Assembly: GCF_963678975.1 (NCBI RefSeq)
Contig: NC_089272.1
Coordinates: 3,158,359 to 3,222,358, forward strand
Reading direction: 5' to 3'
Origin: Dysidea avara
Taxonomy: Eukaryota; Porifera; Demospongiae; Dictyoceratida; Dysideidae
Length of the DNA: 64,000 bases
The translations under genes were made by a program, and so were the position numbers. Shown one piece after another: positions 1-64,000 of the stretch; position 1 is the first letter of the stretch; each line of letters opens with the position of its first letter. The notes beneath the pieces were generated by a model. That model saw only the letters and a program-made list of their open reading frames with translations, was not told the origin of the DNA and did no database searches.

Positions 1-2
1 TG

Positions 3-698
3 ATTGAAATAGAAGCAGTAGTAAATGACCATCCCCTAACTTTTGTATCATCGGAAGCAAATGATCTAGAGCCACTGACCTCCTCGCATCTACTACATGG
101 AAGAAGGATCACATGCCTTCCATACCAGATGATGGAGACTGATGAAGTACTTGATCCAAATTATGGAGGAGCAAGTCAAATATGTAGACAAGCCAAGGTG
201 CAAGCAGCAATACTTCATGATTTTCAGAGGAGATGGTGTCATGAATATTTGACCTCACTTAGAGAATTTCATCGTACTTCTGGCAAGAATCAGCAAACTG
301 TGCAGAAGGGTGATGTTGTTATTGTCCACGATGATGTGCCTCGTGTCACTTGGAGATTAGCTGTCATTGAAGATCTCATTGTTGGAGGTGATGGACTAGT
401 ACGAGCAGCTACCATTCGCACTGCAAACAGGACAACCACCAGACCAATCACCAAACTATATCCCTTAGAGTTGAATGAAGGGAGGACTCTAGACGTGAGG
501 ACCAGACAAGATGAGAATGACACAGAAACTGAGGGACACACTAATGCGACTCTTCCACCAGTGAACTCTACTACTACTACTACTACTAGACCAAGCCGAG
601 TACAGAGAGCTGCAGCCATGAGAGCTACCAATCTGATGAAGGAATGGGCCAGTGTCCTTTCTGAGCCCCCGGAGGATGTCGCAGAGAACGAACTATAG
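3..698 (+). pseudogene. BEL/Pao retrotransposon pol, integrase C-terminal end (partial, 5' end outside window)
   Basis: One frame is open from the left edge of the window to the TAG at 696-698. The reading runs from the end of an integrase core (NDHPLTF, then SHLLHGRR) into the C-terminal domain typical of BEL/Pao polyproteins: a WCHEYLTSLREFH segment, then QKGDVVIVHDD, then DGLVRAATIRTA and the closing ITKLYPLE. In this family the segment follows the integrase and ends the polyprotein, and here too it stops about 20 bases inside the LTR. The tail after residue 130 (counted from the first ATG at 129) is low-complexity, with a run of threonines. No break is visible in the part present, but gag, protease, RT and RNase H lie outside the window, so whether the element is intact cannot be judged. 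Family assignment is from remembered motif patterns. Confidence 0.85.
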
Positions 699-925
699 GT
701 TTAGGCAATATATACTGTTGTACTAAATAGTTGGAGTCATTAGGCAATTGTTGTATCACGTGTATGTTGAAGTTTGTGATTGTGGGTATAAGACGTGTAT
801 CGAGAGCGCTCAAAGCAATCGCTCCTCCGCCATCATCGAGTATAACTTGGTCGTTCCACCACTGAGCCGACTACATTTTGGTGCTGTGACCAGGTACGTG
901 CCAATACTGTCATAACCACGCTACA
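677..925 (+). repeat. 3' long terminal repeat of the BEL/Pao element
   Basis: The 249-bp block begins TGTCGCAGAG and ends CGCTACA. It is matched over its whole length by 34608-34856, also 249 bp, with only scattered substitutions. The right boundary is fixed because the two copies diverge exactly after CTACA: here unique DNA (gcatcc) follows, there a primer-binding-type sequence. The block carries an internal TTTTGGTGCTGTGA copy that also occurs just after the LTR of the second element. Confidence 0.85.
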
Positions 926-1160
926 GCATCCAGGAGAGTGTCTGGTGGTAGGAGGTACCATGCTTCTGGGATACAAGATTGGCAAGATGGTTGTAGAAAA
1001 CAGTAGCTTCTTTTCCTAAGCCACCAGAAGTGGAAAAAACAAGTGGGGTGAAAGATTCACATTCAACATTGCATGCACGATCTCCATATTCTCAAGCTCA
1101 TGTCTACGGAAAAGGGAAGCAACTCAGGTCTGGCGATAGCTTGGTGCGTTAGAGTGGAAA

Positions 1161-1310
1161 ACCCTTATGTCAAATAATGCACTCTGCCGTCTGCCCCCAA
1201 AAAACCCTTATGTCAAATAATGCACTCTGCCGTCTGCCCCAAAAAAACCCTTATGTCAAATAATGCACTCTGCCGTCTGCCCCAAAAAAACCCTTATGTC
1301 AAATAATTTC
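1161..1310. repeat. Tandem repeat, 43-bp unit, about 3.5 copies
   Basis: The units begin ACCCTTATGTCAAATAATGC at 1161, 1204, 1247 and 1290, an exact 43-bp period. The first three are full and nearly identical, and the fourth diverges after AAATAAT. The copies differ mainly in the C/A run between CTGCCC and the next ACCC. Confidence 0.9.
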
Positions 1311-2890
1311 TTATATTGAGTTGACAAAAAGTTTTCGATTGTGGGTTTGAGTTTTGTTTGCAAGCAAATACCTTGAAATCTAGAGCATGACCTTGAGAAA
1401 TTAGCACCTGGCTGTGAGACCTTGAGAAGAGGCCCAAAAACTTGAGTCTTATGGTGAAACCATGAGAGTTGAGAAGTCTGGACTTCAGTTGATTCTAGAC
1501 CCACTCCAGAGGAGGGTGGACATGCGCATGTGAACGCATACATTTGTATTAAAAGTATAACCAAGCCTTCAACGAAGTTTAAATAAGCACCATTCGAAAG
1601 TGTGCTTCACGTTTAGTGTATTTATCCGGTATGCCCCACTCTTCCCCGCTATTCCCTAAATCGCTCTTGAATTTATAGAAGATCACATGTGTAGTAAGTT
1701 TGTCGATGGAATCGATGCGTTGCATTCTAGAGACTCCTTATAAGCTTGTATTTGAGCTTGAAGAAGGTATTATGATATGCAATAAGCCTCCTATACTTGC
1801 TCCCATGGAATTAAAGAAAGGAAAGTGGATGCCGCTAGTGTATCCTCATGGAGAATCAAGCAGGAAATAGGACACCTTCGTACTCATTTTCTTCCGATTG
1901 TCACAAGAAGCACAAGATAAATTAGTGTGGCTGTGGTTTTATCACTTCATTTTAGTCTTGGTATTAGAAACATTCAATTAATGGTAATAATTTTTAGTAG
2001 CGCTTATATCATGTCCACTTTACTCTGGACCCGCGCTCAAATCTTAAAATTAATATCATCACGTGATGCTGGGAATTACATAGAAGTTTACTAAATTGAT
2101 GGAGGAATCTTAGCATACGTGATTTTTTTGATGATACTATTATGCTTCAAAAAGATAGCAAGTGCATATTTTAATGTGTATTAATTATGGGCGCGCCCTG
2201 GAGGGCGCCGCTATTACCAGGCTTGCTACCCGGGCACCAGCAATGATAGCTCAGGCCTGTGCCCGTGCAGGCCCAGGTGTAGCTATGCCCTTTGTATTCT
2301 GTTACTTTGTTTAATGTTGTTATTGGTGATGTTGTATGTGGCTGTTCTGCTGCTGCAGAGTTTGTGAAAATAATGTTGTGTTCAAATGTCAGGCTGGTTT
2401 GTTACAATATGATTGTGCAGTTTTGTTCCTACATATGTATACTAGGCCGTGCAAAGTTAATTATATGTTTCTTGTCCTACCAATTCCCCATATTACTAGG
2501 TGACCAGGCTTTTTTGCCACAACTTTTTGATGTGGTACACTACATTTGACATAACAGTACATGGAATTATAGGGAAAACAAAGTCAAGATATAAAGTTAG
2601 TGCATCTTTATAAGAAAAGAGCATTTATAAGACATGAAAACCTTTCAAAAGATATAAAATATTATATGGTGATTGTGCAATTCATTCAGCAAAAAATGAC
2701 CAGTAATAACTTTTCATGGCCTTAGAGTGTCAAAATCAAAACTTACTTTACAAAGTCACAGTAAACTTTACACATTAATTGTGTCACTTGCGTACTTCAA
2801 ATTTCTCTCCAATGTATACTGCCTCCATCCATGTTTGTATTCAGTTGCACAACAAAGCCATACAACTGATTATTGTTATATCTCATCTAG
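1311..2890. other. Region without a recognisable gene, upstream of the first Calx-beta exon found
   Basis: No coding segment or transposon could be identified. A GC-rich near-palindrome is at 2190-2209 in otherwise AT-rich DNA. Because the exon at 2891 needs an upstream exon ending in phase 1, at least part of this stretch is probably intron, but no upstream exon was recognised. Confidence 0.4.
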
Positions 2891-3286
2891 CACCTATTGT
2901 GACATTCACCCAGTCAACATACAATGTTGATGAAGATGATGGACCAGTACAACCTGTACTAATTCTCAGTAACCCATCATCAACTGATATTACTATCAGT
3001 GTGTTTAGTACTGATGGATCAGCTACTGGTAAGGACACATTATTACCTACTATTGAAGATTCCTGTTTATAATTTACAGGAGGAGGTGTTGACTACAGTT
3101 CTGGACCATACAATGTGACAATACCTGCTGGACAGATCAGTGTTACATTTGATGTTCCAATAAATGATGATAATGTGTTTGAGGAAAATGAGGAATTTCA
3201 CCTAACAATCGATCAATTCTCATCACTCAATGGTGTGATTATTGGTAGTCCAAACGTAGCAGTTGTGAATATGTCAGATAATGATG
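2891..3286 (+). CDS. Calx-beta module 1 (exons 2891-3028 and 3080-3286)
   Basis: A 138-bp exon follows a CATCTAG acceptor and ends at ACTG/gtaagg. A 51-bp intron follows, then a 207-bp exon after TTTACAG that ends GATG/gtgggt. Differences from the other modules include GPVQPVLI in the first half and LTIDQFSS with NMSDND in the second. The upstream splice phase (1) implies a preceding exon that was not recognised. Confidence 0.85.
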
Positions 3287-6200
3287 GTGGGTGATCATAA
3301 AAATATGGAGTATATATATATTATGTATATTGTTATCTGTAATTTAGCACCAACTCTGAAATTTAACCAGTCAGCATACAATGTTGATGAAGATGATGGA
3401 CCAGCACAACCTGTACTAGTTCTCAGTAACCCATCATCAACTGATATTACTATCAGTGTATTTAGTACTGATGGATCAGCTACTGGTAAGATTGTGTGCA
3501 TTTGTTTATCAGTGAATATATGTACACTATAAGTAACAGGTACTGTATATCTACTTCATACTTAAATAATAGTCTGTAGCTTCAAGGCCAACAAGAATCC
3601 TATCTGCACACTTGAATTAAATGCAATTCTTTGCAATTCAGTAATATATTCAGGTGTAAATACGTGTGCTCTCTGCCTGTACTTGTAGTGTTCTGATGCT
3701 AATGTCATAAGGACATTGGAGGATGTATAATGACGTGTTTTGTCTATACAGTGAAAACAAGTAAATTGAGATCCTTAAATTTAAGATATTCCTTGACATA
3801 TAGCTGTAATGATGTAGCTATTACTTTGTAAAGCAATAGTACAATTGGCCCCTGAATATTTGTGGCCAAAAATACTGTCTCTATTGGTTGCTTTGGTGAG
3901 ATTGGAGGTGAAAGAAGCTTCTCATCTACTCACTAATACTGTACCTGCTACTCACTACTTGCTCCTCACTGTCTCATCTCTCATCTTTAAGGTGTAGAAG
4001 CCTCATACCAGCACACTCCCTTCTAAAAGTAATGGAGGTGCTGCTGTTAAAAGCTAAACTGGTGAAACCATCCCAACATTGTATGATGTACAGATACTAC
4101 ATACGTACTAGCACTACCAGTACTATGCAATGATACTGGGATTTTATGTCTGCTAGCTGTGGAGAGGAATAAATACTGCCATGCTGGCAGCTATGTCTGT
4201 GTTCCTCATTGTACTGCAGCTGGATATCATCTTGTCAAGAGTTCATAATAATTTATTTGTATGGTGGAGAGTGTCTAACTTGAATGCATTCACCAAACAC
4301 CCTGCGTAAAGTAACAGCTCAGCCTTATTTCAGAACAAAGGCTTTGCCTTCATCAACACTAATCAACACCAATCAACAGTTTTTTATCCCCAGTGAAGGT
4401 GTTGATTTGATAAAAGGTGAACTTTGGTGAACTTTATGCAGGGTGTTTGTACAGGCCATACTGAGAGTTAAACACTCTCCCCCATACAAATTATTATTAT
4501 GAACTTTTGATTTTGTGGCACCAGGTAATGGCTACACTGGCTATGTATTTAAGTGATTCATCATCAGGCAAGTGTAGAAGTGCATTGGCAAGAAAATACT
4601 GATGACTGAGAGATATTGTATCATCTTTATGAATTGCAATTGAAACTGATTTAGGAGTACAATAATGTGGTAGAGTGTAATGACAGTGGCGATTCTAGAC
4701 CTGACCTACAGGGGGGGCCAAGTAGGGAACAGCATAACTATTGTTGTTTGGATATAGTATAAAGTAGAATTTTCAGGGGGGTATGGGGGTGCAACCCCCA
4801 GAAGCTGCAGGATTTTTGCAATTTAAAGGCTTGAAAACAGCCTAAAATTTGTTCTAAAAACATGAAAAATGCTAAAAATAACAATGCCAATCTATACAGC
4901 AACTTTTCCCCAAGATTTTTTAAAAGTTATTTTTTAACAGGGGGGGCCATGGCCCCCCCTGGCCCCCCCTTAGAATCGCCTATGGTAATGCATAGATAAT
5001 AATTGTATACACAAGCAGACATTGGAAACATAAAGTAGCTACACAGAGTGAGGTTTAACACAGTACACATGCGGCACATAGCTACCTAATACACAGCCAC
5101 CATGATAAACATGATATCTTATAATGTATAGAGAAATCCTATCCCATGCATGCTCCTTCATTGTTATACGTGTATATGGCATTACATTGTTGCAATAGCT
5201 TGGAGCAAAGGGCATCCCCAAAGGCAATGGCTGCAATGACTCTCTTATAGTAGAGTGTATAGCACATAAATATGATGATTTTGTACACTTTTGTGAAAAA
5301 AGCATCAAACTTAGTACACCACATGGTTTGTACTTCCAGTGGCATTAATTTGTGGGTATAGTGCCATTGCATTGACCTTTGGTGACCTTTATGGCCATTA
5401 TAACATTGAAAAATATATCATTTTTGTCTTTATCTCCCTCAGACACTGTTTTACAATTAAGGGTCTTGTTGAAAGAAACAACTTGGTTTTATTTGAAGTC
5501 AATCAGTAATTTCATTCCAAAAATATGATCGCTTGTATTGGCCGTAAAATTTTATAAAGTTACCTTCCCATTGGTAATTTACACCCCAAGGGAAGATAAA
5601 TTCAAAGATTTTATGACTATTAAAAATGATTGTAACTTTAGAGTGGAATGAGCTATTTACTTAAAATAAAAATCAAGTTGTTTCTTAGGTTGACATCTTA
5701 AATTTGGAACCATGTTTTTTAACATGTAAAATGATGCCTCAGGGAGATAGATAAAAACAAATTGTCAGAATTTCAATACAAAAATGGCTGGAAAGGTCAT
5801 CATAGGTCAAATCTACAATGGCATTACGTATATCAAAAAATGAATTTCATTAGGAGTACAAATGATATGGAAAGTTTCATGCTTTTCTCACAAATGATGC
5901 AACTTTACACTGTGCTGCTCTACTATTATAACAGAATATTTAAATAAACCAGGAGCAGTAGAGCAGGCCAAAGAGTGAGGGGGCCAGACCGTAATTGTAA
6001 GCTGAAGACCAAAAGAGAAAAAAAGAAGCTTACTACTTTCTGACAATAGCTGCTCTACACCAAATATATCTCCTATATCTTCTTATTTATAATTATACAT
6101 TATGTAGTTAAGTAGCTTGCTACACTGCTTCTCTGAATACTGTGACTGCTCTATTAGAGTACCTAGATCTTGACTGTTCTATTAGAGTATCTCAATCTTT

Positions 6201-9200
6201 TCTTGCAAACACTGTCCCATAAAAGTGGGGGAACCATAGCACCCCCACCCCAGGCCCCCCTGTCTCCACCACCTATGAAATAAACCATTCATAACACCAC
6301 CCCCATATTAGTGTTGCCTGTCTGTTGGTGTTTGATGATTATTGATTACAATGGCATACAGGAGGAGGTATTGACTACAGTTCTGGACCATACAATGTGA
6401 CAATACCTACTGGACAGATCAGTGTCCTATTTGATGTTCCAATAAATGATGATAATGTACCAGAAAAAAGAGAAACATTTCTTCTCACAATTGATCAATC
6501 CTCATCACTCAATGGTGTGATTATTGGTAGTCCACATGTAACAGTTGTGAATATATCAGATAATGATGGTGAGTTTTGTTTTGAATTGTCTGCTATATAA
6601 TGTATGTACATGTATATTACAGCACCAACTATCAACTTCACCCAGTCGACATACAGTGTTGATGAAGATGATGGACCGGCACAACCTGTACTAGTTCTTA
6701 GTAACCCATCATCAGCTGATGTTACTATCAGTGTGTTTAGTACTGACGGATCAGCTACTGGTAAGGATACATTATTACCTTCAACTTTAACCCATTAATT
6801 CATCATACAGTACAGTAATACTGTGTAATCATAAAATGACTGGTTGTGTGGTGCATAGTTTAACTTCTAGCTTTTCAACTGTAGTCAGGCAGGTACTTAT
6901 AGGCAGATCAAAAATTGAATTTTAGCAGATTTTATTGTGGTCTAGCAATTTTTTTTTGATTTCTAATGCTAAATTTAATATATTTTTTGGCTAGGGATCC
7001 TTGTTTTAAAGCATATACCTTTCGAAGTTCCAATGAGCACCCATTAGATAGTGTAACATGAGACTCAGCATGTATAGCAAAATCACAATACCCCAGTGCA
7101 AGCATGCACCATCTTGAGATTCCAGTGTCTATGTTGTAGGCATGTAAATTTACAAAGGTGTACCACTACTTTTGGTCTCTCATGGATACACATGCAAAAT
7201 ACTGGATCATTTTAGTAAAATCTGGTTTGGGATATATGCGGCTTGAAACAAGCTAGGACACCTGCAGAAATTCAAATGAACTATATATGACTTCATCAAA
7301 TGGGATGCATGGATTATTTGCATATGGTACCTGCTATGTACAGTCACCCAGTGTTCAACTGGGTATCAAGAGTTTAGTTTATGCTAGAATCTGCACTTGA
7401 TTTAACTTAATAAGTTAAATATTCCACTGTGCAATGCTCATTGAATTACACTCAGTGAATAATTGCTAAAATCTAGGTGGAGGCACTAGCTATGAATGTT
7501 AATATGAATTACATCACTATTTCTGTAGCATTGTTAATTTATAATACCATTGATGTGTGATGATCAGTTGGCTAACTAGTCTGGTAGCATATAGAATATC
7601 ACAACTCACAAGTATTTATTATAGCTACAATATTTAGTATTTAGAGAATAAATTAATGCACAAGTATATGTGCAGAAGAGGAATGAAACAAGACATGATT
7701 GTGTACCATTAGTGTATTAATATTTCATGTCCCCACAGAAATTGTCTACATAATATTGTACAGTGGAACCTCAGTTATCCAAATCCCTTGGGACCAGGGG
7801 TGGTCCATAAGTCTGAAAAGTTTATATCTCTGAAACTGTGTATAAATTAGCTTACAATAGCACAAAGAACATTGGTAGATATTTTTTGTATTTCAACTAT
7901 ACCCTAATAGAACAGTTACTACTCTAATAGAGCAGTCATTTCTGTTGTTCAGTTAACCGAGAATCAGGATAAGTAGGGTCCGGATAACTAAGGTTCCACT
8001 GTACATAGCTCTTGCTCCACTACAATGAATTCCTGTACACTATAATTAAATTACAGGAGGAGGTGTTGACTACAGTTCTGGACCATACAATGTGACAATA
8101 CCTGCTGGACAGATTGGTATTCCATTTGATGTTCCAATAAATGATGATAATGTGTTTGAGGAAAAGGAAGATTTTCTCCTCACAATTGATCAATCCTCAT
8201 CACTCAGTGGTGTGATTATTGGTAGTCCAAATGTAGCAGTTGTCACCATACTGGATAATGATGGTGAGTGATCTTAAAGGATAGTAACCAAGAGTGTATG
8301 TATAATTTGGTGTTCAAAATGTATCTAGCTCCAACTGTTACCATCAACCAGTCAACATATAATGTTGATGAAGATGATGGACCAGCACAACCTGTACTAG
8401 TTCTCAGTAACCCATCATCAACTGATATTACTATCAGTGTATTTAGTACTGATGGATCAGCTACTGGTAAGGATACATTATTACCTCCAACTTTAACCCA
8501 TTGAAGATTCCTATTTATAATTTACAGGAGGAGGTGTTGACTACAGTTCTGGACCATACAATGTGACAATACCTGCTGGACAGATCAGTGTTCCATTTGA
8601 TGTTCCAATAAATGATGATAATGTGTTTGAGGAAAATGAAGAATTTTTCCTCACAATTGACCAATCCTCATCACTCGATGGTGTGATTATTGGTAGTCCA
8701 AATGTAACAGTTGTGACCATACTGGATAATGATTGTGAGTGAATTAGTGTTGTGTGTGCTGTATTCATTAAAATGTTGATCTGGATCGAGGAGTGACATG
8801 TTAAAAAATTATACTCCAAACTGAACAAAGCATTAATAATTTCTTTTGAACTTGTATAGTTTCTTTACATCCATATAGTACGCAGTTGTTATTATGTAGA
8901 ATCATGTTGATTATATGGTGTATCATCAACGTTTGTTTTCAACATATGTATGTAAATTACCTATTATTGTTACTCTACAGGTACACCGTGTACTACTCAA
9001 CCAATCACTGGGGAGGTCACTAGGAGGAGAGTGACAGTCACATTTTCAGCAAGTGATCCTATGGCTACTTTTAATTGCAGACTTGACAGAAGACGTTTTC
9101 AGCCTTGTAAGTGAAGGGATGTAGTTCTAACAACCGCACATAGACTGACATACTTAATATAAAATACTAACTATTTTATAGTGGAATATTATCTGGTATA

Positions 9201-11032
9201 AGTTATTCCTATGATGACCTTCTAATTCACAGCTTGGCTGGGTCTTTACATTTATATATAGTTATAGGTACTAACATACCATATACAACTAAGCTGAAAC
9301 ATATCCCCAAGGGTTATTACACTATTCCAGGTCCAGTCATAGATTTTTTTCTCCTTTCTCCACCTTTTCAAACACACTTTCTGTAACAACTTTGAACAGG
9401 GTGTAGGACCAGGTGTCTTACAGACCTTCAGCACTTGTGCTGTAAAGCCTTAATAAATAAAAATTGTTCCTCTAGTAGACTGGTTGAATTATAGATTGCT
9501 CCTCTGAAAGGTAATTATAACACACTGCAAATGCATGATCTCTAACACAGCATAATTTATACACAAATACTGACTGTATTTATTCCGTCTATGTTTAGGT
9601 GTTGGAACTAATAGTCCAAAACTTCTACCTTGGCTCAAACAAACACAGACCACAGCCCCCAATAGTGAATAACATTAGAGTCATTTATAGATTTTGAGGT
9701 TCATTTTGTCGGAGCTTTTTAAAATTGTTGTTCCAATACTGAGTAAAGATGGGGTTAGAATACTGTAGGTAGTATTGTAAGATTATTTTTGCTGTGTAAA
9801 TATCCCAGTTGTCTATATTGTTGTACATAAATTACCATATGTATTGCTTTGGCCTGTTTATTATTGTATTGCATAGATAATTGAGATTATAAAAGGTCAT
9901 CATCATACTCTAATAGAATAGTCACTTGCTCCAATGGAACAGATAGTAGGTCAAATTACCTTCAGGGAGACCAAGGCTAAAATTTCTTGCAGGACATGTC
10001 CCTAGCTAGGTGATCTCAGTAGTGCATATGATACTTGGCTTCCATGCAGCTGAGTGACTTCTCATACATCACTAAAGAAACTGTCCTGTGCCTCTGAATG
10101 ATTGTCACAGTGAATTGTCAGTTAGTGGACATCTCTGTAATTAGACCATATCATTGTAGTGGTCACGTTTAATAGGTACCAAACACACACCTTAATAACG
10201 TAATTGATAAGGCCACCTCATTTTTAGGCAAAAATAGTGGCCCTACTAATGAGGTTGTACTCAAGTATATGCACAGTATCAACTTAAACACAATTACAAG
10301 TATACAGTTTAAAAATTTACATAGAGTGTATAGGGATCATAGAAATGAAACAAGGGAGGTCATGCATCTACATCTGCTACTAGTGGACATTTTACTCCTA
10401 CTTTAGTCAACTTGAATACAGTCTGTCAAATGATGAATGAAGTAAGGATTAAATGTCCACTAGTATAGTTGCAGGTGTAGATGATTGTTTCATTGCTTTT
10501 TTGTATATCTAATAATCCCTATAATTATACTCAAATGTAAAATTTCTAACTTTTCCTTACACTTGTTGGTTTACATTTTTTGTAACATAATTTATTACTG
10601 GTGAACCAACACATACCGTATGAAAGGAAAGTTGACACTGGCCATATTTAAAGAATCAATAGACACACCTGTCTATCAATTAGTGGAGAGAGACTTAATT
10701 ATTCCACTTCATTTTCAGCTTTGCTCCACTAAGTTGATCTTGATTACACCTAACCAATGCTGCCAAGTTGTCAAAAAGGAAAAAATATGGCTGGTATTAG
10801 GGTGATAGAAAAGCCCCAACCTCCATTATCCCTACATACAGTACTACCATACTGTATGATGTGTGTATGTACAAGCATGTATGGTTGATATGTTGCTATA
10901 ATGTTAGGCACTAGTCCAATGACATGGAGAGGTCTGAGTAGAGGAAGACATACTGTTGCTGTAGTGGCAAGGTGTTCCATCATTTGTGGATCATCCAGAA
11001 GGCTAAGACGCTACAGGTTTAGGATCCGCTAA
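2891..11032 (+). CDS. Calx-beta repeat protein gene, 3' part (10 exons seen; 5' end not found)
   Basis: Exons: 2891-3028, 3080-3286, 3348-3485, 6362-6568, 6623-6760, 8057-8263, 8329-8466, 8528-8734, 8981-9106, 10908-11032 (TAA 11030-11032). All introns are phase 1 with GT/AG ends, and the joined frame is open throughout. Four consecutive Calx-beta domains are encoded, each with an N-terminal half (YNVDEDDGPAQPVLVLSNPS) and a C-terminal half (GGVDYSSGPYNVTIP, then VIIGSP and a closing DND). Calx-beta is an immunoglobulin-like, often calcium-binding fold of Na/Ca exchangers, integrin beta-4 and many extracellular proteins. The acidic DEDD and DND segments fit the usual calcium sites. The last two exons code a short module with CRLDRRRFQPC split across a splice site and a basic C-terminus. 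No membrane segment is seen, so the protein is probably secreted or a broken end form. No start codon or signal peptide was found, so the protein is longer than shown. Confidence 0.85.
3348..6568 (+). CDS. Calx-beta module 2 (exons 3348-3485 and 6362-6568)
   Basis: The same 138 + 207 bp exon pair, but the intron inside the domain has grown to 2,876 bp by transposon insertion: MITEs at 4241-4504 and 4684-4984 and a dispersed repeat at 5951-6281. The second half has NVPEKRETFLLTID where the other copies have NVFEENEEF or similar. Splice sites are ACTG/gtaaga and CATACAG/GAGG. Confidence 0.85.
4241..4504. mobile_element. MITE with about 35-bp terminal inverted repeats (264 bp)
   Basis: The left end GTTCATAATAAT...TTTGTATGG..GAGAGTGT is mirrored at the right end by ACACTCTCCCCCATACAAAT...ATTATGAAC. 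A second inverted pair inside (ACACCCTGCGTAAAGT and ACTTTATGCAGGGTGT) lets the whole element fold. No coding capacity. It lies in an intron of the Calx-beta gene. Confidence 0.75.
4684..4984. mobile_element. hAT-like MITE (about 301 bp)
   Basis: The left end CAGTGGCGATTCTAG is mirrored by TTAGAATCGCCTATG. Poly-G/poly-C blocks lie just inside both ends. CAGTGGC termini are common in non-autonomous hAT elements. The flanks tgtaatga and gtaatgca are at best an imperfect 8-bp duplication. Confidence 0.6.
5951..6281 (-). repeat. Dispersed repeat, reverse copy of 11676-11936
   Basis: Its reverse complement matches 11676-11936 in order: GGTGGAGAC near the G-rich end, the CTCTAATAGAGCAGTCA motif, GAGAAGYAGTGTAGCAAGC, TTATAAATAAG, and a CTCACTCTTTGG end. 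One copy lies in an intron of each of the two host genes. Its class is unknown. Confidence 0.65.
6623..8263 (+). CDS. Calx-beta module 3 (exons 6623-6760 and 8057-8263)
   Basis: 138-bp and 207-bp exons flank a 1,296-bp intron that holds a 241-bp Tigger-like MITE at 7761-8001. The acceptor TTACAG precedes GAGGAGGTGTTGAC and the donor is GATG/gtgagt. The closing motif is TILDND. Confidence 0.85.
7761..8001. mobile_element. Tigger/pogo-like MITE (241 bp) flanked by TA
   Basis: Ends are CAGTGGAACCTCAGTTATCC and GGATAACTAAGGTTCCACTG with TA on both sides (7759-7760 and 8002-8003), as expected for a Tc1/mariner-type insertion. CAGTGGAACCTCxGTTATCC termini are known from pogo/Tigger families. Non-coding. 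In a Calx-beta intron. Confidence 0.8.
8329..8734 (+). CDS. Calx-beta module 4 (exons 8329-8466 and 8528-8734)
   Basis: A compact module with a 61-bp intron. Its second exon ends GATT/gtgagt instead of GATG, so the split codon joining to the next exon is TGT (Cys) instead of Gly or Ala. It is the last Calx-beta unit of the gene. Confidence 0.85.
8981..9106 (+). CDS. Penultimate exon of the Calx-beta gene
   Basis: Acceptor CTCTACAG at 8973-8980, donor CCTT/gtaagt at 9107. It codes TPCTTQPITGEVT and ends FNCRLDRRRFQP. The C-x-L-D...F-x-x-C pattern, completed by the next exon, resembles short Ig-like repeats of extracellular proteins in which C-S-P follows. Confidence 0.75.
9107..10907. other. 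Last large intron of the Calx-beta gene
   Basis: It holds the dispersed repeat at 9285-9470 and one copy of the ACTCTAATAGA motif at 9907-9925. Nothing else was recognised. The small open frames here lack splice or family support. Confidence 0.5.
9285..9470. repeat. Dispersed repeat, inverted relative to 33711-33860
   Basis: Shared blocks with the reverse complement of 33711-33860 include CAGGTCCAGTCATxGATTTTTT, TCTCCTTTCTCCAxCTTTTC, AAACACAC and CAGACCTTCAGCACTTGTGCTGTA. It ends near an AATAAATAAAA run. No class assigned. Confidence 0.55.
10908..11032 (+). CDS. Terminal exon of the Calx-beta gene with stop codon
   Basis: Acceptor ATGTTAG. The split codon T/GC gives Cys, followed by TSPMTWRGLSRGRHTVAVVA, and the exon finishes RRLRRYRFRIR-stop. 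The W-x-G-L-S-x-G-x-H-x-V pattern continues the Ig-like module of the previous exon. It is separated from that exon by an 1.8-kb intron. Confidence 0.7.
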
Positions 11033-11329
11033 ACAGAATATTACATCAACATGGACAGCTATAGATTTCTTTGTGGCTTGTTAAGAACTATACATAATGC
11101 ATAATCATTTATTACATCATAGTTGTGCTTGTATTTTAATTTTGTGCACTACTCATATAGTATATGCAGACAATTATGGTATATGTACTTGCATGTGGTG
11201 ATTTGTGCTATAGCACTATAGTCTGTAAGCTTCTGAAAGCATAGAAACTTTTAAATGTCATGATCATAGACGCTACATGTGTGGCTTCCCACATACACTC
11301 TGCACTGCGGTCGGCTTCCTCTCTGGTTG

Positions 11330-11337
11330 TATAAAAG
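11330..11337 (+). promoter_or_regulatory. Candidate TATA box of the second gene
   Basis: TATAAAAG lies about 100 bp upstream of the ATG at 11436 and about 300 bp after the stop of the upstream gene. This spacing would place transcription start near 11360 and give a roughly 75-base leader. No other core element was recognised. Confidence 0.35.
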
Positions 11338-11435
11338 TTATGCAAACATCCCGGCCTCATTGCATCTTGCCGCGAGTACCGAATTTCGGAGAGACTGCAA
11401 GAACTATCAGAATTTGTAAAGAAGCGAAAAGTGCC

Positions 11436-11564
11436 ATGGCAAGCAAGGAAGAAATGTTATTGTTCTTACTGCTGTACTGCGTCACAATTTCCAGTGTTAT
11501 GTCAAGCCATTTTCGTGGAGGAATCATCATGGTGAGACCTCAGCCTGGAGGTGGACCAAGAGAG
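11436..11564 (+). CDS. First exon of large secreted protein gene: signal peptide and SHFRGG start
   Basis: The ATG in the context gtgccATGG was chosen over an in-frame ATG at 11277 because it directly precedes a classical signal peptide: MASKEEM, then the hydrophobic LLFLLLYCVTISSV, with a likely cleavage near MSS/HFRGG. The mature protein would begin SHFRGGIIMVRPQP. The exon ends AGAG/gtgaga in phase 0, and the ATGGAGATT at 15210 continues it in frame. SHFRGG-type starts followed by a xEISYxVSWRR segment occur, as I remember, in large secreted proteins of sponges and cnidarians. The TATA box and short intergenic distance support this as the true 5' exon. Confidence 0.75.
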
Positions 11565-11675
11565 GTGAGACTGAGTGTCCTTGTAGCATATATAGCGATA
11601 TATAGTGATGCTCTACATGATGGTGATATTTAGCTTGGTACAGCTAACCAATAGACCTTGACTGCAGTGTATGCA

Positions 11676-11936
11676 TAGGCGGTGGAGACCGGGGCATCCC
11701 CTCCCCCCCACCCCACTTCTATGGGACAATGTTTACAAGAAAAGATCGAGACACTCTAATAGAGCAGTCACAGTATTCAGAGAAGTAGTGTAGCAAGCTA
11801 CTTAGCTACGTATGTGTAGTTATAAATAAGGCGGATATAGGGCAACTATTGTCAGCTGGTATAGTTACCTTTTTTTGGTCCAACTTACAGCTGCATGGCC
11901 TGGCCTCCTCACTCTTTGGTCTACTCCCCAAGTGTA
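11676..11936 (+). repeat. Dispersed repeat, forward copy of 5951-6281
   Basis: Begins CATAGGCGGTGGAGACC with a C-rich tract next to it and contains ACTCTAATAGAGCAGTCAC at 11753-11771. It matches the reverse complement of 5951-6281 with small indels. Confidence 0.65.
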
Positions 11937-12959
11937 TGGCTGCATACATGCACCTGCACATGCAACAGTCATATATGATAAGTATAACTCCTAGCCTAAA
12001 TTAACTGATATGATATTCCAAATTTAGCCAGTCCAATAGTGTTGCCGTGAATGCAGGACGAATAAAATACTGTGCCATCAAAAATAGCTAATCTGCAAAA
12101 TGATAAAGCTGTGATACTGATCATGAGTAATGAAAATCAGTGCTTTACTATTGCTATATTGTTAATGATAAAGCTGCACATGCAAATAAAGATATATATG
12201 AGCATTGAAAGCACATGCAATATTATAATCTGACCTTCAATAGCTAAGTCTTATAGTTGCTGAACAAGAGTGATCAATATTATATCACCCTATAAGGTAA
12301 ACTGTTATCATATAAAACCTTGAAACAAGCTTAAAATTTGCAAGAAGCTATTACATACATATATCTATACTACGAAGTTGCAGCAGATATAATTATAATT
12401 CTTAATATCAGCATGTACCCATGGATACACGCAAACAGAATATAATCATGTTGCTTTGCATCAACAGTTTAGCAACAATTATGACTCACATCTATGCACA
12501 GGTACTAATCTCAAGTGGCTATCTACACCTATACTATGGTCAGCTTGATAAGCTACGAAGATCTATACATATAAGCTGTTGGTAATGAACTGAAGCTAGA
12601 AATTAGAATAAAACAGTTAATAGCAGAAAAAGTTAATAGGATATCTGCACATATATAGCTATAGTTTGACAGCAGTAAAAAGTTTTCTCTCCCAAGCATC
12701 AACTTCTGGTGTTGATGCGATATTTACATTCACTGTATAAATGTTGTTCACAATTACTTCTACTACACGTTTGATCATTAAAAGTTATGCTGCATTTCAT
12801 TAAAGGTTTAATACATTAAGGGAATTGTAGAATCTCATGCTTATAAATATAAGCACTTTCATCCAAAGTTAATATCAATGCTGAGAGCATATTATTGTAT
12901 AATACAATAATTGTATGACCCATGGCCACATTATAGCTAGTCGGTGGTGAATCTATACT

Positions 12960-13225
12960 GCAAAAATTAGTAGTGAATTTCTACCATATATAAATATATA
13001 CTGTTTAGTGATGTTCACTACTTATGCTGTAGTTATGCAGTGACCTTCACTACTCTTTTGTAGTGACCCTAACTACATAGCTATAGCAGTGAACAACACT
13101 ACATGTTAATGAGGGTCATTACAAAATTAGTTGTGAGCATCACAACACAAAAATTAATAGTGAGTATTGCGGCAGGCATATTATAGTAGTGACCTTTGCT
13201 GCATTTAGCATAGTGACCTTCACTA
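12960..13225. repeat. Cluster of short imperfect TAGTGA/TCACTA repeats
   Basis: TAGTGACCTTCACTA-like units and fragments recur at irregular spacing, e.g. near 13030, 13050, 13185 and 13210, some as direct and some as inverted copies. No fixed period. Confidence 0.5.
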
Positions 13226-13313
13226 GTTTGTTTCACTGTGTAGAGAGAGGATTCACTCTGAAGCGCCTTAGTGCACTCCTCAGAAATGTGTGGTACGGTG
13301 TTATTGTTAAATC

Positions 13314-13690
13314 TTACCATTCAGAGTTCAGACCTTCTAAAAGCATTTGATGTCTTGAAAAGTAGCACAACAACATTACAATTATTTTTAAAGCTTTTTG
13401 TACATTGAAGGTTCTGGATAACATTTTAAACTTATGAGTGGGTGACTTAACATTTAATGTGGGTCCCTGTCTGGTCAGTATTATGGCTTCTGTCTTGAGA
13501 CTGCATGGGTGTACTCCCACGAGTTGTTACCTCTATGCAAACTACTTTACTTATCTGTCTGGGATGAAAAATACATTCACAAGGTTTTAACTCATAAAGT
13601 AAAGCAGATTTATGCCAAGGTATGTTGTCAAGTATATGCATGAAACTCAAGGCCTCCACATCATATGCATGTCATGGGGGCTTTACTCGT
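13314..13690 (-). pseudogene. Decayed LINE reverse transcriptase fragment
   Basis: On the reverse strand two overlapping frames together resemble the region after the RT catalytic core of non-LTR retrotransposons: HPCSLKTEAIILTR (compare the usual HPxKTExMxL), followed by GPTLNVKS. The match switches frame and has stops between pieces, so it is a relic. No YxDD motif is present. Confidence 0.4.
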
Positions 13691-14564
13691 CTAAAATAGC
13701 ATACACCTGGCTACGCTACTTGATATGCTGGTAATTAATTTTGAAAACTAAATTTGTTTTAAATGAACTGGCATTAAACAATTTGGTCTAGAAATAGAAT
13801 TAATGAATAATAATTTGTGTTCTGAAAAGGCTGTAGGCACTTCACCACGTATAGGAACACCTGTAGATTAAGATCATAACTTAATTCCCATGGCTTTAGT
13901 CATAACAAAACGTGTTACAGTATTTCTTCCCACACAACACCTACTGTATTGAACCCACTCAGTCTAATTTGTACAATTAGTTATAGGTTATCACCAATGT
14001 ACCAAAAAGAGACATCATTGATTGGTTGCCTGGCATAAAATTGATGATGTCACTAATAGAGTTAAGGTCACCAGTGATTGTACTGGTTTGTATAATTGTT
14101 TAAACTTTTTTTATGGAGCTATTGTCACAGGTCTACAGTGTGATAGCACTTGCAATAATAAAACTGTAAATGGGTAGTTGGTATTGTTAACTTGGAAGTT
14201 AGCTACACTGTATAGTGTGTGCACGCCAAGACTACATGTTGTCAAAGGATCAAGTCACCACTGGGTCTGAGATGTTTCCTGCATTCAACACAATGCTTAT
14301 CCCCTTCTGTTATTTCTTATGTATAGCAGTGTTTGGCTGTAGAAATTCTGACTCTATTATGTAGTTAGGTTACTTAAGCTAATTCTATTGTTCAACTATT
14401 GTATTCAAATATGTAATCTAATTGCTGCTGCTAAAGTGTACTTACTTACTCTTTCTGTCTCCTAAATTCAGAACTTTAAATAATTCTTTGGGTTGAACCA
14501 TATACATTGATGAATTTGAACAGTTTTGTCAGGGTGGTACGACAGTCAAACTATGGTGGATTTT

Positions 14565-14672
14565 CACAAACACACATATACACACATGCACGCACGTGAA
14601 CATGCACACACGTTCATGCACACACATACATGCAGACATAACACACACATGCAGACATACGCACACATGCAC
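14565..14672. repeat. CA-rich low-complexity tract
   Basis: Degenerate (CA)n with interspersed CATGCA units. The reading frame through it (14526-14789) is an artefact of the repeat. Confidence 0.8.
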
Positions 14673-14774
14673 AAAGCCTCCATTGATCATGTAAAGCACA
14701 GTCAGCCAGCTCTGGGATGTCTGTGCATCACTCAGGCACTTATGTTTTGTACAGGAGGACTGTCCAGGTCTTAC

Positions 14775-15070
14775 AGAGAGAGACCATGAGGCCTGAAGTT
14801 TCTGACAATGATCCCAACACCGCTAAGCAAGATAAGGGTAGTTGGATCCCCCATCTTAACATTAGCTAGGTACTGATTGATGCTACCACTGGCTAGGCTG
14901 TTAATTCCCAATAGTTGACACCAGACCACCAGATCACCCAATATACAGCTGGGCAGACTAGAGCAATGTGAGTAAAGTTTCTTGCTCAAGGAAACAACAA
15001 CACCATCTTAGTAAAGTAGGGCATCAAACCTGGAATCTTTCAATTACCAGACCAACTTGGCTATGCTGCC
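14775..15070 (-). mobile_element. tRNA-derived SINE
   Basis: Read on the reverse strand from 15070, it starts with a tRNA-like head: an A-box-like ATAGCCAAGTTGGTC (15048-15062) and a B-box GGTTTGATGCC (15020-15030). The body follows with CCTTGAGCAAGAAACTTTAC and CACATTGCTCTAGTCTGCCC. That body resembles a conserved central domain shared by SINEs of many invertebrates. It sits in intron 1, antisense, about 140 bp before the giant exon. The cloverleaf is degenerate, so it is not a functional tRNA. Confidence 0.65.
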
Positions 15071-15209
15071 TTACATCTTGTGTGCAAATCTCCCAAGAAA
15101 ACTTCAGATAGCATCAAACTTAGTGTAACGTATACATCGTGTGTTTAATGGAAGATGCTGTCCAATTAGCATAATTATACAAGTTTTTGTTGGTGTATAT
15201 TTCTTCTAG

Positions 15210-18200
15210 ATGGAGATTTCCTATCATGTCTCATGGAGAAGAAATTCAAGAGGAGGTGGTAGCTGTTCTTCTCTTACAGTTAACAATGGCCTCCTGCTCC
15301 GTGGAGAAGGCAGCATGGTGTGCCAGTACGGTTGTTCAGGTACTATTACTACAATGTCATACATTTGTACTGACTTCAGCATTGATGAAAACTGGTCATT
15401 TGGAGAATATCGCATTGCTTATAATTTTACTGATCGTACTGAAGATACTATTGCAATTGGCTTTACAGGACGTTGTTGGATTTCCCCATTAGGCTGTAAC
15501 TGGAATATCTCCACAACATTTTCTCTCAACATAAGGAATGATACTGGTCATATCAATTCATCTCCTCGTGCTATAACCACTCCTGTTCTACGTTTACAAC
15601 AAGGATGTAACCACACTATTCCTCTAGCAGTCAGTGATCCAGATGGTGACATCATTAAGTGTAGGTGGGCTGTAGGTAGGGAATGTGCAGGTGTCTGTAA
15701 TGTAACTGCCTTTCCTGGAGCACAGCTTGATAGTGATACATGTACTATACACTATGAAGCTAATAGGGGAGCTAGAGTTTGGGCTGCTGCAGTAATGATA
15801 GAAGACTTTATTCCTGGTTCACTGCGACCTATCAGTAGTGTTGCTCTTCAGTTTATTGTGCTGGTAGTTGCTTCCACTGACCCATGTTCTCAACAACCAG
15901 AATTCATTGACCCAACACCACTACAAGGATCATGTGTAGCAGTTCCACCAGGAATAACGTTCGCTACACAATTGACTGCTACTAGTGGTAGTTCAAGTGC
16001 CTCAATAACTGAAATACAAACTGTTTCACCAATTGGAACTAGAAGGGGAGAGTTACAGCAATTTTCAGGCACTAATATCTACTTTGTTAATATTACATGG
16101 GAGCCTGCAGCTAACCAATTGAATGAGTCATTCATGTTTTGCTATGTAGCTGTCAATTCTGTGGGTCTAGCTAGTGAACAGTCTTGTATACAACTTTTGG
16201 CTGGTACGTTTCCACCAACACCTAACCCAGGTGAATCTGTGCCCAGTCAACACCTAGTTCACCCATCCAACATCACCTTACCTATTTCATTTGATAGGAA
16301 CATACAACGCCCCTCAGTGACTGCTTACATTGTCTTTTATAAATTCAATTCAGGAAGAGAAATATATAGGATTGATGTAGCATTATCGCCAGAAGTGGAT
16401 TTTGACAAGCCAAGACAACTTGTAGTTTCTCCCAACTTTTTGTTTGCTGAAAAAGGAAAATTTTACATTAATTTACAGAGAGGAGTTGTGAGAGGTACCG
16501 AGGGGTGTGGACCACCTAACGAGCCAGTAACCAGTAGAACATTTTGGACATTTGAAGTTTTAGATGTTACTCCACCAGTCCTCAGATATATTCAGAACCC
16601 CACATTGAGTAATGGTAACATTTCTTTGTCATGGGAGAGTAATGAGAATGTAACATGGGAATGTAGTCTTGTAGTAAATTCCATAACATCTTCAGTTAAT
16701 TGTTCAGGAGCTAACTGGAGAGGATATAATCTCAGTGAGGGTAGGTATGAATTAATGATCACTGCAACTGATGATGCTGGCAATGTGGCAACATTAGTAC
16801 ACACATTTGAGGTTGATCTGACACCACCTACTGTTACTATAGTACGAGTGCCTCCATCATTATCCAATCAAGTAAGGTCAACTATTAGATTTTCATGTGA
16901 CGAGTTTTGCACTGCAGAATGTCAGTTATCATCTGATGTATCAGAAGGTAGTCCGATTTCTTGTAACAGTAGGTCATTTATTACACCCAGTTTGCAGCAT
17001 AACAACAGCTACACATTGTCCATAATAGCTTTGGACCGCATTGGCAACAGAGCTCAGCCTGTATCTTATCAATGGGAAACAGATTTTGTTAGCCCAGTTG
17101 TTTTTGGTGTTAGTAATACAAGTGTTCCATGTAGCAAAATAAGTCCAGTTATTACAGGCCAAGCAGAGGCATCAGATGACAGGTCCACATTTACATCTCT
17201 GACTTACAGTGACCAAAACCTTGGCTGTTTCATTAGAAGAACTTGGGTAGCTATGGATGATGCTGATAACAGAGCTCAGTTGGTTCAAACCATAGAACTG
17301 GAGTTCTCCCCAGTCTTGTTCCTTTCACCTCAGCTATCATTTCCTTGTGATAGTGCTTCAGGTGTGATCCAGATACCAGAGAATACTATCACTACTCCAA
17401 ATCCTTGTAGACTTCCTCTTCAGCTTTCTTTTGAGGACTCTGTTAGTGAGCACAATTGTCCTAGTGAGTTTGTGCGAAACTGGACAGTAAATATTTGTGG
17501 CAGCACTGTATCACACTCGCAGAATATTTCTTTGTTTGATGTTTGTCCTGTGCATGCATGTGGTAGAAATGAGAGCACTCCACGTGGAGTATGTACTTTT
17601 GGGGAATGTCAGTGCAGCAGACCATTTTTTGGAGAAGACTGTGATGATCTTATCCATGAGCCAATTGCTGATATAGTAAGAACTATTCCATTACAGGAAG
17701 CTCAGCAGTTTTCCACTGTGTTAAATGTATCTCAAGGCACTCCTCCATTAACATGGACATTGGTATTTGGACCACCCCAGTTGAGGGTGGACCAGTTTAC
17801 TGGACAAGTTAGTTGGGATAGAGTTCGAGCTGGTAATCACACTATTATAGTGCAAGTAGAAAATCAGGTTGGACAAGATGAGATTTCATGGAACCTTACA
17901 GTAATACCAGGATACAGTACCTTCTTGAATCCCGTTTCTCCTAGAATATTTCCTAAAGCGCAACCAATTGTATTAACTGGAATAGTCCAGTATACACCAG
18001 ACAATGTAGTAAGAGATTTACTTGTGGGTTTTGTGCCAGTATACATTGACATTACTAGCAATGGGGTAACTAGAACACTGGTGACAGTCACAGATAGAGA
18101 TGGCAGTTATTCATTGACATTTTATCCTGCTATGACTGAACATGGACTCTACCAAGCTACATCCAGACATCCAAGTGTATCACAAACTACCACACAAACT

Positions 18201-21200
18201 GAATGGGGAATATTAGGGTTAACAGCTATACCAAATAGGATCAGTTTGACTGGAGAGGCAATCAGTGGGTTTGAAGAGATCTTCCATAATGTTACAATTG
18301 TATCAAATGGTGGACCTGGAGACTTAGATGAACTAAGTGCTACTTCATCACTTAGAGATGCAGGGACTGTTAATGTAACTGTGTTACTTGAAGGGCTACC
18401 TTTTAATGGTACACTTACAGCTGGGAACCAAGTGGCTGTAAGCATTTTGATTAAGACCTTAACTCCACTTAGTGGCTCTTTTGCAATACTTATAGGAAGT
18501 AGGCAAGGTACTTCACTACAAATCAGTGTAAGCTTTCAAATTAGACCAATTTTGCCAAGTTTTCTGATTGAGCCATCATCATTGAACACCAGAATAATCC
18601 GGGGTACATCAAGGATATTTGAAATCACTGTGACAAACACTGGGAGAATTACAGCCAATAACATCCGACCGTTACTGCCTAGTAACAATGTAATATCACT
18701 TGTGAGCTTTGGGAATGCACAACAAAATGGAAGCAGCCTAGACTTGGGGACTGGACAAAGTGCCATGTTGTCTCTTTTAGTTCAAACACCAGAAACACAG
18801 TCACTTGGTGAGATATCTACAACTATTGCTGTGATCAGCGCACAAGTGTCTGCATCCATTCCTGTTACATTAACAGTGTCCTCTGATGTGTTAATGAATT
18901 TGACAGTTTTTGTGGAGGATGAGTTCACGTATTTTGCATCTGATGAGCCATTAGTCAATGATGCAGCTATTACACTGATTAACTATCAACGTGGTATTAG
19001 GATCACACTAACAACTGAGGCTGGTAATGGTACAGTGACATTTATCAACATTCATGAAGATCGTTATGAAATGTTTGTAGAAGCTCCTGATCATCTAACA
19101 GTTCACCAGGTCATAATCACATCAGTGGATGATCCAGTTATTCCAGTATTTATGCAGAGACAAACAGTGACATACACATGGAGTGTGACTCCTGTTACAT
19201 TTGAAGACAACTATGTTCTCACTGTTGAAGCAGATTTTGTAACACGTGTCCCCATACCAATAGTGACAGTAACTCCAGAGGAAATTGATCTCGAACTATT
19301 TGAACTTGGCTTCTACAGTGCATTGCAAATAAACATCACTAACCAAGGTCTTATCAGAGCTAATGATGGTCAGTTGCAGTTCCCAGATGGTCATCCATTT
19401 CTGGAGTTTATCTCAGATACAACTGAACTGGGTGATATAGAGCCACTGTCATCCACTATTGTAACTATCAATGTATCACGTAGAAGCATTGAGAAACGTG
19501 TAGTACCTGTGGCTGTAGCAGCTGGAGCTGTCTTGAGAATAGGAGCAGGGTTGGCAGCTAGGGCAGCTGGAGCAGCAGCAAGAGCAGCAGTTGCAGCAGC
19601 AAGGAGTGCAATACGCAGAACAGCGAGAAATCTAGCTACATCAACAAGAGCTCAGTGGATTACTTATGCCGTTCAGGTAGCGTACAGCTATGTGTGTCGT
19701 GGTGAAATAACACGAACAATCCCAGTAGTGTTGAAGAAACTAGTACTTATTGAATCACTGGTACCTCAACCTATTGTAACTCAAATTGGTTGTATTAGCT
19801 GTAGTATAAGAGGACCATCAGTTACAGTTGATGGGCCGACATTTAACTTTCGAGGATACTCAGCTAGAACACCGGCCTTTTGTGACCCATGCATTCAAGC
19901 CTTGGTTGGTTGTGCTCCAACTCCCAGTCTTCCTCTTATTGGGTGTATACCATTATACTTGAGCGGGTCACGTCCTCTTCAATCAACTGTGGATGCCATT
20001 AATTGGGTTAGTTGTGCAATAAATTTTAAGTGGTTAACTTGGATTACTTGTGGGGTCAATGTAGCCTCAATGTGTTTAGATGTCAACATTGGTAAAAAGC
20101 GACAAAGTCTGGGTAGAAGTGTAAATGAACTAGAGGAAGCCATGTATCCTGTCCTTCAAAGTATTGACCTTGCTATTGAAGTGCTTGGAGATGAAGCTTG
20201 GCTATCTGTTGGAGATCCCTTGTGGGTATCAAATATTTTACAGCCATCTTTGGATGACAGCAGTGATGCAGGTATACTAATATCTACCGGGGAATACTCT
20301 ACTATCCTTACAGCTCCTCCTCCCAATGGAACAACAACAGAAATGATTCAAAGATTAGTGGAACGACTAAACAATACATTACAGGGCTGGAGTAATGGTC
20401 AGTTAGAACCAGTGGAAGGAACAAACATGGTTTCATTTAGTACTGTTGAGGAGTTGAGCAATACCATAAACACTTACAATAATATAGCTATTGACAAGGG
20501 GTTCTCATCATATATAGAGGCTTACAGTTTTGCTAGTGGTGAAATTAATCAACTGGAGAGTTGGGAAGAGGAAGAAGGTGTGTGTGCCGTAGTTAGGATT
20601 CGTATTGAACAAGAACTGGCAGTGACCAGAACAGCATTCCTAGCTAGACTAGAAATTGAGAATATGGAGGCTGCTCCACTTCAAGATGGATCTCTGGAAT
20701 TTATAATAACTAACTCTGGCACAGGAGAACAAGCCACTCACTTGTTTGCTATTGGTAATGGAAGTTTGTCTGGTTCACTGACTGATGGTGATGGTGGGTG
20801 GACACTACCTAGTGAAGCATCAGGAAGTATAGAGTGGCTCATAATACCATTTTCTGAAGCAGCTCCAGAATCTGATCGATCTTATGGTGTTGGTGGTACT
20901 CTTAGGTATTCTTTAGATGATGAGAATATCACCATTCCTCTAGTTCCAACAGTTATCACTGTTATACCTGACCCTTCTTTACTAGTTCACTACTTTTGGG
21001 AAAGATTTGTAGTTGGAGATGATCCATTCACTGATGAGGTGGAAGATTCTGTACCATTCACTCTTGGAGTGGCTGTGAAAAATTCTGGTCATGGAGTAGC
21101 CAGTAGTCTTCAGATCACTTCAGGACAACCAGAAATAATTGAAAATGAGAGAGGACTGTTAATAAATTTTATGATAATTGGTGCAATGATTGGTAATGGA

Positions 21201-21867
21201 AGTATTGAGCCATCTTTAACAGTGATGTTTGGAGATGTTCCTCCGGATGCAACCAAAGTAGTAAGATGGCAGATAATATCAAGTTTACAAGGGGAGTTTA
21301 GGAATTACTCTGCTACATTTGAGAACATCAATCCACTTGGTGATCCAAACCTCTCAATTCTTGATGAATTAGAAATTCATGAACTAATCAGAAATGTAAG
21401 AATATACAATTCACCAGAAGATGATGGAGTACTAGATTTCCTTGTTAATGAATTAGACGATCTTCTAGCATTCCCTGATGCTTTGTACAGTAGTAAAACA
21501 CTTGAACATTATAATGTCAGTGTTGGTACCATATTGTCTGTACGTAGTATAACAACAACATTACTGGAGGTGAGGACATTTACTAACACTACAGGATGGG
21601 TATACTACAGATATGCAGACTCAGAAAACTTACTGAGTACCACAGCTCCTGCTATTAATGCTACCAAGAGGGAAGGGAATTATACTACTTCAATACCATC
21701 AGAGAACTCCTGGATAACAAGGGATGAAGATATAATCACAAGACTTGACACTTTCTATCTTCACATTTTTGACAACATTACAACAAATGGTGAAATGGTT
21801 TTCAACATGAGCTTGTGTACTTCTGACTGCCCTCTTGCTGGAATGCGTTTTTCAAGATCTCCAACAG
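15210..21867 (+). CDS. Giant 6,658-bp exon of the large secreted protein gene
   Basis: It continues exon 1 in frame (EISYHVSWRRNSRG) for 2,219 codons with no stop, and ends CCAACAG/gtaaat in phase 1. The run-on to a stop at 21884 is intronic. Visible parts (residues of this exon): a DPDGDIIKCRWA segment near 145; paired-Cys Ig-like repeats 450-750; an EGF-like domain 779-811 with GVCTFGECQCSRPFFGEDC; a PxxTWTL...GQVSWD Ig-like repeat about 818-900; a DRDGSYSLTF carboxypeptidase-regulatory-like repeat near 955-970; several beta-sandwich repeats to 1430; an Ala/Arg-rich helix 1434-1485; a Cys-rich block 1526-1635; and a C-terminal region 1780-2130 with DDPFTDEVEDSVPF, LGVAV, QPEIIENERGLLINF and DELEIHELI. 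Many N-x-S/T sites and no membrane helix point to a secreted matrix or surface protein. Function unknown. Confidence 0.85.
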
Positions 21868-23180
21868 GTAAATATTCAATGTAACATTGTATATAACTAC
21901 TAAACAATCTGGACTTAAGAATTCTCCTTACTGTCAAATTATAATGTACTTTGATTCTTTATTTTTTTGTCAATTCCCATTTACCTTTAGCAAATGTTAT
22001 CTAATCCAAAACAACCAAGCTGTAAAAAAAGAGTGTGGCCCTCAAAAAGGCTATAGTGGAAAAAGATGTGAAATCCAAGGTGGCGGCCAAAAAATGGCTG
22101 TGATGGTACAGGTATGTTCAGCAGCCAATTTTGGCAGGTTTTGATAAACCTGTTTTTTTGCCAGTTTTGGCAACATTCAGTATCATACTTTTGCCAATTG
22201 TGGCAAAATTAGGCTTATTCCAGATGTTGGTAAATTTAGCATTGTCCATATTTTGCCAAATGTAGATCCAACATGTTGCCATTTTTGTCAATCTATTGGG
22301 TTCCATATTTTGCAGCTTTTGGGTTATTGCCAAAGTTGGAACACCCTTAAAAGCAAAGTCTGGCAATGTAAAGAATTTTATTTTGCCATTGTTGGCAATT
22401 TACGAAATGCAACTTCAAAGTTGTGACAATAACAGAATTAATATAAAAGTTACCAAGCTTCCAAAAACTGGCTCTTTTTATTAAGTCCAAATTTGGCAGG
22501 ACCTTTTTTTTTGTCAAATTTGGCAATAATTCGTAACCCCCATTATTGCCAACATTGGCATTATGTGGGATCTGAATTATTGCAAAAAAATAGAGCAACT
22601 TATTTTCCTTGGCAAGCTAAGGAGAATATACACAGCATTGTCATGGAACCAGTAAGTGCTTCAATTTCTCTCACAAGCATCTCAACAGTTATTCCAAAAT
22701 TGGAAGGTATCAGGTTTTACTTATATAGTGGTGTGTGTAACCATTGATTGTGGGATTGAGTTTCCATTTTTGGCAAGAAATAATATGTTTATAATTATCG
22801 TTTTTATTGCCAAGTTTGGCATGCCTACTTCATGCCAATAATGGAATCTTGGAAATTCTAACTTGCCAATTTGAAGAATCAAAATTAAACTTGCTAATTT
22901 TGGAAAGTATAAACTTACACCAACATTGGATATTATGAAACTTGCCAATTTTGGTAATTACAGAACTTGCCCATTTTGGAAATTTTATAAATTTACCAAG
23001 TTTGGACTTATAATCTTGCCAATTTCGGTAGCTATAAAAGCTTCCAGTTTTAAACCCCAAACTGAAATTCAATCCCACAATTAAAAGAAACGTTTGCAAC
23101 TATAAAAGGACATGGAATTTATGCCACTTTTGGAAATAACATAAAGCTGCTAGTGATATGTTTTTGAAGCAGCTATAAAA

Positions 23181-23295
23181 GTTGCCAGTTTTGGCAGCTT
23201 TCGAAGTTGCCAGTTTTGGCAGCTTTTGAAGTTGCCAGTTTTGGCAGCTTTTGAAGTTGCCAGTTTTGGCAGCTTTGAAAGTTGCCAAAAATGGC
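23181..23295. repeat. 25-bp tandem repeat, about 4.5 copies
   Basis: GTTGCCAGTTTTGGCAGCTT starts at 23181, 23206, 23231 and 23256, and a diverged copy at 23281. Each unit contains a small inverted repeat (TGCCA/TGGCA). Looser versions of the motif fill 22,100-23,050. Confidence 0.9.
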
Positions 23296-23341
23296 AAAAA
23301 ATAGGTTTATCAAAACCTGCCAAAAATGGTTCAGGAACATA

Positions 23342-23475
23342 CCTCGATGGTAGGTTAATGGCAAAATTTTTAATTACGACAATTCAGGTGAATTTGTGTT
23401 GCCTCCTCCACTAGGATTCGACACCAAATTCACCTGAATTGTCATAATAAAAATTTTTGCCATTGACCTACCATC
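23342..23475. repeat. Hairpin with about 55-bp arms
   Basis: GATGGTAGGTTAATGGCAAA and GACAATTCAGGTGAATTTG are mirrored after a short loop by CAAATTCACCTGAATTGTC and TTTTTGCCATTGACCTACC. It lies at the right end of the nested element, just inside its terminal repeat. Confidence 0.8.
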
Positions 23476-25028
23476 ACAGCCATTTCTTGGCTGCCACCTT
23501 GGATTTCACATCTTTTTTCACTATTAGTCCAGTGCCTAAGCCAAATATTCGTTCACTTTTTGATAAAAGCACCAATTTTTTTCAGAGTATGTGGATCGTG
23601 CAATAAGTGTTTTAAAAAGGGGAGGCATGTAAAAAAGTCCTCAGGAACACCCCTTTTTGCACCCTGACAAGAAAACTATTTGTTACTATTAAAAATCAAT
23701 CATGTTTCTATCAAGTTAACTTACAAAGCATACAGCTGGAACATAATAGCCTATTAGTAATCTATAAAAAAACAAATAGTTTTCTCACCTAGGCAGTAAA
23801 AAAAATCACTAAAATTTCCATTTGCAGGGATTCTGTTAAAGTTTTGGACCTTCAATGCTGACGATTGTGTAGTACTATGTACAAGGATCATCCTGATGTG
23901 TATTGTTTCTTTATTAAAGGGGTATAACAAAAGTTATTTAATGCTAAAGTCACAGGTAGATATCTCAACAGAAAACCATGAACTACACCAGTTTAATTAT
24001 CAAGCACAGAGCTTGAACAAAAGGTCCCTTGTCCTTATACTGGGCACCATATGAAAGGTAATTAAATTTCTAGTTTAATGAAGGCAGTTGCAAGTTGTTT
24101 CAACATCTTGTTCTCAAGTTACAGCACTTTCAATTCAGTGTAATATAGTGTTAGCAAGAAAGCACAAGGATGTGTCATAAGGTACTTCTTAGTGCTCAAA
24201 ATCTCACTTCATTGGAACCCAGCTCCTTTATGCTCATTATCACAGCATTAAGAAATACCTTAATACTCATCTGTGTGCTTTTCTTGCTTATACTATATTA
24301 CACTGAATTGAAAGCGCTGTAACTTGAGAACAAGATGTTGAAACAACTTGCGACTGCCTTCATTAAACTAGAAATTTAATTACCTTTCATATGGTGCCCA
24401 GTATAAGGACAAGGGACCTTTTGTTCAAGCTCTGTGCTTGATAATTGAACTGCTGTAGTTCATGGTTTTCTGTTGAGATATCTACCTGTGATTTTAGCAT
24501 TAAATAACTTTTGTTATACCCCTTTAATAAAGAAACAATACACATCAGGATGATCCTTGTACATAGTACTACACAATCGTCAGCATTGAAGGTCCAAAAC
24601 TTTAACACAATCCCTGCAAATGGAAATTTTAGTGATTTTGTTTACTGCTTAGGTGAGAAAACTATTTGGTTTTTTTATAGATTACTAATAGGCTATTATG
24701 TTCCAGCTGTATGCTTTGTACTGCTATGATACTAGGCCCAGCAGTTAACTTGATAGAAACATGATTGATTTTTAATAGTAACAAATAGTTTTCTTGCCAG
24801 GGTGCAAAAAGGGGTGTTCCTGAGGACTTTTTATGTGCCTCCCCTTCTTAAAACACTTAGTGCACTCTCCATATACTCTGTAAAAAGATTGTGCTTTCAT
24901 CAAAAAGTGAATGATTATGTCAATTTTAAGAGCTTATGTACTGCACTATATAGCCTTTTTGAGGGCCGCACTCTTTTTTTACAGCTTGGCTGTTTTGGAT
25001 TAGATTTCACTTCTTTTTGTATTTGTAT

Positions 25029-25058
25029 ACCCTAAAGCCGGCCTAGGCTGGCTTTAGG
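25029..25058. repeat. 30-bp near-perfect palindrome
   Basis: Arms CCCTAAAGCC and GGCTTTAGGG enclose GGCCTAGGCT. Only one base pair in the inner loop is unmatched. It lies between foldback element 1 and the minisatellite. Confidence 0.8.
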
Positions 25059-25219
25059 GCTTCCTTTTAACTTGTTTTTTTTATTTTCTTTTCTGCAGGA
25101 ATTGTGGAACAAAGAAAGAAATGTTGTGTACAGTTTTTTGTCTGATTAAAAATATTTGTATATTTAACAATGAAAGATAATCATACTGTAGGTAATGAGG
25201 TGACTTCTTATACATGACC

Positions 25220-27065
25220 AAACTGTAGCTGAAACTCCCATTGGTTTATAGCTGAACTCTTTTCAGAGTGACTTGTTTCTAGCTGAACTCTTTACATGGT
25301 GATTTGCAGCACATATTTCTACAGGGTGATTTGTTTGTAGCTGATCCCTATAAGGTAACTTGTATCTAGCTGATATCTCTACAGGGTGACTTGTTTGTAG
25401 TTGATTCTCTACAGAGTGATTTGTCTGTAGCTGAACTCTCTATATGATGGTTCTTTGTAGCTGAATTCTCTACAAGGTAACTTCTTTTAGCTGATCTTTC
25501 TACAGGGTGACTTGTTTGTAGCTGAACTCTCTACATGATGGTTTCTTTGTAGCTGAATTCTCTACAAGGTAACTTCTTTTAGCTGATCTTTCTACAGGGT
25601 GACTTGTTTGTAGCTGAGCTCTCTACATGATGGTTTCTTTGTAACTAAATTCTCTACAAGGTAACTTCTTCTAGCTGATCTCTCTACAGGGTGACTTGTT
25701 TGTAGTCAACTTTTTACATGATGGTTTCTTTGTAGATGAGCTCTCTACAAGGTAACTTCTTCTAGCTGATCTTTCTACAGGGCGATTTATTTGTAACTGA
25801 ATTCTCTACAGGGTGATTTGTTTGCAGCTGAACTCTACATGGTGGTTTCTTTGTAGCTGAACTCTCTACAAGGTGACCTCTTATAGCTGAACTATCTACA
25901 CAGTGATCTTTTCGTAGCTGAACTCTCTACAGGGTGATTTGTTTGAGCTGAACTCTCTACAAGATGATTTGTTTCTAGCTGATCTCTCTATAGGGTATAA
26001 CTTGTTTGTAGCTGATCTCTCTACAGGGTGACTTGTTTATAGCTGAACTCTCTACAAGGTGATTTGTTTGCAGCTGAACTCTCTACAGGATGGTTTTTTG
26101 TAACTGAACTCTCTACAAGGTGACTTCTTCTAGCTGATCTCTCTACAGGGCGATTTGTTTGTAGCTGAATTCTCTGCAGGGTGATTTGTTTGCAGCCGAA
26201 CTCTGTACATGATGGTTTCTTTGTAGCCAAAGGGTGATGAAGTTGTAGCTGAACTCTCTACAGGGTGATTTGTTTGTAGCTGAACTCTCTACAGGATAGT
26301 TTCTTTGTAGCTGAACTCTCTGCAAGGTAATTTCTTCTAGCTGATCTCTCTACAACGTAACTTCGTGTAGCTGATCTCTCTACTGGGTGACTCGTGTCTA
26401 GTTGTACACTCTACAAGGTGATTTGTTTGTAGCTGAATGCTCTACAGGGTAATTTTTTGTAGCCAAACTCTCTGCAGGGTGATTTGTTTGTAGCTGAACT
26501 CTCTACAGGATGGTTTCTTTGTAGCTGATGTTGCTACAGGTGACTTCTTTCTAGCTGATCTCTCTACAGGATGGTTCTTTGGAGCTGAACTCTCTACAGG
26601 GTGATTTTTTCTAGTGAACTCTCTCTCGGGTGATTACTTCATAGCTGAACCCTCTACAAGGTGGCTTCTTCTATTTGATCTCTCTACAGTGTGATTTATT
26701 TGTAGCTGAACTTTCTACAAGATGACGTTTTCTAGCTGAGCTTTCTCTTATTTCTAGCTGATTTCTCTACAAAGTAACTTGTTAGTCTAGCTGAAGTCTT
26801 TACATGGTGGATTTTGGTTGTAAAACCCTCTGAATGAAGACTTGTTTGTAGCAGAACTTCTACAGAGTAAATTGTTTGTAGCTGACCTCTCAACAGGGTG
26901 CATGACTTGTTTATAGCTGAACTCTCTTCAGTGTGACTTGTAATGTTCTGAATCACTACAGCAATATATTTGTAGCTGAACTCTCTATAGGGTGACTTCC
27001 TTCTTGTTGAACTGTCTAGAAGATTAACTGTTTGCAGCTGAACTCCCTACAGAATAACTTGTAAT
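25220..27065. repeat. Minisatellite, about 31-bp period, about 1.85 kb
   Basis: The unit is close to GTAGCTGAACTCTCTACAGG plus GTGATTTGTTT, repeated roughly 55-60 times with variants (ACAAGGTGACTTCTT, ACAGGATGGTTTCTTT, AGCTGATCTCTCTACAGGG). Between about 25,440 and 25,860 three variant units alternate in fixed order, giving a higher-order repeat of about 92 bp. Because 31 is not a multiple of 3, frames rotate. The reverse-strand frames with repeated SPCREFSYKQ-like peptides are therefore repeat artefacts, not genes. Confidence 0.9.
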
Positions 27066-27929
27066 GTAATAGAATTCTATAATGGAGTAAATAAATTAGC
27101 CGAATGCTATATTAGGGTGACTGTTCTATTAGAGTATTTCGATCTCGCATTTGCCACACGGAGTTAGCTTTCGAATCATAACTCAGTGGTTTGTAATCTG
27201 ATTCTTCTGTACTACTGCAAGGACTTTCTATGAAGATTATTCCAGCTATACACCGATTTTCAGCTCATTGCTCTAAGCGGTTTGCCTAGTAGGCGTAAAA
27301 ACTAATACTTTTTTATTCATAAAAATCGATCGCATAATTGTGACACAGGATGGTCATATCTCCATGGTCTTTATCTCAATTCCTTTCAAACCACCAAAAG
27401 GCACTCACTCCTACGATGGTTACTCCATCTACATAGTAATTTTCAACTCATTCCATGAAGCGGTTTGCTCTGTAGGCGTGACAACAAATTGATCTTGTTT
27501 TGCGTGAATAATCGGTCATAACTCCCTAACCATTCATCGGAGTTGCACCAAATGTGATGCTAGGATTCGCCTTTGGACTCCCTTTCTGTGTGCCAAATTT
27601 CAAAGTGATCGGAGCACGCGTTTGCGTTTTATAGCAATTTTTGCAAGTGTGTGAAAACACGAAGAAGAAAAAAAAAAGAAGAAAAAAAACCGAACGTTTG
27701 GCAGCTCGTATCTCGGAAATGGCTGGAGCGATTTCCTTCAACTTTGGTATGTAGGCTCCCCTGGCTGGTGGGAAACTTTGTAGCAAATTTGGTTCCAATT
27801 GGATAAGGGATCACCGAGATACAAAAGTGTGAAAATGACGTTTTCTTTCTTCCTGTCAATATACCCACGGTGTGGTGTGCCGGCTTTTTGGGCCGCATGA
27901 CATACTATCGTGTGTCTTGATTCATATAA
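27066..27929. repeat. Diverged repetitive spacer between minisatellite and foldback element 2
   Basis: It contains one TGACTGTTCTATTAGAGTAT motif (27118-27136) and an internal duplication about 185 bp apart: near 27255 TTTTCAGCTCATT...AAGCGGTTTGCC..GTAGGCGT, and near 27440 TTTTCAACTCATT...AAGCGGTTTGCT..GTAGGCGT. No gene recognised. Confidence 0.5.
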
Positions 27930-30466
27930 TAGTCCAGTAGATAAAACTGAAAAAAGGGGTGAACCCCGAAAAAATTTGAAGAAAGCTGATTTTGGTATCA
28001 TTAGAAAGCAAATTGTTCATAGAATAACATATCCAAAATCCTCTAAAATCCACCTTGGGGAAAATTTTTTATGGCCAATTTAGTATTGAGGCATATGTGA
28101 CTGGATTCAGGAAAGTGGATCTTCCACACATATCCAATTATACCAACTTTGACAACTCATAACTTCAGATTGGAAAATGGTATTGACTTGAAATTTGATC
28201 AGTAGTGAGCACCAGCATCACTTATTAGGTGGAGAAATTTCAGATTGATATTCAACTTGAACACTAAATTGTGGTTTCTCATTTGTGACCAACAAAAATG
28301 TGTTATCCTTAAATTATTTTTTCATAAGAAACAGTTTCCTTAGCACTTCTGCAACTCTCTCTCCTCCACATTTTGCAACACGCTAATAATCCATGTTTGC
28401 AACAAGAGCATAATATTGCTACCACATGGATTTGCAGTGGAAAGCTGAAATTTATATTGTACAAAATTAATTATATGATCTATGGGACTGGTCCCATGTC
28501 TGTCATCATCGGTTGCAGCCTTAATCCTTCTAGTTTCCAGCCCCATATTAAGTTCCCTCTAATGAATAACTTTCTTGCATCAGCTAAAACCATTGATCCT
28601 GAAAACTCCATCCAACTGCAAGGGTTAGCACATTTTCACAGCTCGCATGTGTAATAACTTTCTGATGTCACCATTTCCATGTACTTTGTTTTGTATACCT
28701 GAGACTCCTCAATGAATCAGACTGATTTCCAACTTTTTCAACATGTGCAATTGTTGCATTATACAATCCATCATTAACTTTTCAATCGTTTGCACATCAC
28801 TTGATTGCTGATTAGGCCGACTTTACCTATTCAAATGTTGTATCACAGCCACCCCAGGCATGTGAAAAGAGGACCTACATATGTGCCCAATAACATCATC
28901 ATGTTTCCAAATCTTCAAATGTTTTACAACCTCTGAATGAAAAGAGGGACGTACTTGTCATGTTCTGCTTCCAGCGTGCACCAGTAGAACAAGAACTTCG
29001 TTGTTGTCATCAACTACATACAGCATTCACTCTACTTCCTTCAATTACAAAATTGAAGTGCGCATTGGACCATCAGTATGTCAGAATCTCCATGTATGCA
29101 ATCAGTGTGTAGGGCTGTCAGCATCCCCAGGTATGTTATGGTATGTGCAGGTGCAGATATTCAGTCAAGTGAATCTATGGAAGCATACAAAAATCAGGAA
29201 GTTTTCTTGCAAAAGAAAAGAGCAAACATCAATTGATTGTCCAATATCTGAGAGATGATGGCCAGGTTGTGCATCAGAGTACTTTGGATGCTGACACACT
29301 GATTGTTCAATGTGCACTTCAATTTGCAATTGAAGGAAGTAAAGTGTGTTGTACAGTAGCTGATGACACTGATGTTCTTGTCCTCATGCATGGTGCACCA
29401 GAGCATAGCAAGTATATTTTCTTTCAGAGGTTATGAAACATTTGAGCATTGGAAAATTGATGACATTATTGGGCACATAGGTCCTATTGTAATGTCATAA
29501 TTACATCTTCTCTTTTCACATGCTTGCATGGAGTGGCTGTGATACAACATCTGCGACATTTTAACAGGGTAAAGTTGGCCTAATCAAGAAGAAAATGATG
29601 TGCAAATGATTGCAAGAGCAACACACTTTCACAACTTGTATGTGCATCTACAACTTATTCATTAGAAGGAACTTAATGACTAACTTGATCCATTACCATA
29701 ATGGAGCTGGAAACTAGAAGGATCGAGGCTGTATGCAACTGATGATAACAGACATGGGACTAGCACCAGACGTCTTAACTTAAATTTGTACAATATAAAT
29801 GCAAGCTTTCTACTGCAAATCCATGTGGTAGCAACATTATACTCTCAGTGTAATCACAGATTAAAGTATGTTGCAGCATGTGGCAGTTGCAGGGGAGAGA
29901 GTTGCAGAAGTGCTGAGGAAACTGTTTACAATAATCGTGACAAATAGCTATATTTATTCGGAACTTACATGATAGGCACCTTTTTTATTTCTATAACCAG
30001 TCTTATTCTTATTTCATACAGCTAATATTGATTGCAATGAATTTCTTATGAGAAAATATTTTAAGGATAATATGCATTTTTTGTTAGCCACAAATGACCA
30101 GATTTGCAAAAATAGGTCTACCAAATGCATTTAATAAAGAAACCACAACTTAGTGTACAAGGTGAATATCAACCTGAAATGTTCTCCACCTAATAAGTGA
30201 TGCTGGTGCTCACTACTGATCAAATTTCAAGTCAATACCATTTTCTAATCTGAAGTTATGAGTTGTCAAAGTTGCTAAGTGGAAGATCCACTTTCCTGAA
30301 TCCAGTCACATATGCCTCAATACTAAATTGGCCATAAAAATTTTTCCCCAAGGTGGATTTTAGAGGATTTTGGATATTTTATTCTATGAAAAAGTTGCTT
30401 TCTAATGATACCAAAATCAGCTTTCTTTGATTTTTTTCCGGGTCCAACCTTAAATCTACCGGACTA
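27930..30466. mobile_element. Large palindromic element 2, 2.54 kb, with partly mirrored coding remnants
   Basis: The ends TAGTCCAGTAGAT and ATCTACCGGACTA are inverted repeats flanked by ATAA on both sides (27926-27929 and 30467-30470). Arms extend inward about 960 bp (27930-28890 and 29505-30466) through GAAAGCTGATTTTGGTATC, AAATCCACCTTGGGG, GTGACTGGATTCAGGAAAG and ATCCATGTGGTAGCAA-type blocks. The spacer, 28890-29505, is single-copy and holds the protein remnant at 29171-29600. Part of each arm resembles the MITE at 51829-52064. Confidence 0.8.
29171..29600 (+). pseudogene. Remnant of a transposon-encoded protein with DADTLIV / DDTDVLVL / GCDTTSA motifs
   Basis: Reading through one early frame shift near 29215, the segment gives a KHQLIVQYLRDDG stretch, then LDADTLIVQCAL, then VADDTDVLVLMHG. 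After a stop-broken stretch it gives HAWSGCDTTSA and GKVGLIKK (about 29515-29600). I recall this ordered set from a family of repetitive, uncharacterised proteins in invertebrate genomes, with acidic motifs reminiscent of PIN/FEN-type nucleases. That is memory, not a search. The GCDTT part lies in the right arm of the palindrome and a degenerate mirror is in the left arm. Frame shifts and stops mean it is dead here. Confidence 0.5.
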
Positions 30467-30470
30467 ATAA

Positions 30471-33287
30471 GGGTCATTCCATACCAAATCAAAAAAAAAA
30501 AAATCCTGACCTCTTTTGATTTTTGTGAAATTTGGCACAAACATGGACCCTTTCAAGAAACTTTCTCACACCAAAATTTGGCTCATTTCATTGGTCTCCC
30601 TTTAAGTTATGACCACTCAAAGTTTCTACTGAAAATTTTATTTTGCTTACATGTCTTCAATAAAATGGCTATGAATTTGCTTGTGATTGACGTACAAACT
30701 TCTGGTTTAGAGTTTTGAAATCCGTATTAAATTCTCTTTCAGATGATATATAATGTTTTATAATTGCTCAAAGGAAAAGGTAAAACCACAAAAATGTAGC
30801 TTTTTCCTTTTATCTTAATTTTCAAAAATACGTATTCTTCAATTATATTTATTTTTGGTTTATGTGTTGCTCTAATACCTATCATTCATCACTGTGAATT
30901 TAATGTTGGGATCAATACTAGATCATGAGTTATAAGTGTTGATGTGTAGCCTTGTAATCACTGCTGTTTGTATGGTCCAAGTATGCAAAGAGATGCAATA
31001 TCAATTGCAAATAACTTTATATAATACTGTGTCACAATCATTTTATACATTGTTGGTTTGTAAGTAAGGTTAGTTTGTTTATATTTTGTAAGAAAACCCA
31101 GTAAAAGCTTATATTTAAATACATATACTCAAGTAATTTACCCCTTATCAAGCTTGTATATATTGTGTCTGATTATGACATCAAGTCTATTATATAGTAG
31201 TGAAATATTGAACTTGATGACATTTTCACTAGCTACAGTAACTGCTACTGCTACTAACATTTAATGCTGATTGTAGATATGCAAGTACATATTTTGATAC
31301 ACAGATGTAGCTATACTGGAAACTGTCTAAGCCAATCAGGGCCAATTTTTGGGCCTTAATATGCAGGTGGCTATTTATATAGTTTGATGTATATAAATGT
31401 CTTACTAGAACAATTTAAAGTTGGCCTTTAATAGAAAGGTGGCCTTTTGTTACAGGTGGCTGCTAAGACAAGTTCCACTGTAATTTGAAACACTTACAAA
31501 TAAAGCATAATGTTATGTAGCTGTATTCTTTGTTCTTAACACAGGCATGAATGTTTCAATATTGTAATCTACTAGAGCTTTTCTAACAAGTAGTATTGAA
31601 TGACTGATGCAGTATTAATAGTCTTTTCAACTTACACTTTCAAAAATTCAATTGTGTATTGATATCAATGCATCAGATTTCATTGCATGTCAAAGTTACA
31701 TGTGAATGATTGTAGACTGTCATGCAATATGCACCACTTTCAGTCTCAACTTTTACTATAACACTCTGATTTAACTTTGAAGTTAATTACCCTGACCCTT
31801 TCTTTAATCAATTATTGATGTATTTCACTTAAAGTTATAGATATGTATCAGTGTGCAATTGCTGTAGTGAACCTTTGTATAATGTAATTTCTATGGAACA
31901 TTTCTGTGATTCTATGATTCTCAATTATAGAATCAAAGTATGAGCTACATTGCTACATCTAAGTAGTTTCATTATGATACAGTTGATGTATGGAGTTTAA
32001 GCCAGTTACCTTAGGGCCAAAATTTCTGGGCCTTAATGTGCAGGCAGCTGCTTAATACATTTGCATAAGTGTATAGCATTGGCCCTTATGGAGTGGTGGC
32101 TTTTCTGTACAAGTGGCCACTTTTCACTCTATTCCATCAAATTTTTGACGAGTAAGACAATGCATAGTGGTTTTAGAAGTGTACATTTTTCCAGCAAAGG
32201 CATTGTTTATAGGTACAAAGATATAAAGGTGGCCTTCAAGTGGTCAGTAGTAGGCTTTCCCTTTCAAAGTATGATTCAAAAGTGATATACAGTGTAACAT
32301 ATCTTAGTGGCTACCTTAAAGGCCACCTTTTATAGGGGCCAACGTATTTAATAGGATATTTCTACTCTAATGCAACTATATGAAGCAGCTATCTAGGTAT
32401 TATAAGATTGGAAACTATCATCATAAATCTGTGGCTGAATATTGTTATTAAACAGTAAGTAAAATTGAAAGAATAGATTGGAATATCATTAGTTGTGCAG
32501 TAAATCCCTTATAAATATAGCTACCTCTATAATAAGACCACCTTGTTATAGTGACCACCTCTATTTTATAGGACACTGAACTTACAGCAAAAACATAATC
32601 AATGAATCCTTTATTAGGATTACTCCAACTTTCTTAGCTTTAAAAGTGGCTCAGTTAATATGATTTCACTGTAGTGAGCCCTTATCAATACAAACCCTAA
32701 CTATTTTAATGTATAAAATGATTTGTGACATACTAATATAAGGTTACTTGCAATTGGTATTGGAAATTACACTGTAAAAATACCATACAAACAGCAGTGA
32801 TTACAAGGCTACACATCAACACTTATAACTCATGATCTACTATTGGTTCCAACTTTAAACTCACAGTGATGAATGATAGGTATTAGAACAACATGTAAAC
32901 CAAAAAATAAATTTAATTAAAGAATATATATTTTTGAAAATTAAGATACAAGGAAAAAGCTACATTTTTGTGGTTTAACCGTTTCCTTTGAGTAATCATA
33001 AAACATTATATATCATCTGAAAGAGAATTTAATACAACTTTCAAAAATCTAAACCAGAAGTTTCTATGTCAATCACAAACAAAGTTATGGTCATTTTATT
33101 GAAGACATGTAAGCAAAATAAAAATTTCAGCAGAAACTTTGAGTGGTCATAACTTAAAGGGAGACCAATGGAATGAGCCAAATTTTGGTGTGAGAAAGTT
33201 TCTTGATAGGGTCCACATTTGTGCCAAATTTCATGAAAATTGAAAGGGGTCCGGATTTTTTTTTGTTGATTTGGTATGGAATGACCC
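30471..33287. mobile_element. Large palindromic element 3, 2.8 kb
   Basis: The termini GGGTCATTCCATACCAAATC and its mirror GATTTGGTATGGAATGACCC are near perfect. Arms of about 600 bp (30471-31075 and 32690-33287) share AAATTTGGCACAAA, CTTTAAGTTATGACCACTCA, AAGACATGTAAGCAAAATA and AACAGCAGTGATTACAAGGC blocks in opposite orientation. It begins 4 bp after palindrome 2. The 1.6-kb centre has no gene but holds two related GGGCC..TTTxTGGGCCTTAAT blocks (31342 and 32012). Confidence 0.8.
31075..32690. repeat. Single-copy centre of palindromic element 3
   Basis: Two direct copies of a motif like GGGCCTTAATATGCAGGTGG (31351 and 32028) and several GGTGGCC/GGCCACC boxes lie near 31430-31470, 32090-32110 and 32310-32340, suggesting old nested MITE ends. 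Otherwise nothing is recognised. Confidence 0.45.
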
Positions 33288-33710
33288 ATGACCTTTCTTT
33301 ATCTGGGCAGTCTGGTTCACACTGTATGCTGTTTCTATATTATAACGTCAGCATTCTGAACAGGGGTGTAGCTAGCTTTCTGGATTGCCCGGGCACAAGG
33401 TTCAACTGTTGACCCCCATGTAAACTATTTAGCAAGAAACATGAGCCCATCTCTGTGGACTCTTTTTTACACATTTGCTTTTGAAAAACTGTTTAAAAGT
33501 GCATACATGTACCTAGCTGGCTACTATGACACTGCTGTTTGTGTAGCTTGATCAGACTAAGATACTACTGCATGAAAAATATAGAAGCTAAATCTAAAAA
33601 AACAATGATGGATTAACTTAGCCTCCAACCCTAGTATCGGTCTTCTTTTTTCACTTCTCTGTCTGACACCGTCAGCGCTTCATAGGCATAATACTTCATC
33701 AGTGACAACT

Positions 33711-33860
33711 CCAGCCCCAACATCAACTACAGCACAAGTGCTGAAGGTCTGTATGACACTTGGTCCTACAGCCTGTTCAAAAACTTTAGCTACATAAGGT
33801 GTGTTTGAAAAGTTGGAGAAAGGAGAAAAAATCCATGACTGGACCTAGGTAGCCTACCTG
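33711..33860. repeat. Dispersed repeat, inverted relative to 9285-9470
   Basis: Blocks AGCACAAGTGCTGAAGGTCT, GTGTTTGAAAAGTTGGAGAA and ATCCATGACTGGACCTAG match the reverse complement of the copy in the Calx-beta intron. Confidence 0.55.
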
Positions 33861-34177
33861 CAGCCATCCGATTTACGCTCGAACGCTTACAGGAGTCTAC
33901 CAGGTGGTCAGGATGTTTTCTCCTTGTTATTTTCATGTAATTTTATTAATAAAGAATGTCAACAAGCATGAACTAGCTATACTGCATGCTGCTGTTATTT
34001 GCAGCTTATTTCTGTGCTCTATGGCGTTAATCTACACATAGAATCTAAGCAACCTGGAATTCCGAGCACGGTGTAGCATTACGTGAATCATAAGTCTGCT
34101 TATTCAGCTTTATGCTTATCTTTGTGATGATGTAGGGATCACTAATCCTTTCACTAGGTCTGAATCTGGTTTCTGCT

Positions 34178-34226
34178 TTGGTATGTGATATATTTCTCGC
34201 TGTCGGGAAATATATCACGTACCAAA
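34178..34226. repeat. Hairpin with about 20-bp arms
   Basis: TTTGGTATGTGATATATTTC is mirrored by GAAATATATCACGTACCAAA around a short CGCTGTCG loop. One mismatched pair. Confidence 0.8.
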
Positions 34227-34607
34227 GTTGATTAATGCTAGAAAACTTATTTACTACCAAACAAAAAAAAAATGAGAATGTCACTTTATCATGTTGTAAT
34301 ACAGTGTTTGGTTACAGGTTGGCTCCAGTATTTTAAGTGCCATAAAATTTAAACATTTATCACATGAGAAAATTTAAACATTTATCACATGAGTACTATA
34401 TCTTTTTTTAAAAATGATGAATAGTATAATAATCGAGACATAATGACACGGCAAGTGTATAAATGCTATTGTAATTAGCTGATTCAGCTCTCCACCAAAT
34501 GCAGTTCAGTGGAGATAGCAGGATGCTCTGATGGCTGCAACTTTCTGCTCCCTCGGATAGCCAGCACAGCAGAACATAATAAAGAAAATGAGATGGCACA
34601 ATGCGTC

Positions 34608-34856
34608 TGTCGCAGAGAACGAACTATAGGTTTAGGTAATATATACTGTTGTACTAAATAGTTGGAGTCATTAGGCAATTGTTGTATCACGTGTTTGTTG
34701 CAGTTTGTGATTGTGGGTATAACATGTGTATCGGGAGCGCTTGAAGCAATCGCTCCTCCACCATCGTCGAGTAGAACTTGGTTGTTCCACCAACGAACTG
34801 ACTACATTTTGGTGCTGTGACCAGGTACGTGCCAATGCTGTCATAACCACGCTACA
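34608..34856 (+). repeat. 5' long terminal repeat of a second BEL/Pao element
   Basis: Full-length partner of 677-925 (both 249 bp, TGTCGCAGAG to CGCTACA). It is followed directly by a TTGGTGCTGTGATCCAG-type sequence and then by a broken gag in the same orientation, so it is a 5' LTR. The preceding five bases are gcgtc. The two LTRs differ at a low percentage of sites and are from different insertions or a rearranged pair. Confidence 0.85.
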
Positions 34857-34880
34857 TTTTGGTGCTGTGATCCAGAAGAA
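34857..34880 (+). promoter_or_regulatory. Candidate tRNA primer binding site of the BEL/Pao element
   Basis: TTTTGGTGCTGTGATCCAG starts right after the LTR terminal CA. The TGGTGCTG core has the form expected of a sequence complementary to a tRNA 3' end ending in CCA. A related TGGTGCTGTGACCAGG also occurs inside the LTR. Confidence 0.5.
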
Positions 34881-34886
34881 GACACA

Positions 34887-36252
34887 CCATGGCGGAGTTC
34901 AAGTGAGCGCAATGCTCAAGATGAGGGTATCTAACACACTTGAAGAAACTGCAGCAGTCTGCCGAAGAACTACTATCCACCCCTCAGCAACGACAACGTG
35001 GTTGCTCTAAGAGATTTACATGAACAACTTCAGCGTAAGCAAGACCTTATTACAGCGTTAGATGCAAAGATTCTAGAAGCCACTAAAGGTGATGATGAAA
35101 TCTTAGCTGAAGTCTTACAAGCTGAAGAAACAACCTCTTCTATATCAAGTGCTAAGACAAGGATAATCAGCCGTCTGAAATCTACAACTTCAACAGAAGC
35201 AACCGCTACTTCCAGCAAAGTTACATCACCCCCACCCATCATAGAGCACCACGTTGAACACACATGTGACCCACCTCCCCAAGCTGGACCTTCCACAATT
35301 CTCAGGCAGTCCCCTCAACTGGCAGCCCTTTTGGGATTGCTTCCAAGCTGCAGTGGACACAAACAGATCACTAACAGGAGTACAGAAACTAAGCTACCTA
35401 CGTGCTCAAGTTCGGGGAGAAGCATCAAGAATTATAGCTGGATTTCAGCTCACCAATGCTAGTTATGCTGACTCTGTTCAACTGTTAAAGGACCGCTTTG
35501 GCCAACCCTATAAGCAAATAGATGCCCACATGCAGGCACTCATCGATCTTCCTGGCCCGACCAATTCACTTTCTAGTACTCGTGAATTCTGTGATGCTAC
35601 TGAGAGCCATATCCGCAGTCTTTCAGCACTTGGCAAGACAGAAGATACTTATGGCAGTTTATTGGTCCCCTTAATCTTAGGCAAGCTTCCAGGGAAGATT
35701 AAGTAGAACCTGGCCAGGTCCCATGGCAAGAGAGAGTGGACTATCAATGAACTACGTATTGCCATTCATGACGAGCTCTATATTTTAGAGATAGGATCAC
35801 AACAGACAGAATTTCACACCTCATCACAACCTACAGCTTCGTTTTTTTCAAGTACAAGCAAGCCAACACACCAGCCCAAAGGGAGAACGCAGTGTCCATT
35901 TTGTAATGGACCACATTCTGCTTCACTGTGTGAAATGATCAAGGACCCCAAACAGCGGTCTGACGTTGTATGCCAAGAAAGACTGTGCTTTAATTGTTTG
36001 GGGCACCACAAAGCATCATCATGTAACTATAAACACAGATGCCACCACTGCAGGAGAAAACACCATACTAGCTTGTGTACTTATGGTCAGCAACCACCAA
36101 CCCCTACCAATCTGCAGCATACTGCAACGACAAATGTCACACAACAAACTGAATACGGAAGTGCAAATTCAGGACCAGCCACCTTACAACCTGTCCCTCC
36201 ACAACCTATCACTCCTACAACCACAAATCAAGCCAACACTAGTTCATTGTTG
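34887..36252 (+). pseudogene. BEL/Pao gag, broken
   Basis: A start-like ATG at 34889 meets a stop after five codons. The N-terminal coiled-coil part (LRDLHEQLQRKQDLITALDA) is in the frame beginning 34998. Near 35270 the coding switches frame to LPQFSGSPLNWQPFWDCFQA and the region typical of Pao gag (VQKLSYLRAQVRGEA, LLKDRFGQ), and at 35704-35706 a TAG interrupts it. The same frame then resumes to 36252 with three Cys/His knuckle clusters (CPFCNGPHSASLC, CFNCLGHHKASSC, CHHCRRKHHTSLC), which in this family bind RNA. So there are at least two frame changes and one stop. Protease and pol are absent: the segment ends where the reverse-strand Gypsy element begins. Confidence 0.8.
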
Positions 36253-36337
36253 TAACACGTGCACGATAGTATCAAATGAATAAGAATACACGTGCAACCT
36301 ATAGTACAATCACGTGATCAACTACATATATGTTACA
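36251..36337 (-). repeat. Possible short LTR remnant at the 3' end of the Gypsy element
   Basis: The 87-bp block starts TGTAACAC and ends ATGTTACA on the plus strand, i.e. TGTAACA...TGTTACA on the minus strand. On the minus strand it directly follows a purine-rich AAGGGAGA, as a 3' LTR follows its polypurine tract. It is very short for an LTR and the 5' partner is missing, so the call is tentative. Confidence 0.3.
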
Positions 36338-36448
36338 TCTCCCTTGTTACAAAAAGGAGTGTGGTTATTGGTACAATTGCTAAATAATAATTACAGTGCT
36401 CAAATCAAACAAAGTGATAAATTGTGCAGTGTATGTATAAAGGTCCAG

Positions 36449-39391
36449 TTATGGAAATTGATCGGCATACCGCACTGGAGTCTTAATGGTTCTTTGTGAG
36501 CGTCGTAGTGTTGGTTCTGTAGCCAGTGCGGCAGGTGGCTGGAGTTCATATGCTCTAGGGGATTCGACCACTGGTTCACTTGTATCACATTCATATTCTT
36601 GGTCATCTAAGAAATCATCAACACTTGTGTCAGTATTAACAGGGGATGCCAATTTTCTCAAATCTTTTCTGTTCCTTCAGTAGTGTTGTCCCTGCGGTGT
36701 TATAATATTGTAAGAGCGAGGGCCATTTTCATTTATTCCGGTGACCTTGGCAGGTTTCCATTTGCCATCTTTTGCTGACACAAGTATTGAATCGCCAGTT
36801 TTTAGATGTTTCAGTGGCTTTGCATGTTGATTATAGTAAAATTTTTGCTTTCGTTGACGTTGGATAAGTTCTTTCTGCACTGTAGTTGGATTAATTGTTC
36901 TAGGCTGTAATAAGGTACCTGCAGTGGGTACAAGTGTTTTTGTCCGCCTTCCCATTAGGCGTTGGACAGGTGAACCAATGGCATCAGACCAGGGAGTGTT
37001 TCTGTACTCCAATAATGCTAATTGTAAATCTTTTCCGTCATGTACAGCTTTCTTCATTAGTCTTTTGACAATTTGCACAGCCTTCTCAGCCATTCCATTC
37101 GATTGGGGGTGATATGGGCTGGAGGTGTGATGATTAAACTGATATTGTTGGGTAAAGCATCGAAATGTATGACTAGAGAATTGTGGTCCATTATCTGTAA
37201 TCAGGACATCAGGTATTCCATGTCTGGAAAACTGTGACCTACAGATTGCTATTACTTGATTGGCTGTCATGCTAGTAAGTTCGTCTACTTCAACATATCC
37301 GGAGTAGTAGTCTGCCAAAACAAGAAATTGCTTCTTTTGTAGCTCGAAAATATCAGCACCGACTTTTGCCCATGGGCGGTCTTGTACACTGTGCGGAAGT
37401 AAAGGTTCTTTTGAGTTGCATATTTGGTATGTGGTACAAATAGCACAAGATGAGATGATGTTTTCAATTTGTGATGACATTCCTGGCCAGTACAAGACAT
37501 CTCTAGCTCGTCTTTTGCATTTTTCTATGCCCAAATGGGAACTGTGAATTAGTTTGAGCATTGCTGGTTGCATTGCTTTTGGGATAATTATCTTTTCACC
37601 TTTAAAAAGAACTCCATCATTAAAAGATATTTGGTCACGGAATGTCCAAAATGGCAAACACTGGGCTGGCACTTTTGATCTGTCATCTGGCCATCCATCT
37701 GTACAGAGTTGCATCAAGTGTTGTAAAACTGGGTCGAACCAAGTCTCTGTTTGCAATAGGTGTAGTTTGTCATCTGAAATAGGTATTGTAGTGAGTACAT
37801 TTACCTCAAATTCAAAGGAAGTACAACTGTCGGTTGGTTCTGTCATGTATGCCCTTGACAAAGTGTCTGCAATTACTAGTTGCTTTCCAGGACGGTATAC
37901 TAGATTGATTGGGTACTTTTGTATTGACATAATCATTTTTTGAAGTCTGGCCGGAGCTTGGTAAAGTGGCTTTCTTAAGATGGCTTCCAAGGGCTTGTGA
38001 TCTGTCTCTACCTCAATGACGGATATCCCATATACGTAGTCATGAAATTTATTGCAGCCAAATACAATGGCGAGCATTTCCTTCTCGATTTGAGCATAGT
38101 TTTGTTGACATGTCGTGAGAGCTTTAGACGCATAGGCGATGGGGTGATTATCTTGTAACAAAACAGCTCCTGAACTGGCATCAACAGATAATTTAATAGG
38201 TCTTTTGGGATTAAAATATTTGAGGACAGGAGTTTTGGTTATCAACTCTTTCAACAATGTGAAACTCTTTTGTTGTTCAGTTTGCCACTGCCATTCTACA
38301 TTCTTCTCCAAAAGGGCTCGAAGTGGTGAAGCTACATGAGATAAATTTGGAATGAATTTACCTAAGTAGGTTAACATACCTAGAAATCTTTGTAGATCTT
38401 CTCTGCTTTCAGGGCAGGGCATGTCTATCACAGTTCTGGTTTTCTTCGGGTCAGGCTTCAGTCCGTCTTTACTGAGGATATGTCCGATGTAGCTAATTTC
38501 ATTCAGTTTTAGTTGGCATTTACTCTTGTTTAGCTTGAGGTTTCGCTGTCTCACTCTTTCCAAAACTTTTTTCAAACGTTTGTCATGCTGTTCATCAGTT
38601 TCTCCCCATATGAGTAGGTCGGCAACAACAACTTCTACTCCGTTGATGTCCTGAAACATGTCTGACATGATCCTTTGAAAAATGTCCTGGGATGATGATA
38701 GTCCAAAGGGGAGGCGCTTAAACATGTACCATCCAAAAGGTGTGTTAAATGTGCACAACTTGGCACTGGATGGGTCTAGCTTCACTTGCCAAAATCTAGA
38801 GCTGGCATCTAGGACTGAGAATACTTTGGCATTTGGCATTCTAGTGACAATTTCTTCGATTGTGCTCATTGGGTAAGGTTCACGCTTTATGGCTTTATTC
38901 AGGTCACGTGGGTCTATGCAAAATCTTAGGCTGCCATTAGGTTTCACAATAGTGACCATGCTATTTACCCAGTCTGTGGCTTCTTCAACTTTTTCAATTA
39001 CATCTAGCTCTTCCATTCGGTTTAATTCTGCTTGGATCTTGGGCCGCAAAGTGACTGGAACTCGTCTAGGCATGTGAACAACTGGTTGGCAAGTTTTGTC
39101 TACTTTGATGTGATAGTCAGTGTTGCTTATGGAACCCAATCCTTCAAACACGTCACTGTAAGAGTCCAGGAAATCAGTATCATTGTTGTTGATGGCATCC
39201 AGGCGTTGCACTAGGTTCATTTCCACACATGTCTCCAAACCTAAAATGTTTGGAACTTCTTGGTCGATAACTTCAAAGTCGACAACATAAAGATTTCTTT
39301 TGTGTTCACATTTCATGGTAACTCTGCCACATGCATTGAGGCGTTCACCACCAAATGCAACAAGTCTTGCATGTGATTGTTGTAGTGGCAT
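36449..39391 (-). pseudogene. Gypsy retrotransposon pol: end of protease, RT, RNase H, integrase (inactivated)
   Basis: The reverse-strand frame runs from 39391 to a TGA at 36677-36679 and continues in the same frame to 36449, so the TGA looks like a premature stop. Order: protease tail (VAFGGERLNACG, IDQEVPNILGLE); RT with FSVLDASSRFWQVKLD and, where the YxDD box should be, VVVADLLIWGE, with Ala (codon 38621-38623) at a catalytic Asp position; RNase H with LSVDASSGAVLLQ (shorter than usual), KEMLAIV and TDHKPLE; integrase zinc finger H-x4-H..C-x2-C; catalytic D, D, then 35 residues and E (DNGPQF to GMAEKA). The first 49 residues of the longest frame, 39392-39538, belong to an inserted transposon, not to Gypsy. 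Confidence 0.9.
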
Positions 39392-40196
39392 CATAGATAT
39401 TAGAGAGAAGGGATAGGCAACCGAGCGCGCGCCGTGTATATCTACCATTGATTGTGGTTGAAGCACTCCTCGGTATTGATTAAATCCATGCGGACAGGAT
39501 GGCAGTTTGTGGTTTAGTTGTCTTACAGTTGATTTCAACCACCTTGTGGTATTTTAGTTGATATACAAGACTTTTAATGCTTCTGGCTTCTGTTGTTTAA
39601 TCGTCTTGGGTGGTTTTCATCGCCATTTACGATTTTGATCATCAATGGGTACCTCCGTTTTTTGTCTACCTGTTACGAAGAACAGAAGTCTAGTTCCACT
39701 GGGGAAATAGTGCTGAAGTCTTCGCAATACTTTGAAGTTTTGCACAGTACCACTGAAAGATGTTTCGCGCATAACAGCGTTTGTGTTGAAGTTGATAAAT
39801 CATGGAGTAGTATTTTAAAGAACCAAGATGAGACTGCCAAAGGGCGTTAATCAAGCGGAATAATAAAATAAAGTACACCATGCAAAACTATGTTACTTTA
39901 GGGTTATTGTGGCATTGTTTGCCAGTTGAAAGTGAACTTACCATGAACACAACAGGTACACAAAAAAATCGTGTTGACTGAGATTAAAATGATTGATGGC
40001 GGCAAAAACTCAAAACAAGACTTACAATAGGAGTTTGCCTAGTACTTGTAAAACATAAAGAGATTGTCATGAAATACTCCACGCCCGTAGAAAGTAGTCC
40101 AGAACAGAAGACACCATTTTGGCCTCATAAATTCACCAACGGCGGAGTGTTTCAGGGTGCGCGCTAGTTTCTAATCCCTACACTCTAATATCTATG
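39392..40196. mobile_element. DNA transposon (805 bp) inserted in the Gypsy protease, 7-bp target duplication
   Basis: The ends CATAGATATTAGAG and CTCTAATATCTATG are inverted repeats, imperfectly extended to about 40 bp (AGGGAT, then CxxGCGCGC). GTGGCAT flanks both sides exactly (39385-39391 and 40197-40203). Removing the insert would bring the two halves of the protease reading together, which confirms the boundaries. No transposase is recognisable inside; the 85-codon frame at 39593-39850 has no family resemblance. A 32-bp element with the same termini is at 54286-54317. Confidence 0.9.
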
Positions 40197-40203
40197 GTGG
40201 CAT

Positions 40204-40343
40204 TGAGCTGAGTTGGTGGTATCGTCTCTTGGAAATAATGTTACACTGTGCACCTGTGTCGATTTTGAAAGAGGTTCTTTGATGGTTTACTAGGATGGAC
40301 ACTTTCCAGTCTGGTGTTTTAGTGGTTGTACATTGTACCATGC
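40204..40343 (-). pseudogene. Gypsy protease N-terminal part, cut by the 805-bp insertion
   Basis: The reverse strand reads FKIDTGAQCNIIS, the D-T-G-A active-site loop of a retropepsin, and stops being Gypsy-like at the GTGGCAT insertion site. The rest of the protease is at 39391 and below. The upstream join to gag requires a frame change near 40365, which may be either a mutation or the normal gag-pol shift. Confidence 0.75.
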
Positions 40344-41007
40344 CTATAAAGAGGTCGTCGGGAGTGTCAGATCCATCATGTGCAACACTGTGGACTTTGC
40401 GGTGTTACTTTGTAAGCGGGCGACTTCTGCAAACTTTGGAAAATGATTCTTCCGCCCACAGTTGTAGCACTCCATGCCATAGGCTGGGCAATTCTGGTGA
40501 CATTGGTGTTGAGTACCACATTTGTCACATTGGGTTCTTCGTGGCTTGGCTGTACGTCGTTTTTGAACAGTGAAGAGTTCTTGATCAACTGACTCTTTAT
40601 TAGTGGCACATGAACTAAGGGTTTTAAGTTGACTTGTTGTTGCTTCGTTTGCTCTACAAATATCCAATGCCTTTTGTAGGGTTAACTCACTGTCTTTAAG
40701 CAATCTTGCGCGAGTTCTGTCACAAATAATTCCACATACGATGCGGTCACGAATTAAGCTGTCCTTTACATTGGCAAATTCACACGTCTGTGCCTTCTTT
40801 TTTTAAGTCTGTCACGTATTGGTCAATACTTTCTCTGACTTGTTTATTCTGTGTGTTAAATTTGTGCCTTTCCGAGGTGACATTTTTACGCGGGTTACAG
40901 TATCCGTCGAACTTCTCTGTTATTTTGTCTACTTTGCTTTTATCGTCGTCACTTTCCCAAGTAAAAGTATTGTAAACCTCGAGTGCTTCAGTTCCTGCCA
41001 CGTGAAG
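40344..41007 (-). pseudogene. Gypsy gag, C-terminal part (5' truncated)
   Basis: The reverse strand carries HVAGTEALEVYNTFTW near 40,960-41,001, typical of the middle of Gypsy-type gag, then a matrix/capsid-like stretch in that frame to about 40,790. A frame change follows at a run of A/T, and the rest (LTLQKALDICRANEA, then the zinc knuckles CDKCGTQHQCHQNCPAYGMEC and CYNCGRKNHF) is in the frame of 40344-40703. The gag N-terminus, leader and 5' LTR are missing: the sequence stops at a palindromic element beginning 41008. Confidence 0.75.
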
Positions 41008-41151
41008 GAATGTGGCCGTTATAGTTATACAACGGCCACAAGTGCTCTGCCTGATATAAATGCACGAGCCTGAGGGCCGTCAGGCCCGAAGGCAAGTGCG
41101 TTTATACAGGCAGAGCACGAGTGCACGTTGTATAACTGTTATGTACCATTC
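41008..41151. mobile_element. Small foldback element at the truncated 5' end of Gypsy
   Basis: GAATGTGGCCGTTATAGTTA..CAAGTGCTCTGCCTG is mirrored by CAGGCAGAGCACGAGTGCAC..TATAACTGTTATGTACCATTC. The centre itself folds (CCTGAGGGCCGTCAGGCCC). 144 bp, no coding. Gypsy gag homology ends at its left edge and is not resumed on the right. Confidence 0.7.
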
Positions 41152-41355
41152 ACCTAATTGGTGGGGAGAGTCTCACAAGACAGCTGTAACACTTATAAAG
41201 GCCAGGTTTCTAACATCGATTGTGGGTAACCAAGCCTGACGTTGCGATGACGTTCCCCCTGCAGTACTGCAGCCACCTGAGATATTGAAAGCTAGTACGC
41301 TATGGGTTTTATCACTAACCTGCATTCGCTGTTCCACTCTCATCATGTAGTGCTC

Positions 41356-41594
41356 ACACTGCTTGAAGTATCTTAGTTTACTAGAGTGGTATATCCCCAG
41401 TATATGGAACAGTTAATTGTTTGTTATTTTAGTAGTTTTTCAGTAAACCCGCATTCACTGATGTTTTACTGAGAGTTTAAAACTTAGTAAAATAATTATG
41501 TTCCATATACTTAAGTTTACTGACACTTTACTATCAGTATAACTACAGTAAGGCATCTTAACAAATTAGTAAACTAAGAACCTTCAAGCAGTGT
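41356..41594. mobile_element. MITE, 239 bp, foldback type
   Basis: The left ACACTGCTTGAAGTATCTTA is mirrored by the right TTAGTAAACTAAGAACCTTC plus AAGCAGTGT. A second inverted pair inside is TATATGGAAC..TATTTTAGTA against AGTAAAATAATTATGTTCCATATA-type sequence. No coding. Confidence 0.65.
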
Positions 41595-42084
41595 CAGCAT
41601 GCCAGCCATATAGACTAAGCACCAGACTAATAATCGCCAATGATTCTCTCGAGCGAAAAAAATCAGCTAAATAGACGGTTTAAGTAAACAAAACCTAACT
41701 ACTAAACGATACTAGTCTAATTCTTACTATTCACTCTGGCTAAACTCGAATCTGGTAGCATGACAAAACTGGTTACCACAATCGAACGTAAAGGTTAGTA
41801 TTATTTAGAATATATTTGTTTTATTGAGTCATTGTCGAAGTGGACTACAGTTTAATCTGGGCTAAGATGGCACCAGACTAGTAAGGTGTATAAGTACGTT
41901 TATATATATGTAGACTAGAGTTGTGGCCACCCGCGTTGGCTTTTTTGATCGCCATTGGCTGCTTGTAAACATTATACGTATTGGTGACGTTATGGCCCAC
42001 AATCGACCTTTACATGTCAGGCTATAAAAGAATTTGAGTGATCTGTGTAGTGTTTTTCCACCTATTAGGTGAGGTGTCGTAGTG

Positions 42085-42285
42085 GTCTTCGCCACCGGCA
42101 CTTGTGCTATGCTGCACAAAACCGCAGCCAGTGCAATATCTGTATATTGCACTGCGGTCGGTTCATTATAACTTATAATGCACTCGTTGTGGTCTACAAA
42201 ACCGCAACCAGTGCGTTATAAGTTATAATGCACTCGCTGCGGTCTGCAGCAGTGCAATATACAAATTATGGCACTGGCGGTGCCT
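42085..42285. repeat. Cluster of nested inverted repeats built from TATAATGCACTCG/CAGTGCAATAT units
   Basis: AACCGCAGCCAGTGCAATAT and ATATTGCACTGCGGTCGGTT form one hairpin; TTATAACTTATAATGCACTC and its partner CAGTGCGTTATAAGTTATAA form another. AAAACCGCA occurs three times. It is probably a compound MITE. Confidence 0.6.
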
Positions 42286-42464
42286 TTGAACTTCCCACGC
42301 AGAGTGGTACATTTAACAATTATTGCATTTGAAATTTCATACTAATCACTATACCTAAAACAGGAATGCTAAACTGATGAAATACTAATCAAAATCCAAA
42401 CTGACACAATTACATGTATTATTAATGCACAAACCAATCAAAACTTTATTTATATATAATTATA

Positions 42465-42725
42465 TATGTGACCGGATTTGGGAAAAGGTACCTTTTCACA
42501 CATTTGACATACCAGCAAACGAAATATCATAATGGCTGCCTCCTTTCACTTATCAACTTTCTTTATATATCAAAATGTAGCCAACTAATGTAGGTTTAAT
42601 CAAGAAAAATTGCAACCAAATGTAAGCATTGATACAAAATTAAAGTTATGAAGTTTCAAAGTTCAAAAAATGGGTCAAATTTTATGTGTGATAAAAGTAC
42701 CTTTTCGCAAATCCAGTCAGATATA
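42465..42725. mobile_element. MITE of the GTGACxGGATTTG family, about 260 bp
   Basis: Left end ATGTGACCGGATTTGGGAAA and right end TTTCGCAAATCCAGTCAGAT, with AAGGTACCTTTTC inside both. It belongs with 51829-52064 and with part of the arms of palindromic element 2. Confidence 0.7.
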
Positions 42726-43903
42726 TATACTGGGTAATATTTGAATGGCTAAAAAAGCCCAATACTCTGTATACTATGTACGTATATGATAAACAACGTA
42801 ACAGCACAGTTAACCAGTACATAAACATTTGTTCAATTGCAGCCACACCATAATCAGCAGCGCCTTAATGTGCATGTAGTCTATAAAGTAAGTATATGGT
42901 ACTCTTCAACGACAAAGTTAAATATGAATGCCGAGAGACTATAATATATATGAAGTTCTATGTTATATCACAAAACCTACTAAATTATTTTAATGCCAAC
43001 TGTTTAAATAGTAAGGTATTCAAACTGAAGCAAAACATAGAAACTTATAGTGAGCTAATCAGAACAAAAATTAGAAGTTAATTAGCTATGTTTATCATTA
43101 CAAAAACTAAAAGAAAAATAAGGTGGATCATTTATACACACTTAAACTACCTTTCTGCATCCTTCTATCTCAGTTTCATCATTATGACTCCACGAAAATG
43201 ACTTGAAAGAGCAGTCCTTAATATAATTCAGTGAAAAAACAAGCACCAACACATGCAACCTTGCTGTTTTGAGTTAATATTTGGAAACTGCAAAAATGGA
43301 AACCAGTAATGGGAAAATATTAGATATGGTCCAAGCTTCATATAAATGTATCCAAGAGTGAATTTCACTTAAAAATCACTTCGTTACCTTTTTACAAGAT
43401 CACATTGTAAACATTATAGGTCTCAACCACATGCAACTGAGCCATACAGTACGTACTTCATAGACTCTCTGAGTAATAAAAGCCATGCATTATGGTAGCC
43501 ATGCATGCAGGTCCCAAACATATCTCTAAGGTGTACTTCATGACTTGATTAATTAGAATGACTCCTTAGTGACTATGTAAAATATGTAAGATCAAGGAAA
43601 TTTACAGCATACTTTACCTTATAATTACAGTAGGTAAATGTCATTTTTCATCTTTTGATTTATGCTTTGCTCCAGTCATAGTTACACTGTACATTAACAA
43701 GTCAATAACAGAATGTGCTATGTACAACGTGGTAGTTGTACAGTACAATAGGAGCTTTGTCTGTATGCAAGTGAAACGTAGGGTAGTATAAAAATGTCAA
43801 ATTGCAAAGAAAAATAAGGAGATACTGTAACTTTAAGTACCTAGCTTTCTTAAGACCTGCAAAATGACACGCTGACTGTTGAAGTGATAATATATAGAGT
43901 GGG
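42726..43903. other. Interval with no recognised feature
   Basis: AT-rich, scattered stops in all frames, no family resemblance and no clear inverted or tandem repeats. Confidence 0.5.
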
Positions 43904-43913
43904 ACTTGCAACC

Positions 43914-44262
43914 AGAGGTGTGCGATGACTAATTTAGACATATCTCGATATTTCCTTTGAACTTATCTCAATTATTTAACATATCTCGATAACTGAAACA
44001 ATTATTTATTTTAGTAAACTGCCAATATTGTAGTAACCAGTAAAGTGAGCAAATTGCAATTTGAAGACTTGAAAAATGTTAGTCTTAACACTGTTCACAA
44101 GTGGTAGGAGAGTAAGAGCCCCCAGGAGGTGCCTATACCATCAGGTATACAAATAATTTACAGAAATTTACTATTATCTAAATTAATAAACCTATCATCC
44201 TTATCTTGATAAGTCTTATGATATCTCGATAATCGAATATATCTAGATAATCGCACACCTCT
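43914..44262. mobile_element. hAT-like MITE, 349 bp, with 8-bp target duplication
   Basis: Termini AGAGGTGTGCGAT and ATCGCACACCTCT. ACTTGCAA is found on both flanks (43904-43911 and 44263-44270), with two extra bases cc on the left. ATATCTCGAT repeats line both subterminal regions. An 8-bp duplication and (C)AGAGGTG ends fit hAT. Confidence 0.75.
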
Positions 44263-44270
44263 ACTTGCAA

Positions 44271-46084
44271 TGTGGTCTTAGTAAAAAGGTGGACTTTTAA
44301 ATGTGGTCACTGAGTGAACATTTACTCTAGAGTTTTGACCATGTCTAAGACTAGTTCATTATACCTTTCCATTTTTAATCTTTTCCATTGCTTGTTTCCA
44401 TTTCCACTGCTTCCAATTACCCATATTAAATGCAGCTCTTCTGAAAAACAACAAACATAGAAATTACTCAATATCCAAGATTTCTTGTTGCTCTCTCACC
44501 ACTGTTGGTATGGCCACTCCAAACAAATTCTTTGTTTCCCATTCACCGCCCACATCTGGTTACTGTTAGCTCAAATATTCTATTATTCCGTATTCTTCCA
44601 TTATTTTCTGGTTATTCTTGCATACTGTACAGGCTCAGTAAAAGTGATCCTGTAACATAATAGCGTAATTTCAGTGTGCTATCAAGCTTCAAGCCAGCAT
44701 AAATTCACATTTGTGTTAATTTTGTAACTAAAAAGGAAGGTACAAGCTTAAGCATGCCTTTTATTTTCAGCTTTTAATGGTTATGCAAGGTAAGTAATGG
44801 CTTTAAAAGCTACCAATCTTATAATGGAATAATGGAAATGGCCTGCCCACCCACATGCAAACATGCCTGTGTCCAAGATGGGAAACAGAGAATTTATTAC
44901 AGTATATGTACTATAATCAAAGTTGTGCAGTTGGCTATATGTAGTTGACTAAATACCTCAAAATTTGATCTTGAGAGAAGCCTTTAGAATAGAAGAGCTG
45001 GCGGTAATGGTACACCCATCCACCACACTATTAGAAACCTTGAAACTAAATGTGCTATTATAATTAACACCATAGTTCGTTGTTTTGTGAATTGCAATGT
45101 TTTTATTTTCACCTTCTATAGATGATTATATCTTGGTAGCATTGTTTACTTTTTGTAGCTATTCACCTTTTCGAAAATAGCTATGCAGACCTTTCTTTAT
45201 ATTACCTAGCTACATATTAACAAGTTGAAACTGTGCTAGCTTCTGTACTTCTAAAAATCAAGCACCCATGCAGTTAACATCTACCATCCCTCTCTAGCTA
45301 AATAGGCAACTAGTCAATTAATAGCTAGATAATTAGACTAGATTTTGGTTTGTAAGTTAATATTGTAATTTAATGTATCTCATAATTCATGAATTATTTG
45401 GCAATTGCACTTCTATGTACTGCTACAGTATAACACAAATTACATATAGAAGGATAGTGTGTCTATCATGTTGTACTTAAAGAAAGCACACAGCTGCCTT
45501 TAACTTTTGTTCATGACACTTAAAATGTAGTGTACGGTGATTATGTGGTGTGTCAGCTGATTACGACCTTGTCCTAGCTTGAAAACTGACTGTAAAATGG
45601 CTCCTCGGTAATCCTTCAAGGCTGTATCCAGGCTTTATTATGTCATTGATTGAAAATTGTTGCTTTAAAAAAATACAGGTAACTAACGTTGCCAGCCTAT
45701 GTCAATTTTAAATCAGCTAAATTCAAATATCATTTTGATGTTTAAGTGCCACAGTATGGATTAGAGGTTATTTGGAGCTTGAAATATCTTTTCCTGTATA
45801 CAATGCAGTATTTGCTTCAAACCATACAAATTGTATTGGAAATATAATAGTTTTATTAATTAAACTGACAGGTGTAACACTACAAAAACGGATCGGATTT
45901 ACGTATATTTCCTTGTTTCTGGAAACTCATGGAAAGATGATCTTTCAAAGCCCTCTAACTTTCCATATATTTTACATTGCACAGTAAACATAATTAAAGT
46001 TGTTAAGTATTTAAATGTATGCAATGGAAGTTATTTAGCTAAGAATTTAATACTGGTGAATGTGTGCACCACTGAATGAGGCTG
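44271..46084. other. Interval with no recognised feature
   Basis: No coding resemblance or repeat structure found. One 71-codon open frame (45772-45987) has no support. Confidence 0.5.
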
Positions 46085-46091
46085 ACTATGG

Positions 46092-47637
46092 TAGGGTCCG
46101 CAATGCGAAAAATCGATATCCTCCAATCAACTATCTAACTATTGTCATGTGTTAGGCTAAGTGTAACTTGAATAACACCAGCGTGGCAGCCAAGTTTGTC
46201 ACTCTCTTCTGGTAGAAAACTATACAAATGTCTTAAAATCACGTGATTTTTCGTTGCAGCAGTTCGTAGGGTTCTTCGTATGCCACGATATTCACTCTCA
46301 ACATTATTCAAGTAGTGTATCATCAACTCAAAGTATTGGTGGTTTGATTATATTGGTCAGTTTCCGGTGGCAGCACGATATGTGCAGCTTTTTGGCGACA
46401 GACAAAACGTTTCTTGCTCTGGAGCACAGGACAAGCAGAGCAGCAACTGCGCCGTGGGTCAGCAATGACCAGTACTAGGTAAAGTACCTGCATGCGGAGT
46501 ATGGTTATAATTGAAGCTTGTTAGCCATCTGGCTGAGCCATCTATATGCTGATATTCGGCCAAAACGACGCGATTTTTGCAAACAAATACCAGAATGGTT
46601 GATACATCAGTGAGACAGTCTCCAACAGCAAGGATGTGAAGCTTATAAACACCTAACAATACGGCTATCTCGTCCAGTAAACGCATAGAACAATCCATTG
46701 CATGAAATAAGCACTCACGTGATCGAAATTCAAATCGCGGAAAATACAACCATAATCTATTCCAATAACTTTAAAATCACTTGGAATCAAGTGGCAATCA
46801 GTTTGTGGGCATTAGGTTCAGCATCTCGATTAGTCCAGCTGTCTGAGACTCTCCCTATTATGCCATCACAGCATAAAACACACTTGCACTAGCCCAGACC
46901 ACGCCCGAGAGAACAATTAACAAATATTTACGAAAGGAGCACACTGCATGGTTCCTATTCAGAAATGAAAGCGATTTCATGGATATTTCCGCGATTTAAA
47001 TTTCGATCACGTGAGTGCCTATTTCATGCATTGAATTGCTTTATGCATTTACTGGGCGAGATGGCCGTATTGTTAGGTGTTTATAAGCTTCACATCCTTG
47101 CTGTTAAAGACTGTCTCACTGATGTATCAACCATTCTGGTATTTGTTTGCAAAAATCGTGTCGTTTTGGCCGAATTTCAGCATATAGATGGCTCAGCCAG
47201 ATGGCTAACAAGCTTCAATTATAACCATACTCCGCATGCAGGTACTTTACCTAGTACTGGTCATTGCTGACCCACGGCGCAGTTGCTGCTCTGCTTGTCC
47301 TGTGCTCCAGAGCAAGAAGCGTTTTGTCTGTCGCCAAAAAGTTGCACATATCGTGCTGCCACCGGAAACTGACCAATATAATCAAACCACCAATACTTTG
47401 AGTTGATGATACACTACTTGAACAATGTTGAGAGTGAATATCGTGGCATACGAAGAACCCTACGAACTGCTGCAATGAAAAATCACGTGATTTTAAGACA
47501 ATTGTATCGTTTTCTACCAGAAGACAGTGGCAAACTTGGCTGCCACGCTGGTGTTATTCAAGTTACACTTAGCCTAACACATGACAATAGTTAGATAGTT
47601 GATTGGAGGATATCGATTTTTCGCGTTGCGGACCCTA
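46092..47637. mobile_element. Large palindromic element 4, 1,546 bp, 7-bp target duplication
   Basis: The termini TAGGGTCCGCAATGCGAAAA and TTTTCGCGTTGCGGACCCTA are flanked by ACTATGG on both sides (46085-46091 and 47638-47644). The arms, 46092-46745 and about 46977-47637, are about 655 bp and differ only at scattered sites. The centre is about 230 bp. Each arm keeps the same two open frames in mirror image: about 96 codons with VLLGVYKLHILAV, and 63-74 codons with MMIHYLNNVESEYRG. I do not recognise these peptides. Confidence 0.9.
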
Positions 47638-47644
47638 ACTATGG

Positions 47645-48067
47645 CTACAACTCGCGAACTAGACTGCTAGACGTCAAGCTGCCATGCCAGCGATTACTAA
47701 AACAGGACGTTCTGCATGGCCACTGTGACTTAGATCTAGTCTACCTATTTGGCTATTATCACCAGGTAGTCTAGTTGAAGTCGTTATCGCTATTGCAGAG
47801 TACGTGGCAGAGTAGCTTTATAATATCCGCACTTGCAATAGCGCATTATTGCGCTAATACTTCTTGGAAATGTTCGTTTATTATAGTTTACAGAAGTTGT
47901 AACTTGGCAAAGAAGAAGTGGATGACGGTGACAGCGGTCTACGTCTACAGCTAGAGCAATAAACGCTCAGGTTTAACGCTGAAGTAGCGTGAGAGCGGCG
48001 CACGAATGGAGGAGAAAGATTGCAGCTTGCCGACCCGAACGAAATCCTGCCGTGGCCTTCCCACTAT
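47645..48067. other. Comparatively GC-rich, CpG-containing interval with a possible gene start
   Basis: CpGs are denser than in the flanks. An ATG at 48006 (cgaATGG context) opens about 20 codons (MEEKDCSLPTRTKSC...) before the sequence runs into the inverted repeat that starts at 48068. It could be the promoter and first exon of a host gene split by the repeat pair, but nothing confirms that. Confidence 0.2.
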
Positions 48068-48530
48068 GGGATTGACTAAGTTCACCCAATCCCATGTCAC
48101 TCACGTGACTAGTATTATGTAACCACAGTAGATTGCGGGTGAATCACGAGGTGACGTAACACGTACCTTACAACTCTTATTAGAGCGCTTTTACGATGAT
48201 GACTTGCAGGATGCTTGTAAGAGAAGAACAGCGGTTTCTTTGTTGGGACTAGACCAAGTTTCACTGGGGTTAGCTACTGAACAAAGAAACTAGAGTACTA
48301 TAAATGGTAAGTAGGAATGTATTGCATTGTACTGGTAGCTAGCTCCATAGTAAGGCTACAGTCCACTAATACTTCCACTGTGGCCAAATAACTGGGCTGC
48401 TGCCGTAGTTCTTCCAAGACAGTACAGAGGCCAAACAGAAGTTGTCAGGCTATGGTGCATGGCTGTTAAATACTCATTCTGTATTCTGTTAGTGCTGCTG
48501 TTGGGTATGCCCTAGTTGTTGCATGCTGCC
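48068..48530. repeat. Left arm of a long-range inverted repeat (partner 54036-54586)
   Basis: It begins GGGATTGACTAAGTTCACCC and ends near TGTTGGGTATGCCCTAGTT. Shared blocks include GTGACGTAACACGTAC, AAAGAAACTAGAGTACTATA, TACAGTCCACTAATACTTCC and CAGCCCAGTTATTTGGCC (inverted). It lacks the 32-bp insertion present in the partner, so it preserves the empty site near 48,313. Confidence 0.8.
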
Positions 48531-49399
48531 ACTAGAATTTACTTGATTGACACAATAACAATATACTCCAACATACTGGGCAAGGCAATGTTTCTCATCA
48601 TCTACCAGGCTGTGTTCCCTTTATCAACTGTCCCTTGTCATCCTTGGCAGTATTTAGGTCGTCGTGGAACTTCAGGCCTGGCCACTATTTGTGACACTTG
48701 GACAGTCTTACCTGAATAGCCCAGTGATAGTTTGCTGGGCAATATGGCTGCCAGAAGTGTGCGTATGTCTTCGGTTGTGTCCGGTCGTATTTTTCTTCAG
48801 TAGGAAACTATTACATTGTTCAAGTGTACCCAGCTGTTTAAGTGGGGATCAGCTGCCAGTTAACACTAGATCCCCATTAGATTAACCCAGGTCCTGACTT
48901 TAATTACTATAACTGGTTGTACTGATTTTTACTGGGGAAGAAATTCCCCAGGTATATATATATATATATATATATATGGATGTACATAGTACATGTTACA
49001 TGATATCTGATAACAGGCCTAGGTACTGCATGATACATGACGGAACCCTCATTTGATGAGAGCACTGAGATTATTTGCAAGAAATCAGTTTTCATCATTG
49101 GAATGTCTGCCCGGATTTGGTGGTTGGGCCAAAAAACTTCTCTTGAAGGTGTTGCTAGTACACCACAATTATCTACTGGTGTTGTAGCTGATTCTTCTGA
49201 TTCTTTTATTATGATAAGTAAAACTGTGGACACTGAGGTGAACTATAAGTAGCTACCCCTCATGGCATCATTCATTGATCCATAGTTGCTGCCATGGAAG
49301 GCTTCCCTACAGGAGAGCTCTGAAAATTGTCCTTTATATCAATAGGATCTCGGTGGGTTGAACAATGTATTATTAAGGTAAGAGCTAGCTACTTAAGTG
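48531..49399. other. Non-coding interval with a microsatellite
   Basis: Only the (TA)n run at 48953-48977 and nothing else recognisable. The short frames on both strands overlap the TA run or lack support. Confidence 0.5.
48953..48977. repeat. (TA)n microsatellite
   Basis: About 12 uninterrupted TA units between AGG and GGATG. Confidence 0.9.
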
Positions 49400-49997
49400 C
49401 AGTGGAACCTCTTAAGTAAAGGACACTTGGGGACCATGCTTGCTTGTTCTCTGTATGGAGGAGTCCTATGCAGGAAGGTTGACGTTATTTTAACTTGCAA
49501 AATTATTTTAGCAAATTCTTTTAGCTAATATTCTGAAGGCTGCAACGCACAACTTAGCAAGGAAGTGTACACACTACATTGCATTAGACACAAGTATGGC
49601 TTAGACAGCAACTAGCTAGCTTTACAGTAGACTGCATGATAACATAATGTAACTACTTAGTTTCTTACATACCTATTTATTCATAATCACCGTAAATGTT
49701 CCACAACACTCCTCCCAATTTGTACCGACTTAAAGACATAAGAGTATTGTAATAATTGGTGCAGTGCATGTTGTCTCTAATAGTGTGGAGGATTGACTTT
49801 AAGGAACTGCAATTAAATTAATATGTTATTTAGAGGTAAAAGCATGTATTCAGTGCACAGCAGGGGTACTCATAGATTGTCCATTACTTGTTATATAGAG
49901 GTGTACAAAGGTTACCAAATGGTAGGGGCCCATGATGTAGTGTCCGTAATTAGGAAATGTCCATTTCAGCGAATGTCCATTAATTGAGGTTCTACTG
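49400..49997. mobile_element. Candidate MITE with CAGTGGAACCTCT ends (598 bp)
   Basis: The left CAGTGGAACCTCTTAAGTAA is mirrored by the right AATTGAGGTTCTACTG with GTCCATT/GGACAC nearby. Inverted similarity is limited to about 25 bp. Related in terminus to the Tigger-like element at 7761-8001. Confidence 0.5.
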
Positions 49998-49999
49998 CT

Positions 50000-51404
50000 G
50001 GTAGATTTGTATACAACCAATTGGTAAAAGTTGCTAGCCGGTTCTTCCTGCTTCACAGGTAAGGTACATACACGTACACTGTATATCATCCTGATATGAT
50101 GTGGATAATTTTAGGTCGTAAACAACAAGGCATAGGTGTTCTCAACCAGGTGTTTTAACAGGTGTTGATTCACTGAAGTTACTGCTGATGGTGCATATTG
50201 ACAGATAAGGTTAGGTCTTGCAACAAAACTGTTTCTAAAGGGGAATTCTTTAGCATTACTTTACTAACTGCACTACAGCCAACTAACCTTATCGTATTTA
50301 GTGGAATTGCTATTATTGGGCACTAATTAAGTTGTCCGGGTGCCTATGTATGCAACTTATGGGACCAAATTATATAACCTTATTAATAGGGGTGCTACAG
50401 AGAATTGGTTTGAAATGTTATGATAACTATTCATGTAGGAGGCATCTGATGACCTCATCACCAGCCATGCTTACAAGGTTATCATGAGCTCTTAAAGACC
50501 AAGCCATCCTACACTGTATTATTGGAATGTGACAATGAATGGCAAAGTAGCCAAAGGCTATGGAGACAAGAGAAGGCAGCTAGAAAGAAAAACATCGGTC
50601 ATACTTGTTTAGTGTTGTACAGTCATTATGTTCCCTTGTAGTGGCAATAATATCTGAAGAATAAGAGAAGCCGAGAAATAAAGAATAATGACACAGCTTG
50701 TCTAGACAGTATCCTAACATTCAACTATACATGAATTGAGACCTTCCATATGCAGAATAACTCTACTGTAAAACATGGTATGCATAAAATCTTTTGATCT
50801 TTGGGTCTTTAAAATCACTAAGAGACCTCTGGAGAGTTCACTCAGATCTTCGTGGCTTTAAAAAACTTTGACGTCGCCTTGGATTTTTATGTATCATCCT
50901 TAGTGTTTAAAACCACAAAGATCCTCATGGTAGGTCTCTAACTATTACTTAGTGTCTGTAAAAGTACTGCTTACTACAGTAGAGTGGTTAAACGACAAAT
51001 TTTGATGAAATTGTTCACTATTGTGATGTGATAAAAGCACCAAATTTTATGTACAAGTTGAGTAAGGTATACTAAATCATTTGAGATATGGTGCGACATC
51101 CAAATCACTGTAGAAAGCCATACAAGTGTATTCAAATCTTTGTTTTTGTTTAAATAGCATGAATGTAATTTCAAATTTAGTGCAATCAGAAAATGTAATC
51201 AACTTAGTCACTTCTAAAGGTGCCAATATTTCAGTGTAAAAAGTAGAGACACAATCCGATAGAAACAGTATCTATGGTTTTGTATACCTTAATTCTCCAT
51301 GCTTCTTAACATTGCAAGCTAATGAATGACCTGGATGGACACCTCAGCTTCTGGATGTGTTGTTTATGGACACCTCCCTTGATCACCTCCTGGCCAGATC
51401 TTTA
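50000..51404. other. Interval with no recognised feature
   Basis: No repeat structure or coding resemblance found. Frames are short and unsupported. Confidence 0.45.
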
Positions 51405-51650
51405 AACTCGACATAGACTACAAACGTTTTACAAAGCATTCCACACCCAAATTCCTTTAATTATCTTCCAATGACCAGAGAAACCAGGCAATATCATTTC
51501 ATGCCTCCAACAACACCTACAACATCATACCAAAAAAAGCTTTTTTTCCATAACAGTACAAGAATGGAACTCGTTACCACGATTCCTAATCGAACTAGAT
51601 GGCTTTGATTCATTTTCTATTTCAAATTACTGTACCAATGTGAATGTATG
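51405..51650 (+). pseudogene. 3' end of a LINE ORF2, decayed
   Basis: The plus strand reads RLQTFYKAFH, then KKSFFSITVQEWNSLPRFLI and a closing DSFSI. This is the usual end of non-LTR retrotransposon RT proteins (FYK..., SFFPRTIxxWNxLP...). At least one stop lies within. Confidence 0.6.
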
Positions 51651-51828
51651 ATTTTTTCTTCCTGAGCATACCAGCATTGACAAATGCAGATGTAAAGTGT
51701 CAGTATGTTCACTTTTATGGCTTCTTCAATACATTTCTGTTGGTTTTACTTTTCAGGTTCTTTGAGCATATGATGGGTACTTTTAATGGCACCATATCTA
51801 ATATCATATTAGTATGAATCAAGCAAAT

Positions 51829-52064
51829 ATGTGATCAGATTTGCGAAAAGGGGTCTTCCACACTTACCAACTTTGATGGTTAATGACTTATGATTGGAAA
51901 ATGCTACTGACTTGACATTTGGCTAGTAGCGAGTACCAACATAGCTTTATGGATGGAGAAAATTTCAGGTTTGTGCATTAGCTGAACACTAAGTGATGAG
52001 CTGATCTCCTGAGTTCATACAAGTGGATGTGTGTCGAACACCCCTTTCGCAAATCCAGTCACAT
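51829..52064. mobile_element. MITE of the GTGACxGGATTTG family, 236 bp
   Basis: The left ATGTGATCAGATTTGCGAAA is mirrored by the right TTTCGCAAATCCAGTCACAT. The body (ATGACTTATGATTGGAAAAT, GACTTGACATTTGGCTAGTA) is recognisably the same as part of the arms of palindromic element 2. Confidence 0.75.
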
Positions 52065-54035
52065 TGTATCAAGTTTGGAGCTTATATCAAAAAGTGAACA
52101 ATTTTTTTTTTGCTTAGCCGCTCTACTATTATGGACACCAACTAATAGTGTCCTGATTATCAAGGCTTCCTGCTTTTTCAGGTCCGTCTATGTACTATGG
52201 GATACTTTGGGACCATTACTGAGTGTCCAGAATGCACAGGTGTTGCTGTAACAGGTTAACGGATTCCACTGTACCAGGTACTAATGACTATTGGTCATTA
52301 AATCTCCATCTGCTGCAAATGCTTTAAGGTGTGATACTATTACATGGTTACTTGTGTACAAAGTGACCTGCTAATTAGTAAGGGTAAGTGAAATTAAATT
52401 AACGCATTCTTTGCTATCCAAACTTTCTCATGGACAAATTTAGACAAGTCTTAAACTTGGTATTATTATAGTCATGAAGGAAATGATGATTTCAAACTGT
52501 CTAGGTGAAGGGGTGCAGTGTAATAAGCAGCACACACAATAGTGTAAATGTGGTCTAATTTTATTTGGTGATTTTAATTGGGAGACTATGCATTGGTTTT
52601 GTAACCATGGCATGGAGGGATATTGGCAGAATTTTATTTCAGGGAATTTTGTAGTTTAAATTTCACACCAATGAAACCACATATCTGGTAATTCATTATA
52701 TCCTTTAATTATACATTAGATAAACACACATAATAGCTGTATTGGCCTGTCAGATCAGTATTGCTCCATATCATACTTCAGACAGCCATTCCTCCAATAT
52801 CTCCTGTATACAAATACAGCAGTAATACCTCTTTTAAGCATCTAACTCTCCACTAGCTATGTAGACAAGGTCTTTAGCCTTGCACACTCCCTAGCAGATT
52901 TTTCAGGTCCAGAGCTTATAAAGATCAGAATGGATGGATGGATCAGTGAGATTATATCAACCAATCGAACTAACATAAGTTGGACACTGACTTTGCCCTT
53001 CTTCATCACATTCCACAAGTAGATAGCTTCATCTTTAGGAGCTCAGGACAACCCTTGCGAACATGGTTGGTGATGAGATCATTAAATGCTTCCTACGTGA
53101 ATATATTTATCATGATACTTCATGAATGGAGCCATACTAGTATATAGTGCTGTGCTAAGCTTTCTGATCGGCCAGGCAAAGTACAGATAACTTGTTTCTG
53201 ATTGTCCACTTAATACCTCAGCTTCGATACAGGGTGGGTTAGGAATTTAGGAGTATGCAATAATGAAAAAGACTATATCTCAATAACTTTCAATAATGAA
53301 ACCAATTATCACAATAATAATGAGTCTTTACAGGTGCAAAAAAATTGTTTACGAGCAAGCAAGTAATTATTCTCAAAATGGTTCAAACAGCACTGCCACA
53401 ACTGGTTGGAGAAATGTCTCACAAGTGTACCCTCAAACTGCCCTTGTTAACAGTATATAAAGGTTTCTATTATCTTAATAATTAGAAAATCAATCACAGC
53501 TGTAAGTCATACAGGTGTATAAGTGATCATTGCACAGCACTTATCTAGGTAACCAAAATTGCAACAACAGCAGGCTATTTGTCACTACAAAGATTTGAAA
53601 GACATTCTAATCACAATTGCTTATAGACCCTAAGGAGTGGTCCGGCTAAACATTGCTATGGCTTCAGATTTCATGTTTTATTTTTATGGGGAAACTGAGG
53701 GCAGAAGCGTTGAGTGTTCTATTACAAATACAAAGCGGAATAACTAGACATGGAACAAGTCTTTTACCTAGTAACTTACTTTTCAATAGCAATACTTTAC
53801 CTTTCAGATTCCTTTACATTAGCATTTATAGAACATATACATTTTTTGCCCTATAAAAAGATGGATGCACTTTTCACGGCATGTATTAAAGTGCCACACC
53901 CTTGTGCGCACAGAGTCTATACTGTTATCGCTTTTCTGAAAACATTTCATAGATGTAAATGATGGTTTGTCTATCGTAACATCGAGCTTGCACAAATTAC
54001 ATAATATATTTTAAGGTGGTGGATGTAAAGTGAGG
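52065..54035. other. Interval with no recognised gene
   Basis: A possible MITE end near 52135-52275 (GTGTCCTGATTATCAAGG, ending GGATTCCACTGTACCAGG) is the only hint. Open frames at 53653-53962 overlap and lack support. Confidence 0.45.
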
Positions 54036-54586
54036 TAGGCTGCAAAAACTAGGGCATACCCAACAGCACTACCAGTGAATACAGAATGAGCATTAATAGC
54101 CATGCACCGTAGCATAATTAACAAGCTGACAATTGGCTGTTTCTTCTGCTTGGCCTCTGTACTGACTTGGAAAAAGAACTACGGCAGCTTTGTAAGCAGC
54201 CCAGTTATTTGGCCACAGTGGAAGTATTAGTGGACTGTAGCCTTACTATGGAGCTAGCTACCAGTATAATGTAATACATTCCTACCATAGATATTCGAGT
54301 GTATTCTAATATCTATGTTCCTACTTACCATTTATAGTACTCTAGTTTCTTTGTTCAGTAGTTACCCCACTGAAACTTAGTATAATCATTGGAAGACATT
54401 TGATCACTTACACTGATTTTCAAAACAAACCGCTGTACAAACATCCTGCAAGTCTGAAACGTAAAAGCGCTTTAATAAGAGTTGCAATGTACGTGTTACG
54501 TCACCTCGTGATTCACCCGCAAAATACTGTGGTTAAATATACTAGTCACGTGAGTGACATGGGATTGGGTGAACTTAGTCAATCCC
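54036..54586. repeat. Right arm of the long-range inverted repeat (partner 48068-48530)
   Basis: Inverted copy of 48068-48530, separated by 5.5 kb. It ends AACTTAGTCAATCCC. Differences: the 32-bp insertion at 54286-54317 with its target duplication, extra sequence near 54390-54440, and scattered substitutions. The pair could be the ends of one 6.5-kb element, but no clear target duplication flanks it. Confidence 0.8.
54286..54317. mobile_element. 32-bp minimal derivative of the CATAGATATTAG transposon
   Basis: Only the two ends are left: CATAGATATTCGAGTG joined to TATTCTAATATCTATG. TTCCTAC lies on both sides (54279-54285 and 54318-54324), a 7-bp duplication as for the 805-bp element at 39392. 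The mirrored arm near 48,313 has a single TTCCTAC and no insert. Confidence 0.85.
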
Positions 54587-54619
54587 TCAGACTATTGTGG
54601 CGCCGCTGTCACCTCTGTT

Positions 54620-56069
54620 TCCTGACTTTCAGTACCGCTGTGCCGCCTTTTGACACCAAGTACAATAGAGGCAAGCAGTAATTTGCCTGTGTTTGTTGTA
54701 GTTGATTTTACTGTAGCATCACCTCGAGCAACACAGATCGCGAGACTTACGTATGAACTAGGAATTAACCGCAGTTTTAGCGAACGCGAGTCACTGAGGG
54801 TTATGTTTGAGGTAAGTTGAGTGTATGAGATGGTACGTACTCCTTCGCATTTCTTTTAGGGATGAGATACAATTTAAGACAAAGAATGAGCTAACCACAT
54901 GTGAACTTTTAAAGTTTCAGGTTAGTGGTTATGATTAATGTGATTATTGGTTGTTAGTGTGGATTGTATGTAAAGAAGTGTGTCTCCTCTAAGTGTAAGT
55001 GGTATGGCACTTTGTGTCTCTATCCTCTAATCCAATTCTTGATCCAAAAACCTGTATTGGATGTTAGACTAAGTGTGCAATGTGTGTCTCCTCTGAGTGT
55101 AAATGATATGGTACTTTGTGTATCTGTATCTTGTAATCCAATTCTTGATCAAAAACCTGTAATAACACATACTCATGTAATAATACATGTAATGACACAT
55201 ACCCATGGCTCAAGTATATTATCAACTTTACTGGTTAGGAGGGTGAACACAGAAGGTAGAGCTTGTATGAGGTCCTTACGACCAACTAGAGTATTTTATA
55301 GAAATATAGTGTATTTGTTCTGCTTGACCTTGGCATTATTAGAAGTTTAGGACAGCAGAATTGTTTGACATTTCTGATGCTGATGTATAGTTTTGCATAG
55401 TATTCACTGTGCTGTGACATCCGGCTTGATTTCTTGTGGGTACAATGACATAAAAATAGTAGCTATCTATGTTATACTCCAACAAAACATTCGCAAGGTG
55501 GCTTAAAATCTGAGCCTTTGCATGCACATCATTGTTTACTACACATCAGATAAGTGTATCCCTGTTGCCATTAGCCTATGCAAAAACGTAGCGCTACTGT
55601 GGTCCAGTGTTAAAGAGGCAGGTAATTTAGGCTGCTTTTGTATAGTACTACTGTATGCAGTTCTATACGCTTATGTATTCATACTCAGTTTGTTTTGTTA
55701 AAATTTTTAATCCTGACAAAACCAAAAGAACTTTAGAAATTGTACAAACTAGGTAGGTTTTCATGAAGATGGTCGCATTTACTAGGTTGATTATGGTAGC
55801 GAGGTATTGCTATAACAACATACTATCAAAATACAAGGACTCCTAATTCATCACTTCGTATAGCTGTAAAATATTTTGTACTGGTATTGTGATGTGTTTT
55901 TCTATTACCAGCAGTAGTTCAATAGCATTCTCTGCATTGGACCATTCAGCATGATTGTTCAGGTATTGATCGCTGCCAGGAAAAGCTGTTTTGGCATCTA
56001 GATCGATTATTTCTGGTGAGTTTCTTGAAGGATAATTCTATAATAGAGTAATATATTTTTTGTTAGATA
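54620..56069 (+). CDS. Weak candidate: short-exon gene
   Basis: Possible exons: about 54621-54812 (after CTGACTTTCAG; reads ATQIARLTYELGINRSFSER; donor GAG/gtaagt); about 55588-55617 (RYCGPVLKRQ; CAG/gtaatt); 55928-55972 (FNSILCIGPFSMIVQ; CAG/gtattg); 55981-56016 (EKLFWHLDRLFL; CTG/gtgagt); then ATATGA after TTTGTTAG. The last three fit phase 0 to each other. The segments around 54,840-55,350 do not join cleanly. No protein family recognised; it could be coincidence or a decayed gene. Confidence 0.2.
54979..55159. repeat. Tandem duplication, 102-bp period, two copies
   Basis: TGTGTCTCCTCTAAGTGTAA (54979) and TGTGTCTCCTCTGAGTGTAA (55081) each run on through AATCCAATTCTTGATC and AAAAACCTGTA. 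The 128-codon frame here owes its length to the duplication. Confidence 0.8.
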
Positions 56070-56773
56070 TGACTAGTAGAAGGATACGACTTTAAGAGGT
56101 GGAACGTTGTTTGGAAAAAGATACAATACTAACAGGTATTTAATCGTACTGCACAATGTTTTGGCATTGCATCTATTTTTTTCTATTTACAGTACACAGA
56201 AAATGTTTGGGCAAGGAGTCTGCCATTGATGAACACCCAAGACAGAACATTTTTTGTACATTTACTATGTTGCATTTTTGTGTATGGATGGATGACCTTT
56301 TGTTGATTTAAAATTGGAAGTATTTAAACCAATTAATACAGAATATAGGGGTGGGACGAGGGTAAAAATGTGACATCTCCTCACATTTACTGTTGGGAAA
56401 ACGACCTTTCCTAGCCTTTAAGTGGTAAGGAAATATCAAAAAGACGGCTAAATCTTTTCAGGAAAGTTGTGGAAATGTGATCATTCCTGATGAAAGGAAA
56501 GGTAAGATAATATTGTGGAAATCTGACATTTCCATACCTTTCCACAGTCTCTTAAAGGTAAGAAAATCAATTCTTTTTTTGTAGTGTAAACAGCACAAAT
56601 GTTCTAGTTTTATAATGATAATATTGGGTGGCTGATAACTTGTGAGGTTATGTAGCAGCAGTAATCTATTCACTGCTGTGCTACATTGCCTTATATTTAC
56701 ATTCTCATATGTCTTCAATATTTTTTCTTTATTGTATCAGGCTTTATGACCACCGAAAGTTAGCAATGCAAAA

Positions 56774-56949
56774 ATGAAGTAGGGATCCAAACAGTGAAAC
56801 AAGAGATAAATGATGGTATTGCAGCATAGCTTGGTGGAAAAATTCCTACTTAGGTTTGTTATAACATGCTAATATAGGGATTTTCCCACTGAGATAGCTG
56901 TGATGCCATCTTGTTTCACTACTTTTTATCACTTGGATCCCTACTTCAT
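56774..56949. mobile_element. MITE, 176 bp, ATGAAGTAGGGATCCAA ends
   Basis: The left ATGAAGTAGGGATCCAA and GTGAAACAAGA are mirrored by TCTTGTTTCAC and TTGGATCCCTACTTCAT. No coding. Confidence 0.75.
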
Positions 56950-57006
56950 GTATAAATTAATAATTTTTAAATATACTAGTGTATGTAGGATTCACATTGT
57001 ATGCTG

Positions 57007-57510
57007 GTCAGGGGCTGATCCATGGTTTGGTAAATGAGGGTGCACCATGACCAGGGTAGTAGGCAGCTAAATCAAACAGGGGGTCTGGGGGATGCAGCCC
57101 CTCGGAGAAGCTAAAAGTATTTTGTTTCATTACTGATTGCTTTATGCAGAGCACAAATATTTAAATTATAGTACTAAATCATGTTTTCTAAGTGGTCAGT
57201 ACTGATTAAAATCTGGACCATGCAGTGACAGTCTTGAGTACAGTATGAGCTTAAACTATATTATAGAATGACATACAAAGGACCAAATTCATTTAATAAG
57301 CAGGTTATATGGCTAAGTGTGTCCATGGGATGGTGCTGCGGATGGAGGTTTTCATACTCTGCAATGATTGATTGTGGTGGATTCTTCCTAGTGTAAATTG
57401 CAATGACTGTTCTATTAGAGTATCTCAGTTTATGTATAGATTTTGTTTTTTGGGGAAGTGGGAGGAGAGGGGGTACATGACCCCTGTGCCCCCTCTCTGG
57501 ATCTGACATT
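57007..57510. mobile_element. Candidate hAT-like non-autonomous element
   Basis: The left CAGGGGCTGATCCATGG and right CTGGATCTGACATTGCTG are weak inverted ends, with G-rich and C-rich blocks inside as in other hAT MITEs. It carries one TGACTGTTCTATTAGAGTAT motif (57404-57422). Confidence 0.4.
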
Positions 57511-57544
57511 GCTGGTAATTTGAAGCTTTAGCATGATACAGTAC

Positions 57545-57740
57545 TAAAAAGTTTGACATGCCCATTTTTAAAGATTTTATCCTGCCCACACCATCAACAA
57601 CATCTTATCAACAATCATTGTACTCAAGATCAATCAAAGAATGGAATGAACTACTTGTACTTATTATAGAGATGACAAACTATGATGAGTGTACAACTAA
57701 CATACAATCACACTTTATTAACAATCAGCACCACACTTAG
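57545..57740 (+). pseudogene. 3' end of a LINE ORF2
   Basis: The open frame 57558-57740 reads LPTPSTTSYQQSLYSRSIKE followed by WNEL, the terminal signature of non-LTR RT proteins (S..RSIxxWNxLP). The upstream RT core is absent. Confidence 0.55.
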
Positions 57741-58266
57741 TAATTGTACCTAATACTGTAATTTCCTCTTTTTTTCCCCTGGGCACGTAGATCTTGCACC
57801 TCTCAAACAAATGATCACTGATCATGATCTTAAACAATAATGAAGCCAATGAATCATCTAGTCATAGCACTAATGCAGTTCGTCAGACAAAGGGTGGTGA
57901 AATGTCTGTAAAATGTAACAGTGGTGGGTCCCTTGCCACTGGCAGTTGAAAACACAAGAGGTAAAGGTTTCACATTCAATATTACATACTCTTTCCTCTT
58001 ACTCACACTTTTTTTTCATTTTTATTCTTCTGATAGCAAGAAGAAAGAGTCTAACTAATGTGACTCTTAGCAAAGGGATTAAAACTCTAGCATCAAAAAG
58101 GCCAATTGCAACTCATGGGAAGTGTTCCACAAACCCTTAGCAGAGATATCCAATCTTGCTTAGTCATCTGCTTCTGCTGTACGATGAGAAAGGATTTCAC
58201 CTGAAAGTGGTTGAAGGTGTGGTTCAATTTGTACATTGGGACAGACTTAAGACAGCAAATTAGTTG

Positions 58267-58452
58267 TCACATCACATAAAATTCATTGGTGGGAAAGCCA
58301 CCAAAGGAACAACAAAGTGAATGGTCAACAGAAAAAGGCACCACACAAACACAGGTGGCTGGGAGATTAGAGGGTCTCCAGCCATACTGAAAAGCTATAG
58401 CATCACAAAAAGCTTGTTTATGTAAAGCATACCCGCGCTTCTGAATTGGCAT
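58267..58452 (-). pseudogene. Fragment of a transposon-encoded protein (LHKxAFxDA / YGW / GGFP motifs)
   Basis: The reverse strand reads GYALHKQAFCDAIAFQYGW, then a Cys-containing VCVVPFSVDHSLCCSFGGFP. I remember this ordered set (GxALHKxAFxDALxLRYGW..., CxCG..FSxxHALSCxxGGFP) from very common retroelement-associated proteins of cnidarians and sponges. The second half is lost. Assignment from memory. Confidence 0.5.
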
Positions 58453-58589
58453 TCCAGAAGCTCTATTGCTTTCACTACCCTAATAGAACATACATCTGCC
58501 CTAATAGAATAAGACCTGGATCAAATTGCTAGTTGGGTAACAACCTGACAACTTATCACCAAGTGTGTACTAATTCGATGTAATAGATC

Positions 58590-59285
58590 TCATTCACCAA
58601 TTCATCATCATTACATTTTAAATCATTGTATCCTCAAACAAACTGATAGTCTTGGAGTCATGCTAGACAAGACATTATCATGGTTGCAACATATATCAAA
58701 CATTGCTAAGCTAAAAACCATCAAATACTATAAACTTTCTAAAGCATTACTTAATTGACTGTCACTGAATGTTAAGGCACCGGCTTATCTAACAATGGTA
58801 CATGGAGTACACTTCTGTTATGTGGGATCCATATGCCATATCATAGCGATTGATATATAAATTAGAATCAATTCAGTGAAGAGCAGCTAGATGGGTTTTA
58901 AGTGATTATAGTAGAACTAGTTCAGTATCATTAATGTTACATCAGTTATCTTGGCCTACCTTACAAATTTGATGGAACATTTCAAGATTACAACTGTTTC
59001 ACAAGATTTTTCATCATCAAATATCCCAACTTACTACATACTTATAACAAGAGACACATGACACTATCACCCTTATCATTTCATTCTCCCACCTGTATCA
59101 ACCACATCACATCTACAATCATTCTTTTCAAGGAATGGAACAACTTATCCACTAGACACAACTGACTATGACACCTTTTCAAATAATTTGCAACTATTCC
59201 TAACCAATAATTAACTGTATGCTGTTTCTTTTTCCTGCCAGCTGGGCTGACTGCCCAGTACAATAAATAAATAATAAATAGAACA
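58590..59285 (+). pseudogene. LINE ORF2 3' part, heavily decayed, with A/T-rich tail
   Basis: Broken frames give DSLGVMLDKTLSWLQHIS, then a KLSKALLN piece, an RAARWVLSDYSRTSSV-like piece and a LHQLSWPTL piece. These are in the order found after the RT core of jockey/CR1-type LINEs, as in the better copy at 63323-64000. Many stops. It ends in an AATAAATAAATAATAAAT run at 59262-59279, as expected at a LINE 3' end. Confidence 0.6.
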
Positions 59286-62200
59286 CACACGTGCGACTTT
59301 TAGTTGTTGCTGAGGGGAGGCTAGCTTCACCCTGATCCCTAGGCTTGTAGGGTCTGTTTGGGCATGTTTCTGTAGTGTTTAGGTAAAAATTTTATAGTTT
59401 ACTTCGCAGTAGCTAAAAAAACTAGTTTTTACAACTAGCCCAAACTTGAGATAGGGGGAGAGTTTCACATACTGTTTGAAGTAAGTATACATTTGTGCTG
59501 TATGATTAATGCCAAACAATTAAAGTAAAGAGAGGGCTTGTGTGACAAAGTACATATGCTATAGGGATTTCTGATTAATTATTGGGGTCTGGGGCATACT
59601 CCTGGGAAACTTTTAAAATGAAAGTATGCCCAGATTGAAACTGGAAGCTATTTTAGAGAAATGATTGTGATCTGGAAGTAATTAGCAAGCCAAACGGACA
59701 AATATAAAACTAAAAACTGCATATAATTACATACAAGCTTTGTTTAAGGCAATTCTATTTAATAGTGGGCTGTAAGAAATAAATAAGACAATAAGAATAG
59801 ACCACGAATTAAAACTTTTTGAAAATGGCTATCTCAAGTTTGGATCTTGAGGTACTTTATTCAAATTCCTGTAGTAAATTATAACACAGTCAAGATGTAC
59901 AACACGTCAGTATATATACATAACTTTGAGTTTATACTATTCTGTGGTGGTGCAGCTGGCTAAGTTTTACAACTAGCCCAATCACCATTTACAACTAGCC
60001 AAAAGTCATTTACAACTAGCTTTTTGACCACAACTAGCCCCCTTTTTAAGCCTCTGTTACTTCGTGGAGGTGGTAGGGCTGGTGTCAATTTAAAATAATT
60101 AAATAAAAGCTTCTAATTGAGCTTGCATGAAAGATTCTCTTTGGCTATGCTGATGCCTTCTGAAAGCAACTAACAAAAACAACTCTTCGCTATCTACATT
60201 ATATTTATAAAGCAAATACACATGCTGATGTTTACCTTCTTACTCATTACAGCCAATTAACTTGAATATGACATGTTGTGTGCAGGGCATAGCTGAAGAA
60301 CAGCTTCGGCTGATGCTGCTTCCCAGTTAAAATAACAATTAAAAAAAACTATACTCAATACTGTACAACACATGTACATAATTATATACACAGTTTGTTA
60401 TGCAATAAGTAAACAACACAACAGCAGTCTTCTGATATCTGCTTACAAGAGTTAAACTGGCCTTCCATCCAACAATGTCATAGCTATTTCTCCATTTGTT
60501 ATATTCAAGATAGTCTTCTCCACAGGAACTTGTTACATTTTTGTGAAATTTTCCAAGATCACATCCTCTATCTATTTGGCCTGTTGCTTCTTTTATTAAT
60601 TCTTTCCGTTAATCTTTGTCAACAGCCAATTTTTGTGGAATAGCCATTCTGCATATTAAAAAGGCCTTGTTCTGTCCAGCCCTCCATGTTTTCTTTTCTG
60701 ATTTTGTTGTTGTGTGTTTATATTAAGGTGTTTACTTTATTTTTGTACAATCCTGTTGTTTTGTCCTTGTATTCCCAGTAGTTTCATTGTGTTTGGAATG
60801 TCTTGTGTTACTGTATGTATGTGTTTGTGGGGAGTAAATTTGTAGGCTTGTCCTTTTGTAAAATCCAGTCTTTTGACAAAATTGATAAATAAAATAAAAT
60901 ACCACGACTAGATGAAGAAATGAAACTCCAATTCAGTTATGCTAATAGAACACACTGACAACACAGTCTAATTAAATGGTTCATATAAACCACTGCATGT
61001 GAAAAATGCAAGAATATAGCTCATTGTAGTGATGCACCAACCATTGGTAAGCTGATCATGCCTCTGAGTAATCCACAAATCAGCATGCAGACAAGTCTCA
61101 TATCACACTCAGACTAATCATGTTAGTTCATGCAACACCACCATCCAATTGTGGCATTGGTCTGCCACTCAAAACTTAGTTTGTGGCATTTTAAAGAGCC
61201 TGTAACTGTATAATGGGACACATCTTGATAAGCCACCTTCATGATAGCTGTGTAGATGTGATCAGGCATGTAGGTCTCTGTGTATGTGGCAGTTTAAAGA
61301 GCCTGTACCTGGGACACATGTATCTTGATACACCATCTTCATGGTTACTGCACTGATATTCCAGTGCACAAGGCCTTATCAAAACTATGACATCAGTCAC
61401 TCTTCATTGGTGCGCCAGTTCACCAATGCCTGCATGACATTATAAATGTTAGTGTGCAACACACTATTAAAAAAATGATGTGTGCACATCAGTATAGCTG
61501 CCAAATCATGTCTTTGCTGGTACGTATAATGATTTGATTACTCCTTGATTAATTGTAAGTGTATTCACACAATAGCACATAACAATTTCCTTAGTATCAA
61601 GCGCATTTTGTGTGGGTACAACTAGTGTTCAATAATACCATATGCCTGTAGGAAACAGCAAGGTATGTTAAAGGAATTACAAAAAAGATAAAGGGATTTA
61701 TTTATAAATTACGTTATATATAAGTAAAATTGCATTGTCTATCATCTGATACCTAGAACACTGGGAGGTAAAGAAGCTAATGTCTGTTGCAAGAAATATT
61801 GATAGTGACCAGTGTACTTTCAACAGTTTATAGTGATTGATCTATGTAGATGTAAGAAGTCATTGTTTGCTTTCTAGATTGTTATCTTAAAAAGTGTGCA
61901 TGATATTCAGCAACATGTTAGTTTCAGACTTAGTGTAATGCGGCCATAATATGAATTTTGGTCTATCCATTATATCTGTTTTTCATTTTCATTGTATAAG
62001 ATTGATACCAGATAGTATGCAGTTGCAAACTATCATTAGTGAATGGCTTGAAAAGATAATTATGTAAACAACGATGAGTAGCAATGAACTATATAGAATA
62101 GCTTAATTGTATTCTCCAACAGTTAGAACATAATGACACATGCTTGTTACAGTCTCCTGGTGTAACTTATGGGTGAAACATTAATAATTATAAACTTAAT

Positions 62201-62816
62201 AGCTTATACTATATATATATAGCTAGTGCATGATCATGATACTGCATATTTCACACAAAAAATATTAACAAATCAATTGTGTACTTTTCTCAGCAAATAA
62301 AGTGAGTACAGTACTGGATTCTGGCATACCTATATAATAATCACAAATAGTTAAGGCCAGTTTTTAATAATAGGTTAAATATTGTCATAAGAAAGACAAC
62401 AAGTTAAGCAGTTTAAGTTAATTATTTGCTAAGAACATATGAATTTTGAACATATTAATTATTGCAGTATGTTGTTGTTAATGTTATGTAATGTTTCCAA
62501 CATAGTAGGATACAGCCTGCATGTTACAGTAGTTCCCATAACTATGTAACTGAAGTGTTACAATGTTACATATAACAGCACCGAATATAATCATAAATGC
62601 ATGTTAGCTATTGTTTGTATGTACTATGTAGCAATAAGCTTAGCTAGGTTTTGATGTGTTTTCAAAGTCCGTTGTACATCAATGCAGTATTGTAGTTATT
62701 AAGTTGCAACATACTGGAAAGATAAAGCATTTACAGTGAACTTGTGTGAGTTTGATCATTCATAACAGATGGTGGAATGTCTAATTTTAAATTATCTTCA
62801 TTATGTTTCTGTTAAG
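59286..62816. other. Interval with no recognised gene
   Basis: Seen here: several TTTACAACTAGCCxAA units (59428, 59967, 59988, 60010); a GATAAATAAAATAAAATA tail at 60884-60901 that may end another LINE; and a duplicated TTTAAAGAGCCTGTAxCTG...ATCTTGATA segment (61190 and 61293). Otherwise AT-rich with no coding resemblance. Confidence 0.5.
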
Positions 62817-62870
62817 AGTGTGGAGACCAGGAAACATTCTATAAGCAGTACCAGGAAATGATCTTGGCAG
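62817..62870 (+). CDS. Candidate small exon, possibly continuing the large secreted protein
   Basis: The acceptor TTCTGTTAAG (AG/AG ambiguity of 2 bp) and the donor GGCAG/gtaata bound 54 bp that read, from phase 1, ECGDQETFYKQYQEMILA. The open codon G at the end combines with AT of the next exon to give Asp. The giant exon ending at 21867 is also phase 1, so the three join in frame. The style (Cys, polar, extracellular) fits. Confidence 0.4.
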
Positions 62871-62970
62871 GTAATAATTTCTTTATCACTCAGAATAATT
62901 ATGATGTGGTAGGCAAACAAAAACTGTCTTGATCTGTTTCTGAGCCTATACACATTCTTGTTCTCTATAG

Positions 62971-63063
62971 ATCTGGGGGTTTGGTGTATTGAGACACCTT
63001 CTGGTATTTCTGGTAGTGCATCGTCTATTGAGACACAACAGTGTGTAAATCAATTACACAACT
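62971..63063 (+). CDS. Candidate second small exon, DLGVWCIETPSGISGSAS
   Basis: Acceptor TTCTCTATAG. It codes DLGVWCIETPSGISGSASS followed by IETQQCVNQLHN. The likely donor ACT/gtaaag leaves a phase-1 T, so a following GC or GT would give the expected Cys. The exon is bounded downstream by a (CA)n tract and a LINE, so the next exon lies outside the window or was displaced. Confidence 0.45.
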
Positions 63064-63079
63064 GTAAAGGAAGACCATT

Positions 63080-63093
63080 ACACACACACACAC

Positions 63094-63135
<42 letters not shown>

Positions 63136-63191
63136 GTATACACGTACACACACACACCCGCGTGCACACAAACACGCACACACACACATAC
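63080..63191. repeat. (CA)n microsatellite
   Basis: Long ACACAC run with a few GTATACACGTAC interruptions near 63135. The 90-codon frame through it is a repeat artefact. Confidence 0.9.
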
Positions 63192-63322
63192 TATAAATGC
63201 ATAGTTAGACACTATAAAGAGCTCTTGTAACAGACACATCTATAATGTCCATATACTTCCACAGTTGCATAACAAAAAAAAAGAGTATAATTATAGAAGG
63301 AAGGACTTTTTAGTAACATACA

Positions 63323-64000
63323 TCTCCTTTGCTCTTCCTTCTTTATATAAATGATCTCCCTAGTAATGTTACCTCTAAAATCAGACTCTACGCTGATGAT
63401 GTAATTTTGTATAGAGAGATTCATAGTGTAGAAGATATTATTAGACTACAGAAAGACTTGGACATCATTGCTCAGTGGGCCCACACCTGGCTAATGAAAC
63501 TCAATTTGACGAAGTGTGAACACCTCACTATAACAAATAAGAAAAACCCTATAAATTCTACGTACAATATCAACAGTCATTTCCTCTCTAAGGTCAATTC
63601 TGCCAAATACTTAGGAGTCACCTTTACTCACAACTTGTCTTGGCATGATCACGTTGTTGCCATTTGTAATAAAGCAAACTCTACACGTGCATTTTTGCAA
63701 AGAAATCTCAGGCAATGCTCTCCTACTATTAAATCACTTGCTTACCTCACTTACGTACGACCAATTTTGGAGTATGCATCTACTGTATGGTCCCCTTATG
63801 TCAGAACTGATATTGCAAGACTAGAAATGGTCCAACGTAAGGCTGCTCGTTTTGTCTTCAACAAATTCTCGGCATACTCCAGTGTGACCTCTATGTTGTC
63901 TCAATTAAACTGGCAATCACTTGAAGTAAGAAGAACTAATGCCATCATCACCATGTTTTACAAAGTTATCAACAACCTTATTTGTATTGACTTCTCACAA
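63323..64000 (+). pseudogene. Non-LTR retrotransposon (LINE) reverse transcriptase, 5' truncated, runs off window
   Basis: One frame is open from about 63323 to the window end. It starts inside the RT core with SPLLFLLYINDLPS, then the catalytic box RLYADDVILY, then WLMKLNLTKCEHL, AKYLGVTFTHNLSWHDHV, LTYVRPILEYASTVWSPYV, RLEMVQRKAARFVFN and a LNWQSLEVRRTNA segment. That is the standard order for jockey/CR1-like LINEs. The YADD box is intact. There is no ATG and the sequence upstream of 63323 is not RT, so the copy is 5' truncated, as is usual. No stop occurs in the part visible. Confidence 0.85.

What the first reader, a model, noticed from the sequence alone, without database searches (positions are those of the whole stretch)
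54279..54324. 32-bp transposon consisting only of its two ends, with the empty site preserved in the window
CATAGATATTC..GAATATCTATG-like ends sit back to back, flanked by TTCCTAC twice, in the right arm of a long inverted repeat. The left arm near 48,313 has one TTCCTAC and no insert. Same ends and duplication length as the 805-bp element at 39392. It shows either that a tiny derivative can move or that an element deleted its whole interior after landing.
Basis: seen in the sequence. Interest (0 to 1): 0.7.

Follow-up and report, generated by a model that had tools for sequence, protein, structure and literature searches.

The report
Scar left by a departed P-type transposon
The 32 bases are most likely not a tiny jumping gene but the scar left where a P-element-type transposon was cut out and the broken ends were joined; the same genome holds many other such scars, which show where the cutting enzyme cuts.

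Summary
Observation confirmed: 54286-54317 is 32 bp made of two CATAGATATT ends back to back between 7-bp duplicates (TTCCTAC); the other arm of the host repeat holds the empty site. Interpretation changed: this is best read as an excision footprint of a P-superfamily transposon. (1) The own genome (551 Mb) has 186 matches to two such ends with 2-30 bases between (reversed-pattern control 0). The 50 listed give 35 distinct sequences of 22-44 bp, so they arose separately and are not copies of one mobile 32-mer. Exact 7-bp duplicates flank 38 of 48 sites read. (2) A 4,936-bp element with the same end start, a perfect 31-bp inverted repeat and a 7-bp duplication carries P-transposase domains (PF21787, PF21789). 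(3) Of 49 footprint ends that match a known end for 15 nt or more, 47 stop at 15-18 nt; Drosophila P transposase cuts 17 nt inside. (4) 14 of 17 host copies found carry this scar in one arm; 3 such arms and 17 of 17 opposite arms lack it: one old event, copied with its host. Drosophila P excision junctions look the same, so the kind is known. Seven sites with longer shared inner sequence remain unexplained.

The parts
54279..54285 (.). left copy of the 7-bp target-site duplication, TTCCTAC
54286..54317 (.). 32-bp excision footprint; proposed reading: 15 nt of one P-type end (CATAGATATTCGAGT) joined to 17 nt of the other (reverse complement CATAGATATTAGAATAC)
   Evidence: the split into 15 + 17 is inference
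54318..54324 (.). right copy of the 7-bp target-site duplication, TTCCTAC
48311..48317 (.). empty site in the left arm (single GTAGGAA)
48068..48523 (+). left long inverted-repeat arm of the host element
54041..54586 (-). right long inverted-repeat arm of the host element, carrying the footprint
39392..40196 (.). 805-bp non-autonomous element with related ends; 40 matches in the genome (lower bound)
39385..39391 (.). left 7-bp duplication GTGGCAT of the 805-bp element
40197..40203 (.). right 7-bp duplication GTGGCAT of the 805-bp element

Best explanation
It is the scar of a cut-and-paste excision. An element of a P-superfamily family with CATAGATATT ends inserted in the right arm of an older, about 6.5-kb inverted-repeat element and duplicated 7 bp (shown by the empty arms). 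A P-type transposase then cut it out: one strand at the element's edge, the other about 17 nt inside, so each donor end kept a 3' tail of about 17 nt of element end (inferred from where the scars stop and from published Drosophila P biochemistry). End joining fused the two tails after slight trimming, 17 nt of one end + 15 nt of the other = 32 bp (inferred from the junction). The host element later multiplied with the scar in it, giving the 14 scarred copies found (shown).
For: Genome-wide: 186 places match two exact 10-nt ends with 2-30 bases between; reversed-pattern control 0. The 50 listed give 35 distinct sequences, 22-44 bp, 28 of 50 being 30-32 bp. Exact 7-bp duplicates at 38 of 48 sites read with flanks, one mismatch at 4 more; the 32 distinct exact duplicates average to GT(T/G)N(A/C)AC, close to the GTANTAC of Galileo, a P-superfamily element with mostly 7-bp duplications (PMC4168063 passages). 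Family: L093:1316-6251 (4,936 bp) has a perfect 31-bp inverted repeat beginning CATAGATATT, 7-bp duplication AGTGAGT, and frames with TNP-like RNaseH_N (1.9e-22) and RNaseH_C (2.2e-5); the genome has at least 151 PF21787 matches. Cut length: against six 25-nt reference ends, 49 of 94 ends (47 distinct sites) match for 15 nt or more: 15 nt in 11, 16 in 6, 17 in 12, 18 in 18, 19 in 1, 20 in 1. The commonest scar (30 bp, 5 of 50 listed, at 4 different flanks) is what two 17-nt ...AGAGTAC tails would give if they anneal by GTAC (17+17-4). A scar 0.6 kb from the 4,936-bp element holds exactly its first 17 nt (L093:701-717). Empty sites: host arms; and a 37-bp scar inside a C9 copy of the P element at a site that is empty in the C1 copy. 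Precedent: Drosophila P excision junctions have the same layout, duplication + up to 17 nt + filler + up to 17 nt + duplication (PMC2895639 passages; 17-nt cut also PMC7776569 passages).
Against: No full-length parent was found at the same site with the same duplication. The window scar needs one mismatch (position 14) to fit the 805-type right end and carries C at position 11 on the other side; its exact parent family is unknown. Two of the six references were versions with C at position 11 that I wrote after seeing footprints. 45 of 94 ends match the references for 14 nt or less, so their retained length was not measured. With one mismatch allowed, 3 of 94 ends reach 19, 20 and 23 nt. In the 805-type ends base 18 is A and can often be assigned to either side, so 17 and 18 cannot be told apart. 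L049, L065, L073 and L082 share AGAGCCTAC..., and L079, L081 and L024:5416-5463 share AGAGG(C/T)GCGTAA, which look like more than 17 nt of other ends. Ten of 48 sites lack an exact 7-bp duplicate. The pattern demanded 10 exact nt per side and at most 50 bp overall; the comparison search for 51-81 bp did not complete, and 48- and 59-bp forms do exist in sampled DNA. Only 1 of 7 805-type copies read has AGAGTAC at both ends. No THAP domain was found in the four L093 frames scanned.
Confidence: 0.9

Rival explanations
1. The element landed intact and later lost its interior by deletion or interrupted gap repair (as P-element internal deletions and MITEs arise), not by end joining of the cut donor ends.
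For: Larger non-autonomous derivatives exist here (805, 832 and 448 bp with exact 7-bp duplicates), and 48- and 59-bp forms too. Seven sites keep inner sequence that looks longer than 17 nt.
Against: Deletion ends should scatter along the element; of 49 ends that match a known end for 15 nt or more, 47 stop at 15-18 nt although the references run to 25 nt.
Confidence: 0.07
2. A two-end DNA of about 30 bp is itself mobile: transposase supplied in trans moves it as a unit.
For: Some types recur at unrelated flanks with different duplications, for example the 30-mer at L052, L075, L080 and L085, and the 32-mer AGAGTACACTCT (either strand) at L024, L063, L066 and L078.
Against: 35 sequences among 50 listed places; recurrent types are also what annealing of fixed tails predicts; Drosophila P is reported to need at least 138 bp and 216 bp at its ends (PMC1562414 passage); two ends 30 bp apart could hardly be brought into one complex (inference).
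Confidence: 0.02
3. The 32 bp is an ancestral part of the host repeat and the left arm has lost it.
For: 14 of 17 host copies found carry it in the right arm.
Against: Loss would have to remove exactly 39 bp, one 7-mer included, from 17 left and 3 right arms; and the same ends with 7-bp duplicates occur at many unrelated sites.
Confidence: 0.005

Closest known systems
Excision junctions of the Drosophila melanogaster P element (PMC2895639, passages seen)
   Same: Target duplication on both sides, up to 17 nt of each end, microhomology or filler at the join
   Different: 8-bp duplication and non-complementary tails there; here 7 bp, and one end type would put a self-complementary GTAC at the tail tip; natural scars, not recovered in the laboratory
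Galileo, P superfamily, Drosophila (PMC4168063 and PMC2775673, passages seen)
   Same: Mostly 7-bp duplication with a palindromic preference (GTANTAC there, GT(T/G)N(A/C)AC here)
   Different: Galileo has long, internally repetitive inverted repeats; here 31 bp (4,936-bp element) or an imperfect repeat of about 40 bp (805-bp element)
Zebrafish Pdre2 / THAP9 (PMC10983969, passages seen)
   Same: P-superfamily element outside insects
   Different: 8-bp duplication, 13-bp terminal repeats
P-derived MITEs of Anopheles gambiae (PMC1562414, passages seen)
   Same: Non-autonomous relatives that share ends with a P master, comparable to the 805-bp element
   Different: 8-bp duplication; they are mobile units, the 32-mer is read here as a scar

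Membership tests
P-type excision footprint | Remnants of both element ends between a duplicated target | tested here: met
   for this site; 38 of 48 sites exact
P-type excision footprint | Remnants end at the transposase's inner cut (17 nt in Drosophila) | tested here: met
   47 of 49 measurable ends stop at 15-18 nt, 2 exceed 18; 45 of 94 ends not measurable; 17 and 18 not separable in 805-type ends; seven sites with longer shared inner sequence stand against it
P-type excision footprint | Junctions vary from site to site | tested here: met
   35 distinct among the 50 listed of 186
P-type excision footprint | Empty site in paralogous DNA | tested here: met
   host arms; P-element copies on C9 and C1
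P-type excision footprint | Full-length parent element at the same site in a relative | tested here: not met
   none among the 17 host copies found; not a required feature, but the direct proof is missing
P superfamily (elements with CATAGATATT ends) | P-type transposase domains between such ends | tested here: met
   for the 4,936-bp element; the autonomous partner of the 805-bp family was not found
P superfamily (elements with CATAGATATT ends) | 7- or 8-bp target duplication | tested here: met
   AGTGAGT, GTGGCAT, 7 of 7 further 805-type copies read
P superfamily (elements with CATAGATATT ends) | THAP DNA-binding domain in the transposase | tested here: inconclusive
   no hit in four frames scanned; other short exons not scanned
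P superfamily (elements with CATAGATATT ends) | 17-nt staggered cleavage by the enzyme | not testable with these tools
   inferred from footprints only
Mobile MITE | Same unit repeated at unrelated sites | tested here: not met
   junctions differ in sequence and length; a few types recur at unrelated flanks, as discussed

The most novel reading that the evidence does not exclude
One end type of this P family puts a self-complementary GTAC exactly at the tip of the 17-nt donor tail, so a break that in Drosophila has non-complementary tails would become cohesive and close to a stereotyped 30-bp scar. The end sequence would then be tuned for easy repair of the donor site, and the genome would be a natural, heritable record of end joining at P breaks.
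Probability: 0.15. Interest if true: 0.6.

Novelty: new member of a known kind. Interest (0 to 1): 0.4.

Why it matters
P-element excision and its 17-nt stagger are known mainly from Drosophila experiments. Here an unnamed animal-like genome appears to hold about two hundred natural scars of the same anatomy (186 exact pattern matches, some of them copies of one another), with retained ends stopping where the Drosophila cut predicts. If it holds, the cut geometry is conserved far from flies, it can be read from sequence alone, and the scars offer a natural series of heritable end-joining events. It also warns that very short two-ended repeats with target duplications need not be tiny transposons, even when there are many.

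Tried and rejected
Stereotyped 32-mer: the first three sites found (window, L013/L014, L015) were all 32 bp, which looked like one mobile unit; the genome list showed 22-44 bp and 35 sequences, so I dropped it.

First split of the window 32-mer as 18 + 14 (from the window copy's right end): replaced after one search showed that most 805-type copies read end in AGAGTACAGGG, which gives 17 + 15.

Wrong transposase: the PF12017 hit on C12 (1,244-aa frame with a PHD finger; L089) was fetched as a possible master. Its left boundary, where the C12 and C1 copies stop matching, begins CGAGGGGTCCGCC, not CATAG: a different family.

Viral contigs: the end pattern has 0 matches there. Papers: listings showed no title describing a genome-wide natural set of P-element excision scars; only listings and passages were seen, so this is not proof of absence.

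Searches that I wanted and that did not complete: retained length for the ends AGAGAG and AGAGTG, and the count for 51-81 bp remnants.

Full report
What is there. The 32-mer, its two TTCCTAC flanks and the single-copy empty site in the left arm are as described. The 10-mer CATAGATATT occurs in the window only four times: two ends of the 805-bp element and two ends of the 32-mer. The window is part of a 550.8-Mb genome in 108 contigs, GC 37.6%, CpG observed/expected 0.33: a eukaryote, probably an animal; the species was not identified.

The host repeat. A 121-bp query over the site found 14 right-arm copies with the 32 bp (12 over the query's full length or nearly so, 2 to query position 100-101) and 17 arms in which the two halves of the query overlap by exactly the 7-mer, that is, empty arms; three more arms (L009, L010, L011), partners of three of those 17, are empty too, two of them with TTCCTGC. 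So 17 host copies were found: 17 of 17 left arms empty, 14 of 17 right arms scarred, 3 empty. Of the left arms, I read the window one and L018 as sequence, and part of L019; the others rest on coordinates. One insertion and one scar in an ancestral copy, then amplification, explains this. The host element is about 6.5 kb with arms of about 0.5 kb and no frame above 111 aa between stops; its type was not settled.

The 32-mer is one of many. Two further 32-mers came up in the same search: one in a 4.2-kb transposon present twice at 99.8% identity (L024, L025; DDE_Tnp_4 1.5e-49 and YqaJ 3.3e-25; the name ISL2EU and the THAP-like start of its frame are recalled), duplication CTGCCAC; one at C1:15493730, duplication GTAGGAC. 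The whole-genome pattern of two exact 10-nt ends with 2-30 bases between has 186 places; the reversed pattern has 0. Fifty were listed: 35 sequences, lengths 22-44, 28 of 50 at 30-32 bp. Five of the 50 are copies of the window's host, and some others share flanks (L075 and L076; three places on C1 near 49.1-49.3 Mb have the same insert), so 186 is a count of places, not of events.

Duplications. Flanks were read for 39 of the 50 listed places (a fortieth was fetched without flanks), and for 9 more sites: the window, L024, two in L026, and five. Of these 48, 38 have an exact 7-bp duplicate, 4 one mismatch, 6 more. The 32 distinct exact duplicates (42 sites), taken on both strands, give G 39/64 at position 1, T 50/64 at 2, T 30 and G 16 at 3, and the mirror image at 5-7. 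Galileo, of the P superfamily, has 7-bp duplications with consensus GTANTAC in six Drosophila genomes (PMC4168063 passages).

The family. PF21787 (P transposase RNase H, N-terminal part) has at least 151 matches in this genome, several in sets of equal frame length, which suggests recent copies. The stretch round one of them (L093) holds an element at 1316-6251: perfect 31-bp inverted repeat beginning CATAGATATTCTACTCACCGGGATATG, duplication AGTGAGT, RNaseH_N in a 464-aa frame (1.9e-22), RNaseH_C in another (2.2e-5); a weak PF12017 match (8.8e-4) lies below that family's cut-off. So CATAGATATT ends with 7-bp duplications belong to P-superfamily elements here. The 805-bp element (40 matches found, 96-100% identical; 7 of 7 further copies read have exact 7-bp duplicates) shares the first 10 nt and a GGGAT a few bases further in. 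It has no coding capacity of that kind, and its own master was not found; placing it, and the window scar, in the P superfamily rests on ends and duplication.

Where the scars stop. In the P element of Drosophila the inner strand is cut 17 nt inside the element (PMC7776569 passages), and repair junctions keep at most those 17 nt per side, joined by microhomology or with templated filler (PMC2895639 passages). I compared both ends of 47 distinct sites with six 25-nt reference ends: both ends seen in most 805-type copies, the window copy's right end, the 4,936-bp element's end, and two versions with C at position 11 made after seeing footprints. Exact matches: 15 nt in 11 ends, 16 in 6, 17 in 12, 18 in 18, 19 in 1, 20 in 1; 45 of 94 ends match for 14 nt or less and are either trimmed or from families not among the references. 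An earlier run with three references gave a maximum of 18 in 84 ends. With one mismatch allowed three ends reach 19, 20 and 23 nt. The end at 19 (L071) has no duplication. The end at 20 is the C9 scar, 37 bp, which can be read as 17 + 3 + 17 or as 18 + 19. Base 18 is A in the 805-type ends and often belongs equally to the other side. A stop at 17-18 nt is what I claim, not 17 exactly.

How the joins look. The 30-mer with centre AGAGTACTCT (5 of 50 listed, 4 different flanks) equals two AGAGTAC tails of 17 nt annealed by GTAC. Only 1 of 7 copies read has AGAGTAC at both ends, so the parents of these scars would be that kind or a related family. The 32-mers AGAGTACACTCT equal 17 + 15. The window scar reads as CATAGATATTAGAATAC (17, one mismatch at position 14) + CATAGATATTCGAGT (15). 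The 59-bp form in L045 looks like two ends with AT-rich filler (by eye).

A second empty site. One 37-bp scar on C9 (duplication GTGGTAG) lies inside another copy of the same 4,936-bp element: its left flank matches L093 6143-6104 and its right flank 6110-6071, overlapping by the 7 bases that are single in L093. One P-type element thus entered a copy of the P element and left. The scar at L093:701-725, 0.6 kb from the intact element, keeps exactly its first 17 nt.

What does not fit. L049, L065, L073 and L082 share AGAGCCTAC and, in three of them, a further G/A-AAAC; L079, L081 and L024:5416-5463 share AGAGG(C/T)GCGTAA. If these are element ends, 22-25 nt are kept, more than the model allows; if they are filler, they should not recur. 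Their parent families are unknown. Remnants above 50 bp were not surveyed genome-wide. In about 294 kb of fetched DNA, partly chosen for its scars, 12 places had exact 7-bp duplicates round such ends (32, 26, 28, 48, 59, 448, 805 and 832 bp, some repeated) and 3 had one mismatch, against a mean of 0.8 in five first-order Markov resamplings.

Verdict. An excision scar of a P-type transposon, of a kind known from Drosophila, one of a large natural set. I rate interest 0.4: the object is explained, while the archive and the agreement with the 17-nt cut are useful.

Noticed in passing
L024:3494-5008 and L025:5072-6586: A 4.2-kb transposon with DDE_Tnp_4 and YqaJ frames has two copies at 99.8% identity that both carry a 32-bp scar, with an in-frame stop, in what looks like a THAP-type coding start (THAP recalled).
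   Followed up: partly
window 36677-40802 and L028:4733-5537: A Gypsy-type retrotransposon interrupted by the 805-bp element; a second 805-bp copy with the same duplication GTGGCAT lies about 45 kb upstream, so that stretch seems duplicated with its insert.
   Followed up: partly
L093:701-725 and C9:8915559-8915595: Two scars of the 4,936-bp P family lie 0.6 kb from, and inside, copies of that same family; local hopping or target preference could explain it.
   Followed up: no
L049, L065, L073, L082 and L079, L081, L024:5416-5463: Tiny two-ended elements that share longer inner sequences (AGAGCCTAC..., AGAGG(C/T)GCGTAA); parent families unknown, and they do not fit a 17-nt limit.
   Followed up: partly
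L089 (C12:5663700-5669900): A 1,244-aa frame with a weak P-transposase HTH match and a PHD finger (a Ulp1-like part is recalled), two near-identical copies, whose boundary begins CGAGGGGTCCGCC: another kind of DNA transposon.
   Followed up: partly
window 23545-24918: A long near-palindrome: 1.4 kb matches its own reverse complement at 90%.
   Followed up: no
window 25240-27060: A tandem-repeat block with units 70-80% alike.
   Followed up: no
window 15210-21884: A single open frame of 2,224 aa, unusually long for an animal-like gene region.
   Followed up: no
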